DNA from: Buxus sempervirens
Lineage: Eukaryota > Streptophyta > Magnoliopsida > Buxales > Buxaceae
DNA length: 64,000 nt
NCBI GenBank assembly: GCA_947561395.2
Contig: OX387192.1
Location: 11,196,221 to 11,260,220 of the forward strand
Direction: 5' to 3'
The notes beneath the pieces were generated by a model, which was given only the letters and a program-made list of their open reading frames with translations, was not told the origin of the DNA and made no database searches. The translations under genes and the position numbers were made by a program. Of this stretch, positions 1 through 64,000 are shown one piece after another. Within the stretch, counting starts at the first letter, position 1; the number at the start of each line of letters is the position of its first letter.

Positions 1-388
1 TATTCTTCTTCTTCTTCTTTTTTCACAATCTGCCTTGACTCCCCAATTCGATTTTAGTATGCTTTTGATCAGTGCGGTGCTTCAACTGCCCGGATTTTTC
101 TATGATTTGTTCTTTGAATAATCCTTGCTTTATGGATTCCATGATTAATTCCACACTTTGCATGATCACCCCAAATTTGGTGTCCTGGTAGTCCTTGAAG
201 TATGCTTACAATTCTTGACTTGTGCCTGAGATTCTGTGAGATTAATTGCCTGCAATTTTTGCTGGGACCTCTTTATGCAATATTAATCCCTTCACTTTGC
301 ACATTTGTTCGGCTTTCCTAAGTACGCCTTGTATTTTTTTCTTTTCTTCATTTGATAATCCTGAAAACAAATTAGGAAAGATTATCAG
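1..388. other. Left window edge, unassigned (probably intron/5' part of antisense gene 1)
   Basis: No ORF here resembles a known domain. The stretch is T/C-rich at the start (CTT repeats at 5-20). It ends in a plausible splice acceptor (TATCAG at 383-388) for the first recognisable exon of the following gene. It is most simply the 5' part or an intron of that gene. Confidence 0.3.
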
Positions 389-3300
389 CCTTCTTCTTTC
401 CGAGCTAGGATTGAGTCCAATCCTAGTGTCACCTTGTCTGAGCCGTCAGTGAGTTCCAGAGAGGGTTTTGGAGAGGCTTCTGCTGAGGTAGGCTACCTAG
501 TTCTCTTTTCTTTCTCTTTCCTCTTATTTTTAAACAAGACATTCACCTCTTTGCTTTTGGATTTTTAGCCTGTTGTGGCTCCTGCTCGAGGTCGAGGTAG
601 AGGCCGAAAGAGAGGCCGAGTTCAGGGTCAGGCCCATGAGGGTGATAGAGGTCATGGTAGGGTGAGGGGCCGAGGCCGAGTTGGAGCTTCAGATCAGGCC
701 CAGGGGGATGTTGCTTCAAACTTCCGCTTGGATGTCTCAACGGAGTTGAGAGCGTCTGTTCATGATACAGAGCTCCTTAGTGGCTTGGATCGTCATCCAT
801 CTATGTGCATTAGGGCTGACATTCTTCTTCCGTATCCTCCTCATCTTCGAGGCAACTGGGGGAGATTCAGTGAACTGGTTAGGGATCTTTCTCCCGCCCT
901 CCGACGAGAGTTCAGCCGATGCCATTTTGACTACTTTCTCCGCATCCCGTCGTTCCGAGCCGACCGTCCTCTTGTCTTCGCCATGATAGAGAGATATTTC
1001 CACGAGACGCAGTCTTTTCATCTGTTGGACATTGAGCTTGGGATTCGTCCCTCCGATTTTGTTATAATCATCGGCATCCCTCTGGTGGGGCGGACTGTAG
1101 TGATGGACCGGCCTTCAGCTGCGAACATCGGCCTTCTCCTGGGATATGCGAACTTACCAGATGATGCTTGGGACGAGAGGAGCTGTAGAGTCTCGATCAG
1201 TTGGCTGCACAGTAGCCTAGTGGATCACTTTCATGGTAGGCATGTGATCACCACCACGGAGGACGAGGATTTTTCACCTATTTTCCAGCACATTTTCTTG
1301 CTGATGCTCGGGTGCTGCTTCTTCCAGGAGGACACGACTGCGGTTAGTCCTGTCTTCTTGGATGCCCTGAGAGATCTCCGCCAGACTAGGAGATTGGCAT
1401 GGGGTCGGCTTATATATGGGACCATCCTAGCTGGGTTATGCCGAGCCATCCGCGGTTTGGCCGGTCCGAGATGAGAGGGTATTAGCTGCCGATTCTTCTA
1501 GCAGATACTACAGGTACTGACTGTATTTATTTTATTCCACATTTTATCCTTCCGCCCCTAACTAGTTTTTCTCTTGCCAGATATTCATGTATACTTACAT
1601 GACTTATTTCCATCCCTCTCCTGTACCTGGTGCTGATGAGTTCCCTGTGGCCATACGGTGGTCCGTGCTTGATAAGGATGCAGATAGAAGCCAGCTTCGC
1701 ACTGCTCAGGTTCATTTGGACTGTGCCCGACGATCTGATGTAAAATTCCCAAACCCTTTGTCTTTTGTCTCTTTTTCTGTACCTTGTTTGTAGCTGACAT
1801 CATTCTTCTTCTTTGTAGCTCCTGTTGGCACGCTTTGATGACGTGGATATCGGGGTCGCTCGTGAGATGATAGTACAAGACGCTTTTGAGCGAGACCTCC
1901 GACGCCAGCCCTACCAGTGCTTCCTTGGGAGGCTTGGTAGGGTGATGTATCTAGGAGAGCGCTTGTACTATCAGCACACAGGCATACCCCGTATTCCAGT
2001 TCCTCCTCCTCTCGTTGGTCCTACTACTCTCATGCTCGACTTCGATGTTGGCCAGTTTGACCAGTGGGAGGATGCAGAGGGTCTCACAGTAGTCGGTGAT
2101 TACGATGAGTGGTTCCACTGAGTATCCATCGGATGCCTGATGGATCGGCCTACTCGTGCCGGAGTGACTGAGATAGGCGGGATCTTCATCCGGGTCCATG
2201 ATGATACTGTAAGTTTATGACTTGCCACTTCCCTTCTTATTTCCTTCAATTCAGCATTTATGATTCGAATCCCATTCTTATTGGCAGGTAGAGGAGTTGA
2301 ATGCTCTGCGGGACCGGTTTCAGAGTCAGCGGGCCGCGGTTGATGATCTGATTGCTGGGCACAACGTGACCGTGGCCCAGAGAGATGCACGGATCAGAGA
2401 GCTAGAGGCTCTGATCCTAGAGAGGGACAGCTGGTGTAACGCCCCGAACCGATGTCAGTGCAAACCGGCACCCAATCCGAACCTGGTTCGCTACTATAAC
2501 AACCAAAGTCCGGTTCAACAACCAAACTCGAGGTGTTACCACGAAGCTGGGGTCAGATACAAACTAAGATTCACAATAATTTTAAACTTTAATTAATTAC
2601 ATCAGAGTTGTGGTTGAATGTAATACAATTCTTTATTCAATAATATCAATTCAGTTTACAATAAAGTTTTTCTAATCAACATGTGACATTAATACCAATT
2701 ACAATTCTATCCATCAAATTAAAACCCCATCTTCGCGATCTCTCCAAGCAACCTGAAAAATAGGGGAAAACGGAGTGAGATTTACATCTCAGCAAGTAGC
2801 AGGTGCATGCAATTTGAAACAGTCCAATGTAAGCAAATAGTCGTTAGGTATACGATTAATCAACGATAAGACGAGAAATTCAAGTTATCCATGGCAATTC
2901 CAAATAAAGCGATAAAACAGATAATCATGTATAAATACCAACAATTGGATGTTAACGGGGTAAAACCGACAAAAGCGATAAAACACGTGCCATTGCAAGA
3001 CTCACAAAGATGATAAGTATTTGAGATAACACTCAACTAACTGCTATACCACTGTTAGCACCTCATTTTTGCACCCCAAAAAATGAAGAAAATGAAAATT
3101 TAAACCCTGAGGGGGCCAAAAAATTGACTTTTGATTCAAGAGAATTTGACCATCAAACTTCATCTCATTAAAAAGAGCATTTTGACACGATTCCAATGCA
3201 ACTAAGTTTGCTGGAATCGAAGTCCGGATGAGAAAGATATGAGCTGGTCAAACTTTTGGGGAGCAAAAAGTTGACTTTTCGTTCGACCCCAATTCAGCTG

Positions 3301-3711
3301 CCAAACTTGATCCCAATGGATAGGTGGTTCCGAGCCGGTTCCAACGACACTAAGTTTGCTGAAATCGGACACCGGACGAAGAAGTTATGAGCAGTTGAAG
3401 TTTCAGAAAAACTGCCCATGTGGCAAAAAGGCAGCAAAAAATGGAATAAACCAATAAAATAAGTAAAATAAATGTGTTTATTAATATTTTAATAAAGAGA
3501 ATCTCGCTTTTAATAAAATAATCGGAAAAATCAAATGAAAATCTTGCAAAAAACCAAATTGAATAAAGGTTTGAAATCTAGACATTTTAAAAACGTGCTG
3601 GACCGTATTTCAATTACGGGCAAGCTTCTGGAAGAAGATACGCGTCGCTATACAGCGGGACACGCGTCCCGTACGGCCGATTTTGCGAGATTTGGAAATG
3701 TGCGTTTTTCG

Positions 3712-3786
3712 CCCGTATTTGAATTACGGGCAAGGCACGCCCGTACTTGAAGTATGGGCAAGGCACGCCCGTACTTCAAATACGGG
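3712..3786 (+). promoter_or_regulatory. Three tandem 19-bp dyads upstream of the LTR TATA box
   Basis: Copies are at 3712-3730, 3740-3758 and 3768-3786, exactly 28 bp apart. The arms are CCCGTA and TACGGG (copy 2 has TATGGG), and the linker is CAAGGCACG. The last copy ends 16 bp before TATAAATA. Looser relatives occur at 3603-3620, 4623-4640 and about 4679-4696 in the same LTR. They are likely enhancer or repressor sites of the LTR promoter. Confidence 0.65.
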
Positions 3787-3802
3787 CACGCCCCTTTTTG
3801 CC

Positions 3803-3810
3803 TATAAATA
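3803..3810 (+). promoter_or_regulatory. TATA box of the nested LTR
   Basis: TATAAATA directly follows the dyad array and is followed by a pyrimidine- and C-rich stretch suitable for an LTR transcription start. This is a sequence match only. Confidence 0.6.
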
Positions 3811-6800
3811 GAGAGGCCCCCCTCATTTCAATAAGCCTTCCCCTTAGGCCGAACCCCTCTCCCTCCTTGCAGTTCCTACGACCAATCCTTGCCCAAATTC
3901 TGTCTCTCCCAATACCTAAACCCATTTAATACCCAAAATGCCCTTATTATCCCAAAACCACGCCTAAACCTCCAAATGCCTCTTTTTAAACCCAACCTCC
4001 CATCAAGGCTCTTTTAAAACTCAACCTAGAAAATCCCGAAGGACGCGGAAGCGCTGCCGAATTTGCTCCAAATCAGAGGAACCATTAAAACTAGTCATAA
4101 ATTGCATTGTGAGTATTTTTTCCACCATTTAAATACAATGTGATAAGCTTTAATTTCCTTTCAAGTTGTTGTATATTCTACATTTTCCACTAATCCTTTT
4201 TGCTGTTTTCTTTTAAGTCATGGTAAGCTAAATTTAGAAAGGAGTTGATCAATTAATAAAAGAAAGAAAGAAAGAAAGTGTCCAAAGGACACTTTGATCA
4301 ATTAATTTAATGATCCTCCTTGTTCTATGCTAAATTGGGACATGACTTCCTTGAGGTGACTCAATTCCCTGTAAATACCCCATATCCCATTCTTAAATCT
4401 GGAGGTAAACAAACAAGAAATGATCTGGTTTCTTCAAGAAAAATCAAAGAAGAAGAATGTCCTTTTCAAGCCAAAAGGAGGAAATGAAGAATTCTAAAGG
4501 CCCTGGAATCACCACAGAAGTCATTGGAGGTCCCAAGAAGATAGCCGGACAGATCCCAAGCAGAATCAGCAGCAAAAGTGCAGAATAAGCTGCGCCCATA
4601 AACTCAGAGCGGTCCAGTCAGGACCGTGTTTGCTTCACGGGCGAGCCAAACCGGATTTTGTTCGCGGGCAAGGGTGGACCGTATAGAAAATACGGGCAAA
4701 TGTAAAAGTAACATAAAAAATGTAATTTTTCGGCCCGGTTGGATCTATTCCGACCTAAACCAGTTTAAACCAACCCAAGAAGTTGTTTGGGCTATTTTTA
4801 GCCCACTTTTGGACTGTGGGCCTAGAAGGGCCCACCAAGACTCACCTTGGGCCCACTTGAGTGGCCCACATTTTGATTGGCCTATACCAGGCCTGTTTTC
4901 AATAAACAGGTCCAGGCTCCTTGACCCTTGGCTAATGGGCCCATTCCAAGCCCATTAAGGCCAAATAAATTGTAAATAAATAAAGTTTAAATAAATAACC
5001 AAATGGGTTACCCAATAACCCAACTGGGCCCCAGGCCCAATCATGGCAACCCACAGGTCTTCCAACAGGACCTGAGTCCGACCCATTCCACTAAATAAAA
5101 AGATAAAATCAAGATAAAAGGGACCCACACCTTCAGAGGGCCCCGCTAGACCCAACAAACAGCATGCTGGTCTAGGAAGGGTGAGATTGACTCAAAAACC
5201 AGGGAGACCCGAGGGACCCGTCGAACCAACGGGGCGGACCGGGGTGTCTTTAGGACTTCCCCAGACCGTAACCGAGGACGTAGTTAGATCTCTAATAAGC
5301 CGCAGACCAGACTTAGACCCGGTTAGGGCAAAACCGTGTCTGCCTGCACTCTCAGGCAGTGGCGACTCCAAAAATCCCGTGGCACGCACTGAACGTGCGC
5401 CCGGTGTGCGATCTTGGCCAGGTTTAGGTGCGCACAACCACCGTGCAGCTTAGGGGCAGTGCTACTTAATGGTACTCAAGCCCCATGCAGCGCAACTATA
5501 GACAAGAGCCGTAGTCACCGACTTATTGCGCACGAACTCAACAGAGTTGGCATGTACCACCAGCATGCAGCACCAGAATCAATACATGGAGATGGTCGCT
5601 TATCCACATGTACAGGGAATCACCAGTGGCGCACCGGGGTGTCCCTCCAGACATAGGACCTTCCTAGAGCAAACTAACTTGCAAGGGAAGCGCGCTCGCA
5701 TATAGGAGTAACTCAACCCAAACTAAATACCACTTAGCTAACCAGCCAAAACTATGGATCCATATACAGCTAAGCCCACTGACACAAACCACGATAAAAC
5801 CACATACGGGAGGACACGCTACTGTAGGAGGCATACACGTTTTTACCCGTAAAGGATTACACATCTCTACGCAGAGGATTACCCATCTCTGCTGTAAAAG
5901 CCAGTATCAACTCAACCACAGAAGCCGTATCACCCAACCGTAAAAATAAAGTGAACAACATCATACCACATACCAATCCATACCAAAGTATTCCATTCCA
6001 TGGGAAAACCATGATTCAATCCTTAATAATCCAAATAAAGCCTTTTTCAGAATTACATATGCAATTTCTTGATTATATTCAAAATAAAGCTCATGTATCA
6101 TAAACTTGATAGAAAATCAGAGTTTATGCAATTCCAGAAACCAACATTCATATTGAAAGCTCAAATAAAGTAAATCAAATCTTACTTAGAGTTTCCTTTA
6201 ATTAATCCCTTTATTAGAATCCAATTTCCTATCTTCACACCTAAGATAGTTTCTATTTAGGTTTTCTGTATTTTTTAATCTCCAGCATATCCTACAGGCC
6301 TAAAATAAAGTTTAGAAAGTGTTTTTATCCTATAAATTCCAGTAGTATTATTTATATCAATATCCCGTACCATTTGACCCTTTTATGGACAAACCTTTCA
6401 TTATAACCTTCAATTTATTGGTTAATTTTTCCAATTTAATTTTATAATTTTTATACGTTCATTAGGTCCTTATAAAAATGCTAATATGCTTAACTAATCA
6501 GGAAAATTATTGGATATTTATTCGTATTACAAAATCCCCAAAATCTGCAAATTTTACATAGAGCGCCTACCTCTACAGGGCTAGGCAATCCTGGGCGATC
6601 CTAGGCGCTCGTGCAATTTTTAACAGAAATTTCCAGATTTACAAAGTTCGGATTTTTATGCTTTTGCTATATGTTTCTTTGGTCTAAATTAATCTACTAA
6701 CATTATAAAACATACCTAAAGCCCTCTAGACTAATTCTCATCAATTAAATACCATCCTATAATTAATTTCATGATCAAACCAAGTTTTCTTTTTTATTTC

Positions 6801-8581
6801 AACGAATCCTTCAAGAATACCAATCATTACAATAGAAACAATTTGATTCCATGTAAATACTGTTCCGGCTAATCCATTCAATCCATATTAAATCACAGAA
6901 AACGAAATCATGTAGTTCATCCAGTTTTCCAAGGGTTATTACTTGCCTTATACGCTAAAATCCTTCTTCCATTGAGGCTTCTAATTCTGGACCTGAATTT
7001 TGCTCCCAAACGCACCAAGCTAGAGTTCTCTAATTCCAATCTCCACCATTCACATTGTAGTTTCATCAGTCATGAACAAAAACTCCAAATTTGAAGGCGA
7101 TCAACCGTACGGAGTTTCCTCGATCATGATTTGATGATGGCTGATTAGACATCTCCATTAGCAGCCTTCTTCCTTTCTCTCCCTCTTTTCTCTCAATAAT
7201 AAGCCCACGAAAATTCTCTCTTGTCTAACCTTAATCTCCTATTTATATCAGGCTTTAGAAGTCCTAAACCAACCCTAATAGGCTACTTTAATTTGGGCTA
7301 ACCCAACCATGATTTAATTAAAGTCTAACCAATTCTAATTAATTCCTACTTTTTCTCCACCTTTTATTTTTCTACTAAAACATTATTAATTAAATCTCTT
7401 ATCATCTAAACTCCTACTTTCAACCTATTTTCGTGCATAATAATTAATTAAACCTTAATATTACCTAAAACCTTATTTTCCCCAAATTAAGACTTGAAAT
7501 CTCCTAATTACCCTTTTTCTACATTTGGGTTTTTATTAATTCCTTTTAATTTCTAACTTGTTTAAATAAATTATTGTCTTCTATTTTCTATTCCTAGTTA
7601 TTATTTCATGCTTTATTTATTAATTACCCTTTTCTGAAAATTACCAAAATACCCTTTTTACCCTTTTTGGCTAATTTCTTCAAGATTCCTTCTTTATTTA
7701 CAACTTACTACTTATTTGAATTACTTACCCTCTAATCTTCACTTTTTATTTCAACTAGGACTTAAACTAATATTTCTTTTATTTATTATTTATTTATTTA
7801 TTATATGAAAATTCGGGGTTTTACAACCGGATTTCAGACTTAGAGGCTGAGCTCGGGACACGACAGGTATATAGCCTTTTGTAATGTTATTTCTTATATT
7901 TCTGTGTTGTTCTGATATGAATTGCTTGACTTTTGCAGGGTCCGGCCCCAGATCATGACGTTGCATTTGAGCCAAACCTTCCTGTTTCTGGCCCGTCTCC
8001 AGTTCGGGTTGCTGACCCCGAGGACATCCCGGCCGCTGTTCCTGACCTCAATGACATCCCAGTCGCATCTCCTATTCCTGCTTCCACTGCAGATCCTGCC
8101 AGTGCATCTCCTTCTGTGATCATTCCAGATCCCCCAATTCTTGTTGCAAACATCCCTAGTAAGCTTGCTTTAGCTTTATTTCTTTGGTTGATTATGATAT
8201 TTCAATTTCTGACTTTATTTCCATTGAAACGGTTAACCATTCCCTGATCCTCTTCTTACTACTACCAAGACTTCTGAAGCTGTGGGAGTTGAGGCTGCTT
8301 TGACTGAGGATCTAGTTGAGCCTGAGGCGGCTATCCCTCTAGCTAAGCCTGTTCCTGCTGAGCCCGAGGCTTCTTCAACTGACTCTCTTCCCACGGGCCC
8401 ATATCCTGACAATTCGGCTTACTGCCTTACGTACCAAATTCAATCCATTCTGGGCTGGAGACCACGCTGTGCTGCCGAGCGTATTCTGACGCATGTCTTC
8501 AGGAGCTAACAACCTCGAGGCGGAGGCCGCAGAGGGGCACGTGGCAGAGGACGCGGGGATGATCCTGTAGGGGAGCAGTAG

Positions 8582-8764
8582 ATTAGGATCTTTTGTATAT
8601 TTACATCATCCTTGTAAAAATGAGATTCATATATATAAAAAAAACTATTCATTCATTTTCTCTTGTTCTTTCTTTTTCTGCAATTATAACATGTATACAG
8701 GTAAAACAGGGAAAAAATTGAACTCTTTTCTTCCTTCTCTCTTTTTTCTCTTTTTATTTTTTTG
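8582..8764. other. Spacer between the two antisense genes
   Basis: AT-rich stretch with a TATATATAAA run near 8630 and pyrimidine tracts; no coding signal. It probably holds the 3' end of antisense gene 1 and the distal promoter of antisense gene 2. Confidence 0.4.
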
Positions 8765-8904
8765 TATCCGACATATCAGGTCGACAAATGAGAACTCCTT
8801 TTGTATCCGACAAGAAATATCGGAGACCAACAACATTTCTTGTATCCGACATTTTTCATCGGATATGAAGGAAACACTTTGTAACCGGTTTGACATATCG
8901 GATA
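8765..8904 (+). promoter_or_regulatory. Array of four 23-bp dyads upstream of antisense ORF 2
   Basis: Units start at 8765, 8804, 8843 and 8882, a constant 39-bp step. Each is 8-nt arm, 7-nt spacer, 8-nt arm. The third is closest to the consensus: TATCCGAC and ATCGGATA. The array ends 13 bp before a TATAAAAA box. The same type of array occurs in the leader (20342-20480) and in the LTR (24280-24420). Confidence 0.7.
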
Positions 8905-8917
8905 CAATTAATTGTAT

Positions 8918-8925
8918 TATAAAAA
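8918..8925 (+). promoter_or_regulatory. TATA box for antisense ORF 2
   Basis: TATAAAAA lies 110 bp before the proposed ATG at 9035 and just after the dyad array, a normal plant core-promoter spacing. Confidence 0.5.
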
Positions 8926-9034
8926 CGACAGGCCTCGGGATGTGCGTCACTTTGACGACTTTTTGAGTTTAGAAAACTCCCTTCTTGTGTTTTTCCTTCC
9001 TCCACTTCTTTCTAGCAAGATCCATTCATCCATA

Positions 9035-10730
9035 ATGGCCTCCGAATCATCTTCTGCCCCTTTGTTGTCTGGCACTGAAGCCTCCCCTGCAAAACAACCA
9101 TTTAGAGCAAAAGCCTCTAATCTCACCAGGTACAACCCTGTAGATTCATTTTACAATAGTTGGGTTAACTCTATGACTCTTGAAAAAGAGATTAAATGGG
9201 ATTCCATCCATCTAAGCCACATCATGCCCATCCCTATCATTCCCTTCAAATGGGAAATCATTGAGGCTTTGATCGAGTATTTGGAACCTCAACTAAATCT
9301 CTTTCGGTTTGGAGACAAAGAGATGACCCCAACCATTGAGGAGGTTGAAACAATTCTGAGCTTGAGGTTTGCAGAGAAAGTGGTGAATCCACCCCTTAAG
9401 CCTAGCTACAAGAAAGAGGCTTCCACTTTTCTGGGTATAGGGAAGATGGATCTAGAGGACTTTGACACATTTTTGACTTTGTCTAAGCCTTTTCTGACTG
9501 AGAAGCTCTTGAGGGGGAACAATAAAGAAGCCCGGTTTATTGCCTTGACCCTAATAGTGGTCAATCAGTTACTTTTCCCACGGGATGATGATGAGGTTGA
9601 CTTGGCTCTTATCTCAGTCATCTGCCAGGTTAGGGAGCGGGAGATGTTGGCCCCTATGATTTTGGTAGGGATGTATCAAGCATTGATTGACTGCTACCAC
9701 AGGAAAAAGAAGCACTTTTTGGCATGTGCCCCTATCCTACAGGTAAAATCCCCCCCCCCCCCTTTTTTTTTCCTTTTTTCTTCTTTTTTTTTCTTTTTTT
9801 TTCTACAATTCATTGAAATATTTCCCCCTTTTTGCAGCTTTGGTTACTGGACCACCTGAGTCAAATTGAGATGATTGATAGACGCTTCTCTCCAAGGATG
9901 AAAATTCTTGTCTTGATGAGAAACCGAGGGTGTCCTGACATCCCGGAAGGCAAGCAGGGTTGGTATACTTTCTTGGGTTCTCTCCAGGATGATTAGGTGA
10001 GGTGGCCTGGCTCTTATCAGCCCAATGCAAAGACCGTAATCAGCTTTAGGGATAGGAACTTCATGGTCTTAGTAGGCTTGAGGTCTGCTGTCCTCTACCT
10101 TCCTTTGCGGGTTCTTCGGCAATTTGGAGCAACCCAGGGGATTGCGATCCCAAATGGATATGAGGACTTCCTGGGGCCACTTACACAAGCCACCATGGGG
10201 CTGAATGCCCGGTTGATGAAGGAATGGTCCTATGCTCGTTTTATGCGGGGCCCCGTCTTTTCTGAAGCCCGTGTGAAGGACTATCTTTTTTGGATCAGCG
10301 AGCAAGTCCAGAATTGTGCCCCGGTACCAGAGGATCCTCATGCTGTTCTTGCACCTACTTACGAGGATATATTGGTTTCTGAGAGAGCATCCCATAAGTG
10401 ACTTTAACAAATCTGGGTGCGAGAGGCCCAGGAACTTAGGATGCGAGGTGTTGATCTGGAGAGGCAACTTGAAGAGCAGGTATCCTGCCGCATTGATATG
10501 GAAAAGCAACTCGAGGAGCAGAGGCAGGCTCGCCGCTTTGAATTCCGAGTGCTGCAGCAGAAGCACCAGGATGCTTTAGCCAACCTTAGAGGCATGAGGA
10601 TCAGGCAGGCACTCTCAGATGAGGTCATCTAATTTTTTAGCGATTCGGATGCAGATAGAGCTTCTGGAATTATTGTGGCTTAGGCGGCTCGGATTTAAGA
10701 GCTTGAGGAACGGCTAGGGGATAGGGACCA
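9035..10730 (+). pseudogene. Antisense ORF 2: DUF7745 / plant-mobile-domain-like gene of the Tat element
   Basis: Exon 1 runs from ATG 9035 to 9742 (donor GTAAAA). Exon 2 starts at 9838 after a T-rich tract and TTTGCAG. Exon 1 holds the family signature: a WEIIEALIEYLEPQ segment followed by FRFGDKEMTPTIEEVETIL, the 'FG...MTPTLEEV' pattern of DUF7745/PMD proteins found with plant LTR elements. Exon 2 continues with the W-P...FRDRNFMVLVGL and LRVLRQFG segments, then a coiled coil rich in E, Q and R (10417-10632). Damage: TAG at 9994-9996 (probably CAG originally), TGA at 10399-10401, TAA after DEVI at about 10630, and more later. It is antisense to pol. Its product role is unknown. Confidence 0.7.
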
Positions 10731-11685
10731 GCTCCTTTTATTGCATTTTTTTCATACCTTTGTTCAAAAGTAAACTCCAATAGTGGAAAGATAAAGGATT
10801 TAATTTAAAAATAAATTTTATACTATTGGCCTCAGAATTCTCAGATACTTGTAAAAACAAAGGTTTTATGAAAAGTATTTGATTTATCATCACTGGCCAG
10901 AATATAATTTTTTTGCTTTTTTGTATTTTATTATTTTTTTGAATTTTAGTCCAAAACACTTAATCACACAAAATTAAAAGAATTGAAATCAAGTTGAATA
11001 ATGAAAGGGGTGATTCAAGCAATAAGGATAGATCAAATCTGTCTATCCTAGGACCTTTAGAGTCATCTCCAAATGCCTTCTCTTCCAGAATTGACCCCAT
11101 TATTCCCAATCCATTCCATCTTCAGTGCTTATATTGATTTCCCTTTAAGCTTGGACAACATGATCAACACAAACCTTAATTTTTTTTCTTTTTCCTTTTT
11201 TCTTGCCACTATTGCCCCTAGCTCCAGTTACGGTTTTCACTAGGGCCGGCTCTGGTATTCCGTCATCACCAATCTTTACTCTGATTATTGAAAGAATACA
11301 CCAAGATCACCGAGGGCTTATAAATAGGACGAAATGAAGACTAGGCTCGGTTTATGAAAGAAATGTTGTTAAAGGCTCAAAATTTACCAATCATGAAAAT
11401 AGGTCAACTGGACTTACAATCATGATGCATATAACCCGGATTCCCCAAACTTTGCTCATTTCTTTTCTTTTTTTGCACTTGGCTTTCATTTGCCATTTCT
11501 TTTTTTTTCTTTTTCTGTCCCTTTTTCTTTTGTTTTTGCCCCAATTGGCTTTGCCCCAGTATGCAACTGTAAGTCCTAGTTTAGGTTTGTCAAAGAAATG
11601 AACAGGCTCGACTTGGCTAGACTAGTGATGAAAAATTTTGGGAAATAAAAAAAATGGCCCCGGATCATTTCCTAGTAATATTCAA
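10731..11685. other. Non-coding spacer between antisense ORF 2 and pol
   Basis: AT-rich, with several pyrimidine tracts (around 11180-11210, 11460-11530). No domain could be read on either strand. It separates the 3' ends of two converging transcription units. Confidence 0.5.
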
Positions 11686-13050
11686 TCAAGAAAAATACCT
11701 TTTTACCGCGTCAGAGTTGATTGGCTCAGGAAAATCTTTTCCATCCATTTCTATTAAGATGAGTGCACCCCCTGATAGGACCTTCTTAACAACATAAGGC
11801 CCTTCCCAATTTGGCTTGAACTTACCACGAGGGTCTTCCAAAAATGGTAAAATTTTCTTTAAGACCAAGTTTGCCTCTTGGAAAGTTCTGGGCTTCACCT
11901 TCTTATTATAAGCCTTGGCCATCCTTTTCTGATACAATTGGCCATGACAAAGTGCCTTCAAACGCTTTTCCTCTATCAGATTGAGTTGATCATGTCTTGA
12001 CTATATCCATTCAGTCTCTTCCAATTCTGCTTCCATTAGCACTCTTAGTGTTGGGATTTCCACTTCAACGGGTAAAACTGCCTCCATTCCATAAACGAGG
12101 GAGTACGGAGTTGCCCCAGTAGAAGTTCGGATTGAGGTCCTGTAGGCATGTAGAGCAAGCGGTAGCATTTCATGCCAATCTTTGAAACTCACTACCATGT
12201 TCTAAATTATTTTCTTTATATTCTTATTTGCTACTTCTACTGCCCCATTCATCTTTGGTCTGTACAGAGCAGACTTGTGATGGGTAATCTGGGATTGCTC
12301 ACACATCTTCTTCATATCTTTGTTCTTAATATTAGAAGTGTTGTCTGATACTATGGCATTTGGCAGACCATAACGACAAATAGTGTTGTGCTTAAAAAAC
12401 TTAAGAACATGGCTACTTGTGATATTCCCATATGAAGCCGCTTCTGCCCACTTGGTGAAATAGTCGATTGCTACTAGGATAAATTTGTGTTCATTCGATG
12501 CCTTAGGAGAAATCATGCCAATGACATCTATGCTCCACACAGAGAAGGGCCATGGTGATGTCATGTTATGCAACTCACTTGGGGGTGCATGCTTGTTATC
12601 CGCATATATTTGGCATTGATGACACCTCCTAACATGTATACATCAACTGTGCTCCATAGTCGACCAATAGTATCCCAATCGTAGAATCATCTTTGCAAGC
12701 ATGTGCCCGTTCATGTGGGGTCCACAGATTCCTCCATGTACAATCTCAATTAACCTTTCTGACTCAGCCCTGGCAACACATCTGAGTAGAATATCATTGT
12801 GTGATCTCTTGTATAGCTGTCCACCACTTAGTAGGAATTGACTGGCTAATCTCTGTATTGTCCTTTTCTCTGTAGAAGTGACATTTTCTGGCAGACTCCG
12901 ATCATTCAAGAAATTTTTGATGTCTTGAAACCACGGTACTTCCTCTTCTGGTGCTCCCTCTAGAACAAGACAATATGCAGGCTCATCTCTTACCTCAATT
13001 TCTAGTGGCTTGATATCTACCCGTTTTGGCATGCTGACCATTGAAGCCAA
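11686..13050 (-). pseudogene. Tat retrotransposon integrase
   Basis: One frame (minus) with three nonsense codons: TGA at 12640-12642, TAA at 12199-12201 and TAG at 11998-12000. The N-terminal HHCC zinc-binding part is at 12570-12740 (HGG.CGPH then RCHQCQ). The catalytic core is at 12202-12573, with D in WSIDVIG, D in IVSDN, and E 35 residues later in GAVE, giving the D-35-E triad. The C-terminal part (11686-11961) has the KWEGPY-like FKPNWEGPYVV motif. No chromodomain was seen, as expected for Tat. It inserted the cDNA into the host genome. Confidence 0.85.
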
Positions 13051-13055
13051 TGTTG

Positions 13056-13583
13056 CTAGAGCATCTGCAAACTAATTTTGGCCCTTAGCATATAGTTGAA
13101 GGAAATTCGAGTAAATTTAGTGCTTATTTCTTCCAAATACTGGTGATAGGGGATTAGTTTATGATCCTTGGTTTTCCATTCACCAGTTATTTGGAAGATG
13201 ATAAGACTCGAATCTCCGTATACGTCAAGTTCCTCCACTTCAAGGTCTAAGACGGCTTGCAACCCAATTATGCATGCTTCATACTCTGCAATATTGTTTG
13301 TACATTGAAATCTCAACTTCACTGCGATTGGGATGTGTGACCCGTCCGGCTTGACCAAAACTGCTCCAATTCCATTTCCATTCATGCTGGCAGACCCATC
13401 GAAAAACATTTGCCAAGAGCTTTCATTTTCCTCTTCTTCAGTAAACAGAATTGCCTCATCAGGAAAGTTAATCTTCAAAGGTTGGTATTCTGATAGAGGA
13501 TGTGCAACTAGGTGATCAGCAATGGCTTGACCTTTAATTGCTTTTTGAGTGATGTACGTGAGGTCAAATTCGGAAAGCAACAA
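13056..13583 (-). pseudogene. Second RNase H domain (RVT_3-like) of Tat pol
   Basis: The segment has the FDGSASMNGNGIGAVL start (first catalytic Asp), then NIAEYEACIIGL (catalytic Glu) and the DVYGDSSLI motif (third Asp). This plant/archaeal-type RNase H lies after the usual RT-linked RNase H and is diagnostic of the Tat lineage. It is in a different frame from the integrase, so a frameshift lies near 13053. Confidence 0.8.
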
Positions 13584-13703
13584 CTGCCACTTCGCCGTTC
13601 AGCCAGTTAGAGCCAGTTTCTCAAATAAGTATTTCAGCGGTTCCATTCGAGATATCAATAATGTGGAGTGACTGAGGAAGTAATGCCTCAGTCTCTGAGT
13701 TTC

Positions 13704-14093
13704 TCACACTAAAGCACAACAGGTCTTTTCCAATGGGGAATACTTGGCTTCATATTCTGTAAACTTCTTACTCAGATAATAAACTGCCATTTCCTTTCTA
13801 CCAGTCTCATCATGTTGCCCCAAGACACATCCCATCGACGTCTCCAAAACCGACAAGTAGAGAATCAGTGGTCTTCCTGGAGTTGGTGGCACTAGCACAG
13901 GTGGATTCAGCAAATATTCCTTTATTGTATCAAAGGATTGTTGGCAATCATCATTCCAGACCGGCGAGTTATTTTTCCTCAAAAGCTTGAAAATTGGTTC
14001 ATAGATAGCGGTGAGCTGTGTTATGAACCGGCTTATGTATTGGATCCTTCCAAGAAAACCACGAACTTCCTTTTCCGTTCTGGGTGATGGCAT
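13704..14093 (-). pseudogene. First RNase H / connection domain of Tat pol
   Basis: It carries the typical Ty3 segment: EVRGFLGRIQYISRFI, then a thumb/connection, then RPLILYLSVLETSMGCVLGQ and YSPLEKTCCALV. It follows RT in the usual order and is frameshifted relative to the RT C-terminal part. Confidence 0.8.
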
Positions 14094-14143
14094 TTCAATA
14101 ATTGCCTTTGCTTTAGCCGGGTCAATTTCAATTCCCTTTCTGC

Positions 14144-14886
14144 TTACAATGAACCCCAGTAATTTCCTTGATGTAGCCCCAAAGACGCATTTAGCCGGGT
14201 TAAGCCGTAAACTGTACTTTCAGAGTCCTTCTTCAAATTGACCAAGTGATCCTCTTCTTTGCATGATTTGGCGATCATATCATCCACATAGACCTCCATC
14301 TCCTTATGGATCATATCATGGAATAGTGCTGTCATGGCCCGCTGGTAGGTTGCCCCGGCGTTCTTAAGTCCAAATGGCATGACCGTGTAGTGAAAAGTGC
14401 CCCAAGGTGTGATGAATGCTGTTTTTTCCTGATCTTCCTTAGCCATCTGAATCTGATTTACCCCGAGAAACCATCCATGAATGAGAATGGGCTATGTACA
14501 ACAGTATTATCGACCAAAATGTCGATGTGTAGAAGTGAAAAATCATCCTTTGGGCTCGCCTTGTTCAGATCTCTATAGTCCACGCACATCCTGACTTTTC
14601 CATCCTTCTTTGGTACTGGCACTATGTTTAAGAGCCACTCAGGGTACGTGGAGACTGCCAAAAACCCAGCTTGAAATTGCTTCACCACTTCATCTTTGAC
14701 CTTCAGGGTCCATTCCGGTTTCAATCTCCTCGGCTTTTGCTTAATTGGCTTAACCCATGGCAGAATTGGTAGCCTGTGTACCACCATGTCAGTATCTAAT
14801 CCCGGCATATCCCGATATGACCATGCAAATACATCTTTATAATCGGCCAAGAATCGTGACATTGCATCACATTGCTCATCAGACAA
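14144..14886 (-). pseudogene. Reverse transcriptase of Tat pol
   Basis: Two frames (14458-14886 and 14144-14446) give one domain. Motifs in order: the KVRMCVDYRDLNKASPKD palm motif, DGFSG, then TFHYTVMPFGLKNAGATYQR, and the catalytic YVDDMI box at about 14279-14290. The frameshift is near 14450. It converts the element RNA to cDNA and is no longer intact. Confidence 0.85.
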
Positions 14887-15715
14887 TCATGCCCCAACTT
14901 TCACAATTTTTGGGTCATCTTCGGTCCCTAGATTTATTGAAATGGTCTCCTCAATATTAGGTTGCACACCCCTTTCATGACGTTCCAACTGATATTCAAT
15001 TTCCTTTGGAGGGTCTTCTTCTTCGACCTCAGTCTCTTCTTCGACCCCCATTAGGTTAAAGTTGAGCTCAAGGTTGAAGTCATATTCAACCTGACCTAAC
15101 TTTGTTTGCTTGTATGGTTCATAAATGGTTTGGACATTTTTTAAAAAATTAAATTTTCTAGAAAAAATAGAAAAATCTTTTTGGGTTTTTTGTGAGCCTT
15201 CTAAAAAAACTTTCCCTAAAGATGAAGGCTCATTAGGACCTTCAGGGAAATGGCATTCCACTAATGGAGTTTTTTTTGGAAGCCGCGTTTGTTTGCCATT
15301 CAAACGTTGCTTCAAAGGTAAGGAGAGTTTCCTCTCAATTGCTCAAAACAAACTTTCCAGAAGCAGGGGAAATGGTGCAAGCCTGCTCCTCAAGCTCTAA
15401 ATCCGATGCCATCATCACCGGATGAGTTGTACTGCCTTTTTCTGCCACGGGGCCCAATCCAGATATAACCTCATCTAGAATCTTTATCGCTGCCCAATCA
15501 ATGAACGGCAGCTCCTTATCTTCTTCTGTTCTTTCGTCTTCAGTCATGGCGAAGAAAGCCTCGATATCTTCAGAGAAGTTCATCTGTTGTTCTAGCTGTG
15601 GCCCAGGCCTGCCCACTGTCTTAAGTGTAGAAGATGGGTTATAGAGTTGCAGGGTTGGAATATATGGCTTTTGGAAGGGATTGATGTTGCGGTATGGAGG
15701 TCTGGACTGATCCAT
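14887..15715 (-). pseudogene. Pol linker between protease and RT
   Basis: Two blocks (15335-15715 and 14887-15315) without a named domain. They are acidic (EEETEVEEEDPPKE, DERTEEDKELPFID) and end in IEETISINLGTEDDPKIVKVGA, the stretch that normally precedes RT in Tat elements. A frameshift lies near 15325. Confidence 0.65.
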
Positions 15716-15811
15716 GGGAGGAGACAGTTGGATCGTGCAAGAGGGTTTGGGAAAATTTTCCTTTAAATGAGGGAATTTTCCTCTATTTTTATTCTCTCCT
15801 TCTTCCTGCTT

Positions 15812-16456
15812 CTACCTTCTCCATCCTCTAGGTTTAAATCCCAACCCTACTTTAGGGACCAGCTTCTTTGTCCTGATTGGCTCCAACATCCCCTGCAAAT
15901 TAATTCCCAGACCTTTCCCTGAGTGAAAGTGATATTTTTCCATCACTTTCTTTACCATTTTCTCAACAGTAGTTCCTTTCTCTTCTTTTTTCTCACACCC
16001 CCCAGGTATGAAATTGACAGTTTCGAACTGAAACGAATGGAATGCAATTTTGTCGACAGTTAAATCCACATTGATGAAGGTTACATCCGGTGATACAATG
16101 AGAGGTATCAAATTCTCAACTAGGACAGTTATCACCCTCTGTCCTCTTATATACTTCACCCTTTGGTGAAGAGTGGATGGTATTGCTCTAGCCAAGTATA
16201 TCCATGGCCTCCATAAGAGCAGATTGAAGGCTGCTGGGATATCCATCACTTCAAATGTGATGTTAAAGATATTCGGTCCAATGGTGACTGGCAGTTCAAT
16301 CTCCCCTAGGGAATGTGTCTTAGAGCTATCGAAAGCCCTCACAATCCTCCCATTCTGCTTGATCTTGGATTGATCCAAACCAAGTTTGGCAAAAGTGATT
16401 AATGGGCAAACATTTAAAGCCGACCCATTGTCAATTAAAACCCTGCCACCATACTG
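15812..16456 (-). pseudogene. Aspartic protease of the Tat element
   Basis: The active-site motif VLIDNGSALNV is readable at about 16405-16440 (Asp codon at 16430-16432). The fold continues with IVRAFDSS, IGPNIFNITFEVMDI and LLLWRPWIY (usually LLGRPWIH). The conserved Gly of LGRPW is changed to Trp (LLWRPW), so the copy is probably inactive. A G-patch-like stretch (SGKGLGINLQGM) follows near 15890. Confidence 0.75.
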
Positions 16457-16594
16457 CCCTTACAAAGCACAATGATGTGCAAAGGGTCAACATGGTAGCA
16501 CCCACCGGGGCTTATTTCACTTTATGAAAAACTTATTACATTGTGTGATAAGATTTGACCAACCATTTTGCCTAGTTGGTCTAGATCAATGGCT

Positions 16595-17866
16595 TTAGGC
16601 ACGTGTGCACTCTGAAGCACCCTTAATAATGCGTCCCTGTGCTTTTCTGAATTCAGCAAGTCCCAGTATTGACATCTGGGCCGGGGCCTTATTCAACTGT
16701 TCGACAATATTGAATTCACTTTTCTTTATGACCTTGATGAGGTTGGCTGCCTCGTTTTCTTTTTCCTGGGGGTGTCCTCCCCCATTTTTGTTTTTCTTTT
16801 CATTTTTTTCTTTTCTTCTGTTTCTTCTCTCCCTCTCCACCTCTGGTTCTTTTTCTTTTTCTTCTCCTTCTAAACATCTCCCTGACCTCGTCATGAGGTT
16901 CACCTCCTCCTGGTTCTTGACCACTGGAACCGTAGCCATGACCTCCTCACTGTAATTCCACGGTACAACCAACTCAAAATAGGGCAATTTAGGGACATGG
17001 ACCATAAGCAGTTGGAGTTTGGACCGGGATGTAGAAGTTGGTTTAGGAGCATTATAGATAGGTGGAACATTTACCACCAAAGGTAGAAGCTGTTTGGGAG
17101 TTGTTGGAACAGAAGAAGTAATGGATGCAGTGGTGGGGTCACAGTGGATGACCAAGGGAGTTTTTGATGGCTATGATGGAGAAAAAGTGGGTGAATTGCA
17201 ATTAAAGACCAAATGAGGCATTGCAATGTTTATCTGGGCCATGAGAGAGGAGACCTGATTCAGTGAGGAGCTAATATCCTCAGCAACACAATCATTCTTC
17301 CTGGAGATGACATTGACTTCTCCCTCCTCCTTCTCTTGGAAGAAATGAACCTTAACCGAAGTCCCTACGGGAGCGATCAATTGAGAGGGATCAAAGGTTC
17401 TTCTCATGGAGGAGATGGCTGTGATTGAGTTAGATAGGCCTGCCCCATTGTGATAAGGCAGGGAGTTTTGTCCAATATCATTTCCTGACAGGGTAGGCGC
17501 AGCAGTATTGAAGAATAGGGTTTTCTGGTCCAACAGATCCTGAACCGCATGCTTCAGAACCCAACAATTGTCTGTAGAGTGCCCAAGTGCACCCATGTGA
17601 ATTTCACACGTGACTGCTGGATCAAAATTCCTCCCCTTCGATGCATTTGGGTTAGGCTCTTTCAAGGTTACATATTCCCCTTTCAACAGGGTTGGTAACA
17701 GTTGGGAAAGAGACACAGGAAGATGAGTGAAAACTCTATTCCTTCTGGCTGTCATCCAGGCATCTCTCTTCCTTAGTGAAGGCCCTCCTTGGGTTTGCAG
17801 GCACGGAGGGGGTGAAATTGACATTGAGCGGGGTTTGATATGACTGCTGGGCCTGCTGGGTTGCAT
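16595..17866 (-). pseudogene. Gag C-terminal part with zinc knuckle and gag-pol linker
   Basis: The upstream block (17171-17866) has the zinc-binding CEIHMGALGHSTDNC motif followed by LKHAVQDLLDQ, a known Tat gag signature. The downstream block (16595-17155) has VPWNYSEEV, NLMTRSGRC, a highly charged K/E stretch and EFNIVEQLNKAPAQMSIL, all standard between gag and protease in Tat elements. Confidence 0.75.
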
Positions 17867-17903
17867 AAATATTGACGTGGAGTGGTTTTTTGGGAGGAGG
17901 GGC

Positions 17904-18940
17904 CTATACCAGGTTTACTTCTCCTTCTTTCCTTGCTCCATTCTTCTTAAACCCATTCCCTTTCTTCTGTGCCAGGGAAGTGGAGGAATCCGATTGTCCG
18001 GCCAGAGTAGAGTAATCAATGAGTTTTCCTGACCTGACCCCTTCCTCAATCTGGTCAGCCACTTGTACCAAGGCTGCAAAATTGGTGGTAATCTGACCCA
18101 CCAGGTGATTGTAGAAGGGTTGCCCCAATGTATTTACGAACGTTGAGATCATCTCAGGCTCCAACATAGGCGGCCTGATTTGGGAGGCAGCCTCTCTCAA
18201 CCTTTTGGCATATTGCCTTACGGATTCCTCTTTTCCCTTGCTCATCCTCATCATGTCGTACCGGTCTGGCCAGATCTCCAAGTTAAACTTGTATTGGTCC
18301 AGAAAAGCATCGGCCAAGTCCTTCCACCTTCTTATCCTTCCATGGTCCACGGTGGCAAACCACCTCAGAGCCGCTCCCGTCAAACTCCTTTGAAAGAGCT
18401 GAATTAGTATACCGTCATCCTGGCCAAACTAGCACAAAGCCCCGCAGTATAACTTTAGGTGGCTCATTGGGCAGCCCGTGCCATCATATTTATCAAAGTC
18501 CGGGCATTTGAATTTTGCCAGTAGGCAAACATCCGGGTATATGCACAAGTCATCAAAGGTGGTACCTCCATAACTGCTCCCCCCTTCACTTCCTTGAGTT
18601 CTTCTTGAATTCTCTCTATCTTATGTAGAAGTTTCCTTTCCATCTCCTCCCTTGCCTTTTCCTTTTCCATCTCTTTCTTAAATTCCACAGTATTTTCCCT
18701 GATCAGGATAGGTTCAGGGATAGGTTCAGAAATGGGTTCAGGTGTGGGTTGAGCTGGAGGTGGAATGTTGGTTTGAGGTGGCGGTGCTTGGTGGGAAGTG
18801 GATGCTTGGTTTTGGGCTTGGGCTTGTTGGGCCTGAGCCGCCAGTAGGTCTTCTAACATTTTGGCCAGTCCGGCCACTTGCTCTTGTAGTTAAGCAAAAT
18901 CCTGAACAAGGACGGTGGCTTTATTCTCTTCCGGATTCAT
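17904..18940 (-). pseudogene. Gag (retrotransposon gag domain) of the Tat element
   Basis: The start is ATG at 18940-18938 (MNPEENK). A TAA follows 16 codons later. A Q/P-rich segment, a charged coiled coil (18600-18720) and a frameshifted KFKCPDFDKYDGTGCP motif near 18500 come next. The core gag domain is at 17904-18383 (LTGAALRWFATVD, then W.DLADAFLDQYKFN). It would form the virus-like particle. It is broken by a frameshift near 18420 and the early stop. Confidence 0.75.
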
Positions 18941-19136
18941 TGTGCGGGCTTTTGATCTGGTTACGGGAGCAATGGTTGCAAGTACTTTATATCTGGAGAA
19001 GGAAAAACAAAGAAACATGTCGGCTCCAATTTAATCCTAGTCACACACCTATACATGTAGATAAGTGAGTTAGGTGAACACAAGTCTAGATTTATTTGTT
19101 TTTTATATATATTTTTCTATTTTTTTTTTAGGATTG

Positions 19137-20043
19137 TTGGAATATTTTAGGGCTTCCAAAGGTCCTACAAGATTTTGGATTGATTGATATGGAGAGACCA
19201 ACCAAAGTTTTTTTTTGGGAATATTTTAGGGCTTCCAAGTGTCCCATAAAAGTTTGATTTGATTGGTACGAAAAAGACCAACCAAGGGTTTTTTGGAATA
19301 TTTTAGGGCTTCCAAATGTCCCACAAAATTTTAATTGATTGGTACGAAAAAGACCAACCAATGGTTTTTTTGGAATATTCTAGGGCTTCCAAAGGTCCCA
19401 CAAAGATTTGAGTTGATTGGTACGAAAAAGACCAACCAAAGGTTTTTGTTTTTTTTGGAATATTCTAGGGCTTCCAAGTGTCCCACAAAAGTTTGATTTG
19501 ATTGGTAAGAAAAAGACCAACCAAGGGTTTTTTGGAATATTTTAGGGCTTCCAAGCGTCCCACAAAATTTCAATTGATTGATACGAAAAAGACCAACCAA
19601 AGGCTTTTTGGAATATTTTAGGGCTTCCAAAGGTCCCACAAAGATTTGAGTTGATTGGTACGAAAAAGACCAACCAAAGGGTTTTTTTTTTTGGAATATT
19701 TTAGGGCTTCCAAGTGTCCCACAAAAGTTTGATTTGATTGGTACCAAAAAGACCAACCAAGGGTTTTTTGGAATATTTTATGGCTTCTAAGCGTCCCACA
19801 AAATTTCAATTGATTGGTACGAAAAAGACCAATCAAAGGCTTTTTGGAATATTCTAGGGCTTCCAAAGGTCCCACAAGATTTTGATTTGATTGGTACGAA
19901 AAAGACCAATCAAGGGTTTTTTGGAGTATTTTAGGGCTTCCAAGGTCCCACAAAAGTTTGATTTGATTGGTACGAAAAAGACCAACAAAGGGTTTTTTTT
20001 TTGGAATATTCTAGGGCTTCCAAAGTCCCACAAAAATTTTAAT
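19137..20043. repeat. Minisatellite of twelve 76-85-bp units in the leader
   Basis: The motif GGGCTTCCA recurs at about 19150, 19229, 19306, 19383, 19468, 19545, 19621, 19704, 19781 (diverged), 19857, 19933 and 20013. Each unit carries GGAATATTTTAGGGCTTCCA, then GTCCCACAAAA, TTGATTGGTACGAAAAAGAC and a T-run of variable length that explains the size range. Such arrays in Tat/Ogre untranslated regions are known seeds of satellite DNA. Confidence 0.9.
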
Positions 20044-20341
20044 TGACTTGCAAAATTCCTTCTGTTTTCAAGTCCAAATGTTTGATTGAAACATGTTTGA
20101 GGTGGCTTGGCATCAAGAAATATGACACCTTGGCTCCCCCTTTTATGTATCTTCCTTAAGTTTGAGGGAAAACTGGATTTGTGTTCCAAGATTAGGTTAA
20201 AATTTTTTGTTAAACCTTTTGAACACTTAATCTATCTTTTCATACTCCCCTTCAGGTGCCCACAGATTAATCACAATGTTTTTGGCATTTTACATTCATG
20301 AGAGATTGGGATAAGAAACCAATTTGTACATTTCCAGGCTG

Positions 20342-20480
20342 TATCCAACATATCAGGTTGGCTAAATCTGTGGTTTACTGTATCCGATATAAATAATTGG
20401 ATACAAATATAAAACCTTTTACCGATGAGAACTGTCAGATAAGAAGAAAATATGGCTTAACCGACCTGAGTTGTCGGTTA
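20342..20480. promoter_or_regulatory. Dyad array in the leader (four 23-bp units)
   Basis: Units start at 20342, 20381, 20419 and 20458. The last is a perfect 8-nt dyad, TAACCGAC ... GTCGGTTA, and the first is TATCCAAC ... GTTGGCTA. Arm changes are matched on the other side, so the symmetry is maintained. Compare 8765-8904 and 24280-24420. Confidence 0.7.
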
Positions 20481-21404
20481 ATGCTAAAATAATCCTTTTT
20501 GACTCATTTTTTCACTAGATTAATGTTATCTTTATTCCCACTTAATGTTCACCTTGACTTGGCCTCTAAACACAGTCCCAAATTGGACTTTGACACTACA
20601 CTTGCAAAAATGCATGAATGTTCATGAGGGTACATGCCCCTCAAACCGTGGACACCATACTCCTGAACTTTGTTCTTTTGGTTGCATCCTACATAGACTT
20701 TGGGTGGGACAACTTCTAAGTAGAGTTAAAGACTCTCCCTATAGGTTACACCAAACTTAGGTTACAAACACTTTTGGGAAAAATTTCATCCCAAGCATAT
20801 GGACATCATGGCCTTTAATTTACATGACATGAAGATAATTAAAAACATGATTTTACCTTGCCACCTCGTGTTACCTTCAATATGGTATTCATATTATACC
20901 TTGGCCTGTGAAACATGCAAATGGCCTTCCCTCAATTACACCCAATTCCCAACGTAATTGTTTACTTTAGCTGAAAAAGTGTTTCTCCACCTTCAAGCGT
21001 ATGGTTTTTGGGTTTTGGCTTATTGGCAACTTAGATCTCAAATTTAGTGATGCCCGGAATCGAGTCACAGATCCCATTGTCATCACATCATTGACTCAAA
21101 CTCTAAGGTGAATGTTTTCACTTTCGCTTTCCGAAGTATCAACCTCGTTGTACCAAGCTACACACATTCGGGTTCAACTTCCTATAGGTAATGGGTAGGC
21201 TGTGCAAAAAGTTTAAAGTGCTCAAGTGCATTTGAAATTCAAGGAAACATTCACAACGTCCCAACCCCTTGCCACTCTTTTCGCAGTCATGCATACAATT
21301 TCAAGCCAAGGCATAATACAACATTATATTGATAGTAAAAACACCCAAACATGCTCATGACTATCATATTCACAAAAGTAATACCCAAGCATGTTATCAC
21401 ATTG

Positions 21405-21850
21405 TACAAACAACGCCATGAAAAGCATGCTTGAAACCCAAAAGCATCCCATAAATTTCTAGATTGTATGCTCTTCATTTTGATGTTCAAATTGCATTAT
21501 TCATACCCAACTCAAAGCCTAAAAATCCAGCAACTAATAACATGGTACAAGAAGTGTTTTATTAAGGAAAACATGCTTAAAAACCCCCAAAAATACCCAC
21601 TGAATTTCCAGATTTCTTGCTCTTAATTTTTTATGTTCCACATGCATCATTTATACCCAAATCACAGCCTAAAAATACAGCAACTAATCTCATGGTATAA
21701 AAAGAGTTTTAATTTAGGGAAAACATGCTTGAAGGCCCCAAAAATACCCACTAAATTCCTAGATTTCATGCTCTTAATTTTTATGTTCAACTCATGGCAT
21801 AAAAAACCAAAATTAGAGCATGTTATCACAAAATACATCAAAATCATGTT
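21405..21850. repeat. Three tandem ~150-bp repeats in the leader
   Basis: The phrase AAA-CATGCTT...CCCAAAA followed by AGATT..TGCTCTT and later CCTAAAAAT.CAGCAACTAAT recurs at about 21421, 21568 and 21720 (steps 147 and 152). The third copy is partial. Confidence 0.7.
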
Positions 21851-22046
21851 ACAAGATATGCTCTCCTTAAACAAATTTTTAGACATAATCAAGCAACATA
21901 TACATGCCATATCTTCCTGAATCTTCTAATCATACAAAACAAATCTAAGATACATCAAGCAAGCCCAAATAAAATAACCAAAACAGCAAGCATTCAAGAA
22001 TAAAAATAAAACACGAATAAACACAAAACATGGCTTAAATCCACAA

Positions 22047-22065
22047 GTCCCCAGCAGAGTCGCCA
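22047..22065 (-). other. Primer-binding site of the Tat element
   Basis: On the minus strand it reads TGGCGACTCTGCTGGGGAC, the tRNA-complementary primer site of Tat-lineage elements, four bases after the 5' LTR end (CTCA). Confidence 0.85.
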
Positions 22066-23689
22066 GTTTTGAGACATGGAAAAAATCAATCTCGTGACTT
22101 TCTGGTCATCACACGGGATTCGAAAAAGCGAAGAGTCACCACCATTCTTTTTAGGTGTGAATGGACACCAAAATCATCAAAATAAGCAAAAAGGTAAAAC
22201 TAGATTAAAAAGAATTTCTCTTTAGAATAAAAAATCCAGAGATGAGCAAGGGGATTAGATTATGAATAGGGGAATGTGTTAGGCACCCCCAATTTACCCA
22301 CGCAAGGTGGTTGCCAAGTATTGTTCATGTTCAAAATAAAGAAAGCTTGCTAATTAAAATAATCAAAAATGCTTGAAAAGGATTAAACACATGTTTGATC
22401 CCTCCACATGAGAAGTCCAATGAATCTTAGACTTTCTTTTATGGAAGTATCACTTCTAAAACATTACCATTAATGGCAAATCAAAAACTTGAATACAAGC
22501 AAGTTGAGGCAAATTCGGAAAAACTCGTTAAAAGATAGAGCCATTTGACCATAAATCATTCAAATCAAATTCAAATTGAATCAAACCAAATTCATTTGAA
22601 AGATTATGATAAATAAAAGACTCAGGAAAATTTTCAAGTAGATGTGATTAAAATCCTAAGAGTTATGCTTGTTTGAAATTCATTGTTATAAGTTGATAAA
22701 AGTGGCAAGTTGGCAACTTTGAAAACCTATTTGTGAAGATTGGCTCCATATAAATCTTTGAAAATTTACAAGAATGAAGTACATGGTGCCATCTTTCAAA
22801 TGAAATAGGCCTCACACAAAACTTCATTCGGATATGATTTGTGTGACCTTACGAACATGGCTAGAGGATCACAGATCAGCGCAGAATTGTGCTATAGGGC
22901 AGTTCTGAGTAAATCAGACACACAAGACACAAATGAAAGCAAAATTTTTTGAAACCAATTGGATTTGAAAGCATACTCATAAAGGAAAACACAGAAATCA
23001 AAATCACTTAAATCGGACTTAAATCGAGCAAGTGGTGCTCAGTCAAAGTGACAGGTTCAGCAATCTGGCCTGAACTAACCTATCGACTTTGATCGAATGG
23101 TGTCAAAAAACCCCTCCATAAAAATTGATGAATTTTTACAGACACAAACTAGACAAGCTCACCTTTCACATGTCTTTGAAATCACCCCAAAATTCATCCG
23201 GAAGATGAAGTTATGGGTGTTCCAAGATCGGGTGCAACTGCTGTCCAGATTTAAGCAAAATCAAGTCAAAACAGTGGGCAAGTGTGAGTGATCTGTGTAA
23301 TTTGAATTAAAATCATTTGAAAAAATGTTGAAAAACCTCCAAAAGGATATAGGGCACGAATTTGGCTCACCATTCTCTTTGATTGGATAGAATATACCAA
23401 AACCCCCAAAATGGAGCAAAAATGTCTAAAACAGAGAGATTAGACCGAGATGTCTTCTATATCCAAGGAAAAACTTGCTTGCATTCTTTTGAAAACCATT
23501 CAGAAATGTTCAAGAAATGCTTGGGGCCATTCATAGATCTAGCATAATGTATACGATAGATCCAAAATACAAGCCTATTTCGACAAAACAAGTGCGATGT
23601 GTGTATGTGCAAAAATCATCTCTTTAAATTAATCAACATATCACGACATATAGCATTAAAAAAATACATCAATCAAATGGGGTTCTATG

Positions 23690-23935
23690 ACTAAGGTTCC
23701 ATTCCCATTCTCGTTTCCCCTAGTTTTCTTTTCATCTTTTACGGCTAGAAATAATCTTGAGGTACTTTGAGTAGGGAATGGGGTTTCACACAACAGTAGG
23801 TCATTAAGAGGATTCTGGAACTAAGGTTCCATTCCCATTCTCATTTTCCCTAGCTTTCTCATTACGTTTTACGGCTAGAGATAGTCTTGAGGTACTTTGA
23901 TTAGGGAATGGGGTTCCACACACAAGCAGGCCATT
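23690..23935. repeat. 130-bp tandem duplication in the LTR
   Basis: Two copies start ACTAAGGTTCCATTCCCATT at 23690 and 23820. Both contain TTTTACGGCTAGA and CTTGAGGTACTTTGA and end in a GGGAATGGGGTT stretch. Confidence 0.85.
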
Positions 23936-24104
23936 ATTCTACAAAAAGGAAGAAGAAGAGACTAATTCTAGAATTTAAGAACAGAAAATTAAAAGAAGAT
24001 TAGGGCTTACCTGGGTTCTGGAAGCAATGGGGCAGACGTTCCCTTCTTCACTTGGAGCTCCTCAATCTCCAACTTCTTGGCCATTTGCTTGAGGATAAGC
24101 CTCC

Positions 24105-24112
24105 TATTTATA
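24105..24112 (-). promoter_or_regulatory. TATA box of the Tat LTR
   Basis: TATAAATA on the minus strand, about 390 bp from the LTR start and 170 bp downstream of the dyad array, a plausible U3/R core promoter. Confidence 0.55.
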
Positions 24113-24279
24113 AGCAAAGGCTAGGGCAAGGGGTGCCCTAATGGTAGACACAAAATTATGTCTACAATCCCCTAACTTAAACCCTAAGGCCATTTTCGAG
24201 AATTCCTACTCATAGAGATATGTAAAACAGTAAAAAAGGGAAAAACCTCGGAATTTTCAAAGTTTACAGCAAAACACTA

Positions 24280-24420
24280 GTATTCGGCAACTCAGGCCGG
24301 ATACTAACACAATTCTTTGTATCCGACATTATCTGTCGGATATATACAAAACACTTTGTATTCGACAATTAATATCGGATAAACAATGAAAAGCTTTTAT
24401 CCGAATTTTTACTTCAGATA
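24280..24420. promoter_or_regulatory. Dyad array in LTR U3 (four 23-bp units)
   Basis: Units are at 24280-24302, 24320-24342, 24359-24381 and 24398-24420. The second is a perfect dyad: TATCCGAC, 7 nt, GTCGGATA. The first is TATTCGGC ... GCCGGATA, with a matched change in both arms. They lie 75-215 bp from the LTR start, where LTR enhancers usually lie. Confidence 0.75.
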
Positions 24421-24496
24421 CAGAAGAAACATTGCTCTTTTAATGATTTTGGCCAATTATTCATCTTTTTATGTAGTGCAATTTGGGGTGTCTACA

Positions 24497-25445
24497 CATA
24501 GTTTTAAGCACGATTCCGAAAGGGCCTTCTAACATTAAATATAGTATAGAATTTGGGATTTTTTTACTATTGGATAAGGGTGTCAGACAGTTGTGTTGTG
24601 CCGATTGAGTCATGCCAAGTTGCCAACCGTTTCGTGCTGCCCACTTGCTCAACTATGCCATGCCTAGACTCATGTCATGTTTGTCAATCTGGCCATGCCC
24701 ATGAGATCATGTCCCATTTTAATTATAACTAATATAATTTATATTATATAAATTATTCTATAGCTTTAATTATGATATTATATAAGTTATTATAAGTTAC
24801 CTGTATAAATTATATTTTACTAGCAGACGGCATGTGTAGTAAGGAGACAAAATGAAAAGGAAAAAAAATCCATGTAAATAGACGACAAAATGACATCACA
24901 AAGAGAAAGAGGTCGACAAGGTGGTTTGAATATTTTTAATCATGGGTTCAACTCGCACCATGGTATGGAGTGAGCTGACGGAGAAAAGCTACAAGGAGGA
25001 TATGGCCTGACGGAGAGTTACGCAGGCTTTCGGCCCTCAGTCTCTCGTCCCTCTCTTGCCTGAAAGAAAGGATGGAGGCAACAGGTACGCCCCTTCACTC
25101 TCTCTCTCTCTCTCTCATGCCTCGTATGCCTCTGGTGCCGATCGAAATAGGGGCGATCACCGGAGCCGGAGCCGGCGCCGGCACTGAAACACTGCGAAAA
25201 AGTAAATACAAGTTTTTTTCTTTCTAATGTCTTCTTACATTCAACACTTCTCGTACAAGATTTTTTTTTGATCGGTAACACTTCTCTTACAAATTAGGCC
25301 ACCTGAAAAAATTTTCTTCTTCGTCTTTTATAATCGTGCTTATAGTTAGATCTTATTTCTTTTCAACGCAAACCCACTTGATTATTTTAGGCAACTAAGT
25401 TGGTTAACCGCATACATGACTAGTTACCGTTGAACAGAAGGGAAA
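24497..25445 (+). promoter_or_regulatory. Upstream region of the host oxidoreductase gene
   Basis: This is the only sequence between the retrotransposon LTR and the gene's ATG. It holds a CT microsatellite (about 25091-25116) and a GC-rich block (25150-25185). No clear TATA box was found near the start. A region of about 950 bp would have to serve as promoter and 5' UTR, with LTR sequence next to it. Confidence 0.45.
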
Positions 25446-25758
25446 ATGGCGGCAACTTCAATCTTTTCCCCAATTCCTAACCCTAGTCCGAGATCCTTGG
25501 TATCTCATTTCCGTTTATCATTGAGTGTTTTTGACTGTATAATTCCCAAGATTTCTTGGTTATCGTCGCCATTGACGAAAAGGGTTAAATTTGTTTGTTG
25601 CTGTTCAGATCCTATCACTGAATCGCATTCATTCGATGTGGTAATCGTGGGAGCCGGAATCATCGGTTTGACCATTGCGAGACAGCTTCTGATGGGATCC
25701 GATCTCTCAGTTGCAATCGTCGATGCGGCTACGCCATGTTCGGGTGCTACTGGTGCTG
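25446..25758 (+). CDS. Exon 1 of a plastid-targeted FAD-dependent oxidoreductase (DAO family)
   Basis: ATG 25446 opens 104 codons. Residues 1-55 are Ser/Pro/Leu-rich with few acidic residues, like a chloroplast transit peptide. Residues 64-75 (DVVIVGAGIIGL) are the ADP-binding strand-loop-helix of FAD enzymes (GAGIIG at 69-74). CSGATGAG near residue 98 is the FAD-contact loop of glycine oxidase / D-amino-acid-oxidase-like proteins. The exon ends in GCTG before GTAAGC (phase 1). Exon 2 is 29.4 kb away. Without splicing the frame stops at 25904. Family placement is firm; the substrate is unknown. Confidence 0.85.
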
Positions 25759-25924
25759 GTAAGCTTCAAGTGTTTCTTCTCAACTTCGAGTTGCTTGTTT
25801 TGGCTCCGTTGGTAATGCTAGATTTGACTTCTTGGGAAAGCTGGGGTGTATCGTATCATCCATTGCTTTTGTTTTTTTGTTTTTTTTTTTCTTGGTTTGT
25901 GTAAGAAATGTCCTAAATACCCTT

Positions 25925-26052
25925 TAAAATAATTATCTATTTTAAAAAACCGTCACTTTATTTTTTGCCATTTTAGTACTTTTAAGTAACAGAAAATATA
26001 CTCGCATGACCCATTTTATATAATACCAACAATTTATTACGTGTAGGGGACT
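25925..26052. other. Start of intron 1, no element recognised
   Basis: AT-rich intronic sequence up to the target duplication of the first MULE (TAAATGTTA, 26053-26061). Nothing else was recognised. Confidence 0.4.
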
Positions 26053-26061
26053 TAAATGTTA

Positions 26062-28214
26062 GGGAAATTTGCAGGGACACCCCCTGAGGTTTTTGACTAT
26101 TACAGTCAGACCCCTGAGCTTTGGAAGCAATCACTAACATCCCCTGAGATGCGCCCATTGCACACATACACCCCCTGCCGTCAACTTTGTGTGAACGGCG
26201 TTACACTACTTCCATGAAACCCGGTTTTTTTTGAACCGTGGTTGAACCGGGGTCATAAACCTGGTTTTTTTTCCCTATTCTTTCTCCTTCCCACGCCCTA
26301 ATCCCTGTTGCCCCTTTCATTTTTTTCTCCTCCTCCTTCCTTCCAACGGCCCCTTCTGTCTCCCCCTTCGAACAGATCTATTAGCTCCCCCATTTGTGAT
26401 TGCATCCCCATTTGTGATTGCATTTCAGATCTGTGAACAAGGTCAGGGACACGTTCATCAGCTTTTTCCAAGGGAAGAGTCAGGTCTACTGGAAATCACG
26501 TATATTGGAAATCCAACTCTTCTCTTTGCTAATGCCGGTTTGATCCTCCTTCTCTTCTTTATCTTACAGTTGTTGTTTTGTCGATTAGATTTGATTGGAT
26601 TGAATTGGTTGCAGTTGGGACCTTGATTTCAGTTGTTGCTTTATCTTTCTCCACTTTCTTTCAGATCTGTGAACTTTTGTGTTTGGAAGATTGTCGGTCC
26701 CTTTTTACATGTTGATTCCCTCTCCTTTATCAGGCCGTGAACCCTACAAGGGGTGTTCCCCTGCTGTTCAATGAATTATCCTCATGTCCCTTATCTTATT
26801 TGAACCCTACGTCCTTTATCAGGCTGGGAACAGCAGGGGCTTATTTGAACCCCACGTCCTAAACCCCTGTCTGTGAACAGCAGAGGAAAATTCATTGAAC
26901 CCCACGTCCTTTATCAGGCTGTGGGAAATTTGTAAATCTAACAGCCCTTTTTTTTGAACAGCAGAGGAAAATGGGGCTTCAACATTTTCCTTATAAGATA
27001 TTTAAGTAATACTAACATCCCTTTTTTTTTTACTGGTGATTTAGTACCCAATCTTTCACCATTTACATGCACCATGCAACCAGGCCATGCTCAGAGCCTA
27101 ACCTAGAGAACAATAAAGGTGCAAAGGGTGGATTGAGCATTTCTCCCATAAGAGACCCTTTTTATGTGCAGTGAATAAGTAATTTAAATTTGAAAAAAGC
27201 AGACATGTAGCAATTTTAGCAAACAACTGGCCTACATAAAAACTAAACAATTCAGGTTTTACGGCCTTAAAGTTAGTAAGAGGAAAGGGTGTCTGAGAAT
27301 AATTTATATAATTCCTAAAGTCAAGGACGTGGGTCCAACTCCTTCAAACACAAAATGACGTTTCACCTGCTGTTCAATGAATTTTACAAATTTCCCACAA
27401 CCTGATAAAGGACGTGGGGTTTAATGAATTTTCCTCTGCTGTTCACAAACAGGGGCTTAGGACGTGGGGTTCAAATAAGCCCCTGCTATTTACAGCCTGA
27501 TAAAGGACGTGGGGTTCACATAAGATAAAGGACATGAGGATAATTCATTGAACAGCAGGGGAACACCCCTTGTGGGGTTCACGGCCTGATAAAGGAGAGG
27601 GAGTCAACATGTAAAAAGGGGCCGAAAATCTTCCAAACACAAAAGTTCACAGATCTGAAAGAAGGGGGAGACAGATAAAGCAACAATTGAAATCAAGGTC
27701 CCAACTGCAGCCAATTCAATCCAATCAAATCTAATCGACAAAACAACAACTGTAAGATAAAGAAGAGAGAGAGGATCAAATCGGCATTAGCAAAGAGAAG
27801 AGTTGGATTTCCAGTAGATGTGACTCTTCCCTTGGAAAAAGCTGATGAACGTGTCCCTGACCTTGTTCACAGATCTGAAATGCAATCACAAATGGGGGAG
27901 CTAATAGATCTGTTCGAAGGGGGAGAAAGAAGGGGCCGTTGGAAGGAAGGAGGAGGAGAAAAAAACGAAAGGGGCGATAGGGATTAGGGCATGGGAAGGA
28001 GAAAGAATAGGGAAAAAAAAACCAGGTTTATGACCCCGGTTAAAAAAAAACCGGGTTTCATGGAAGTAATGTAACGCCGTTTGCACAAAGTTGACGGCAG
28101 GGGGTGTATGTGCGCAATGCGTGCATCTCAGGGGGTGTTAGTGATCGCTTCTAAAGCTCAGGGGGTCTGACTGTAATAGTTAGAAACCTCAGGGGGTGTC
28201 CCTGAAAATTTCCC
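26062..28214. mobile_element. Non-autonomous MULE with ~900-bp terminal inverted repeats
   Basis: It starts GGGAAATTTGCAGGGACACC and ends with the inverse GGTGTCCCTGAAAATTTCCC. Both sides carry the 9-bp duplication TAAATGTTA (26053-26061 and 28215-28223), the hallmark of Mutator-like elements. The arms are about 26062-26960 and 27370-28214, around a 400-bp core. Within each arm there are repeats of an ACGTCCTTTATCAGGC module. No transposase is present. The termini ('...CCCCCTGAGGTTT') belong to a widespread plant MULE-MITE style. Confidence 0.9.
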
Positions 28215-28224
28215 TAAATGTTAC

Positions 28225-28587
28225 CGTGGTTTGACATTTCGGCGAAATTTCATTTTTGTAAGGTCAGCGACACGAATTGTCTAGTGAAAACAAGATTTCC
28301 CTAGTTTCCCTAATTTCAGTGAAATTGGTGAAATGTCGGCGAAATTTTCCTAGATTCCCCCAAAATTTCTCAGATTTTCCAAGATTTCCCTAGATTTCTC
28401 TATGTATGTATTTATTATGAATGTATTAAACTAAAACAATACAAGAAAAAGTTAAAAAACAAAAAAACCCATATTTGCCCCATTTCCCCTCAGTGGGGAA
28501 ATGTGGGGAAATATTCCTTGATTTCGGTGAAATTTCTCTAGAGCTTCTCCAGTGAAATGTTGGCGAAATGCGAAATTTCTATCCTTG
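28225..28587. mobile_element. hAT-type MITE next to the MULE
   Basis: It lies between direct repeats AATGTTAC (28217-28224 and 28588-28595), the 8-bp duplication of hAT elements. Left end is CGTGGTTTGACATTTCGGCG, and the inverted right end is CAAGGATAGAAATTTCGC. The ends are weakly matched but resemble the hAT-like element at 37301-38919. The interior is rich in GAAATTTC and TTTCCC. Confidence 0.6.
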
Positions 28588-28595
28588 AATGTTAC

Positions 28596-30756
28596 TAATC
28601 ATAATGACTTTTATGGGGTTGGGGATATTTGAATTCAGATCCATTTTTATTGGGAAAAAAACGAAGATTACCAATAGGGACATTTTGGTCACTTAAGTGT
28701 CAAAGATTAATGGTTGATAATAGAATATTCATTTTTTGTTTTGTTTTGTTGTGTGTGTGGATATATTATGTTATCAATAAGGGTTTTAATCGACTGTGTG
28801 ATTTTTTTTTTTTGGATGGATGATCAATTTTGGGTTATTTTCAGAATTTTTATCACTTTAGGCAACAGGATATGAGGCTTGAGAATCCATACTGGTCTTA
28901 TTCTTAGATTATGACAAATGAATTGCATTTGAAGATGATTGGGATCCACCATATATGATGGATCTCAATAAAGATCTCAAATATGAAAAATATTAGTTTG
29001 ATCAAATGATATCAGCCATGTGCTCTTTTTTATCTCTTTTTTCTCTATGGTTGAGAACCCATACTGGTTTTATTCTTAGATTATGACAAGTGATATGGTT
29101 CAAAATTATTGATCGAAGTCATGATGATGAGAAATAAAACTGTACAATTTTAATCTTTTACATTAATATTTTGATAAGTGGGATCCACGCAGCGGTTGCC
29201 CTTCATATTTCTTAAATTTGCCATTTATCAGATTTTAGTTTTTAGTGATCCAATTTTAGGTCTTAATGGCCAAAGTCAGGATGTTCAAATTGGTGTATTT
29301 TTCAAATTTTATGCAAGAAAGATGCTAGAATTAGGAGAGGGCCTATTGCTATGTGTCAAATGCTTTCTGGATGAAACTTAGCGAAGTGGGTTCCATTGAA
29401 AGTGCATGTGGGCAATTGAGAATTAGAATACACGGAAATTTGTCTCACAAAATTTCAAAGTTTGAAGTACTTCTATGGATAGCACCTGGCTTATCAGTAT
29501 ATTTTATTGTTTCTTTTCAAATTAGAAGAATATTCATGCTGGCATTACTCATTAGTGGTGGAAAAAACTTTTGAATTTCAATCATTTATTGGGAAACTGG
29601 ACTGAATGCCGGCCAGATCTGATTTGACTACTGGCTAATCCTTGGTTGAATAAGTGTGGAAAATAACTCTAAAAAAATGAGAAAGTAAATACAGCTTTCT
29701 TGCCTATTTCAGCCATTTGAGTTAGTGGATTAGACAGTTGTCTGGTTGTTTCGATTGATACATCACATTGATCCGGGCTGTGTAATGGTTAAACTGGTCC
29801 TACTGGATTCCCTCTATATATAATAATGATGATGAAGCAATATCATAGAAGATAAGGGAAGAATATACACGGAAAATACCTGTCCAAGGTTGTTAAAATG
29901 CCTAGGTGAAACTGCAAAATGAACTTGCTTGTAGCCTAGATGAATTAGCAGTCAGTCAGGCGAGAAGCTTTAGAGCTATTTCTTTTCTAATACTCTATAA
30001 GTACACAAAGCAAGCTGGAAAAACATATGCAATATGTTCTGAAAATAGTTCAATGTGATGCATACTGTGCCAATATAGCTTAACACAATGAGCACCAACA
30101 TGTTAGATGTAAGGAACTTAGAATGAGATGAATCCTAATTAAAAATAAAATGAAAGAATTATAAACCTGATTTGGTTAATAAATCTTAAAACAGATATCT
30201 AATATTCAAGATTTTTTACATGCCAATACCATCATATGAAGTGAATACATGAGTGTATAGTATTTACAGGGCAATGGAACATATGAATTATCTACCATGC
30301 ATCATTTTCAAACAAACAGTATTAGAATTAAGTAAATTGCAAAAATTAAAACTGCAAACCCATTACAGAATAACAGAAGAAAAATTTAAATTAGGGAAAT
30401 GAGGATAATAGTTTCAGGTCTTTACAAAAACAGAAGGAGAATTTAACAATATAATATGAGGTATAAATGAGAAGAGGAGAGAGAGAGAGAAAGATACGGT
30501 AGGAATTGCTTCTATAAAGAAAGAAGGGTCAATTGAATTGCAAAGAGAAAGGGGAAGAGAGATGAGAAAAGAGTGGGAGAGGCATCATATATTAAAAAGG
30601 AGAAAAGAAAATCCTAGAGGACGATGGAGGAAGAGAAAGGGCCTTGATTTTTTGCGCCTACTCCTTTCTTTCTAGTCAAATGGAGTTGTCTTAGGCTTTT
30701 TTTTTTTTTACATGAAACAAGTGGTTGAGTAATTATTTCTTATATATCTTGACATA
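28596..30756. other. Intron sequence, no element recognised
   Basis: AT-rich, without ORFs of known type. One short direct repeat is visible: GAG(A)AYCCATACTGGT.TTATTCTTAGATTATGACAA at about 28880 and 29050. GA-rich tracts lie at 30470-30630. The sequence is otherwise unremarkable. Confidence 0.4.
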
Positions 30757-31229
30757 TTTCTTCCAGCCCCGGGGTCCTCTATGAAGTGCATCGTCTGTGT
30801 TCCTTATGCAGCGTAATCCAACGGACCAAATTAAGTCAAGGCTATTACAGTAATTTCGACCACAACACATAAAAAACGATTAAAATTTCTCCTTGGCACT
30901 CTCCTCGTTTCGATGAAAACATGCGAAACATTTTGTATAACTTATAATCTTCACGACGTCTGCACTTTACTATCTTTACTCAGACTACGACAGGAAACAT
31001 GTTCTCTTTACTCACACTTCGAAGAAAGTCAACTTCGACTTCCAAGTATTAAGGAAGGATAACTACCCCACCATTACTCGTTATCGATTTAAGACTCCAA
31101 CAACCAATCTGAACCAGGTATATAAATATGTTTTCGGCTTTTTCCAATAATGTCCCTCTTATGAACCTGGTGAAACCTTAAATAAATATAGTCCTGAATA
31201 AAACAAGTTATAGTCGGGCTATTTTTGAG

Positions 31230-32440
31230 GAGTACGCCGCCACATATTCATAGGGTACCATGTGGTATCCTTAAAATTAACCTTTAGGTACCCCCATGGT
31301 AAACCTGGGGCACTTAAAAATTATTCATAGGTACATGAAGATAATTAATTTGTAAATACCATTCGAATATACAGAGTACTAATTAAGCAATAGGTACCTC
31401 CCCAAATAAGCCATAGGTTGGGGGTACTTAAGCCTTAGGTACCCCCCAAATAAGCCTAAGGTATACCCCAATTAAGCCTCAGGTACACCCCAAAACAACC
31501 CTTAGGTACCTCAGAAAAAGCCTCCCTCTCCCAAATAAGCCTTAGGTAACCCTCCAATTAACACTAAGTTACCCCCACAAAAAGGCCCCTTAAATAAACC
31601 TTAGGTACCCCCAAAATTAACACTTAGGTACCCCCTAAATAACCCTTAGGTACCTCCACAACCAGCTGTCAAATAAGCCTTAGGCACCCCCAAATAAGCC
31701 TTAGGTACCCCCCTAATAAACCTAAGGTACACCCCAATTAAGCCTTAGGTACACCACAAAGCAACCTTTAGGTACCCCCAAAAAGAGTATCCCTAATTAG
31801 GGCTGGAAATGGGTCGGATATATATCCGAATCCGATCCGAAATTACCGAATTCGGATATAGGATTTAGATCCACGGTTCGGATACGGATCTCGAATTTCG
31901 GATCCGAATTTTTTCGGATTTGGATTCGGATATACATGTATCTGATCCAAAAAAGATCCGAACCGAAAACATACTTATAATATATATAAACTTAGCCCAG
32001 ACCATGGTTCAATCATAAGTTAAAAGGGTTAAATCATCATTTGATTATTAGACACTTGGATTTGTGTTAAAATTTATAGTTAAATTTAATTTTATTGTTA
32101 AAATTGTTTTTTAAAGTTTCAGGTTCAAACAGGCTCGAATTAGGATTTCTGATCGAATTCGGATTTCGGTTTTGAATTCAGATTTAGGATCGGATATCGG
32201 ATCGAATTCGGATTTCGGATATTCATTGAATTTCGAATTCGGATTTAAGTATTAAAGATCCGTCGGATATCGGATCGAATTTGGATATCGGTAAATTTTT
32301 TTCGGATTGAATTCGGATCTTAGCAGATCCGTACCATATTCGACCGATTGCCACCCCTATCCCTAATTAAGCCTTAGGTACCCTCAAATAATTCTTAGGT
32401 ATCCCTCAAATAAGCCATAGGTACCCTCAAATCGCTTGGT
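31230..32440 (+). repeat. GGTACC-type minisatellite, left TIR (split by a MITE)
   Basis: About 20-22-bp units of the form CTTAGGTACCCCCAAATAAG are repeated with many variants from 31230 to 31789. A hAT MITE interrupts them, and they resume at 32368-32440. Each unit centres on the palindrome GGTACC. The same order of variants is found inverted in the right TIR. Confidence 0.85.
31798..32359. mobile_element. 562-bp hAT MITE inside the MULE left TIR
   Basis: Ends are TAGGGCTGGAAATGGG and, inverted, TAGGGGTGGCAATCGG. It is flanked by the 8-bp duplication TCCCTAAT (31790-31797 and 32360-32367). The interior is a series of TCGGATATCCGAATCCGAT-like motifs, typical of the plant 'GGGTGGCAATCGGGTCGG' hAT MITE group. 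It is absent from the right arm, so it inserted after the TIRs arose. Confidence 0.9.
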
Positions 32441-33123
32441 GCCGATTAATCTTAGGATCTAATTTTGATAAAACAAAGACTTCTTTTTCTCTGGAAAGTT
32501 CATCTCGAAGTTCGCGATTAATCGCGAGCTTAATCTCGAGTTCGCGATTAGTCCTGGGTCTTATTCATGGAAAATCAGTTTTTGGAATTCTATTTGCGGA
32601 ACTCGTGATTGATCTTTGGGCTAATCGCTCGGACATGTTTAGTCATTTTTTTTTACTTTATTACCAATATATTATATCTTGTTTTACCAAACCTAGGGGG
32701 ATGCACAAGGTCCAAAACTTATGTACCCCCTTAAAATAATTCATAGGTATCATGTGACTAGTTAACTTATAGATACTTAAAAATTGTTCCCCATGTAATT
32801 TAGCTTTGTAATAACCCCTCAAAATACCCCATAAGTACCACATTAGTGTACCTAGGATTTATTCTGAGGGGGTACCGCATTGTTATTTACAAGGGACCTC
32901 TGTATTAATCCAAATGTACGATATGGTATATTACAATTGAAACATTGGTACCGTTTGGGTACACTTCAGAATAAACACCAACTTGGCACATACTTAAAGA
33001 GAATGGTTATAAAATATGGTTATCTTGTGATTTTCATGGGTGCTATATATTATTATTAGTATGAATAGAGAATCAGTAATATGACATTCTAAGTAAAATA
33101 CTTGTTTTCCCTTATAGGGACAA

Positions 33124-35750
33124 ATGGATGAAGGCATTTCTATGAGTGGAAGTAAGCATTTAAGTGGAGATGAGGTCAGTGATGATATACCGGATATAAA
33201 TACCATGCCTAAAGCTGCAAGAGAGATGAAATTTGATGAAGACGAATGCCATACGTGGGAAAGGAATTCACATCAATCGAAGAAGCATATCAATTTTACA
33301 ACACTTACGCAGCACACAAGGGACTTCAGTATTCGAAAGAGTTGGATATGTAAAAGTCGGAAAGATGGCAAGAAGTTATCTAGGAGGTTTTTGTTGCTAT
33401 AAAGAAGGAAAGAAGAGAATAGACAAACGGGATAAAGATGTGAAAGTGAAAGCTAAAGACATGAAAGTGAAAGCTAAAAGACAATGGCATGATTTTGTAG
33501 TGAGCTTTGAGGAAGAGCATAATCATGAGGTTGTTATACCAAGTCAGGCTCACATGCTACCTTCACAAAGGAAAGTTACCGGGGCTTAATTAGCAGAAAT
33601 TGAATTAGCTGAAAGCAGTAGCATATGACCAAAACATGCTTTTGAATTCATGGGTAGACAAGTTGGTGGAAGAGAGAATTTGGGATTCTTACCTATATAT
33701 CATAAAAACCAGATGTATGACAGACAAAGAAGTATGAAAGTAGGAGATGGATCAAGTTTATTAATTTATTTTGAAGGAAAACTGAAGGGAGGACTTGTCG
33801 TTCTTCTATGTTGTACAAGTTGATGGGAACAATGAAATGACAAATTTTTTTTGGGCTGATCGGAAGATGCAAGAATACTAAAATAATCTTAGAGATGTTT
33901 GCTTTGATACAACTTATAGGACAAATGAAGCTCAAAAGCCATTTGCACCATTAATTGGAGTCAATCATTACAAGCATATAGTACTTTTCGGAGCTGCATT
34001 GCTTTATGATGAGACAAATGAATCCTTTGTGTAGTTGTTTGAAACATTTATAAAGGCAATGAATGGGAAAAAGCTAATTATCATCCTGCCAGACCAAGAT
34101 GTAGCTATGTCAGTTGCAGTTGCCTTTGTTTTGCCGAACACGTATCATCTTTTATGTGTATGACATTTGCACTAAAATTCGTTGAAGCATCTCGGTCACG
34201 TGTTCCAAATGAAAGACTTATTTTCATATGATTTCAATCGTTGTATATATGATTACGAGGAAGAGGCTAATTTCTTGCAAGCGTGGGACGATTTGATTTG
34301 AAAATACGATTTCCAAGACAATGAATGGCTACACGGCATATTTAAAATAAAGGAGAAATGAGCCATTGTATATGGAAGAACTACTTTTTGTGCTGACATG
34401 AGAAGCACCCAATTGAATGAAAGCTTCAATAGCTGGTTAAAGAAATACACGAAGTACAACATGGATGTCTCGTGTTTTTTTAACATTTTTCAAAGCTGTT
34501 GGATGATATCTGTTACAAGGAACATGAAGATAATTATAATATGAGCCAAAGTATTCCACGAATGATGGCGGATATCATTATATTGAGGCATGCAATGGAG
34601 GTATACACACCAAAGCTGTTTGAGACGTTTCAAGTAGAATATGCAAAAGCTCAGAATCTTGTTGTTAATGAGTGTTCACAGATTGAAACATCAATGAGGT
34701 ATAAAGTTAGTTTATTTGATAATCCGTGAGAGTATGTTGTTACATTTAACTCATGATATGTTGAAATGCAGTTGCAAGAATTTTGAATTTGTTGGAATTT
34801 TGTGTAGCCATGCCCTCAAAGTACTTGATGTGAGAAATATTAAGATGATTTTAAGTCAATACATACTAAGGAGGTAGACAAAGGATGCTCAGGGTTCAAG
34901 CACAAGTTATAGTCGTTTGTCGAATGAGGAAGTTGCAAAGTTGTCCATGGTTAAACGGTACGGAGAGCTTTGCCATAATGCAGTTAAATTATCAGCAATT
35001 GCCGCCGAATTTGTTGAGGCTTATGAATGCGTTGCACAAGGCCTAGTTATTTTAATGAAAGAAGTTGTAAATGTATTGAAGAACAAGCCTAGCACTTCCG
35101 CGGATGGAAAGGAAACAACAAATTTATCTAAAAATATTGCGATTAATGTGGTTGGACTTAAAAGGAAGGCGGGTCGTTGTCGTAGTGGACGTCGACCAAA
35201 GAATTTTTCTGAAAGGGCTCCACCACCAACACAATATGCAAGTCATAGCTCTGGATGGTAGTAATAATTACTTCATACTACTTGTGTATTTGTTTTTTCA
35301 TATGATGTTTATCATTTTATGGACGATTTTTTGATTGTTTATGAATTATATTTATTTCGTAGGGCTCTTATCAATTTGGAACAAATCTCGCGGTGACGGA
35401 TATGCATGCGAGAACAAATCCTACGGGTGAATTTTCAAAGTGGTCTATATTCCAACAACCTTGTACTTACACACATCTACTGTGGGTATATTTTTTAGAA
35501 GATCCAACTTGTCAATACTTTGTTTCAAGGCTAGTGCTTTCCAATGACATTCCATAAATTGCAGGGATCGTTAAGTCCAAGTTTATTTCAAGAATCCAAC
35601 TCAGACAATACTCTTGGCCAGATCAGTTTGCCTCCTATTCAAACTCTACTATAGAGAGATCTCCAGGAGTTTATAGTAGAGATGAAAACTTATTTGGTCA
35701 AGAAGGAGATTTAGGTCATTTCCCCGGTGTTTTGTGATCCCTTTGTGTAG
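33124..35750 (+). pseudogene. FAR1-like MULE transposase, decayed
   Basis: ATG 33124. Domains in order: N-terminal FAR1 DNA-binding region (33230-33560; FYNTYA-like then KSWICKSRKDGKK), a KHAFEFMGRQVGGRENLGF segment near 33640, the MULE DDE region (33840-34160; VCFDTTYRTNEA, FGAALLYDETNESF, CVWHLH-like), and the SWIM zinc finger near 34770 (CSCKNFEFVGILCSHALK, pattern CxCx10CxH). A C-terminal Arg/Lys-rich tail (SGRRPKNFSER) follows, and a probable last exon runs to about 35750. Frame changes and stops are many. The first ~340 bp of coding sequence lie within the TIR. It is related to the FHY3/FAR1 family, which derives from such transposases. Confidence 0.8.
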
Positions 35751-36059
35751 TTATGATAAAAAAGGAGGAGTGAATTTTGCATAGTGAATGGAATGACAAT
35801 GTTGGTCCTGTAATTATACTGTTTTTGTACTGTAATGTAAATGTTCAATTTTTTTAATTATACATGGATTTTTATGTACCGAATGCATACTTAGGGTGGA
35901 ATAAGAATGATAATTTTGAGTTAATTATTTAGTTGCATTTGTTGGTTTATATTTTCAACGCTTTGTGCTGTTCACTTTTGTATGTGTTTTTTTTAATTGT
36001 GCATGTGTAATTCGTAAATAATGCTGTTCCTCTTGCAAGTTACAGGTTTATTTTTGGCG
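35751..36059. other. 3' flank of the FAR1-like gene
   Basis: AT-rich non-coding sequence with runs of T, up to the next minisatellite. Nothing else was recognised. Confidence 0.4.
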
Positions 36060-36930
36060 CCCTAAAAGTCATCCAAATAAGCCTTAGATACCCCCTAAAT
36101 AACTATAGGTACCTAAAATTAACCCTTAGGTACCCTCCCCAATAGCCCATCAAATAACACTTGGGTACCACCAATAATACCCCACAAATAAGCCCAAGAC
36201 ACCCCCAATTAAACCTTAGGTACCCCCCAAAAAACCATAGGAACTCACTCAAATCAACCTAAGGTACCACCCCAGATAAGCCAAAAGCATCCTCAATACA
36301 AGCCCAACGTACCCTCAAATTAAGCCCAAGGTACACACCCAGATAGGCCTAAGGTGCTCACAAATAATCCTTAAGTATCCCCCAAAATCAGTCTTAGGTA
36401 ACCCCCAAATAAACATAAGGTACCCCCATTAATAACATAGGTACACTCGAAAACAACCCTTTGGTACCCCCACAAATCAACCTAAGGCACCACCCAAAAT
36501 ATACCCCCCAAATAAGCCCAAGACAACCCCCAATTAAACCTGATGTACTCCCCAATGAAGACCTAAGGTATCCCTCAAATAACCATAGGAACCCAGCCAT
36601 ATGGACCTGAGGTACCCCCAATTAATCCGTAGGTACCCTCAAACAAGCCTTTGGCACCCCACAAATAAGCTTTCGATACCTTTAGTACAAGTAGTGTAAC
36701 GCGCGTATGTGAAACATAAATGCCCGAACGTTTCCAGTACACAAATAAGCTTCACAGTATAGCGCGCGCACGTTACATTTTGATGCCTTAGGTATAGCGC
36801 GAGCATTACATGCAAATTCTTCCTTATTCGTAAGCTACCCCCTTGTGCCCTGTAATTATGCCTTAGTCCTAAGGCAACCCCCCCCCCCCTCCCTCCAAAT
36901 GATGCCTTAGGTAGCCCCCCAAATCAAGCC
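36060..36930 (+). repeat. Third GGTACC-type minisatellite, internal
   Basis: It is the same ~20-bp repeat family and orientation as the left TIR (AAATAAGCC..AGGTACCCCC), but more diverged. A short block of GCGCGC-containing sequence (36690-36830) lies inside, and a C-run at about 36873-36883. It lies after the transposase gene and outside either TIR. Confidence 0.8.
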
Positions 36931-37141
36931 TAAGGTACACTCCGAATCATTATTTTGAAAAAGGAATGGATTCGGAGTATCCAATACGAACATACTATAC
37001 CAATCTAAAAGAAAAGTGGATTCTGATGATCCAATTACGAATAACACGGATATACGAGATAAAAACATTTTATACATCTGAGTTTAGTTCACATAAATAC
37101 ATTAATATTCAAAACATAGACCTACGTCTAAAATCAGCACA
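36931..37141. other. Internal MULE sequence, unassigned
   Basis: Short AT-rich sequence with a diverged repeat of GGATTC.GA.TATCCAAT at about 36968 and 37020. No gene was recognised. Confidence 0.3.
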
Positions 37142-39490
37142 CTACGGCGCAATCTCATTATTATTAGACTCAGGAAGTGGTGGGAGGGATGGATTCCGCT
37201 GACTTGAGCAGGTGGAGAGATGAGTCACTATCTTCACAGATTTTTTGACCAGCTTCTTCAGTCCACCAACTTCATGAGTGATAGACTGTTTAGCTAGAAG
37301 CATGGTTTTTAGTTTCGCAGCGTGCCGCCAAAAAATCGCTGTGCGCCTGGCTAGCGGCACGTTTCGCTAGCCAGGTGCCGCCCCTTTGGAATCGGCGGGA
37401 AAAGCCGAAGAGAGAGGATCCAGAACCTCGTGGGTTGTTGTAGATCTGTTTACCCAAACTCGAAAGCATCCCAATTTGAGGAGTCTGCGACTTGTATCTG
37501 TACTTGTGAATCCTTGTTTCTTGATGTTCACATAGCTAGCAAGTGTGGTGGCCCAACGCCGACAGGAGCTTCATTTACATCCGATGCATGATCTATCTGT
37601 AAAGCTAAAATAAACAGCTAATCATATAAAGAGAACCAGTTCAGATTTCCCATCTGATTGATCAATAAAGAATATATCTAGCCTTTCGAGGATCACCTCC
37701 TGTATCCCTAGCCAAAGAAAGTACAATCGGACAAAGTTCCCAAAAGCAAGGCGTCTTATGATTTTGATTTCCTCTCCACGGAAGAGAGTTTTTTTGGGTT
37801 CGTTTTTGTAAATTTGAATTAAGTTCAGTCTTGTTTGAAATTATAAGAAGTTAAAAGTTAAAAGAGTTTTGAAAATTACATTTCCACCCATATTATCACT
37901 TCTTTGTAATTTGGGGTTGGAATGAAATATTTAAAAGTTTGCATTACCTCTTCGTGTGTAATATATTATATTTTATTATTCACTTTATAACTATGATCAT
38001 ATTGATTATTATAATGAAATTAGGAAATTGATTTGTGCATATGGATTACAAATACATATTAACAAAATAAATTGTTTATCTTATTTAGGAGAGATAAATA
38101 AATAAATAATAAAAATAGATAAAATATATTTTAGGTGTCAAATAATTTTAGGAATAAAATAAATTATTTATTGGAAAACATATGGATTTGTAATAATTAT
38201 AACAAATTGTGAATTATAAAACCAAATCTTCCGCGCCAAGTTTGGGGAAATTTATATTTAGTGATATTTTTTGTACATAATTAAAATTCAGTTACTCAAA
38301 GTGGATTTCAAAACCTATTCTCCCAAGAATACCCTTACAATGACTTGTTCCTTCTATACTAATTTGTATAAATTATTTTACTAACATGTACAAATCATTT
38401 GATTAAATGATATAATGGTATTCTTGAAAGTATACGAATGTGAGAGTTAAATATCACTAAAATTTAATTAATTGATAAAGGTTTCCTAACATTAAAATAC
38501 CTATATTTAACAAAAATTTAATTAATTGATAAGGGTTTCGTAACAGTAAAATACCCTCCTTTTTAAGGAGTAACTCTGGTGGTCTCTAGTTGGAAATCCA
38601 CATATGCTAATTTTTGAGTTTTAGTAAAAAAAAAAAATTGATTTTTATGAATAATGGTTGATTTTTAGCAAAAAAAAAAAAACACAAAAAATTGATTTCT
38701 CCCGAAATTTTCGGCACACCGGCGAAATTTTGTCGAAATTGAAAAACTCATTTTTTTAGCCAAACGGCATTTGAAAACTGAGTTTTCCCGAAATTTTCGG
38801 CACGCCAGCGAAATTTCGTTCAAATTTCAACAATGTTGTTTTCCGTCGTTTCGGCGATTTTTCGCCGGTGTGCCGTTTTTTTCAATGAGCAGCACGCTTG
38901 TCGAAACCGAAATTGCTTGGCTGGAAGCACTATTTTTTTGCATGGTGCATTAGTCCCATGCAGACAACGAGTGGCCTCGGCATGTTCCTTTTGCATTGGT
39001 GGATCCAGGAAGCGGATCTCTGATTCAGGTATGCTCATTACCTCACTTATTAAGTCAGGTGTGATAGTATAGGTAAACCTTGCTGCTTTGATATCAAATG
39101 CAGGCTCACGAATAGGAGGGTTGGACAAATTACGTGATCCCACGTAAAGGTGACCAACGGTGAAGAAGTTGGTAGCATCCCCCCAATCTAGAATGCCGGA
39201 CCAACCTATAGAGTCGAGAATGGGAACAGAACGATATGGTTCTATACATGCTCTAATGTCCCTTTTTCAACGACCAAGGGTCGTTGCATAATCTCCTCTG
39301 ATTGAGAAGCTCCAGAAGATGAATTATCAGGAGGAGAAGGCTCCCTATGATCAATAGACTGAGAGGGATTGGGTTCCTCTGTCTTAGAAAGGCTATAATG
39401 AGAGCCCGAAGAAGATGAGGAAGTTACGGGTGCAGGAGTTGTAGCACTTCTCCTCTTTTGGGGCATGCCAACAGGCTTTGTTCTAGGCAT
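37142..39490 (-). pseudogene. Gene fragment like PF20167-type plant retroelement ORFs, split by a hAT-like element
   Basis: The minus strand starts at ATG 39490 (MPRTKPVGMPQKRRS; Ser/Pro-rich). A frameshift near 39245 leads to a GWSGILDWGDATNFF, PPIREPAFDIKA, FTYTITPDLISEVMSIPE segment, the pattern of 'putative plant transposon protein' ORFs. Skipping 37301-38919 with one 8-bp duplication joins LPA to KQSITHEVGGLKKL in frame and ends at the stop near 37142. It was probably acquired by the MULE between its TIRs. Function unknown. Confidence 0.5.
37301..38919. mobile_element. 1.6-kb non-autonomous hAT-like element
   Basis: Ends are CATGGTTTTTAGTTTCG and, inverted, CAAGCAATTTCGGTTTCG. Near-identical 8-mers flank it: GCTAGAAG (37293-37300) and GCTGGAAG (38920-38927). 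The interior has a GC-rich start (CTAGCGGCACG palindromes), an AT-rich middle (37800-38560) and two CCCGAAATTTTCGGCAC repeats near the right end. No transposase. Confidence 0.65.
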
Positions 39491-39996
39491 GATTCCAAAA
39501 TATAAAAATAAAAAACAAGAGACAAAAGAGAGCACCAGTGACTCTTGCTTGGAATTGAATAACAGTTACACAAGTAGAATGCTCAGTAGAAACAACAATG
39601 GGGAAAAGCCACTTTTATCACTTTGACAAGGGTTGGAATGGAACATAAGGATATTTGTGACAAATATAAACCACAAATGAAAATTACAGAGCTTACCATG
39701 GTTATGACACAATTTGAGTGAGCTTGACGTCGCACAAAGCAAACATGATTAAACGAACCCTAGATTAATCGTGATTTGGAGAGGATAGAGAGTTAGAGAA
39801 CGATGAAAGAAGAGGAAATATGGCTAAGAAACCCTAGATTAATCGTGGGTAGGAAGTGGAGCGAAACTGTAGATTAATCGTGATTTTAAGAGGATAGATA
39901 GTAAAAGAACAATGGAATAAGGGGACATATGGCTAAGAAACCCTAGATTAATCGTGAGTAGGAAGTGGAGCGAAACCCTCTATTCCGTTTGTCTAT
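39491..39996. repeat. Tandem ~115-bp duplication with CCCTAGATTAATCGTG
   Basis: The phrase AACCCTAGATTAATCGTG recurs at about 39757, 39829 and 39938, with a related copy (TGTAGATTAATCGTG) at about 39867. Two ~115-bp units carry GAGAGGATAGA and ATATGGCTAAGAAACCCTAG. This junction lies just inside the right TIR, where the arm homology stops near 39997. Confidence 0.6.
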
Positions 39997-40172
39997 TCAT
40001 TTCATGTCTTTAGCTTTTACTTTCACATTTTGATCTCGTTTGTCTATTCCTTTTTTTCCATCTTTATAGCAACAAAAACCTTATAGATAACTTCTTGCCA
40101 TCTTTCCGACTTTTACATACCCAACTCTTTCGAATACTGAAGCCTCTTGTGTGCTGCATAAGTGTTGTAAAA
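39997..40172 (-). pseudogene. Right-TIR copy of the FAR1 N-terminus, distal part
   Basis: It is the inverted counterpart of about 33280-33465 (GTATTCGAAAGAGTTGGGTATG ... AAAGACATG). It continues the copy at 41391-41581 and is separated from it by the LINE insertion. TTCGTTTGTCTATTC-type sequence is repeated at its inner end. Confidence 0.75.
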
Positions 40173-41390
40173 TTTTTTTTTTTTATGAATAATGTAGATG
40201 TTTGTGTATATATGTATGTGTGTGTGTGTGTGTGTGTGTGTGAGTAAAGAAAGAGAACTGTATAGACCACAAAATTCAGTGCCCAGGTCAACATGACCAT
40301 AAATCAACCAAAAACCCTCCTATACACCGAAACACAAAAAGCCTCCCAAGAAAATAATTACTACCCACTAGCTCATATCCACAACGTATCTTGGCTCATT
40401 ACTAAACAAGTTGTTCAATAATGTACCAAGGTCGACCACCCTCCACCAAAACTATCCAACATCCCATGATAAACGTGAACCCATCCCTCTTGCCGAACTA
40501 CCCTCCATAGTAGATGTGGAATAGCACCATCTATGCCAATCCTTATGTCTGAAGGTGAAATATCCATAAACTCTGGAAGAATTGAAGCCCATGACGCCAC
40601 TGCTACCTTAATGCTTCCAACCACCTGGTCCACCGTCGACTGAATATCTCGGAAGATCCTTCCATTCCGCTCCAACCAAATAAATCACAAAACAGTGTGA
40701 AACATTGCTCTATACATGGTATGGCCTCTTTTCCCCAACCCCCTCATTTGCCACTGAACAAAACAATCTTGAAGTGACGCAGATAGAACCCATGACACCT
40801 CAATCACCTGTAACATCCGCATCCATATGGCTCTCGCGAACTGGCACTGAACAAACAAATGATCAATGCTCTCCCCTGCCTCCATACACATAAAGCACAC
40901 CTACGGGGACAGGGCATTCATTTTCCATCTTCTCTTGATTTGGTCTGCCGTGTTAATTTTATACAAAAGGGCCGTCCATAAAAAGGCTTTGATCTTAAGA
41001 GGTACCTTGGGCTTCCATAGCCTAGACACAGGAAAAGGCACACTAGTATGTGAAGGATTCTGACTCATATAATTGAAGAAAGATTTGCATGAGTAAGAGC
41101 CAGAAGAAGATAGAGACCAGGTAACCTTATCATGACCTACAGGATCAATCACCACCTCCTTTAGACTATCTAACAACACCACAATCTCTTCCACTTCGGG
41201 GGGACGAAGTTCTCTCCTAAAAGGAAGGTTCCATAATATACCAGATGGTGACTAGGATAGGACTTCGGCCACAGAAGCATTCGGATTGAGGGCAATAGGA
41301 AATAGACGATGGAACTTAGTCGACAATAAATAGTTACCCCACCACAAATCCCTCCAGAAACGAATAGACACCCCAGACCCAATACACAAC
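40173..41390 (-). mobile_element. 5'-truncated LINE (L1-type) 3' end
   Basis: On the minus strand the coding part runs from about 41390 to the stop near 40415. It has a zf-RVT domain: LWKPKVPLKIKAFLWTAL, then VCFMCMEAGESIDHLFVQC (C-x2-C ... H ... C) and the WMRML segment. A 3' UTR with a (CA)n microsatellite (TG on the plus strand, about 40216-40242) and a poly-A (poly-T at 40173-40184) follow. It interrupts the FAR1 copy in the right TIR. No clear target duplication is seen. Confidence 0.85.
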
Positions 41391-41581
41391 TTGATATGCT
41401 TCTTCGATTGATGTGTGAATTCCTTTCCTACGTATGGCCTCAAATTTTGAGTATGGCATTCGTTTCCATCAAATCTCAGCTTTCTTGCAGCTTTAGGCAT
41501 GGTATTTATATCCAGTATATCATCACTGACCTTATCTCCACTTAAATGCTTACTTCCACTCATAGAAATGCATTCATCCAT
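41391..41581 (-). pseudogene. Right-TIR copy of the FAR1 N-terminus, start codon part
   Basis: ATG at 41581 (MDECISMSGSKHLSGDKVSD) matches the left-arm start at 33124 (MDEGISMSGSKHLSGDEVSD). The frame runs on into LINE sequence and stops at 41252. Its upstream sequence also mirrors the left arm, so a second copy of the transposase promoter is present. Confidence 0.8.
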
Positions 41582-42289
41582 TTGTCCCTATAAGGGAAAA
41601 CAAATATTTTACTTAGAATGTCATATTACTGATTCTATATTCATACTAATAATGATATATAGTACTAGTACCTACGAAAATCACAAGGTAACCATACTTT
41701 ATAACTATTCCCTTTAAGCATGTGACAAATTGGTGTTTATTCTGGAGTGTACCCAAACGGTGCCAATGTTTCAATTGTAATATACCATGTCGTATGTTTG
41801 GATTAATACAGAGGTCCCTTGTAAATAACAATGCGGTACCCCCTTAGAATAAATCCTAGATACCCTAATGAGGTACCTATGGGGTATTTTGAGGGGTTAT
41901 TACAAAACTAAATTATATGGTTTAAGTATCTATAAGTTAATTAATCACATGATACCTATGAATTATTTTAAGGTACCCCAAGGGTACCAAGGGGGTACAT
42001 AAATTTTGGACCTTGTGCATCCCTTAGGTTTGGTTAAAATAAGATAGCATATATTGGCAAAGAATAAAGTCAAAAAAATGACCAAACATTTTAGGGCGAT
42101 TAGCCTAAAGATTAATCGCGAGTTCCGCAATTAGAATTCCAGAAACTGATTTTCCACGATTAAGATCCAAGACTAATCGCGAACTCGATATTAGGTCTTG
42201 CGATTAATCCCAAGATTACTTGGGAACTTCGAGCCTAACTTTCCAGAGAACAAGAAGTCTTTGTTTTATCAGGATTAAATCCCAGGATT

Positions 42290-42782
42290 AATCGGCTCCA
42301 GGCGATTTGGGGGTACTTATGACTTATTTTGGGGGTACCTAAGGCTTATTTGGGGGGTACCTAAGGATTATTTGGCCTTTTTTGGGGTACCTGAAGGTTG
42401 TTTTGGGGTGTACCTTAGGTTTATTCGGGGGATACCGAAGGCTTATTTGGGGGTGCCTAAGGCTTATTTGACAACTGTTTGTGGGGGTACCTGTGGGTTA
42501 TTTTGGGGGTACCTAAGTGTTAATTTTGGGGGCATCTAAGGCTTATTTGAGGGGCCTTTTTGTGGGGGTAACTAAGTGTTAATTGGGGGGGCTTTTTTTG
42601 AGGTACCTAAGGGTTGTTTTGGGGTGTACCTAAGGCTTATTTGGGGGGGTACCTAAGGCTTAAATACCCCCAACCTATAAGTTATTTGGAAGGTACCTAA
42701 GGCTTAATTTGGGTTTGGGGGGGGGGGGGGGCACTTTTTTTGGGGGTACCTAAAGGTAGTTTTGGTGTGTACCCAAGGCTTA
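42290..42782 (-). repeat. GGTACC-type minisatellite, right TIR, inner block
   Basis: Inverted version of the left-arm units (GGGGGTACCTAAGGCTTATTT), with a G-run at about 42717-42732. Several variant strings (for example TTTGACAACTGTTTGTGGGGG) recur in the outer block as TTTGACGGCTGTTTGTGGGG, so this block is largely a duplicate of the outer one. The left arm has no equivalent amount. Confidence 0.8.
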
Positions 42783-43984
42783 GGTGGCGTTTGGGATTGC
42801 TCATCCTTATGGTTAAGTACTTAATAGTTAAGTTATCTTATTTAAGAACTTATCAACAGTCATAAAAAATTTCTAATTTGAAAAAATTTATGTTTAGTAA
42901 ATGCTTGTATTAAGCACTTAGAGAGAGAGAGAGATGAATCCAACGCAACTACGCACGTGTGCTTTGAAGCCAGATTCCACCACCTGCGCAAAAGCAAGAG
43001 AGAGAAAGAGAGATCACATGAAAATCGAACGGACGATCTGTCGACCTACATATCCATAACCGCCTTTCGATTTCGTGAATCCTACAAAGTTTGATCGACG
43101 AAAGAGAAATTTTCTTCGCCGGCTGTTTTGTTTCATGACTCCTAGGTTGAGATGTCGCCAGCGCTGATGAGTTTCAATTCCGACAACAAATCCGGAGTCA
43201 CAGTCAAATTGATCCTCTCTGCAAAACCCTACTCCTGAAGGTCAGATTCCTTTAACTTTGTTGTTTGTCTTCCCACAATCTGACGGACCAAGAGGGAAGC
43301 TTATTGCAGACCGATTGAGACGCTATGATGGCATCAAATCTTGGACTTGGAGCTTCTGCTAATCAAAATGCAAATGAGAGAGAAAATTTTAATGTTAGTT
43401 TCGCTTCGTATTCCATGTTGCGTTTGGGTTCAGAAAGATCATCATTTGGGATGGCTTCGGGTCTTTCAAAGCCCTGGCTTGTGGAAGTTAGGAAACACGT
43501 TGGTTCTCAGACGGTGAAGTTGATACCAAAACTAGGGAATTGGATTGATGCGGGTTTCAATCCGTTTCGTCTAGGATCAAGTTGTTTGGATCGAGTTGAT
43601 GATGATAGTAAAACACATAACTCGAAATCATTTACATCTGATTCAGCTCAAGGAAGTGGGGGGTTTGAATAATTCTGGTATTTCAATGAAAGATGAGATG
43701 AAGTTTGGAAAGTCTGAGGATGTGGCATTTGTGTTTGGAAGATTACTTTGATATCGATAGTCTCTCGTATGGAAGATTTGAGTACGAGACAAATTAGGTG
43801 CTTAAGGAGAAGCGGTAAGGAGAAGCTGCTCTTTGTAGCTTCTCCTTACGGGTAATCTTCCCTTACTGATTATGGATAACAGCTCACCCATTTAATGTTA
43901 CCAAACAAGTTTGCAACTTAACAAAGTGCTTTATTAAGCTATAAGTTGATATAAGCACTTAATTAAGCAATCTCAAATGCAGCC
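42783..43984. mobile_element. PIF/Harbinger-like element carrying a gene fragment
   Basis: Ends are GGTGGCGTTTGGGATTGC and, inverted, GGCTGCATTTGAGATTGC (14 of 18 match). Both sides have TTA, the 3-bp duplication of PIF/Harbinger. Subterminal AAGTACTTAA/TTAAGTGCTT motifs are present on both sides. The interior (42930-43800) is GC-richer and gene-like. It sits within the minisatellite of the right MULE arm. Confidence 0.65.
43325..43672 (+). pseudogene. Captured host-gene fragment (115-codon ORF), unidentified
   Basis: ATG 43325 opens an ORF of ordinary soluble-protein composition (LGLGASANQNANEREN at the start, KPWLVEVRKHVGSQTVKLIP in the middle). A UTR-like sequence precedes it, and the ORF ends in GSGGFE. 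The following bases (43675-43760) look coding in another frame. I do not recognise the family. Being inside a TIR element without transposase, it fits a Pack-type capture. Confidence 0.45.
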
Positions 43985-43987
43985 TTA

Positions 43988-44500
43988 ATTGGGGTGTACC
44001 TTAGGTTTATTTGGGGGGTACCTAAGGCTTATTTGGGGGTGCCTATGGCTTATTTGACGGCTGTTTGTGGGGATACCTTAGGGTTATTTTGGGGGGACCT
44101 AAGTGTTAATTTTGGGGGTATCTAAGGCTTATTTGAAGGCCCTTTTTGTGGGGGCAACTATGTGTTAATTGGGGGGTTACTTAAGGCTTATTTGTGGTGG
44201 CTTTTTTTGACTAGGGCTTATTTGGGGGGGCTTTTTTTGAGGTACCTAAGGGTTGTTTTGGGGTGTACCTAAGGCATAATTGGGGTGTACCTTAGGCTTA
44301 TTTGGGGGGTACCTAAGGCTTAAGTACCCCCAACCTATGGCTTATTTGAGGAGGTACCTATTGCTTAATTGGTATTTTGTATATTCGAATGGTATTTACA
44401 AATTAATTATCTCATTGTACCCATGAATAATTTTTAATACCCCAGGTGTACCATGAGGGTACCTAAGGGTTAATTTTGAGGATACCACATGGTATCCTAT
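43988..44500 (-). repeat. GGTACC-type minisatellite, right TIR, outer block
   Basis: It mirrors 31230-31789 unit by unit, for example AAGTACCCCCAACCTATGGCTT against AAGCCATAGGTTGGGGGTACTT. The sequence then continues to the MULE right end. Confidence 0.85.
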
Positions 44501-44990
44501 GGATGTGTGGCGGCGTACTAAAAAATAGCTCGACTATAATTTGTTTTATTTAGGACTGTATTTATTTAAGGTTTCACCAAATTCAGAGAAGGGAAATTAT
44601 TGGAAAAAGCCAAAAATATATTTATATACCTGGTTCAGATTGGTTATTGGAGCCTTAAATCGAAATGAGTAATGATGGAATGGTGGTCCCTTCCTTAACA
44701 CTTGGAAGTGCAAGTTGCTTTTCTTCGAAGTGTGAGTAAAGGGAACACTTTTCCCGCCAAAGTCTGAGTAAAGACAGTATAGTGCAGACGTTGTGAAGAT
44801 TATAAGTTATATAATATGTTTCGCGCGTTTTCATCGAGACGAGGAGAGTGCCGAGGAGAAGTTTTAATTGTTTTTTAAGTGTTGTGGTCGAAATTAATAT
44901 AATAGTCTTGACTTAATTTGGTCCCTTGGATTGCGATGCACAGGGAACACAGACGATGTGCTTCACAGATTACCCCGGGCGTTTCTTCCA

Positions 44991-45790
44991 ATATCTCATA
45001 ATTTTTCTGTACTTGAATAATAATTTCTTATAACTTAAATGCATTGATGCTTTCTAACATTAGTCATAAAAATAAAAAAAATTCAAAATTATTCAATTAG
45101 TTTGGATAGGATTTTCACTGGCCCAAAATTACAACTTAGTGATGCCAGCATTGGTGAGCATTGCCCAAGTCCTCATAAAAACTCATAGTGACCTAGGTTG
45201 ATGCTTTAAGTGTGTAGGTTCGCCTTTGAACAACACTAAACATTCTTAAGTGAGGACTCAATCAAACAGAAGAAAACAATGTGCACCACAGCCTACATTG
45301 ATACCAATACACATGTAAGTACATGCAAGATGTGTGCAAGCCATAGCAAGGATGAACACAACACTTAATGGATTGATACTACATTCATTCAACAATTAAT
45401 GTTGTTGAAGGAAACAATTGGGTTGTCATCAAAGAAAGCTTGGCAGAAATTTTGGTAGTATAGATTGGTAAGCAATCCACCAATGTTGTTTTATTCAGTT
45501 CTATTCGAATCTACTCACATATAGTAAAGTCCTTGTCATCTGATGATCTGGTATTGTGTCATTCACTCCAATCCTATCTACCTGTTAAACTAGTCAAATA
45601 CCCATTTGTCAACAGCTGTAAGGTGCATGTTGAAGGACCCAGAAATGTAGATAGTTATAAATGAGATAACACAAAATCTCCCTAAATGCATGTTTTTTTG
45701 GTATTAAGGTGTGTTGAACAGGATCCATATCATCAATCATAAGATTCATAACTAGTTTGTTAGTAAATTTTGATGTTATCTTCACCTGCA
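44991..45790. other. Intron sequence, no element recognised
   Basis: No ORF or repeat could be assigned. It may include flanks of the Copia remnant. Confidence 0.35.
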
Positions 45791-45799
45791 GTGTCTACC

Positions 45800-47010
45800 C
45801 ATGATTGGTGGAATTATCCCATCGGTTAAATATGTAGAAAAAGAATTATAGTGAAAGAGATGTGAAAGCGAACCCAGGAATTAGTTGAATATCTAAAAAG
45901 GACTTGTAGTGGAAGAGATATGAAAGTGAACCCAGAAATTGTTCGAGTTCTCACCTTATTGCTTGCTTATTTAGAAGAGCGATAACAAGTACAATATGGA
46001 AATTATTCTAATCTAAATAAGGATAGTAGCAATCAGAATCAATCAACACAAATAAGGCAATATGACAGCCCAGGAAATATTGATAACTCATCAATCTCCC
46101 CCTTAAGCTGTGGCAAAGATATCTTGCATGCCCAGCATGCTTAGAGCTGTTTGAAAAGTATTACTTGAATCCCATTTATTAGGATAGCTGCCAACTGTTT
46201 TCTAGTCTTCACATATGGAGTGCATATCAAAATTTCCTGTACCTTTTCCTTGATGATGTCTCTATTAATCTCAACATGCTTGGTGCTATCATGCTGTAGT
46301 GGATTGTGAGAAATGTTGTAACAATACAATATCATAGGCTTTAGATGATCATATTTCGGTTCCTTTAATAGCACCATTTAGCCATAAAAACTGCATACTC
46401 CATGCGCCATGGCTCGGAATTCAACTTCTGGACTTGATCTAGCAACCACTAACTGCCTTTTTGCTATGCCATGCCTCTAAATTTCCTCCCGCAAAAGTAT
46501 AATAAACTGAAGTAGATCTTCTGTGCACCACTGACCCAGTCCATTTGCATCAATATATGATTCTATCCTCAAGTGATTGTTTTTAGCAAACAGTAAACCC
46601 TTTCTTGTTGAGGATTTTAGATATCGAAGAATGCGATAGACTGCATCCATATGAGATTCATGTGGCGAGTGCATAATTTGACTCACTATACGAACTGCGT
46701 AGGCAATATCTGGGTGAGGGTGGGATAGATAAATCTAACTACCAAGTAACCTTTGATACTTGCCCTTATCCACCATAGTTTCCACACAATATTCTCCCAA
46801 CTTAGTGTTTGGTTCTATTGGATTATCAACAGCCCTACGTCCAAGAATTCTGGTTTCCTTAAGAAGATCAAGAACATACTTCCTTCAGGAGATAAATATC
46901 CCATGCCTAGACCGGGCAACCTCAATGGCTAGGAAATATGTCAGATTTCCAAGGTCTTTTATCTCAATCTCACTTGCCAAATGTTTCTTTAGTTGTTACA
47001 TCTCTTAATA
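45800..47010 (-). mobile_element. Ty1/Copia remnant: RT end, RNase H, PPT and part of the 3' LTR
   Basis: On the minus strand, 47010-46690 gives the RT end (EIEIKDLGNLTYFLAIEVARS, then the YQRLLGS/IYLSHPHPDIAYAV region). 46686-46477 gives MHSPHESHMDAVYRILRYLK. 46377-46141 gives RNase H (HNPLQHDSTKHVEINRDIIKEK, PYVKTRKQLAAIL). A polypurine tract (AAGGGGGAGATTGATGAG) at about 46090 is followed by LTR-like sequence. The order and motifs are standard Copia. It is broken and lacks its 5' half. Confidence 0.8.
45840..45955. repeat. Two ~57-bp tandem repeats in the Copia LTR
   Basis: GTGAAAGAGATGTGAAAGCG / GTGGAAGAGATATGAAAGTG, followed in both by AACCCAG.AATT. They lie in the putative 3' LTR. Confidence 0.6.
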
Positions 47011-47034
47011 GGGCAAACTACAAGAAGGCCGGAT

Positions 47035-47310
47035 GTTGTGGTTTTAGTGGAGTCCATAGCTGAGTCAATAGTCTTGTGGGATTAGGCAACTGTGGGTGGT
47101 GGTGGGATTTAGTGGACTCTCCTTCCATCTTCCGGTAGGTCTAGGGATATCTTGGTTATTTGGGATTCTCTTTCCTTGACTGGAGGGGAAGTGCAGGCTG
47201 GAGTGTTCTCCATATCGGTGAACCTTGAGTCCACGGTTGATGGATATATATGGAAGTTAACTATGGTATATGGCCCATGTCGTCCTAAGGGAAGAAATCA
47301 ATTGTGGAAT
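47035..47310 (+). pseudogene. LINE endonuclease fragment
   Basis: The reading GGRSRDILVIWDSLSLTGGE followed by IWKLTMVYGPCRPKGRNQLW is the 'GGI..LWD ... F...VYGP' segment of L1 endonuclease (EEP fold). It is open for about 50 codons and ends at a hAT-like boundary. It is a dead fragment. Confidence 0.65.
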
Positions 47311-48445
47311 GCAATGTGTGTGTCGCCGAAATTTCGTTATTTTGAAGTTGGCAGCACGAAATTGGCTAGGAAAATGCCCTTTGCCGCTTTTCCCATTCGT
47401 GCCACTGAAATCAGCGGCATGCTCGGATATGTTGCTCGACATGCCGCGGGCCCGCGGCATCGGGGAATTTCGAGGCACCTGCAGAGCACGTGCCTCACTA
47501 AAGGGAATTTCGAGGCACATGCATTTCAACACATTTCGCCCATTTTTGACGCAATTCCACCCATTTCTCTTCTTGTCTTCCATTTTCTCAACTATTTTGC
47601 ACATTTTGATGCAATTTATTGAGGGATCTTGCTTCTAAACAAGATTCACATTGGATTAGGCTAGATCTTGCTTCCATTGAATGCATTTCTTGTGCGATTT
47701 GAAGGCTGTTCTACTTGTAACATCTAGGTAAAGTGCCTTTTTTTTTTTTTGAATTTTTAGGGCAAAACTTAGTAGATTTGAGTGAAATTTTAGTTTGTTG
47801 TATGTTGACGCTCGATCTATCGATGGGTTTCAAAAAATTTTTTTTTATTATGTTACTTGAAAATATATGAAAAATATTACTTTATTATAATAAATAAGTA
47901 AATATATAGTAGTTTAACTAGCAAGGGCATTTATGGGAAAAAAATTAATAATTTTGAGAATAAAATAGTTTACAAATAAATATTATTAAAATTTAAAAAT
48001 AGTAGTTTATATTTTATTCAAAAAATTAAAAAATTTTAAAATTCTAACTAACACATGAATATAATTAGTAAGCATGATTGTTTATTATACAATATATAAG
48101 TACTTAAATTATTTAATAATATTTGATGCAAAAAAATTTAAAAAATATAAAATATCAAAACAATTATAAAAAATCTGAATAACACATGAATATGTAGTTG
48201 TCTAAGCATAATTGTTTGCTACATTGTCTATAACTATATAAGTACTTAAAAAATTTGTTATCTAATAATATTTTATTTAAAAAAAAATAAAATATTTTGA
48301 AAAAAATTTCTTAAATAACATGTATTTGTTGCTTAATGCTTACAAAGGGTATCTTTTTTTATGATTTTTTCATATCTACAGGTGTCTTAGTGTCTTGCTT
48401 TTGCTTCCATAGTTCTATTCTACTTGCCATTTACAGTTGCTGACA
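47311..48445. other. hAT 5' region, non-coding
   Basis: GC-rich, CGAAATTTCG-containing sequence (47320-47560), similar at its start to the hAT MITE at 28240, then an AT-rich stretch (47830-48360). It lies just upstream of a BED-finger exon and probably contains the hAT terminus and first intron. The exact end was not resolved. Confidence 0.4.
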
Positions 48446-51400
48446 ATGTCTAAGGATAGAGCTCTACAAGAGGACACTGAGTCTGGGAGTGGGAATAAGG
48501 CTCGACGAGAGGATATCGGGTGGAGTCACAGGATTCCATATGAGGGGTCCAGAGCACGGTCAGTTTGCAACTATTGCCACTGGGTGATCAGGGGTGGAGG
48601 GGTGTCTAGATTGAAGCAACATCTAGTGCATGGATACAAGAATGTGGCTATTTGTCCAAATGTGTCACCAGAGGTGAAAAGTTGATGAGGCAGCACCTAT
48701 AGTCTAATTTTTCGGGGCCAAGCAAGTAAGAGAGGGAGAGAAGAAGAGATACGGATGAGACTTAAAGGTGCTAAGTATGGCCCAGGTAATATTGAGGATG
48801 GTACGCTGTATACTGTAGACATTCGGACTCTAGTTGAGAGGAGATATTTAAGGGATCAGCGGTGTCTGCATATGAAGACAGAGAGGGAGAGGCTAGATTC
48901 AGAGAGGTGAGGCTTCTCACATAAGGCTGGGACATTTGGAGCAGGCGGTCGCCCATCAGGACGTATGGATCCACCTTTGAGGACGGCACAGAGTACGAGG
49001 TTGCCAGATGCTCTTATAGTGTCGTCCCTCTATAAGGGTAAGGATTCCAAATAGAGACATTTGCTTGATATGTTCAGTGGAGGTAACATCAGGGAGAAGA
49101 TGGGGAAGTTTATCTCCAAGTTTTTTTTTTAATCTTCAACCATGTTCCAGCAAATTCCTCCCCCCATTATAGGAATATGGTTGATGAGATACAGTAGATA
49201 GGTAAAGGTGTTTAAGCCCCCACCCTCGTGAGATTATTTGAAAGTATTTAGATGAAGGGGAGAAGGAACTGAGGATTGCATTGATGATTTGAGGCCGTAT
49301 TGGGAGGAGTTTGGTTGCACCATCATGTTTGATGGCTAGACAGGTTTGACCAAACTTTCCATCATTAATTTAATGATTTATTGTAAGGGTTGGGCATTTT
49401 TCTTGAAGTCAGTGGATTTATCTGATAATATTAAAGATTTAGATTATATTGCTGAGTTATTGAGGGGAGTAATTAAGGAGGTGGGAAAGAAAAATGTAAT
49501 TTAGATTGTAACAGATAATGAGGCAAACTACAAGAAGGCTGATATGATGACATAGGAGAGGTACCGGCTTTTTTGATACCATGTGCGGCTCATGGCATAG
49601 ACCTCATGCTAGAGGCTATTGCACGCAGACAAAGTGCATTGAGCATACTGACAAATACTATGGTGATGACGGAAATTATCTACAACCATTTCATCATTCT
49701 GGCTATGATGAGAGAGGCATGTCATGACAACATTGTCAGACCAGTTATTACACGGTTCGCCACAAATTATATTGCCTTGGAGAGAATCTTGCAGCAGAGG
49801 TCCAGATTGAGAGCCATATTCACATATAATGGTTGGACTAGTTGCCATTTGAGCCGCATTGCAATGGGAAGGAGGGTGAAGGACATTGTTTTGTCTGCTA
49901 GTGTAATGCCTCGGATCCGAGTTATGTAATAAAACCATAACTCAACTCCGAAGTGTTAGTCAAAACACAGGATCTATACCAGTGTAAAGGAAAACATGAT
50001 TATAATATGATCAAAACATAATACCATCAATATCAGAGTCAACTAATTCCAATCACCAATCCAAATGAATCAATATCAAGAATCAATATGACTACTTACA
50101 ATATCAAAGTAAAAATCCAACAAGTTTAAACAAATAAAAAATACTGCCACTCCACGTAATCCTCCTCTCTATACTCAGGGTAATCGCTAATAATATCCAT
50201 CCGTTGCGTATTGTCTTCACCAAGATTTGAAAACAAAATAAAACCGAATGAGATACAAATATCCCAGTAAGTAGCACATACATGCTCAAATACAGTTTAT
50301 ATAGTTCTAAAACATGAATCAATGATAAAACGTATAACAATGACGATAATACAGTTAATTCGAATAATCCATCCATAAACCAATTCATATATGAAGAATC
50401 TCAAATAATCCAGCATGTAAATAAACTTAGTAGTATCCATTCAAATCATTAAGTCACAGTAGGATTTATGAAATAAGATTGCCTTTAACTAGGGTAATAT
50501 TGATGTCTACTATGCCACCTCTTGGCTTATGTGCGAAGCCGAATACATGATCGTTGTCTTATTGCGGAAGAACCCCACCAGTACAACGAAGGGTTCGTAT
50601 GTACTATCCAGTTATAGTTCGAGTACATGATAAAATGAGGGAAAGCCGCAGCTCACTAGAATAGTGAAGGTCTTATCGAGTACACGATGGAAACGCATAC
50701 GTGAACAAATAATTACAACTAGCAAAGAACAATTCTTCTCGTTATCTAGCTCTTAAATGGATCTATATTGAGCTATGCCCACTAGACTAAAGCCAAAACC
50801 AAGTACAATGTCCAGCAAGCACAATTCATTTCAAGTATTAATCATCTCATTCTGAGGACACGAGGCATCTTTGAGTACACTGAGGTATCAACATTCCAAG
50901 TACATGGGCAATCACAATCCAATTCTCCAAGTATATGAAGAAAAAAAAATCCAAATCTCAATCTCTGCAATCATTTTAAACCCATTCCATAGAATATTTC
51001 ATAAAATACCAAAAGCAATGCAAGTTTTCCAATCGAAGTCAAACTAATTCAAATCACTCCAAAATAGTGCTCAAATACAACAAATCCCAAATCTGTTCAG
51101 AATTACAATTTCAGAGGTTAAATTAACTAAAACATGTTTAATTACACCTGTAACAAGAGTAAATAATCTTTTTAAACTTTTGCAATCTTCTGTATAGTGT
51201 ACAACTCAATTCCAACCCAAAATAAGCAAAATACATGGAATCGGAGACCCAAAATTAAATCTGAATTCATGAATACAATTGGGCTTTGAAAATATCTTAG
51301 AAATGATCTTAATTAAATGTTACAAGTGGCGGAATCAATAAAAACTCATCCTATCGTAATTTGGAACCGAAAGTTTCTCTAAAACCTATTTCAGTAGAAT

Positions 51401-53880
51401 GTGCCCAAACTCTTCAATATTTTGAATTTCATGATAAGTCCAGTGGGAGCACCTCTTAGACTCCTCAATCTTATTGGTACTTTCATTGGAATTCCTAAAA
51501 AAATTATTTTATCTTTGAAATCTCCCCAAATACCAGAAATAGGGGTTTTCTGGCCTTGGCGCCCAACAGAGCGCTCGGCCATTTCTTCTTCTAACATGAT
51601 TTTTATAATATAATTATTATTATTTGATAATTTATATTAGATCGCCCAGGGTCGCTTGAGCGATCCTGGAATAAATCTGCAGTTAAAAGAGGCGCTAGAC
51701 TTGGGCGCTTGAGCGCCGTGGTCAAGCAATCCTTGGATTTCAGATCGCGGCTAACCTTTTGATTCTGTAACTTTGATTTCTCAACTTCTGACCTGAATTA
51801 AAACACCCTAATCACTTCAACTATATTCTACAGCATCTCTAGAATACTATCATTTTGTTTTGGATTTAATTTAACCAATCTACCATTACACCAAAGCTCT
51901 CTCTTCATCGAACACACAACACATGATATTCTTTTCAGCCACGAATAAATCATAGATTCAAACGAAATCAATGCATTATAACTATTTAGAAAGGTGCTAC
52001 TTACATTCTGAATCCAATTTGAACCCTAATCCTCCTCTGAATCTCTCAAATCTAAATGCTTCAACGGAAAACTCCACGAATGAGAATTTACAGAAAAATT
52101 TTCATAACCAAACAACTCTACCTAGATTTGATCTCATTTATTCCTAATATATGCTTTGATCAGAATTTAAATAATTCTACATACCTGTTCCAGATTTGAA
52201 ATGAGCAATTCTCCATTTCTTTCACAATTCTCGGCCGATTCTAACACCTATTCCCAGCTGTGGAACAATTTTTGATCTCCTTCTCCTTGTGCAGATTTTC
52301 TTCTCAGATTCCCTCCTTAAACCCTAGCTAGGCTTCTTTGATTCTTCTTCTCCAATTCTCTAGAGTGTTCTAAATCCCAAAACAAACGAACTATCAAATT
52401 TCGGCAGCTATTTATAGCTGCCGTCCAACTCAGTTTTAGAGCGTTCATGATTCCATAAGCGCTCCACCGCAGAATCCCATCTACATAATCATTTCAACAT
52501 AAGTTAGTTTTTAGTGCAATGCTACACCACCTATCTTCTGTGCACAATCAACTAATTACTTACTTACCTCATTGGTTTCTATTTCCCCCATTTGGATTTT
52601 TTATGAAATTCTCAAAATAGCCTTAATCCTCCTTTCCTGAAAATTACTCACCAATAAGACAATTATTCATCAAAAATCCAATTTTAAATTATTATTTAAA
52701 ATTTCAGGATTTTATAGCTACTTTTTGGGATAGAGTGCATGACTTGATTGTTATGTTGGAGCCCATTTATAGGCTGTTGAGGGCTATGGATAGTGTGATT
52801 CATGCTTCACCCTGGGCAGTATTTATGAGTTCATAAGGCTGATGAAGGAGTATATCCAAGTTGCATCTCCCAGATCACACTAGGGAGTGCATAAGATTAT
52901 TGACAAACGATGGTATGATACATTGTAGCATTCTCTCCACCGTATCGATACGTTCTGATTTTTAATTTTACATGTTGTAGTTGTATTGTAAATAGTCTAT
53001 AACCTATGATATTTATTCCATGGCAGCCCATTATCTGAATCCAAAATACTTTTACTTTTAAAGGCTGTGGATCCATCACGAGTTATGGGATGCCGTTGAG
53101 GATGTGTATGTAAAGCTATTCCCTAAGTCGAAGGCAAAGGGGGTATTTGGCAATAAGGTAAGCTATTTATGTTGATATTTAATAACTTCTCACATTAATA
53201 TTGGTTAATACCATAATGGCATGCAAATAGATTATTTACTTCAATTTCGGTTTTTTGTTTTTGTAAAGCAGATCATGTATCGTGATGCCTTGGGCTCATT
53301 GGGCCGTCAGATTGCTATTGAGGTGAGGACGGGGATTATGCCATGTAAGTAGTTATCATTTTAGAATTAAGTTTTTACTTTACGTGGAGTGTCTTTTTCA
53401 TTTGTATGACTATACGTTAATATTTATTCATATAAACTTTTCATAGGTAAGTGGTAGGACATGTATACCACAACCCACATTTTGTAAGGTGGCATGCCAA
53501 GTGCTTGTACAGACTGCATCTTTATCTGCCTGTGAGAAGAATTGGAGCACACTCGCCCTCGTCCACGCAAAGTAGAAGAACTTCCGGCATATGAGAAGCT
53601 ACAAAATCTTGTCTTTTGCCATTACAATATGATGCTCAAGCGGAAGCAGCTTGGGATTGAGTTAGAGAATGTTACTCCAAAGGACCCACTTAATGCGATG
53701 TATAGTGATGCGGTTGAGGACGACAACTCGTTTACGAAGTGCGTAATAGGCATGCTAAGCTTGACGAGGTAGACAGGCGACCGAATTCAGGTTTTTTAGG
53801 ACAATTGTTGATATGGGCATCGATGTCGATGTAGTGATAGAGGAAAATGAATCTCAGCACAACATAAATTCATTTGATAG
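48446..53880 (+). pseudogene. hAT transposase pseudogene (BED, DUF659, hAT C-terminus), split by a solo LTR
   Basis: ATG 48446 is followed by a BED zinc finger (VCNYCHWVIRGGGVSRLKQHL). DUF659 is at 49260-49900 (GCTIMFDG*TGLTK; a stop replaces the conserved Trp, then IPCAAHGIDLMLEAI and RPVITRFATNYIALE). After the LTR the frame resumes as FWDRVHDLIVMLEPIYRLLRAMDS. Exons end with donors GTAAGC (53159) and GTAAGT (53346). The dimerisation region (53470-53772) includes KVEELPAYEKLQNLVFCHYN. Many stops and shifts. Removing 49902-52716 with one duplication joins the two sides in frame. Confidence 0.8.
49902..52716. mobile_element. Solo LTR (TGTAATGCC type) in the hAT pseudogene
   Basis: It starts TGTAATGCCTCGGATCCGAG and ends AGGATTTTATA, a mutated TG...CA pair. 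Flanking 5-mers are GCTAG and GCTAC. It is related in layout to 2435-7825: AGTAAGTAGCA near the start (50265), GGGCGCTTGAGCGCC (51690-51720), and a TATTTATAG box near 52410 followed by T/C-rich sequence. It is 2815 bp with no internal domain. Confidence 0.75.
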
Positions 53881-53889
53881 GCTTTTGAT

Positions 53890-54690
53890 TCTTAGTTGAT
53901 GAAGGAATCAACAACCTATCAAATGAATCCATGTTGCCCTAAGGTCCCCCCCTTCTCTATTACTACATCGACATCAATTCCCATATTAGCAGTTTCCCTG
54001 GCAATATCTGCATTCGGTTGCCCGCTTGTCTTATCAAGCTTAGCAGCTGCCACCCATTTTGTAAATGAGTCATCCTCCTCAATCGCATTGCAGCTTCTGC
54101 TTGAATTTCATGTTGTAATGGCAGAAGACAAGCTTCTGCAGGTTTTTTGTACGCCAGATGATTCTTTTGCTTTGTGTGGACGAGGGAAAATGTGCTCCAA
54201 TTCCTCTCACAGGCAGAGGAAGATGCAGTTTGCGCAAGCACTCTGCATGCAACATTGCAGAGTGTGGGTGAATCTGTAGCATACATGGCCTACCACTCAG
54301 CTGAAAAAAGTTTATAACTTGACATTAATATTTAATAAATATTAATGAATTTACTCACACAAAGTAAAAACTTAGACTTATAAAATGATAAGTTAACTAT
54401 GTACATGGCATCATCCTCGTCCTCGCCTCAATAGCAGTCTGGTGGTCAAATGAGCACAAGGAATTGCGATATATGATAAGCTTTACAGAACAAGAGACTG
54501 AAATTGAAGTTAATAAACCATTTGAATGGCATTAAGTTGAACATAATAAATAGCACCTTATTGCCAAATCACCCCTTTGTCTTCAACTTAGGGAACAACA
54601 TTACATGTACATCATCAATGGCATCCTGTAACTTGTAATGGGTCCACAACCATTAAAAGTAGAAGTATTTCGTATTCAAATAAGGGCAGC
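53890..54690 (-). pseudogene. Inverted hAT C-terminal fragment
   Basis: The minus strand reads the hAT dimerisation region: a VACRVLAQTASSSACERNW segment, then FSLVHTKQKNHL, then a shifted CLLPLQHEIQAEAAM tail. The preceding exon is near 54480-54660 (WTHYKLQDAIDDV, LFPKLKTKG). It is homologous to 52980-53880 and meets it tail to tail near 53890. Confidence 0.75.
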
Positions 54691-54719
54691 CATGGAACAA
54701 ATACCTTAAGTATACATAT

Positions 54720-55044
54720 TACATAATACAATTACTTAAATATAATTACTTATTTCAATTGTAATAATTATTTATTTAATTAATTTAATAATTAATCATT
54801 GGGAAAAGACTAGAATACCCTTTTTCATTATTATATTATATTTGACCATTAGATTTATTTCTAAATTTCCAGATTTAATCTCCTCATTATTTTTCTTCAT
54901 AATATAAGTATGAATTATAATTTCAATCTCCCAAATACTTAGATTAAGTATTTATCTCTTAATATTTTAAATTTATTTATCTTATTTCTTCTAATATTCA
55001 GATTTACAATTATATTATTATTTCCTAAAATTCGGGATTCTACA
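54720..55044. mobile_element. 3' end fragment of a TGTAA-type LTR
   Basis: The sequence ends AAATTCGGGATTCTACA, matching the AAATTCGGGGTTTTACA end of the LTR at 2435-7825. The upstream part has the same AT-rich, 'AATACCC'-containing character. The left end is truncated. Confidence 0.5.
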
Positions 55045-55189
55045 TTATTATTTTTCTAAATCTTCTGGGATGGTTGAGTCTTTTCCACCCCCTACACACA
55101 CCCACACACACAAACATTCTTTCCTTCTGTCAAACTGAGTTCAGCTGTAGGATATCCGGATATTTATGTTGGTATTTGGACCAATCTAG

Positions 55190-55339
55190 GGCAAGGTTAC
55201 ATATGGATGGCAAACAAAACACCTGAAAGTGCTACATGGGAGCTTGCAATGAGAAGCAAGAAACAGTGGGAAATGTTGGCAGAGAGCATACAACATCAAG
55301 GGATGAATCCTCAAGAAGTATTGGGCTGGAAAAAGACAG
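55190..55339 (+). CDS. Exon 2 of the FAD-dependent oxidoreductase
   Basis: It follows an acceptor ending CTAG and encodes GQGYIWMANKTP, then WELAMRSKKQWEMLAES and ...NPQEVLGWKKT. The exon starts in phase 1, as exon 1 requires, and completes the CSGATGAGQGY FAD-contact motif. It ends before GTAGCA (phase 1), a weaker but acceptable donor. The conserved next block (usually starting SLL and a TPEE-like loop) is not found before 64000, so intron 2 exceeds 8.6 kb. Confidence 0.85.
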
Positions 55340-56247
55340 GTAGCATTTTTTTTCATATTCTTTTTGTGTGTATACATTTATGCAAGGAATTTTACTCCTC
55401 TGGCCAATTATTGGAAGGAAATTTTGTTAGTATATAGTTATTCACATTATTTATAATCTTTTAGTACTTTAGATTAGTGCAACCACATGACTGAGTTTTA
55501 ATACTGCATTGATTTAGTATCCCTCATTTATACATTGAAAATATCTGCCTTAAAATTTGAACTGAGGAAAATGAATTTTCAGTTTCATACAATTGAAACA
55601 GTAAGCTGAAAATTAGAACTGGGGACGAATTTCTTTTCTTGTTAAAATTTTGGTAGGCTACTTGAATTTTAGTAATTTCATTCAAGGGTTCAATTCTTTC
55701 ATTTATGATGAAAACATGTGCAATGTATTTACCTTATTGGAAGGTTAGACTTTTAGTTTTTTTCATCTGATAATTAGGAAATAAAGCAACAATGCAGAAA
55801 GTATTTTGATTATAGAAATGTATACTAATTCCTTAAATAGTAGAGAGGGAAAATTTTTAATGAATTACTAGGCATATTTGTTCACATTGTTCTAAAGAGG
55901 TGTCCCATATTTTTATCCAACATTTTTTTGATTGAATCCAAATATCTTAAATTGGAATATGCACAGATCATTTATAGTAAACTGTTAGCGATTAACATTT
56001 GACATCAATATGCTTACTTACCGATCCTTCAATCTTTCTAGTAGTTTATTATTATCTACAATTTATTGGTAATGTGGAATTTGATGTAGAACACGCATCA
56101 TAATGGTTCCGTGAGAGAATTTAAAGAAAGGTACTATTTGGCATTGTGAAGTTCAAATCATGGTTAAAATTATCCTGTATGTGCCCATTGATATCTCTAG
56201 TTTTACCAGGTTTCTATATTAATCAATGGGGGCCATTCAATTTATAA
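55340..56247 (+). other. Start of intron 2, no element recognised
   Basis: AT-rich intron sequence without ORFs or clear repeats. Confidence 0.5.
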
Positions 56248-56701
56248 GGGGATAATTACACTTACACTCCTTGAGGTTTGTCGCTTATGAACATAGACCC
56301 TTGACATTTGGAAAATGGCAAAAACTTCCCTTGGTATTTGCACAAATGGTCACAATACCCCCTTTTGCTAGTTCAAGAATATTGAAAAGACCAAACAACC
56401 CTTGAGATTAAATTTATTTAAAAGCCAATATAACCCCAAAAAATATCAAACTAAAAATAAAGAGTCAATACAACTAAGCAAGTCGTAACAAAAACAAAAT
56501 TCCAACTTTCTCCATTGAGCATTCTCCAAAAGTTTCCTTATAAATCTACAACTAAGGGTATTTGTCATTTAGCACATAAGATAAAGTATTTTGTTTAAAC
56601 TCAAAGGGTATTTTTGTCAAGGGAATTTTTTGACATGTTCCAAATGTCAGGGGGTCTAGGTGCATCAGTGACAAACCTTAGGGGTCTAAGTGTAATTATC
56701 T
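56248..56701. mobile_element. MULE-like MITE, about 455 bp
   Basis: Inverted ends: GGGATAATTACACTTACACT (left) and, read inverted, AGATAATTACACTTAGACCC (right). The subterminal parts also match (GAGGTTTGTC, AGACCC..TGACATTTGG). Flanks AATTTATAAG and CTTTTATAA suggest a decayed 9-bp duplication. No coding. Confidence 0.7.
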
Positions 56702-56927
56702 CTTTTATAAAATATTGAGGGATATATCAATACATATCACCATGGTTGTTTGTACCAGGACCGGAGACTGGACTAGTTTGGGCTGGTCCCGGTGCAAACT
56801 GGATCGGATTGGCGGGACTGGGCAGTCCCAACCGATCTCAAAATAAAAGGTAGAAAGAATGCTTCTTGCCATTACTAGGGATATTGGTGACGGTCTATAC
56901 TCTGCACAGCCTTGGGCAGTAAGTCTC

Positions 56928-57098
56928 TTATTTCCCCCTTCCCCTCGCTCTCCCTCTCTCTCTTCCCCTCTCCATCTCCCTCTTGCCTCCTTTTGTCTTT
57001 CTCTCAGTCTCTCCTTCCCTTCCCCTCCCTCCTCTCTCTCTTTTCTCCTCTCCCTCTCTCTCTCTCTTGGTCTCTCCCACTCTACGCCTCTCTCTCTT

Positions 57099-57129
<31 letters not shown>

Positions 57130-57187
57130 TCCCCTCTCCCTCTCCCTCTAGCTCCCTCTGTTTCTCTCAATCTCTCTTGGTTTTCCT
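56928..57187. repeat. CT-rich microsatellite tract
   Basis: Long runs of CT and CCCT. The tract resumes right of the hAT at 62996-63013 (CTCCCTCCCTCAC), showing the hAT inserted into it. ORFs over it on both strands are low-complexity artefacts. Confidence 0.9.
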
Positions 57188-60100
57188 CCCTCTCCCAAGG
57201 ATGAAAAACTCGGTATAGCTCGAGGCCGATATTGAGTTGACTCGGGCGATACCGAGTAGTATCGCCCGAGTTAGGGCGAGTTGCCCAAAAAATTTGAAAA
57301 AATTAACAAAAAATCTGAAAAAAATACTGAAAAATTAATCTAAAACTATGCATGGATAATAGGAGTTACAATTATCAACATAGGCTTAAAGAATGACATT
57401 TAGAATACAAAACGAATCACTAATGGGATATTTAATGTCATCTAAAAATATAAGACATTTTTAAGTTGTCAACATTGAATATAATATGATAATGTTGCAA
57501 TAAACAAGTAAACAACATGTCCAAAAAAGAAGTAATGACAAACCTCATCACGGCATCACCATATCCACCAACTACTGGCTGAGTCACCACCTCCTTCCTT
57601 ACTTCCTTCGGCATCTCTTTGTTGATATGTGTAATGAACTGGATTTGACCACTCTCTGGAAAAAAAAATGTCACAAACTCCTCTCCCACTGGATGCCCAG
57701 ACTCGACTGACTCTGTATAATCATAATATCCTGAAGTCCAGACCCCAGAACTACTACTAGAATGAGGATGATGTGGTCCTGATCCATATGGATAATCTCA
57801 TCCCTGATGATCATGATATCCAACTGCACTACCACTGGAGTCTAACGATGGTTGCAACTGCAATGGAGGATACGGTCCTGGTCCATATGGATAAAACTGT
57901 GAAATCTGTGGATAGTAATGTGCATATGGAGGATGATGTGCCGATTCTGGATAGGTTGGGGTTGGATAGCCTGGATAATCTCCAAAGCCCAAACTTCCAA
58001 ACCTGTGTTGCAGCTCATCATGAGGATAACTGTCAGGTGGCAAAGTCTCATCACTATCACGCTATACAGACTTCCCCTTGTCCCTTTGACTTTGACTATG
58101 TGGACCAGAACCACGTTCGCGTTGCTGATATGGCACATGGTGTTGTGCCGCTCGATATGCATCTGCCTCCTCCATAGTCAAAGGTACACCCTCATTATCA
58201 TCAGCACCACCTCCATTGCCACCACTAGATGGAGATGTGGATCCTTCTCCTGCACTAGCAGCACTATCTGTACCAGATCCCGAGTCATGCTCGTCATCAT
58301 CCTCATCCTCATCTATCCGTCTAGTACGTGCTGAATCCTCATGCTCCTCATCATCGCTATCAATTGAAACGGCATCAGAACGACGCCGATCTCTGTCTCC
58401 ATTATCTGACTGCATCCAATCATTTTGCACACTATCCAGCAGAGCAGCTTCTTTTTCCCTTGTCCACTCATTAAGCACATCATCCTCAAAAATCACGTTC
58501 AGGTCTATTGGATTGTAGTATGCATCATCATGATTTCTCATCTGTAGATTTCGCACTTTCAACTTCAAATTGTAGTGTACAAACATTAGTTCATGCAATT
58601 TCTTCGCCTTCAACCGATTTCGAGCTTTCGTGTGGATTGCTTGAAACGTTTTCTAATTACGCTCACATCCAGATGAAGAGCACACCGCACTTAATACTTT
58701 TAATGCAATTGATCTTAAGTGGGGTGCCTGTGAGCTGTAGTTATTCCACCAAGAACCTACAAATTAAAAAATACACATACAAATATAAGTGATAGTAAAT
58801 ACAATAAAATAATTTAAAGTTATGTAATTAGATAATAAGAGTCATCGGAGTCCCTGCACTTACATGGAAGGTCTCTTTCTCGCTGGTTGATAACTATGGC
58901 ATCCCCAAAGCGCCCGATTGCATCTTCATAATCTATAATCTATTAATCAAGAAAGAAACATTTATTTAATTGAAGGTTGTGACCATGATGCAAATTAGTA
59001 ATCAAAGTACATACCATATATACTAATCTTTTGATGAGATGTTTCAACTTTATCTCATTCTCGGCTTTTGCTGCTAGATTCATGTCTGGCTCCAATCTCT
59101 CAATCACGCACATTATGCCTTCTCTAATCTCTCTGTGTGCAGACATGTCGTATTTATACTGAAAAACAGGATTAAGGAAGTACGTTGCGTATACAAAAAA
59201 TTCATATTTCATAAGAATATAGTATTAGACACTATAGTAATATAATTTCTTATGAAATATTGGAACATAGTTATCAATCAATGATACCTACATCGTGGAT
59301 ATCCTGATGCAACTGCTTGTTCCATCTCTTGTCAATGATCGCCCAAAATGTTTTATACTGCTTCACTGAACTTTTCAATGCCAATCTGGCTCTATCGATC
59401 ACTTCATATAAGATGGGCATGGTTGGTTTCTTGTCCTGATCCACTAGCTTCAAAACTTTGCTAGTGGCTCCATGACTTGAACTGCAAATTCAATCTTCTT
59501 CCAAGTATCCTTATGTAGGATAATCTCTACAACTTCCCTTGCCTCAGCCTTTTTTGTCTTTGTTAGGCACACAGAAGTCTCAACTTCATGCCATTCATCT
59601 GATACAAATAACTGCTTCAAATTCTTTCAATATCGATAAAGAGACTCCATAGCTATGAACTCCGTACAAAATCTCGTAATCCTAGGTCTCAACAACTCTC
59701 GGCCCTCAGTAAACTTTGCTTTTATTAAATTGACCAACCTTGCACTATTGTAGATGAAGGAGGTTATCTTCTTCCCTAGCACAAGTCCCTCCTTAACTGT
59801 GTCCACTTTTGCAGTGTCTTCCAACATCAAATCAATAGTGTGTGCAGCACATGGAGTCATCAATAATTGTCCAGCTGCTTTATAGGATGCTTCATTATCA
59901 CTGATGACCTATTAGAAATCAGGAGAGAAATACACAATTATTATGTAATCAAAATATCAACTTAGCAATTTGTAATAAAGTGATAAATAGTAAAGATACA
60001 ATTAACTGAAATATACCTGAACAACATTCTCCTCCCCAACTTCTTCAACCATGTCATCCATTAACTGAAATATAAATTCTTTTGTCTTACTTTGGTTTGA

Positions 60101-60718
60101 CACGTCTATACTCTTCATAAACATCATGTGCTGATCACAATACACGAGGAAATTGATTATGTTTGTTCGAGTACGTGATGACCAACCATCACACATGATC
60201 GTAACTCCCCAAGTCTTCCACTTTCTTCTCTGTTCATGTATATATCCTTTGATTTCAGCAACCTCCTCTCTTAGATACTTTCCACTCATCTATGCTGGTG
60301 TTGGTCCCCTAACACCAGGCCCTGCCTGTGCAATCACATCAAGCATACTCTGGAAATATGGAGTGCTGGCGGCATTGAAAGGGATGGCATTATATGCAAA
60401 AAACTTCGTACATGCTCTCCCAACCCTGTGAATCTATTTTGTGCTAAATATGTCCTTTAATCTTTTTTGCTTTGAATCACGTGATGGATACAAATAAGGA
60501 TCCATGCTCCTCAACTGATCTCCTCTACGTGCAGGCATAGATGGCATGGTACTCCCTCTCTGTCTCTGGGAGCCTTCCCCTCCCTCCCTCATGCTACTGC
60601 TACGTGCACGACTGAACTCAACTCTTGCTCTTTTACGCTGTATACACAAATTTTGCGTTTGAAATCAAACGGATCAGATGTGCCAATACAAATAAATTTG
60701 TATTTTTATTAAAAATAA

Positions 60719-61611
60719 TGTAGGGTACAGATCTCTGTGATTCCTTTGATTCTTTTCTTCACAAATCTTCGATTTGAGGGCTAAAATAGCTTGATCCCAA
60801 ATCGGTTTTCGGCTTTCCAAACTTCACGAAAAGCAGATAAAGTGGTAGATCTGGTGGATTCCACGTGTAGATCTGTGATGGATTTGGTGAGAAGTCTTCG
60901 GCTTGATCTTCGGCTTGTAGGCTTGTTGAAGGTCTTGGAAAACTTCAATATTTGATGTAGATCTCTGGGCTGTAGAGCGTGTCAGAGACAAAGTGCCTGA
61001 ATCTTCAGATCTTGAGTGCTATATTTGAGCTTCAAGTCTTCAGTGCTTCAAGGTTTGTTGGATCTTCAGAACAGCAACACTTCAATTCTTCAGTGATTTA
61101 GATCTTCAGAACAACAGAGCTTCAGTTCTTCAGAGCTTCAGTCTTCAGAGTAGCAGAAATTTGATTCTTTTCTTCTGTAGACTTCATGTGTTTTGAATGA
61201 GGAGAGAACCACCCTATTTATAGATGTTGGAAGGATAGAGCTCTCTAGATTTAAAAATCTTGAGAGAGTTATCACAAGTTGTAGATAATTCTCTATTTGT
61301 TTGAAGAATTATCAATATTTAAAGATAATTCATCTAAAAACTCTTGAGAGAATTATCACAAGTTGTAGATAATTCTCTCCTTTTTTGAAGAATTATCAAT
61401 ATTTAAAGATAATTCATTTATTTTGATGATTATCAAATAATAATTCTTCATGGGCCCACAAGCAATTTATTAGCCATTTTAGAGATAAAACTGTATTTAT
61501 TTATTTAAATAATTTTATCTCTAAGTGGGGTCCACACTTTGTGAGATTTTGCCATGTGGCATCTCAAATTTTCTCTTCCTACATACGCCCAATCCCAGAT
61601 GATCCCCTACA
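60719..61611. mobile_element. LTR-like insertion in the hAT intron (TGTAGGG...CCCCTACA)
   Basis: The ends TGTAGGGTAC and GATCCCCTACA form a TG...CA pair with short inverted ends. Inside are repeated TTCAGATCTTCAG motifs (60960-61160), a TATTTATAG box (61215-61222) and an 84-bp tandem duplication (61259-61425). No ORF. The target duplication is not evident (AATAA / TCAAA), so assignment as a solo LTR is tentative. Confidence 0.4.
61259..61425. repeat. 84-bp tandem duplication
   Basis: CTTGAGAGAGTTATCACAAG at 61259 and CTTGAGAGAATTATCACAAG at 61343, each followed by GTTGTAGATAATTCTCT and GAAGAATTATCAATATTTAA. Confidence 0.85.
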
Positions 61612-63362
61612 TCAAAATCAGAAGGCCGTACTGATACAGAATGGCGCCTTAAGTCATCCATCCGCCTAGTCTCCATACTCTAACGTCAAGTAAACTCTAT
61701 CTACTCTCTCTCCCACTGCTCCATGTCATCATCACTATCAGTGTCACCACTCCTACCAGTACCAGACCCACGGTCGAATATGGCTTCCTCGTTTAAAGTA
61801 TCTAACAAATGCCCTTTATCCCTCAATGTCTTCAACTTTGCATTTTTCCCAGTTATCAAATGTTGTTGCAGCGCCCGCATTATCTCATTTGAGACTTTTG
61901 TACACCCAGCTACATCGCCCTTCTTATGTTCTAAGTGCTCCTTAAGCCTAGTCACACCTCCCCACATATCTCGTCCACAGTAGTTGCACATGACATGTCT
62001 GGCATTACCTCTAATAATGGAGCAATGCTGTCACCCAACATCATGTTCACGTGGCATGATTAAACCTAATAAAAATGAAACAGATTAGAATATAAAATCA
62101 ATCATACAAACAAAGTATAGTTTATAGATATTAATTATTAAATAAAATAATACAATAGCTAACAATTAACTTAAAAATAAAGTATAGAATATACTTTATC
62201 AAACAAAGTATAGTTTTTTAAAAACGAAATAGCTAAAAAAATATAAATGTATACTTAAGAAACAAAGTATAGTTATTTGTGAAAATTCAAGAATATAATT
62301 ACGCAAATTTTGTTAAATATAAGTATAATTTATTGTTATTAAATCAATTAATACAATAAATAATATAATTTTATTTTTGCAAAATTAACGGAAGGGCATA
62401 CAACCTACTATGAAGTGATTTATGTGTGTATGAAGTGAATACATGAGGAAAAAAAAAAGACATTTTAAAAAATTTTCGGAATAGTAAAAACCCCAAATTT
62501 TCAAAGTCTGATTTGTCACAAATACAAGTGTTTTTCGCAAAAATTTCGAATCTAATAGTCTCTACTATGTTCTAAAAAGATTTTAAGACAAACAGAAGGA
62601 GTTAAAATGAATCGTAGAAGAAGAAATCACCTTTCTTGCAAATCTCCAAAAATTTGTTAACTTTCCTCCGAAACCTCAGATCTACAACAACGAAGGCTTG
62701 ATTTGCGTTTTGATTGTTGTAGGAAGGTAGAGGAAGGTAAAATAGGGGGAGGGGTGCAAGGGTTTTGCAAATCTCCCTTTCTGGTAGGAGAAACGAACTC
62801 GGGAACGCCAAAAGCGTCCCGAGTTCGATAGAGGCTTTTTAAGCCTCTATCGAATAACTCGCCGAGATGTCTCGCCCGAGAAATCTCAATCTTGGCGAGT
62901 TCTCACCGAGATGAGGGGTTTTTCAATAACCTCTCGTCTTGGCACTTGACCGATACTACTCGGTATCAGCGGAGTTTTAAAACGTTGCCCTCTCCCTCCC
63001 TCCCTCACTCTCTAAGCTGCAATGCTGCATAGTATTCCCTTTATTTTATTTTATTTTATTTTTGTCAAAATCAACTAATCAAGTCAACTAGTCAAGTTGA
63101 CAGGCCATGCATGGTACATTTTTGCCTGCAAAGTGTCAATGTTTGCCTACTATTTGACAGTAAAAATTTATTTAAGTGTCATAGTGTGGCAGTAAAAATG
63201 TATCTTTTTTGTAATGCAAAAGTGTGTAGAACTGACAGTCAAAGTCGGGACTGCCCAAGTTAATGCCTTCCCCAAATAAGCCATGTCCTGGACTGGAATA
63301 CCGGATCGGGATATGGCGATCCTGTTCCTGGACCTGCCGGTCCTGTAAACCATGCTTATCAC

Positions 63363-64000
63363 AATACTTCATGATATAGAAAATATATCACAAAATTTCT
63401 CTTGCTATAGTAGTTTGTTTTATTTTCTTATATAAAGAGATATAGTCATTGAGACAAGTGAGATTTCCCTTGCGTTGATGGATAAGCTCTCAAAAATGCA
63501 AATTTCTTCCAAATGTCCAAAAAAAAAGTTGGGGGTCTAAATCACTTCCTAACCTGATTCAACTTTTTGGTAGCTTTCATAAGGATTTTTTTATCATTTT
63601 GATGTTTGTGGTTGGAAATTGCAAAGAATATAGGAAGGTAAACTGTATGTTAAATCTAATTCGTATTTTAACTTAAATATGTATTCTTGGCCATAGATTA
63701 ATAATTATATGTTTATGATTTGTAACATACATTATATATTAATATTTTTTGGAAAAAAAAAAATCTCCTGTATATATTATGTAAAATTTTTAATTTTTTT
63801 AAATGCATCCCATGATGTCTTATTTGAAGTTGTCTCCTTTTTTCCAGAAAATTCTCTTTATTTGTCTTACTTTTTTTTGGCATATTGATTTGCCCTTCAA
63901 TATGGCACTATCTTTTCTAGTTTTGTGGACAATGGTATGTATACCATTATCAATAATTTTTTTTTTGGGAGTTTCTAAAATCATCTTAGGATTCATTTCC
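63363..64000 (+). other. Intron 2, right window edge
   Basis: AT-rich sequence with T-runs. No exon of the oxidoreductase and no transposon end was recognised. Confidence 0.5.

Follow-up and report, generated by a model that had tools for sequence, protein, structure and literature searches.

Evenly spaced inverted-repeat dyads beside the promoters of a retrotransposon in Buxus sempervirens, together with the same geometry in other letters in related families that share its extra gene, suggest that this element makes its own DNA-binding regulator. The reading that we prefer, to which we give a probability of about one half, is that these arrays are dimer sites for an element-encoded regulator, probably a PMD protein, acting at the element's own promoters. 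Extra genes such as PMD and TRP28 are found in many Tat elements, and arrays of this kind may offer a way to approach their role.

The minus strand of the window (the whole 64,000-nt stretch of contig OX387192.1 that was analysed) carries a Tat-type Ty3 retrotransposon, whose features are listed in Table 1. RVT_1 (14491-14144) lies ahead of rve (12642-12202) on the minus strand, which is the Ty3 order, and the antisense strand holds additional open reading frames matching PF24924 and PF10536, an additional PMD frame being also a feature of many Ogre elements. The antisense placement past pol resembles Retand, and the PMD content resembles Ogre. The 5' and 3' LTRs are 95.5% identical across 1517 columns, with approximately 870 bp of the 5' LTR having no 3' counterpart. 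Both class B arrays lie within one inserted element (about 2436-7820), which is missing from one other copy of the retrotransposon (L070).

Table 1. Features of the Tat-type element and its dyad arrays (window coordinates; negative values lie before the window start)
Feature	Position	Strand	Remark
5' LTR	22070..24496	-	begins TGTAGACACC; inner end inferred
LTR U3 array, four dyads (24281, 24320, 24359, 24398)	24281..24420	-	step 39
LTR TATA box TATAAAT	24106..24112	-	~170 bp downstream of LTR array
Leader array, four dyads (20342, 20381, 20419, 20458)	20342..20480	-	one 38 step
gag region	17904..18889	-	Retrotrans_gag match in 17904-18428
pol region, several broken frames	11686..16459	-	G-patch, RVT_1, rve matches (parts); RNase H by eye
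Antisense PMD1, part of exon 2, open-frame fragment	9997..10401	+	RWPG...SERASHK
Antisense PMD1/DUF7745 exon 1	9035..9742	+	end approximate; splice donor inferred after ...APILQ
TATA-like box of antisense PMD1, TATAAAA	8918..8924	+	13 bp past last array unit
Antisense-promoter array, four 23-bp dyads (8765, 8804, 8843, 8882)	8765..8904	+	step 39
Second class B array, weaker (4594, 4622, 4649, 4677)	4594..4697	+	~0.8 kb beyond TATAAATA TATA box
Class B units GCCCGTA-N7-TACGGGC (3601, 3711, 3739, 3767)	3601..3787	+	TATA box TATAAATA next, at 3803
Second antisense PMD frame (PMD2)	569..1474	+	basic GRGRGRKRGR stretch, then PMD
Two-unit array, step 39	-983/-944 (L069 7017-7078)		with TATA-like sequence, ~1.5 kb upstream of PMD2
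3' LTR copy of LTR array	-1652 to -1513		LTR 1.4 kb before window start

All twelve units given in a preliminary description of this DNA (8-nt arm, 7-nt spacer, 8-nt arm) are present in the window, and the LTR, leader and antisense promoter of a single element do share one motif. One start had been misplaced by a base: the unit put at 24280, where one of eight arm positions pairs, begins at 24281 (TATTCGGC-N7-GCCGGATA, seven of eight). With this shift the spacing, described as 38-40 bp, becomes 39/39/39, 39/38/39 and 39/39/39. The units at 24320 and 20458 are perfect 8/8 dyads as claimed, the remaining ones pairing at four to seven positions, and the arrays listed are all real, although the list lacked the 3' LTR array and the two-unit array outside the window. 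The single 38-bp step is a one-base deletion of the window copy, since 28 one-base insertions are found at this place among 29 other leader copies. The units are inverted repeats and the outer ones face inward, the CAG end-unit pattern having been defined post hoc, after inspection. The LTR array lies upstream of the LTR TATA box and the antisense array just upstream of the PMD1 TATA box; the order array-TATA-ATG is found in the window and in four of five other slices (L107, L112, L116 and L117; L115 is not clear).

The arrays exceed chance: a search for chains (at least three units, step 37-41) in the window and the 8 kb before it recovered the three arrays described, the copy in the 3' LTR and two weak chains, both located in a TCGGAT-rich stretch at 31.8-32.4 kb. 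Genome-wide, TCGGATA-N4..21-TATCCGA occurs 6071 times vs 20 for the reversed-pattern control. The 50 matches listed all fall within the first 12.1 Mb of contig C1; the gap is exactly 16, corresponding to a step of 39, in 40 of them and 6 in another six, and no array was seen in the five of these last six that were fetched. For 24 of the 26 C1 arrays fetched, similarity to the element extends outside the array (LTR in 20, antisense promoter in 2, leader in 1 and PPT side in 1). The class B pattern occurs 7949 times vs 118 for its reversed pattern, with a gap of 7 in 48 of the 50 matches listed.

Some other DUF7745 families carry the letters GCCCGTAA/TTACGGGC or AACCG/CGGTT at a step of about 28 bp and keep the CCG-N11-CGG geometry. 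In 16 slices upstream of DUF7745, picked without regard to the motif, CCG-N11-CGG was matched 29 times vs a mean of 1.0 and a maximum of 6 for other spacings from 0 to 25, with the qualification that six of the eight array-bearing slices are close relatives (class B) and the N11 matches are not independent. When seven deeper slices were added, chosen to extend slices that had so far shown no array, the N11 count reached 49 (other spacings: mean 3.3, maximum 7). No CCG-N11-CGG match was found at 30-64 kb of the window. An array is present in 8 of the 16 slices directly upstream of the DUF7745 match, and in three others (L106, L108 and L119) the only array lies farther out, 2.0-2.7 kb ahead of the domain match; in another three (L104, L105 and L118) no array was found within about 2.7 kb. 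L109 and L110 were judged to be of the same type as L106. Altogether, three motif classes stand beside different DUF7745 genes, among the few proteins compared.

The strongest alternative, which we consider unlikely, is that a host transcription factor such as an auxin response factor reads the dyad arrays and the element thereby hijacks host signalling. The auxin response factor half-site is TGTCGG, and its reverse complement CCGACA is the commonest half-site in 27 diverse class A arrays (91/206). However, the known dimer spacing of these factors differs from CCGACA-N5-TGTCGG, and auxin-response half-sites suit class A but not classes B and C: neither CCGACA nor TGTCGG occurs in any of the eight slices of these two classes that were counted, and a single CCGACA is found across the 5.4 kb of the window's class B insert. 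Host reading would also be in line with the Sirevirus boxes, which are reported to have mostly retrieved stress-related sites from the PLACE database. Still, the flank letters shift among DUF7745 families while the geometry stays, and an evolving element-encoded reader would fit this better.

The paired arm changes noted in the preliminary description do exceed chance, but weakly: after 20 of 30 arrays had been dropped as linker-related, 5 were observed vs 1.75 expected (p = 0.014; 36 units in 10 arrays). Such a slight excess in a reverse-transcribed element could reflect template switching by the reverse transcriptase, a process that perfects quasi-palindromes, and any function of the sites would then be separate. 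We regard this as improbable, given that arm differences are mostly one-sided (31 vs 5 paired, of 288 positions) and that template switching accounts for neither the spacing nor the position of the arrays.

In 68 copies fetched by DNA similarity and measured without step preference, 186 of 200 raw steps are exactly 39 bp and 54 copies have three successive 39-bp steps; the antisense-promoter copies read 39/39/39 in nine of nine, including that of the window. A more diverse set of 27 arrays has a 39-bp step in 74 of 76 cases, although 26 of these arrays came from an exact-arm-pattern search, most listed with gap 16, and the path finder (36-42 allowed) mildly favours 39. Counted by position, indel events number 8 in 4043 aligned array positions vs 36 in 7404 flank positions for the LTR, 31 in 4029 (28 reflecting the window's own deletion) vs 126 in 9905 for the leader, and 0 in 1120 vs 42 in 1902 for the antisense promoter. 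Counted as distinct events, they number 5 vs 26, 10 (mostly placements of one deletion) vs 50, and 0 vs 24, respectively. The indel p values (0.017, 5e-15 and 8e-9) overstate the contrast because the copies share descent. Substitutions are higher inside the array than in the flank (LTR 0.126/0.081, leader 0.150/0.122, antisense promoter 0.144/0.096). Because the arrays have more substitutions yet fewer indels than their flanks, their spacing looks constrained.

Non-CpG variation from the column majority, computed with no motif selection, is lower in arms than in linkers in the LTR (6.2% vs 13.3%), the leader (3.2% vs 14.5%) and the antisense promoter (7.6% vs 10.9%). Compared with flanks, arms are less variable in the leader only (3.2% vs 9.3%) and not in the LTR (6.2% vs 5.8%) or the antisense promoter (7.6% vs 7.5%). 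Motif-scored arrays gave 5.2% for arms, 9.7% for spacers and 12.9% for linkers, a selection that flatters the arms; this set kept 27 of 32 LTR rows (the duplicate loci L069 and L070 and three rows without a clean four-unit path were dropped) and all antisense-promoter (9) and leader (30) rows. Arms are 84% and spacers 51% identical in a comparison of 84 array pairs whose linkers do not exceed 45% identity, the arm figure being partly circular owing to the exact-arm-pattern search.

It could be argued that the arrays are functionless relics of a 39-bp tandem duplication maintained by recent copying. The arrays do in part resemble old tandem duplicates, with traces common to the linkers (CTTTG ahead of units and CA after them), and duplication on its own would make the step regular from the outset; moreover, the LTR and antisense-promoter arrays align weakly (70-78%), and in two of three arrays the arms are no less variable than the flanks. 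Nevertheless, this explanation appears very improbable considering the indel and substitution pattern described above, the arms of the LTR and leader, which show at most about half the variation of linkers, the recurrence of arrays at the same four positions in relatives that have diverged, and the finding of CCG-N11-CGG, spelled in other letters, next to other DUF7745 genes. Least probable is that the arrays are RNA hairpins serving as packaging, dimerisation or processing signals. In favour of hairpins, every array lies inside the stretch expected in genomic RNA and some arm changes are paired (TAACCGAC/GTCGGTTA, CATCCGAC/GTCGGATG, TTTCCGAC/GTCGGAAA). Against them, C>T and G>A in arms are nearly balanced (LTR 32:31, leader 35:39, antisense promoter 18:13), which indicates no one-strand G-U tolerance, the paired-change excess is weak, and hairpins would not be expected to keep a constant 39-bp step while linkers vary freely, or to lie next to TATA boxes. 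Of the two possibilities raised originally, the hairpin is thus not supported, whereas selection on a symmetric protein site at the DNA level fits the lower variation of arms than of linkers, the held step and the symmetry of the strands. The suggestion that units four turns apart share one helix face fails: with 10.5 bp to the turn, 39 bp makes 3.7 turns and the 28 bp of the sister class 2.7, so that neighbouring units would be rotated by a fixed angle.

PMD/DUF7745 is the reader candidate with the most circumstantial support. PMD1 exon 1 matches PF24924 (E = 2.3e-16) and, under its cut-off, PF10536 (E = 2.3e-06); the exon 2 fragment is 77-78% identical to L128 and alone gave no Pfam match, and PMD2 matches PF10536 (E = 1.8e-11). 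At the level of coding substitutions PMD1 is shown to be under purifying selection, with dN/dS of 0.07-0.21 in the 11 of 15 pairs for which dS was computable (several of these 11 are near saturation, and L127 has a stop in the stretch). An AlphaFold model of PMD1 from six sequences was poor (pLDDT 43) and no DNA-binding domain was identified in it, and a PDB sequence search found no solved relative.

On our preferred reading, the arrays would be double-stranded DNA binding platforms, acting as upstream activating or anti-silencing sites, at the gag-pol LTR promoter, two antisense PMD promoters and the leader of one element; the two-unit array may be linked to PMD2. We infer that a homodimeric protein reads two inverted CCG-centred half-sites at the fixed CCG-N11-CGG geometry, and that adjacent dimers would pack against each other at a constant step, which is 39 bp in this element and 28 bp in sister families, the difference of 11 bp being about one helical turn. 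The likeliest reader would be one of the element's own PMD proteins, such as PMD1/DUF7745, whose long C-terminal helix could dimerise, and it might boost both its own expression and LTR expression across copies, as VANC does for VANDAL. More tentatively, and with less confidence than for the element itself, retrotransposon PMD/DUF7745 proteins in general could be dimeric sequence-specific regulators with evolvable flanks and a fixed CCG-N11-CGG, each Tat family having a regulon of its own, made up of the LTR, the leader and the antisense PMD promoters, with helically fixed arrays whose steps (28 or 39 bp) differ by one turn; host MAIN/MAIL1 could be domesticated members of this kind of factor. 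If each PMD family is matched to dyad arrays of its own at the promoters of its element, the role of PMD becomes testable as that of a retrotransposon-encoded transcription or anti-silencing factor; this would also hint at the type of DNA target to seek for domesticated host PMD proteins and would supply a set of naturally varying proteins and sites.

In a search of titles and abstract openings, with most subscription journals outside its scope, we found no description of such arrays in Tat elements, and among the matches listed in a text search for five motif strings all concerned other subjects by title and abstract start. An extra ORF with PMD is reported in 57% of Ogre elements (PMC6317226). 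Retand is likewise a Tat-clade Ty3 element with antisense genes between pol and the 3' LTR; its TRP28 genes are suspected of a DNA-binding function, whereas the antisense genes here carry PMD/DUF7745, and a term search of that article did not find "PMD", "plant mobile", "DUF7745" or "inverted repeat" (PMC11963269). The host PMD proteins MAIN and MAIL1 have been connected with a promoter motif as well as with the silencing of transposons or the activation of genes; the DOWN motif in the MORC1 promoter is CATGCAGTTT, and direct binding is left open in these reports (PMC7156037, PMC9899485). By eye, CATGCAGTTT bears no resemblance to the CCG-N11-CGG dyads.

The closest known systems are the Sirevirus CGG-CCG boxes and the VANC motifs. 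The repeated motif boxes of Sireviruses are palindromes in many copies, all but one with a CGG-CCG core, situated within the LTR, upstream of its TATA box, and a second time ahead of an ENV-like extra gene, and their sequence varies by element (PMC2829016). The element described here likewise has CCG...CGG dyads, twelve units in the window, upstream of both the LTR TATA box and the extra gene. In contrast to Sireviruses, which are Ty1/copia, it is a Ty3 element with RT preceding integrase and an antisense PMD as its extra gene, and in place of short centres with no fixed step given it has CCG-N11-CGG at a step of 39 or about 28 (PMC2829016). In Arabidopsis, VANC is a VANDAL-encoded anti-silencing protein that binds a short motif repeated in the non-coding parts of its own family, and motif and protein diverge together (PMC5735166). 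Unlike the VANC21 motif YAGTATTAY, which has one orientation and evolves by repeat gain and loss, the Buxus motifs are inverted-repeat dyads, mostly in fours; they share with it the repetition of a short motif in the element's own non-coding parts, here with a putative reader (PMC5735166).

The twelve dyad units of the preliminary description are all present in the window, with one start corrected (24281 rather than 24280), and a single minus-strand element carries all three arrays. The LTR array lies in U3 with a TATAAAT box about 170 bp downstream, the second lies in the leader, and the end of the antisense-promoter array is followed by 13 bp, TATAAAA and, about 110 bp further on, the PMD1 ATG. 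A two-unit array (step 39) at positions 7017 and 7056 of L069, the slice spanning the region before the window start, is followed within about 10 bp by a TATA-like sequence (TTATATC in L069, TTATATAA in the slice L003); because the PMD2 frame begins about 1.5 kb beyond, we assign this array to PMD2 only tentatively.

Features of the element and slices carrying dyad arrays upstream of DUF7745 genes (negative positions precede the window start)
Feature	Position or slice	Strand	Remarks
5' LTR start	24496	minus	TGTAGACACC
5' LTR segment	22118-22984		~870 bp without counterpart in 3' LTR
Leader tandem repeat	19130-20046		77 bp, ~12 copies, just upstream of gag
gag + pol	about 18.9 to 11.7 kb	minus	between the LTRs
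PMD1/DUF7745 frame	from 9035	opposite	between pol and 3' LTR
Second class-B array of insert	4594-4697		weaker
PMD2 frame	569-1474	opposite	between pol and 3' LTR; N-terminal basic GRGRGRKRGR stretch, then PMD domain
Second LTR	-1437 to -2949 and beyond		95.5% identity between LTRs
LTR-like segment	-7998 to -6082 (L069 2-1918)	opposite to 5' LTR	~78% identity to 5' LTR; just upstream of element
Class A	L117
Class B	L107, L111-L114, L116		GCCCGTAA-N5-TTACGGGC, five units
Class C	L115		AACCG...CGGTT

The three arrays served as DNA similarity queries against the genome (676 Mb, 247 contigs); 40 candidates were scored for each, and 68 loci (8, 30 and 30) were fetched from larger match lists. Counted without a preferred step, 186 of 200 intervals between successive motif matches were 39 bp, and three consecutive 39-bp steps were found at 8/8, 24/30 and 22/30 loci. 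Indels were rarer and substitutions commoner inside all three arrays than in their flanks: 8/4043 versus 36/7404 aligned positions had indels for the LTR (29 copies), 31/4029 versus 126/9905 for the leader (29 copies; 28 of the 31 are the window copy's own deletion), and 0/1120 versus 42/1902 for the antisense promoter (8 copies). Distinct events numbered 5 versus 26, 10 versus 50 and 0 versus 24, respectively, the flanks exceeding the arrays 1.8- to 2.5-fold in length; as the copies are related by descent, indel p values are not literal. Non-CpG variation in arms and linkers was 6.2/13.3% (LTR), 3.2/14.5% (leader) and 7.6/10.9% (antisense promoter), and flank variation 5.8%, 9.3% and 7.5%. 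Since arms vary clearly less than flanks in the leader only, the firmest sign of constraint is the held length with drifting linkers.

A symmetric protein site and an RNA hairpin had both been proposed for the dyads. Arm changes from the unit majority (C>T:G>A) were 18:13 in the antisense promoter, 35:39 in the leader and 32:31 in the LTR; thus, no G-U tolerance on one strand was seen in these arrays, which speaks against the hairpin and for DNA sites. The paired arm changes noted earlier survive as a slight excess: among 36 units of 10 arrays, unrelated as judged by linker, both arms had changed to a matching pair at 5 positions versus 1.75 expected by shuffling (p=0.014), but the arms differ from each other at 31 positions. 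Either the symmetry of a dimer or template switching could account for this excess. We put the probability that the arrays are DNA sites at about 0.9.

The pattern TCGGATA-N4..21-TATCCGA occurs 6071 times genome-wide versus 20 for a reversed control. Among 33 slices fetched from the 50 places listed, 26 contained arrays and seven, with gaps of 6, 14 or 21, had none. All five fetched gap-6 matches (L089, L090, L099-L101) belong to a separate repeat with TCGGATA-N6-TATCCGA palindromes. Including L117, the 27 arrays comprised four units in 19, five in 3, three in 2 and two in 3, and 74 of 76 steps were 39 bp, 26 of these arrays having been found by exact arm pattern (mostly gap 16) and steps traced with a path finder spanning 36-42 and mildly favouring 39. 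Beyond the array, 24/26 matched the window's element (LTR in 20, antisense promoter in 2, leader and PPT side in 1 each), several at only 65-75%, and L075 and L088 matched across the array only; the arrays are therefore a feature of a diverged lineage rather than of a single family. In the window, 30768-44979 holds paired inverted segments (84-87% identity) with internal tandem repeats, and its TCGGATA-rich stretches at 31.8-32.3 kb contain no regular dyad arrays.

In the 19 four-unit arrays, the spacer ended in YAG in 14 first units and started with CTR in 14 fourth units, and either pattern, defined after inspection, was found in 0/38 middle units. Among the element's own copies, the first-unit pattern occurred in 5/9 antisense-promoter, 19/30 leader and 24/27 LTR arrays, and the fourth-unit pattern in 6/9, 25/30 and 0/27, respectively. 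Thus, most arrays are roughly two-fold symmetric overall, the exception being the LTR array of the window element's family.

From the 118 matches listed for DUF7745, many of them lying in open frames, 16 upstream slices were taken across ORF types, blind to the motif. Eight contained dyad arrays (1 class A, 6 class B, 1 class C). CCG-N11-CGG, the core in every class seen, occurred 29 times in the 16 slices, and other spacings from 0 to 25 averaged 1.0 (maximum 6). In seven deeper slices, units resembling class B or C were present in L120, L123 (two in register only) and L125, L126 had additional class C-like units, and no array was found in L121, L122 and L124. Class B steps are 28/28/27/28 (28 throughout in L116), and the 28-bp step (17 + 11) differs from that of class A (39; 17 + 22) by 11 bp, about one helical turn; neighbouring dimers may touch each other. 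The design of the element's own arrays recurs, in other letters, in a 5.4-kb insert (about 2436-7820) that parts PMD1 from PMD2 in the window copy and is absent from another copy (L070), with GCCCGTA dyads at 3711, 3739 and 3767 and TATAAATA at 3803. The insert, bounded by TGTAACGCCCCGAA...TTCGGGGTTTTACA, contains two arrays of class-B dyads; its longest stop-to-stop frame is 118 aa, and self-comparison revealed no internal LTR pair. It may be a non-autonomous element or a solo LTR.

PMD1 exon 1 shows the signature of purifying selection (dN/dS 0.07-0.21 in the 11/15 pairs with computable dS), and class A and class B PMD1 share 72-78% identity over aligned parts. An intron is presumed after ...APILQ because of the frame and its resumption at LWLLDHL. 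The sole extended confident part of the PMD1 model is a long C-terminal helix (486-567; pLDDT 72-82 over residues 501-560), which is compatible with a coiled coil. The GRGRGRKRGR stretch of PMD2 resembles an AT-hook. Beyond the observed anatomy, step, indel constraint, geometry, TATA-box adjacency and selection on PMD1, a mechanism may be envisaged in which a dimer would read CCG half-sites, dimers would be stacked at a fixed step, and the reader, possibly an element-encoded PMD, would activate the element or shield it from silencing. We give roughly even odds to PMD being the reader.

Among the papers listed by literature searches, none describes such dyad arrays in Tat elements in its title or the opening of its abstract. 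The mechanism is borrowed by analogy from VANC (PMC5735166). According to PMC6317226, 57% of Ogre elements carry PMD. In Sireviruses, which belong to another superfamily than the window's element, the RM boxes follow the same logic: palindromic CGG-CCG boxes occur both at the LTR TATA and ahead of the extra gene (PMC2829016).
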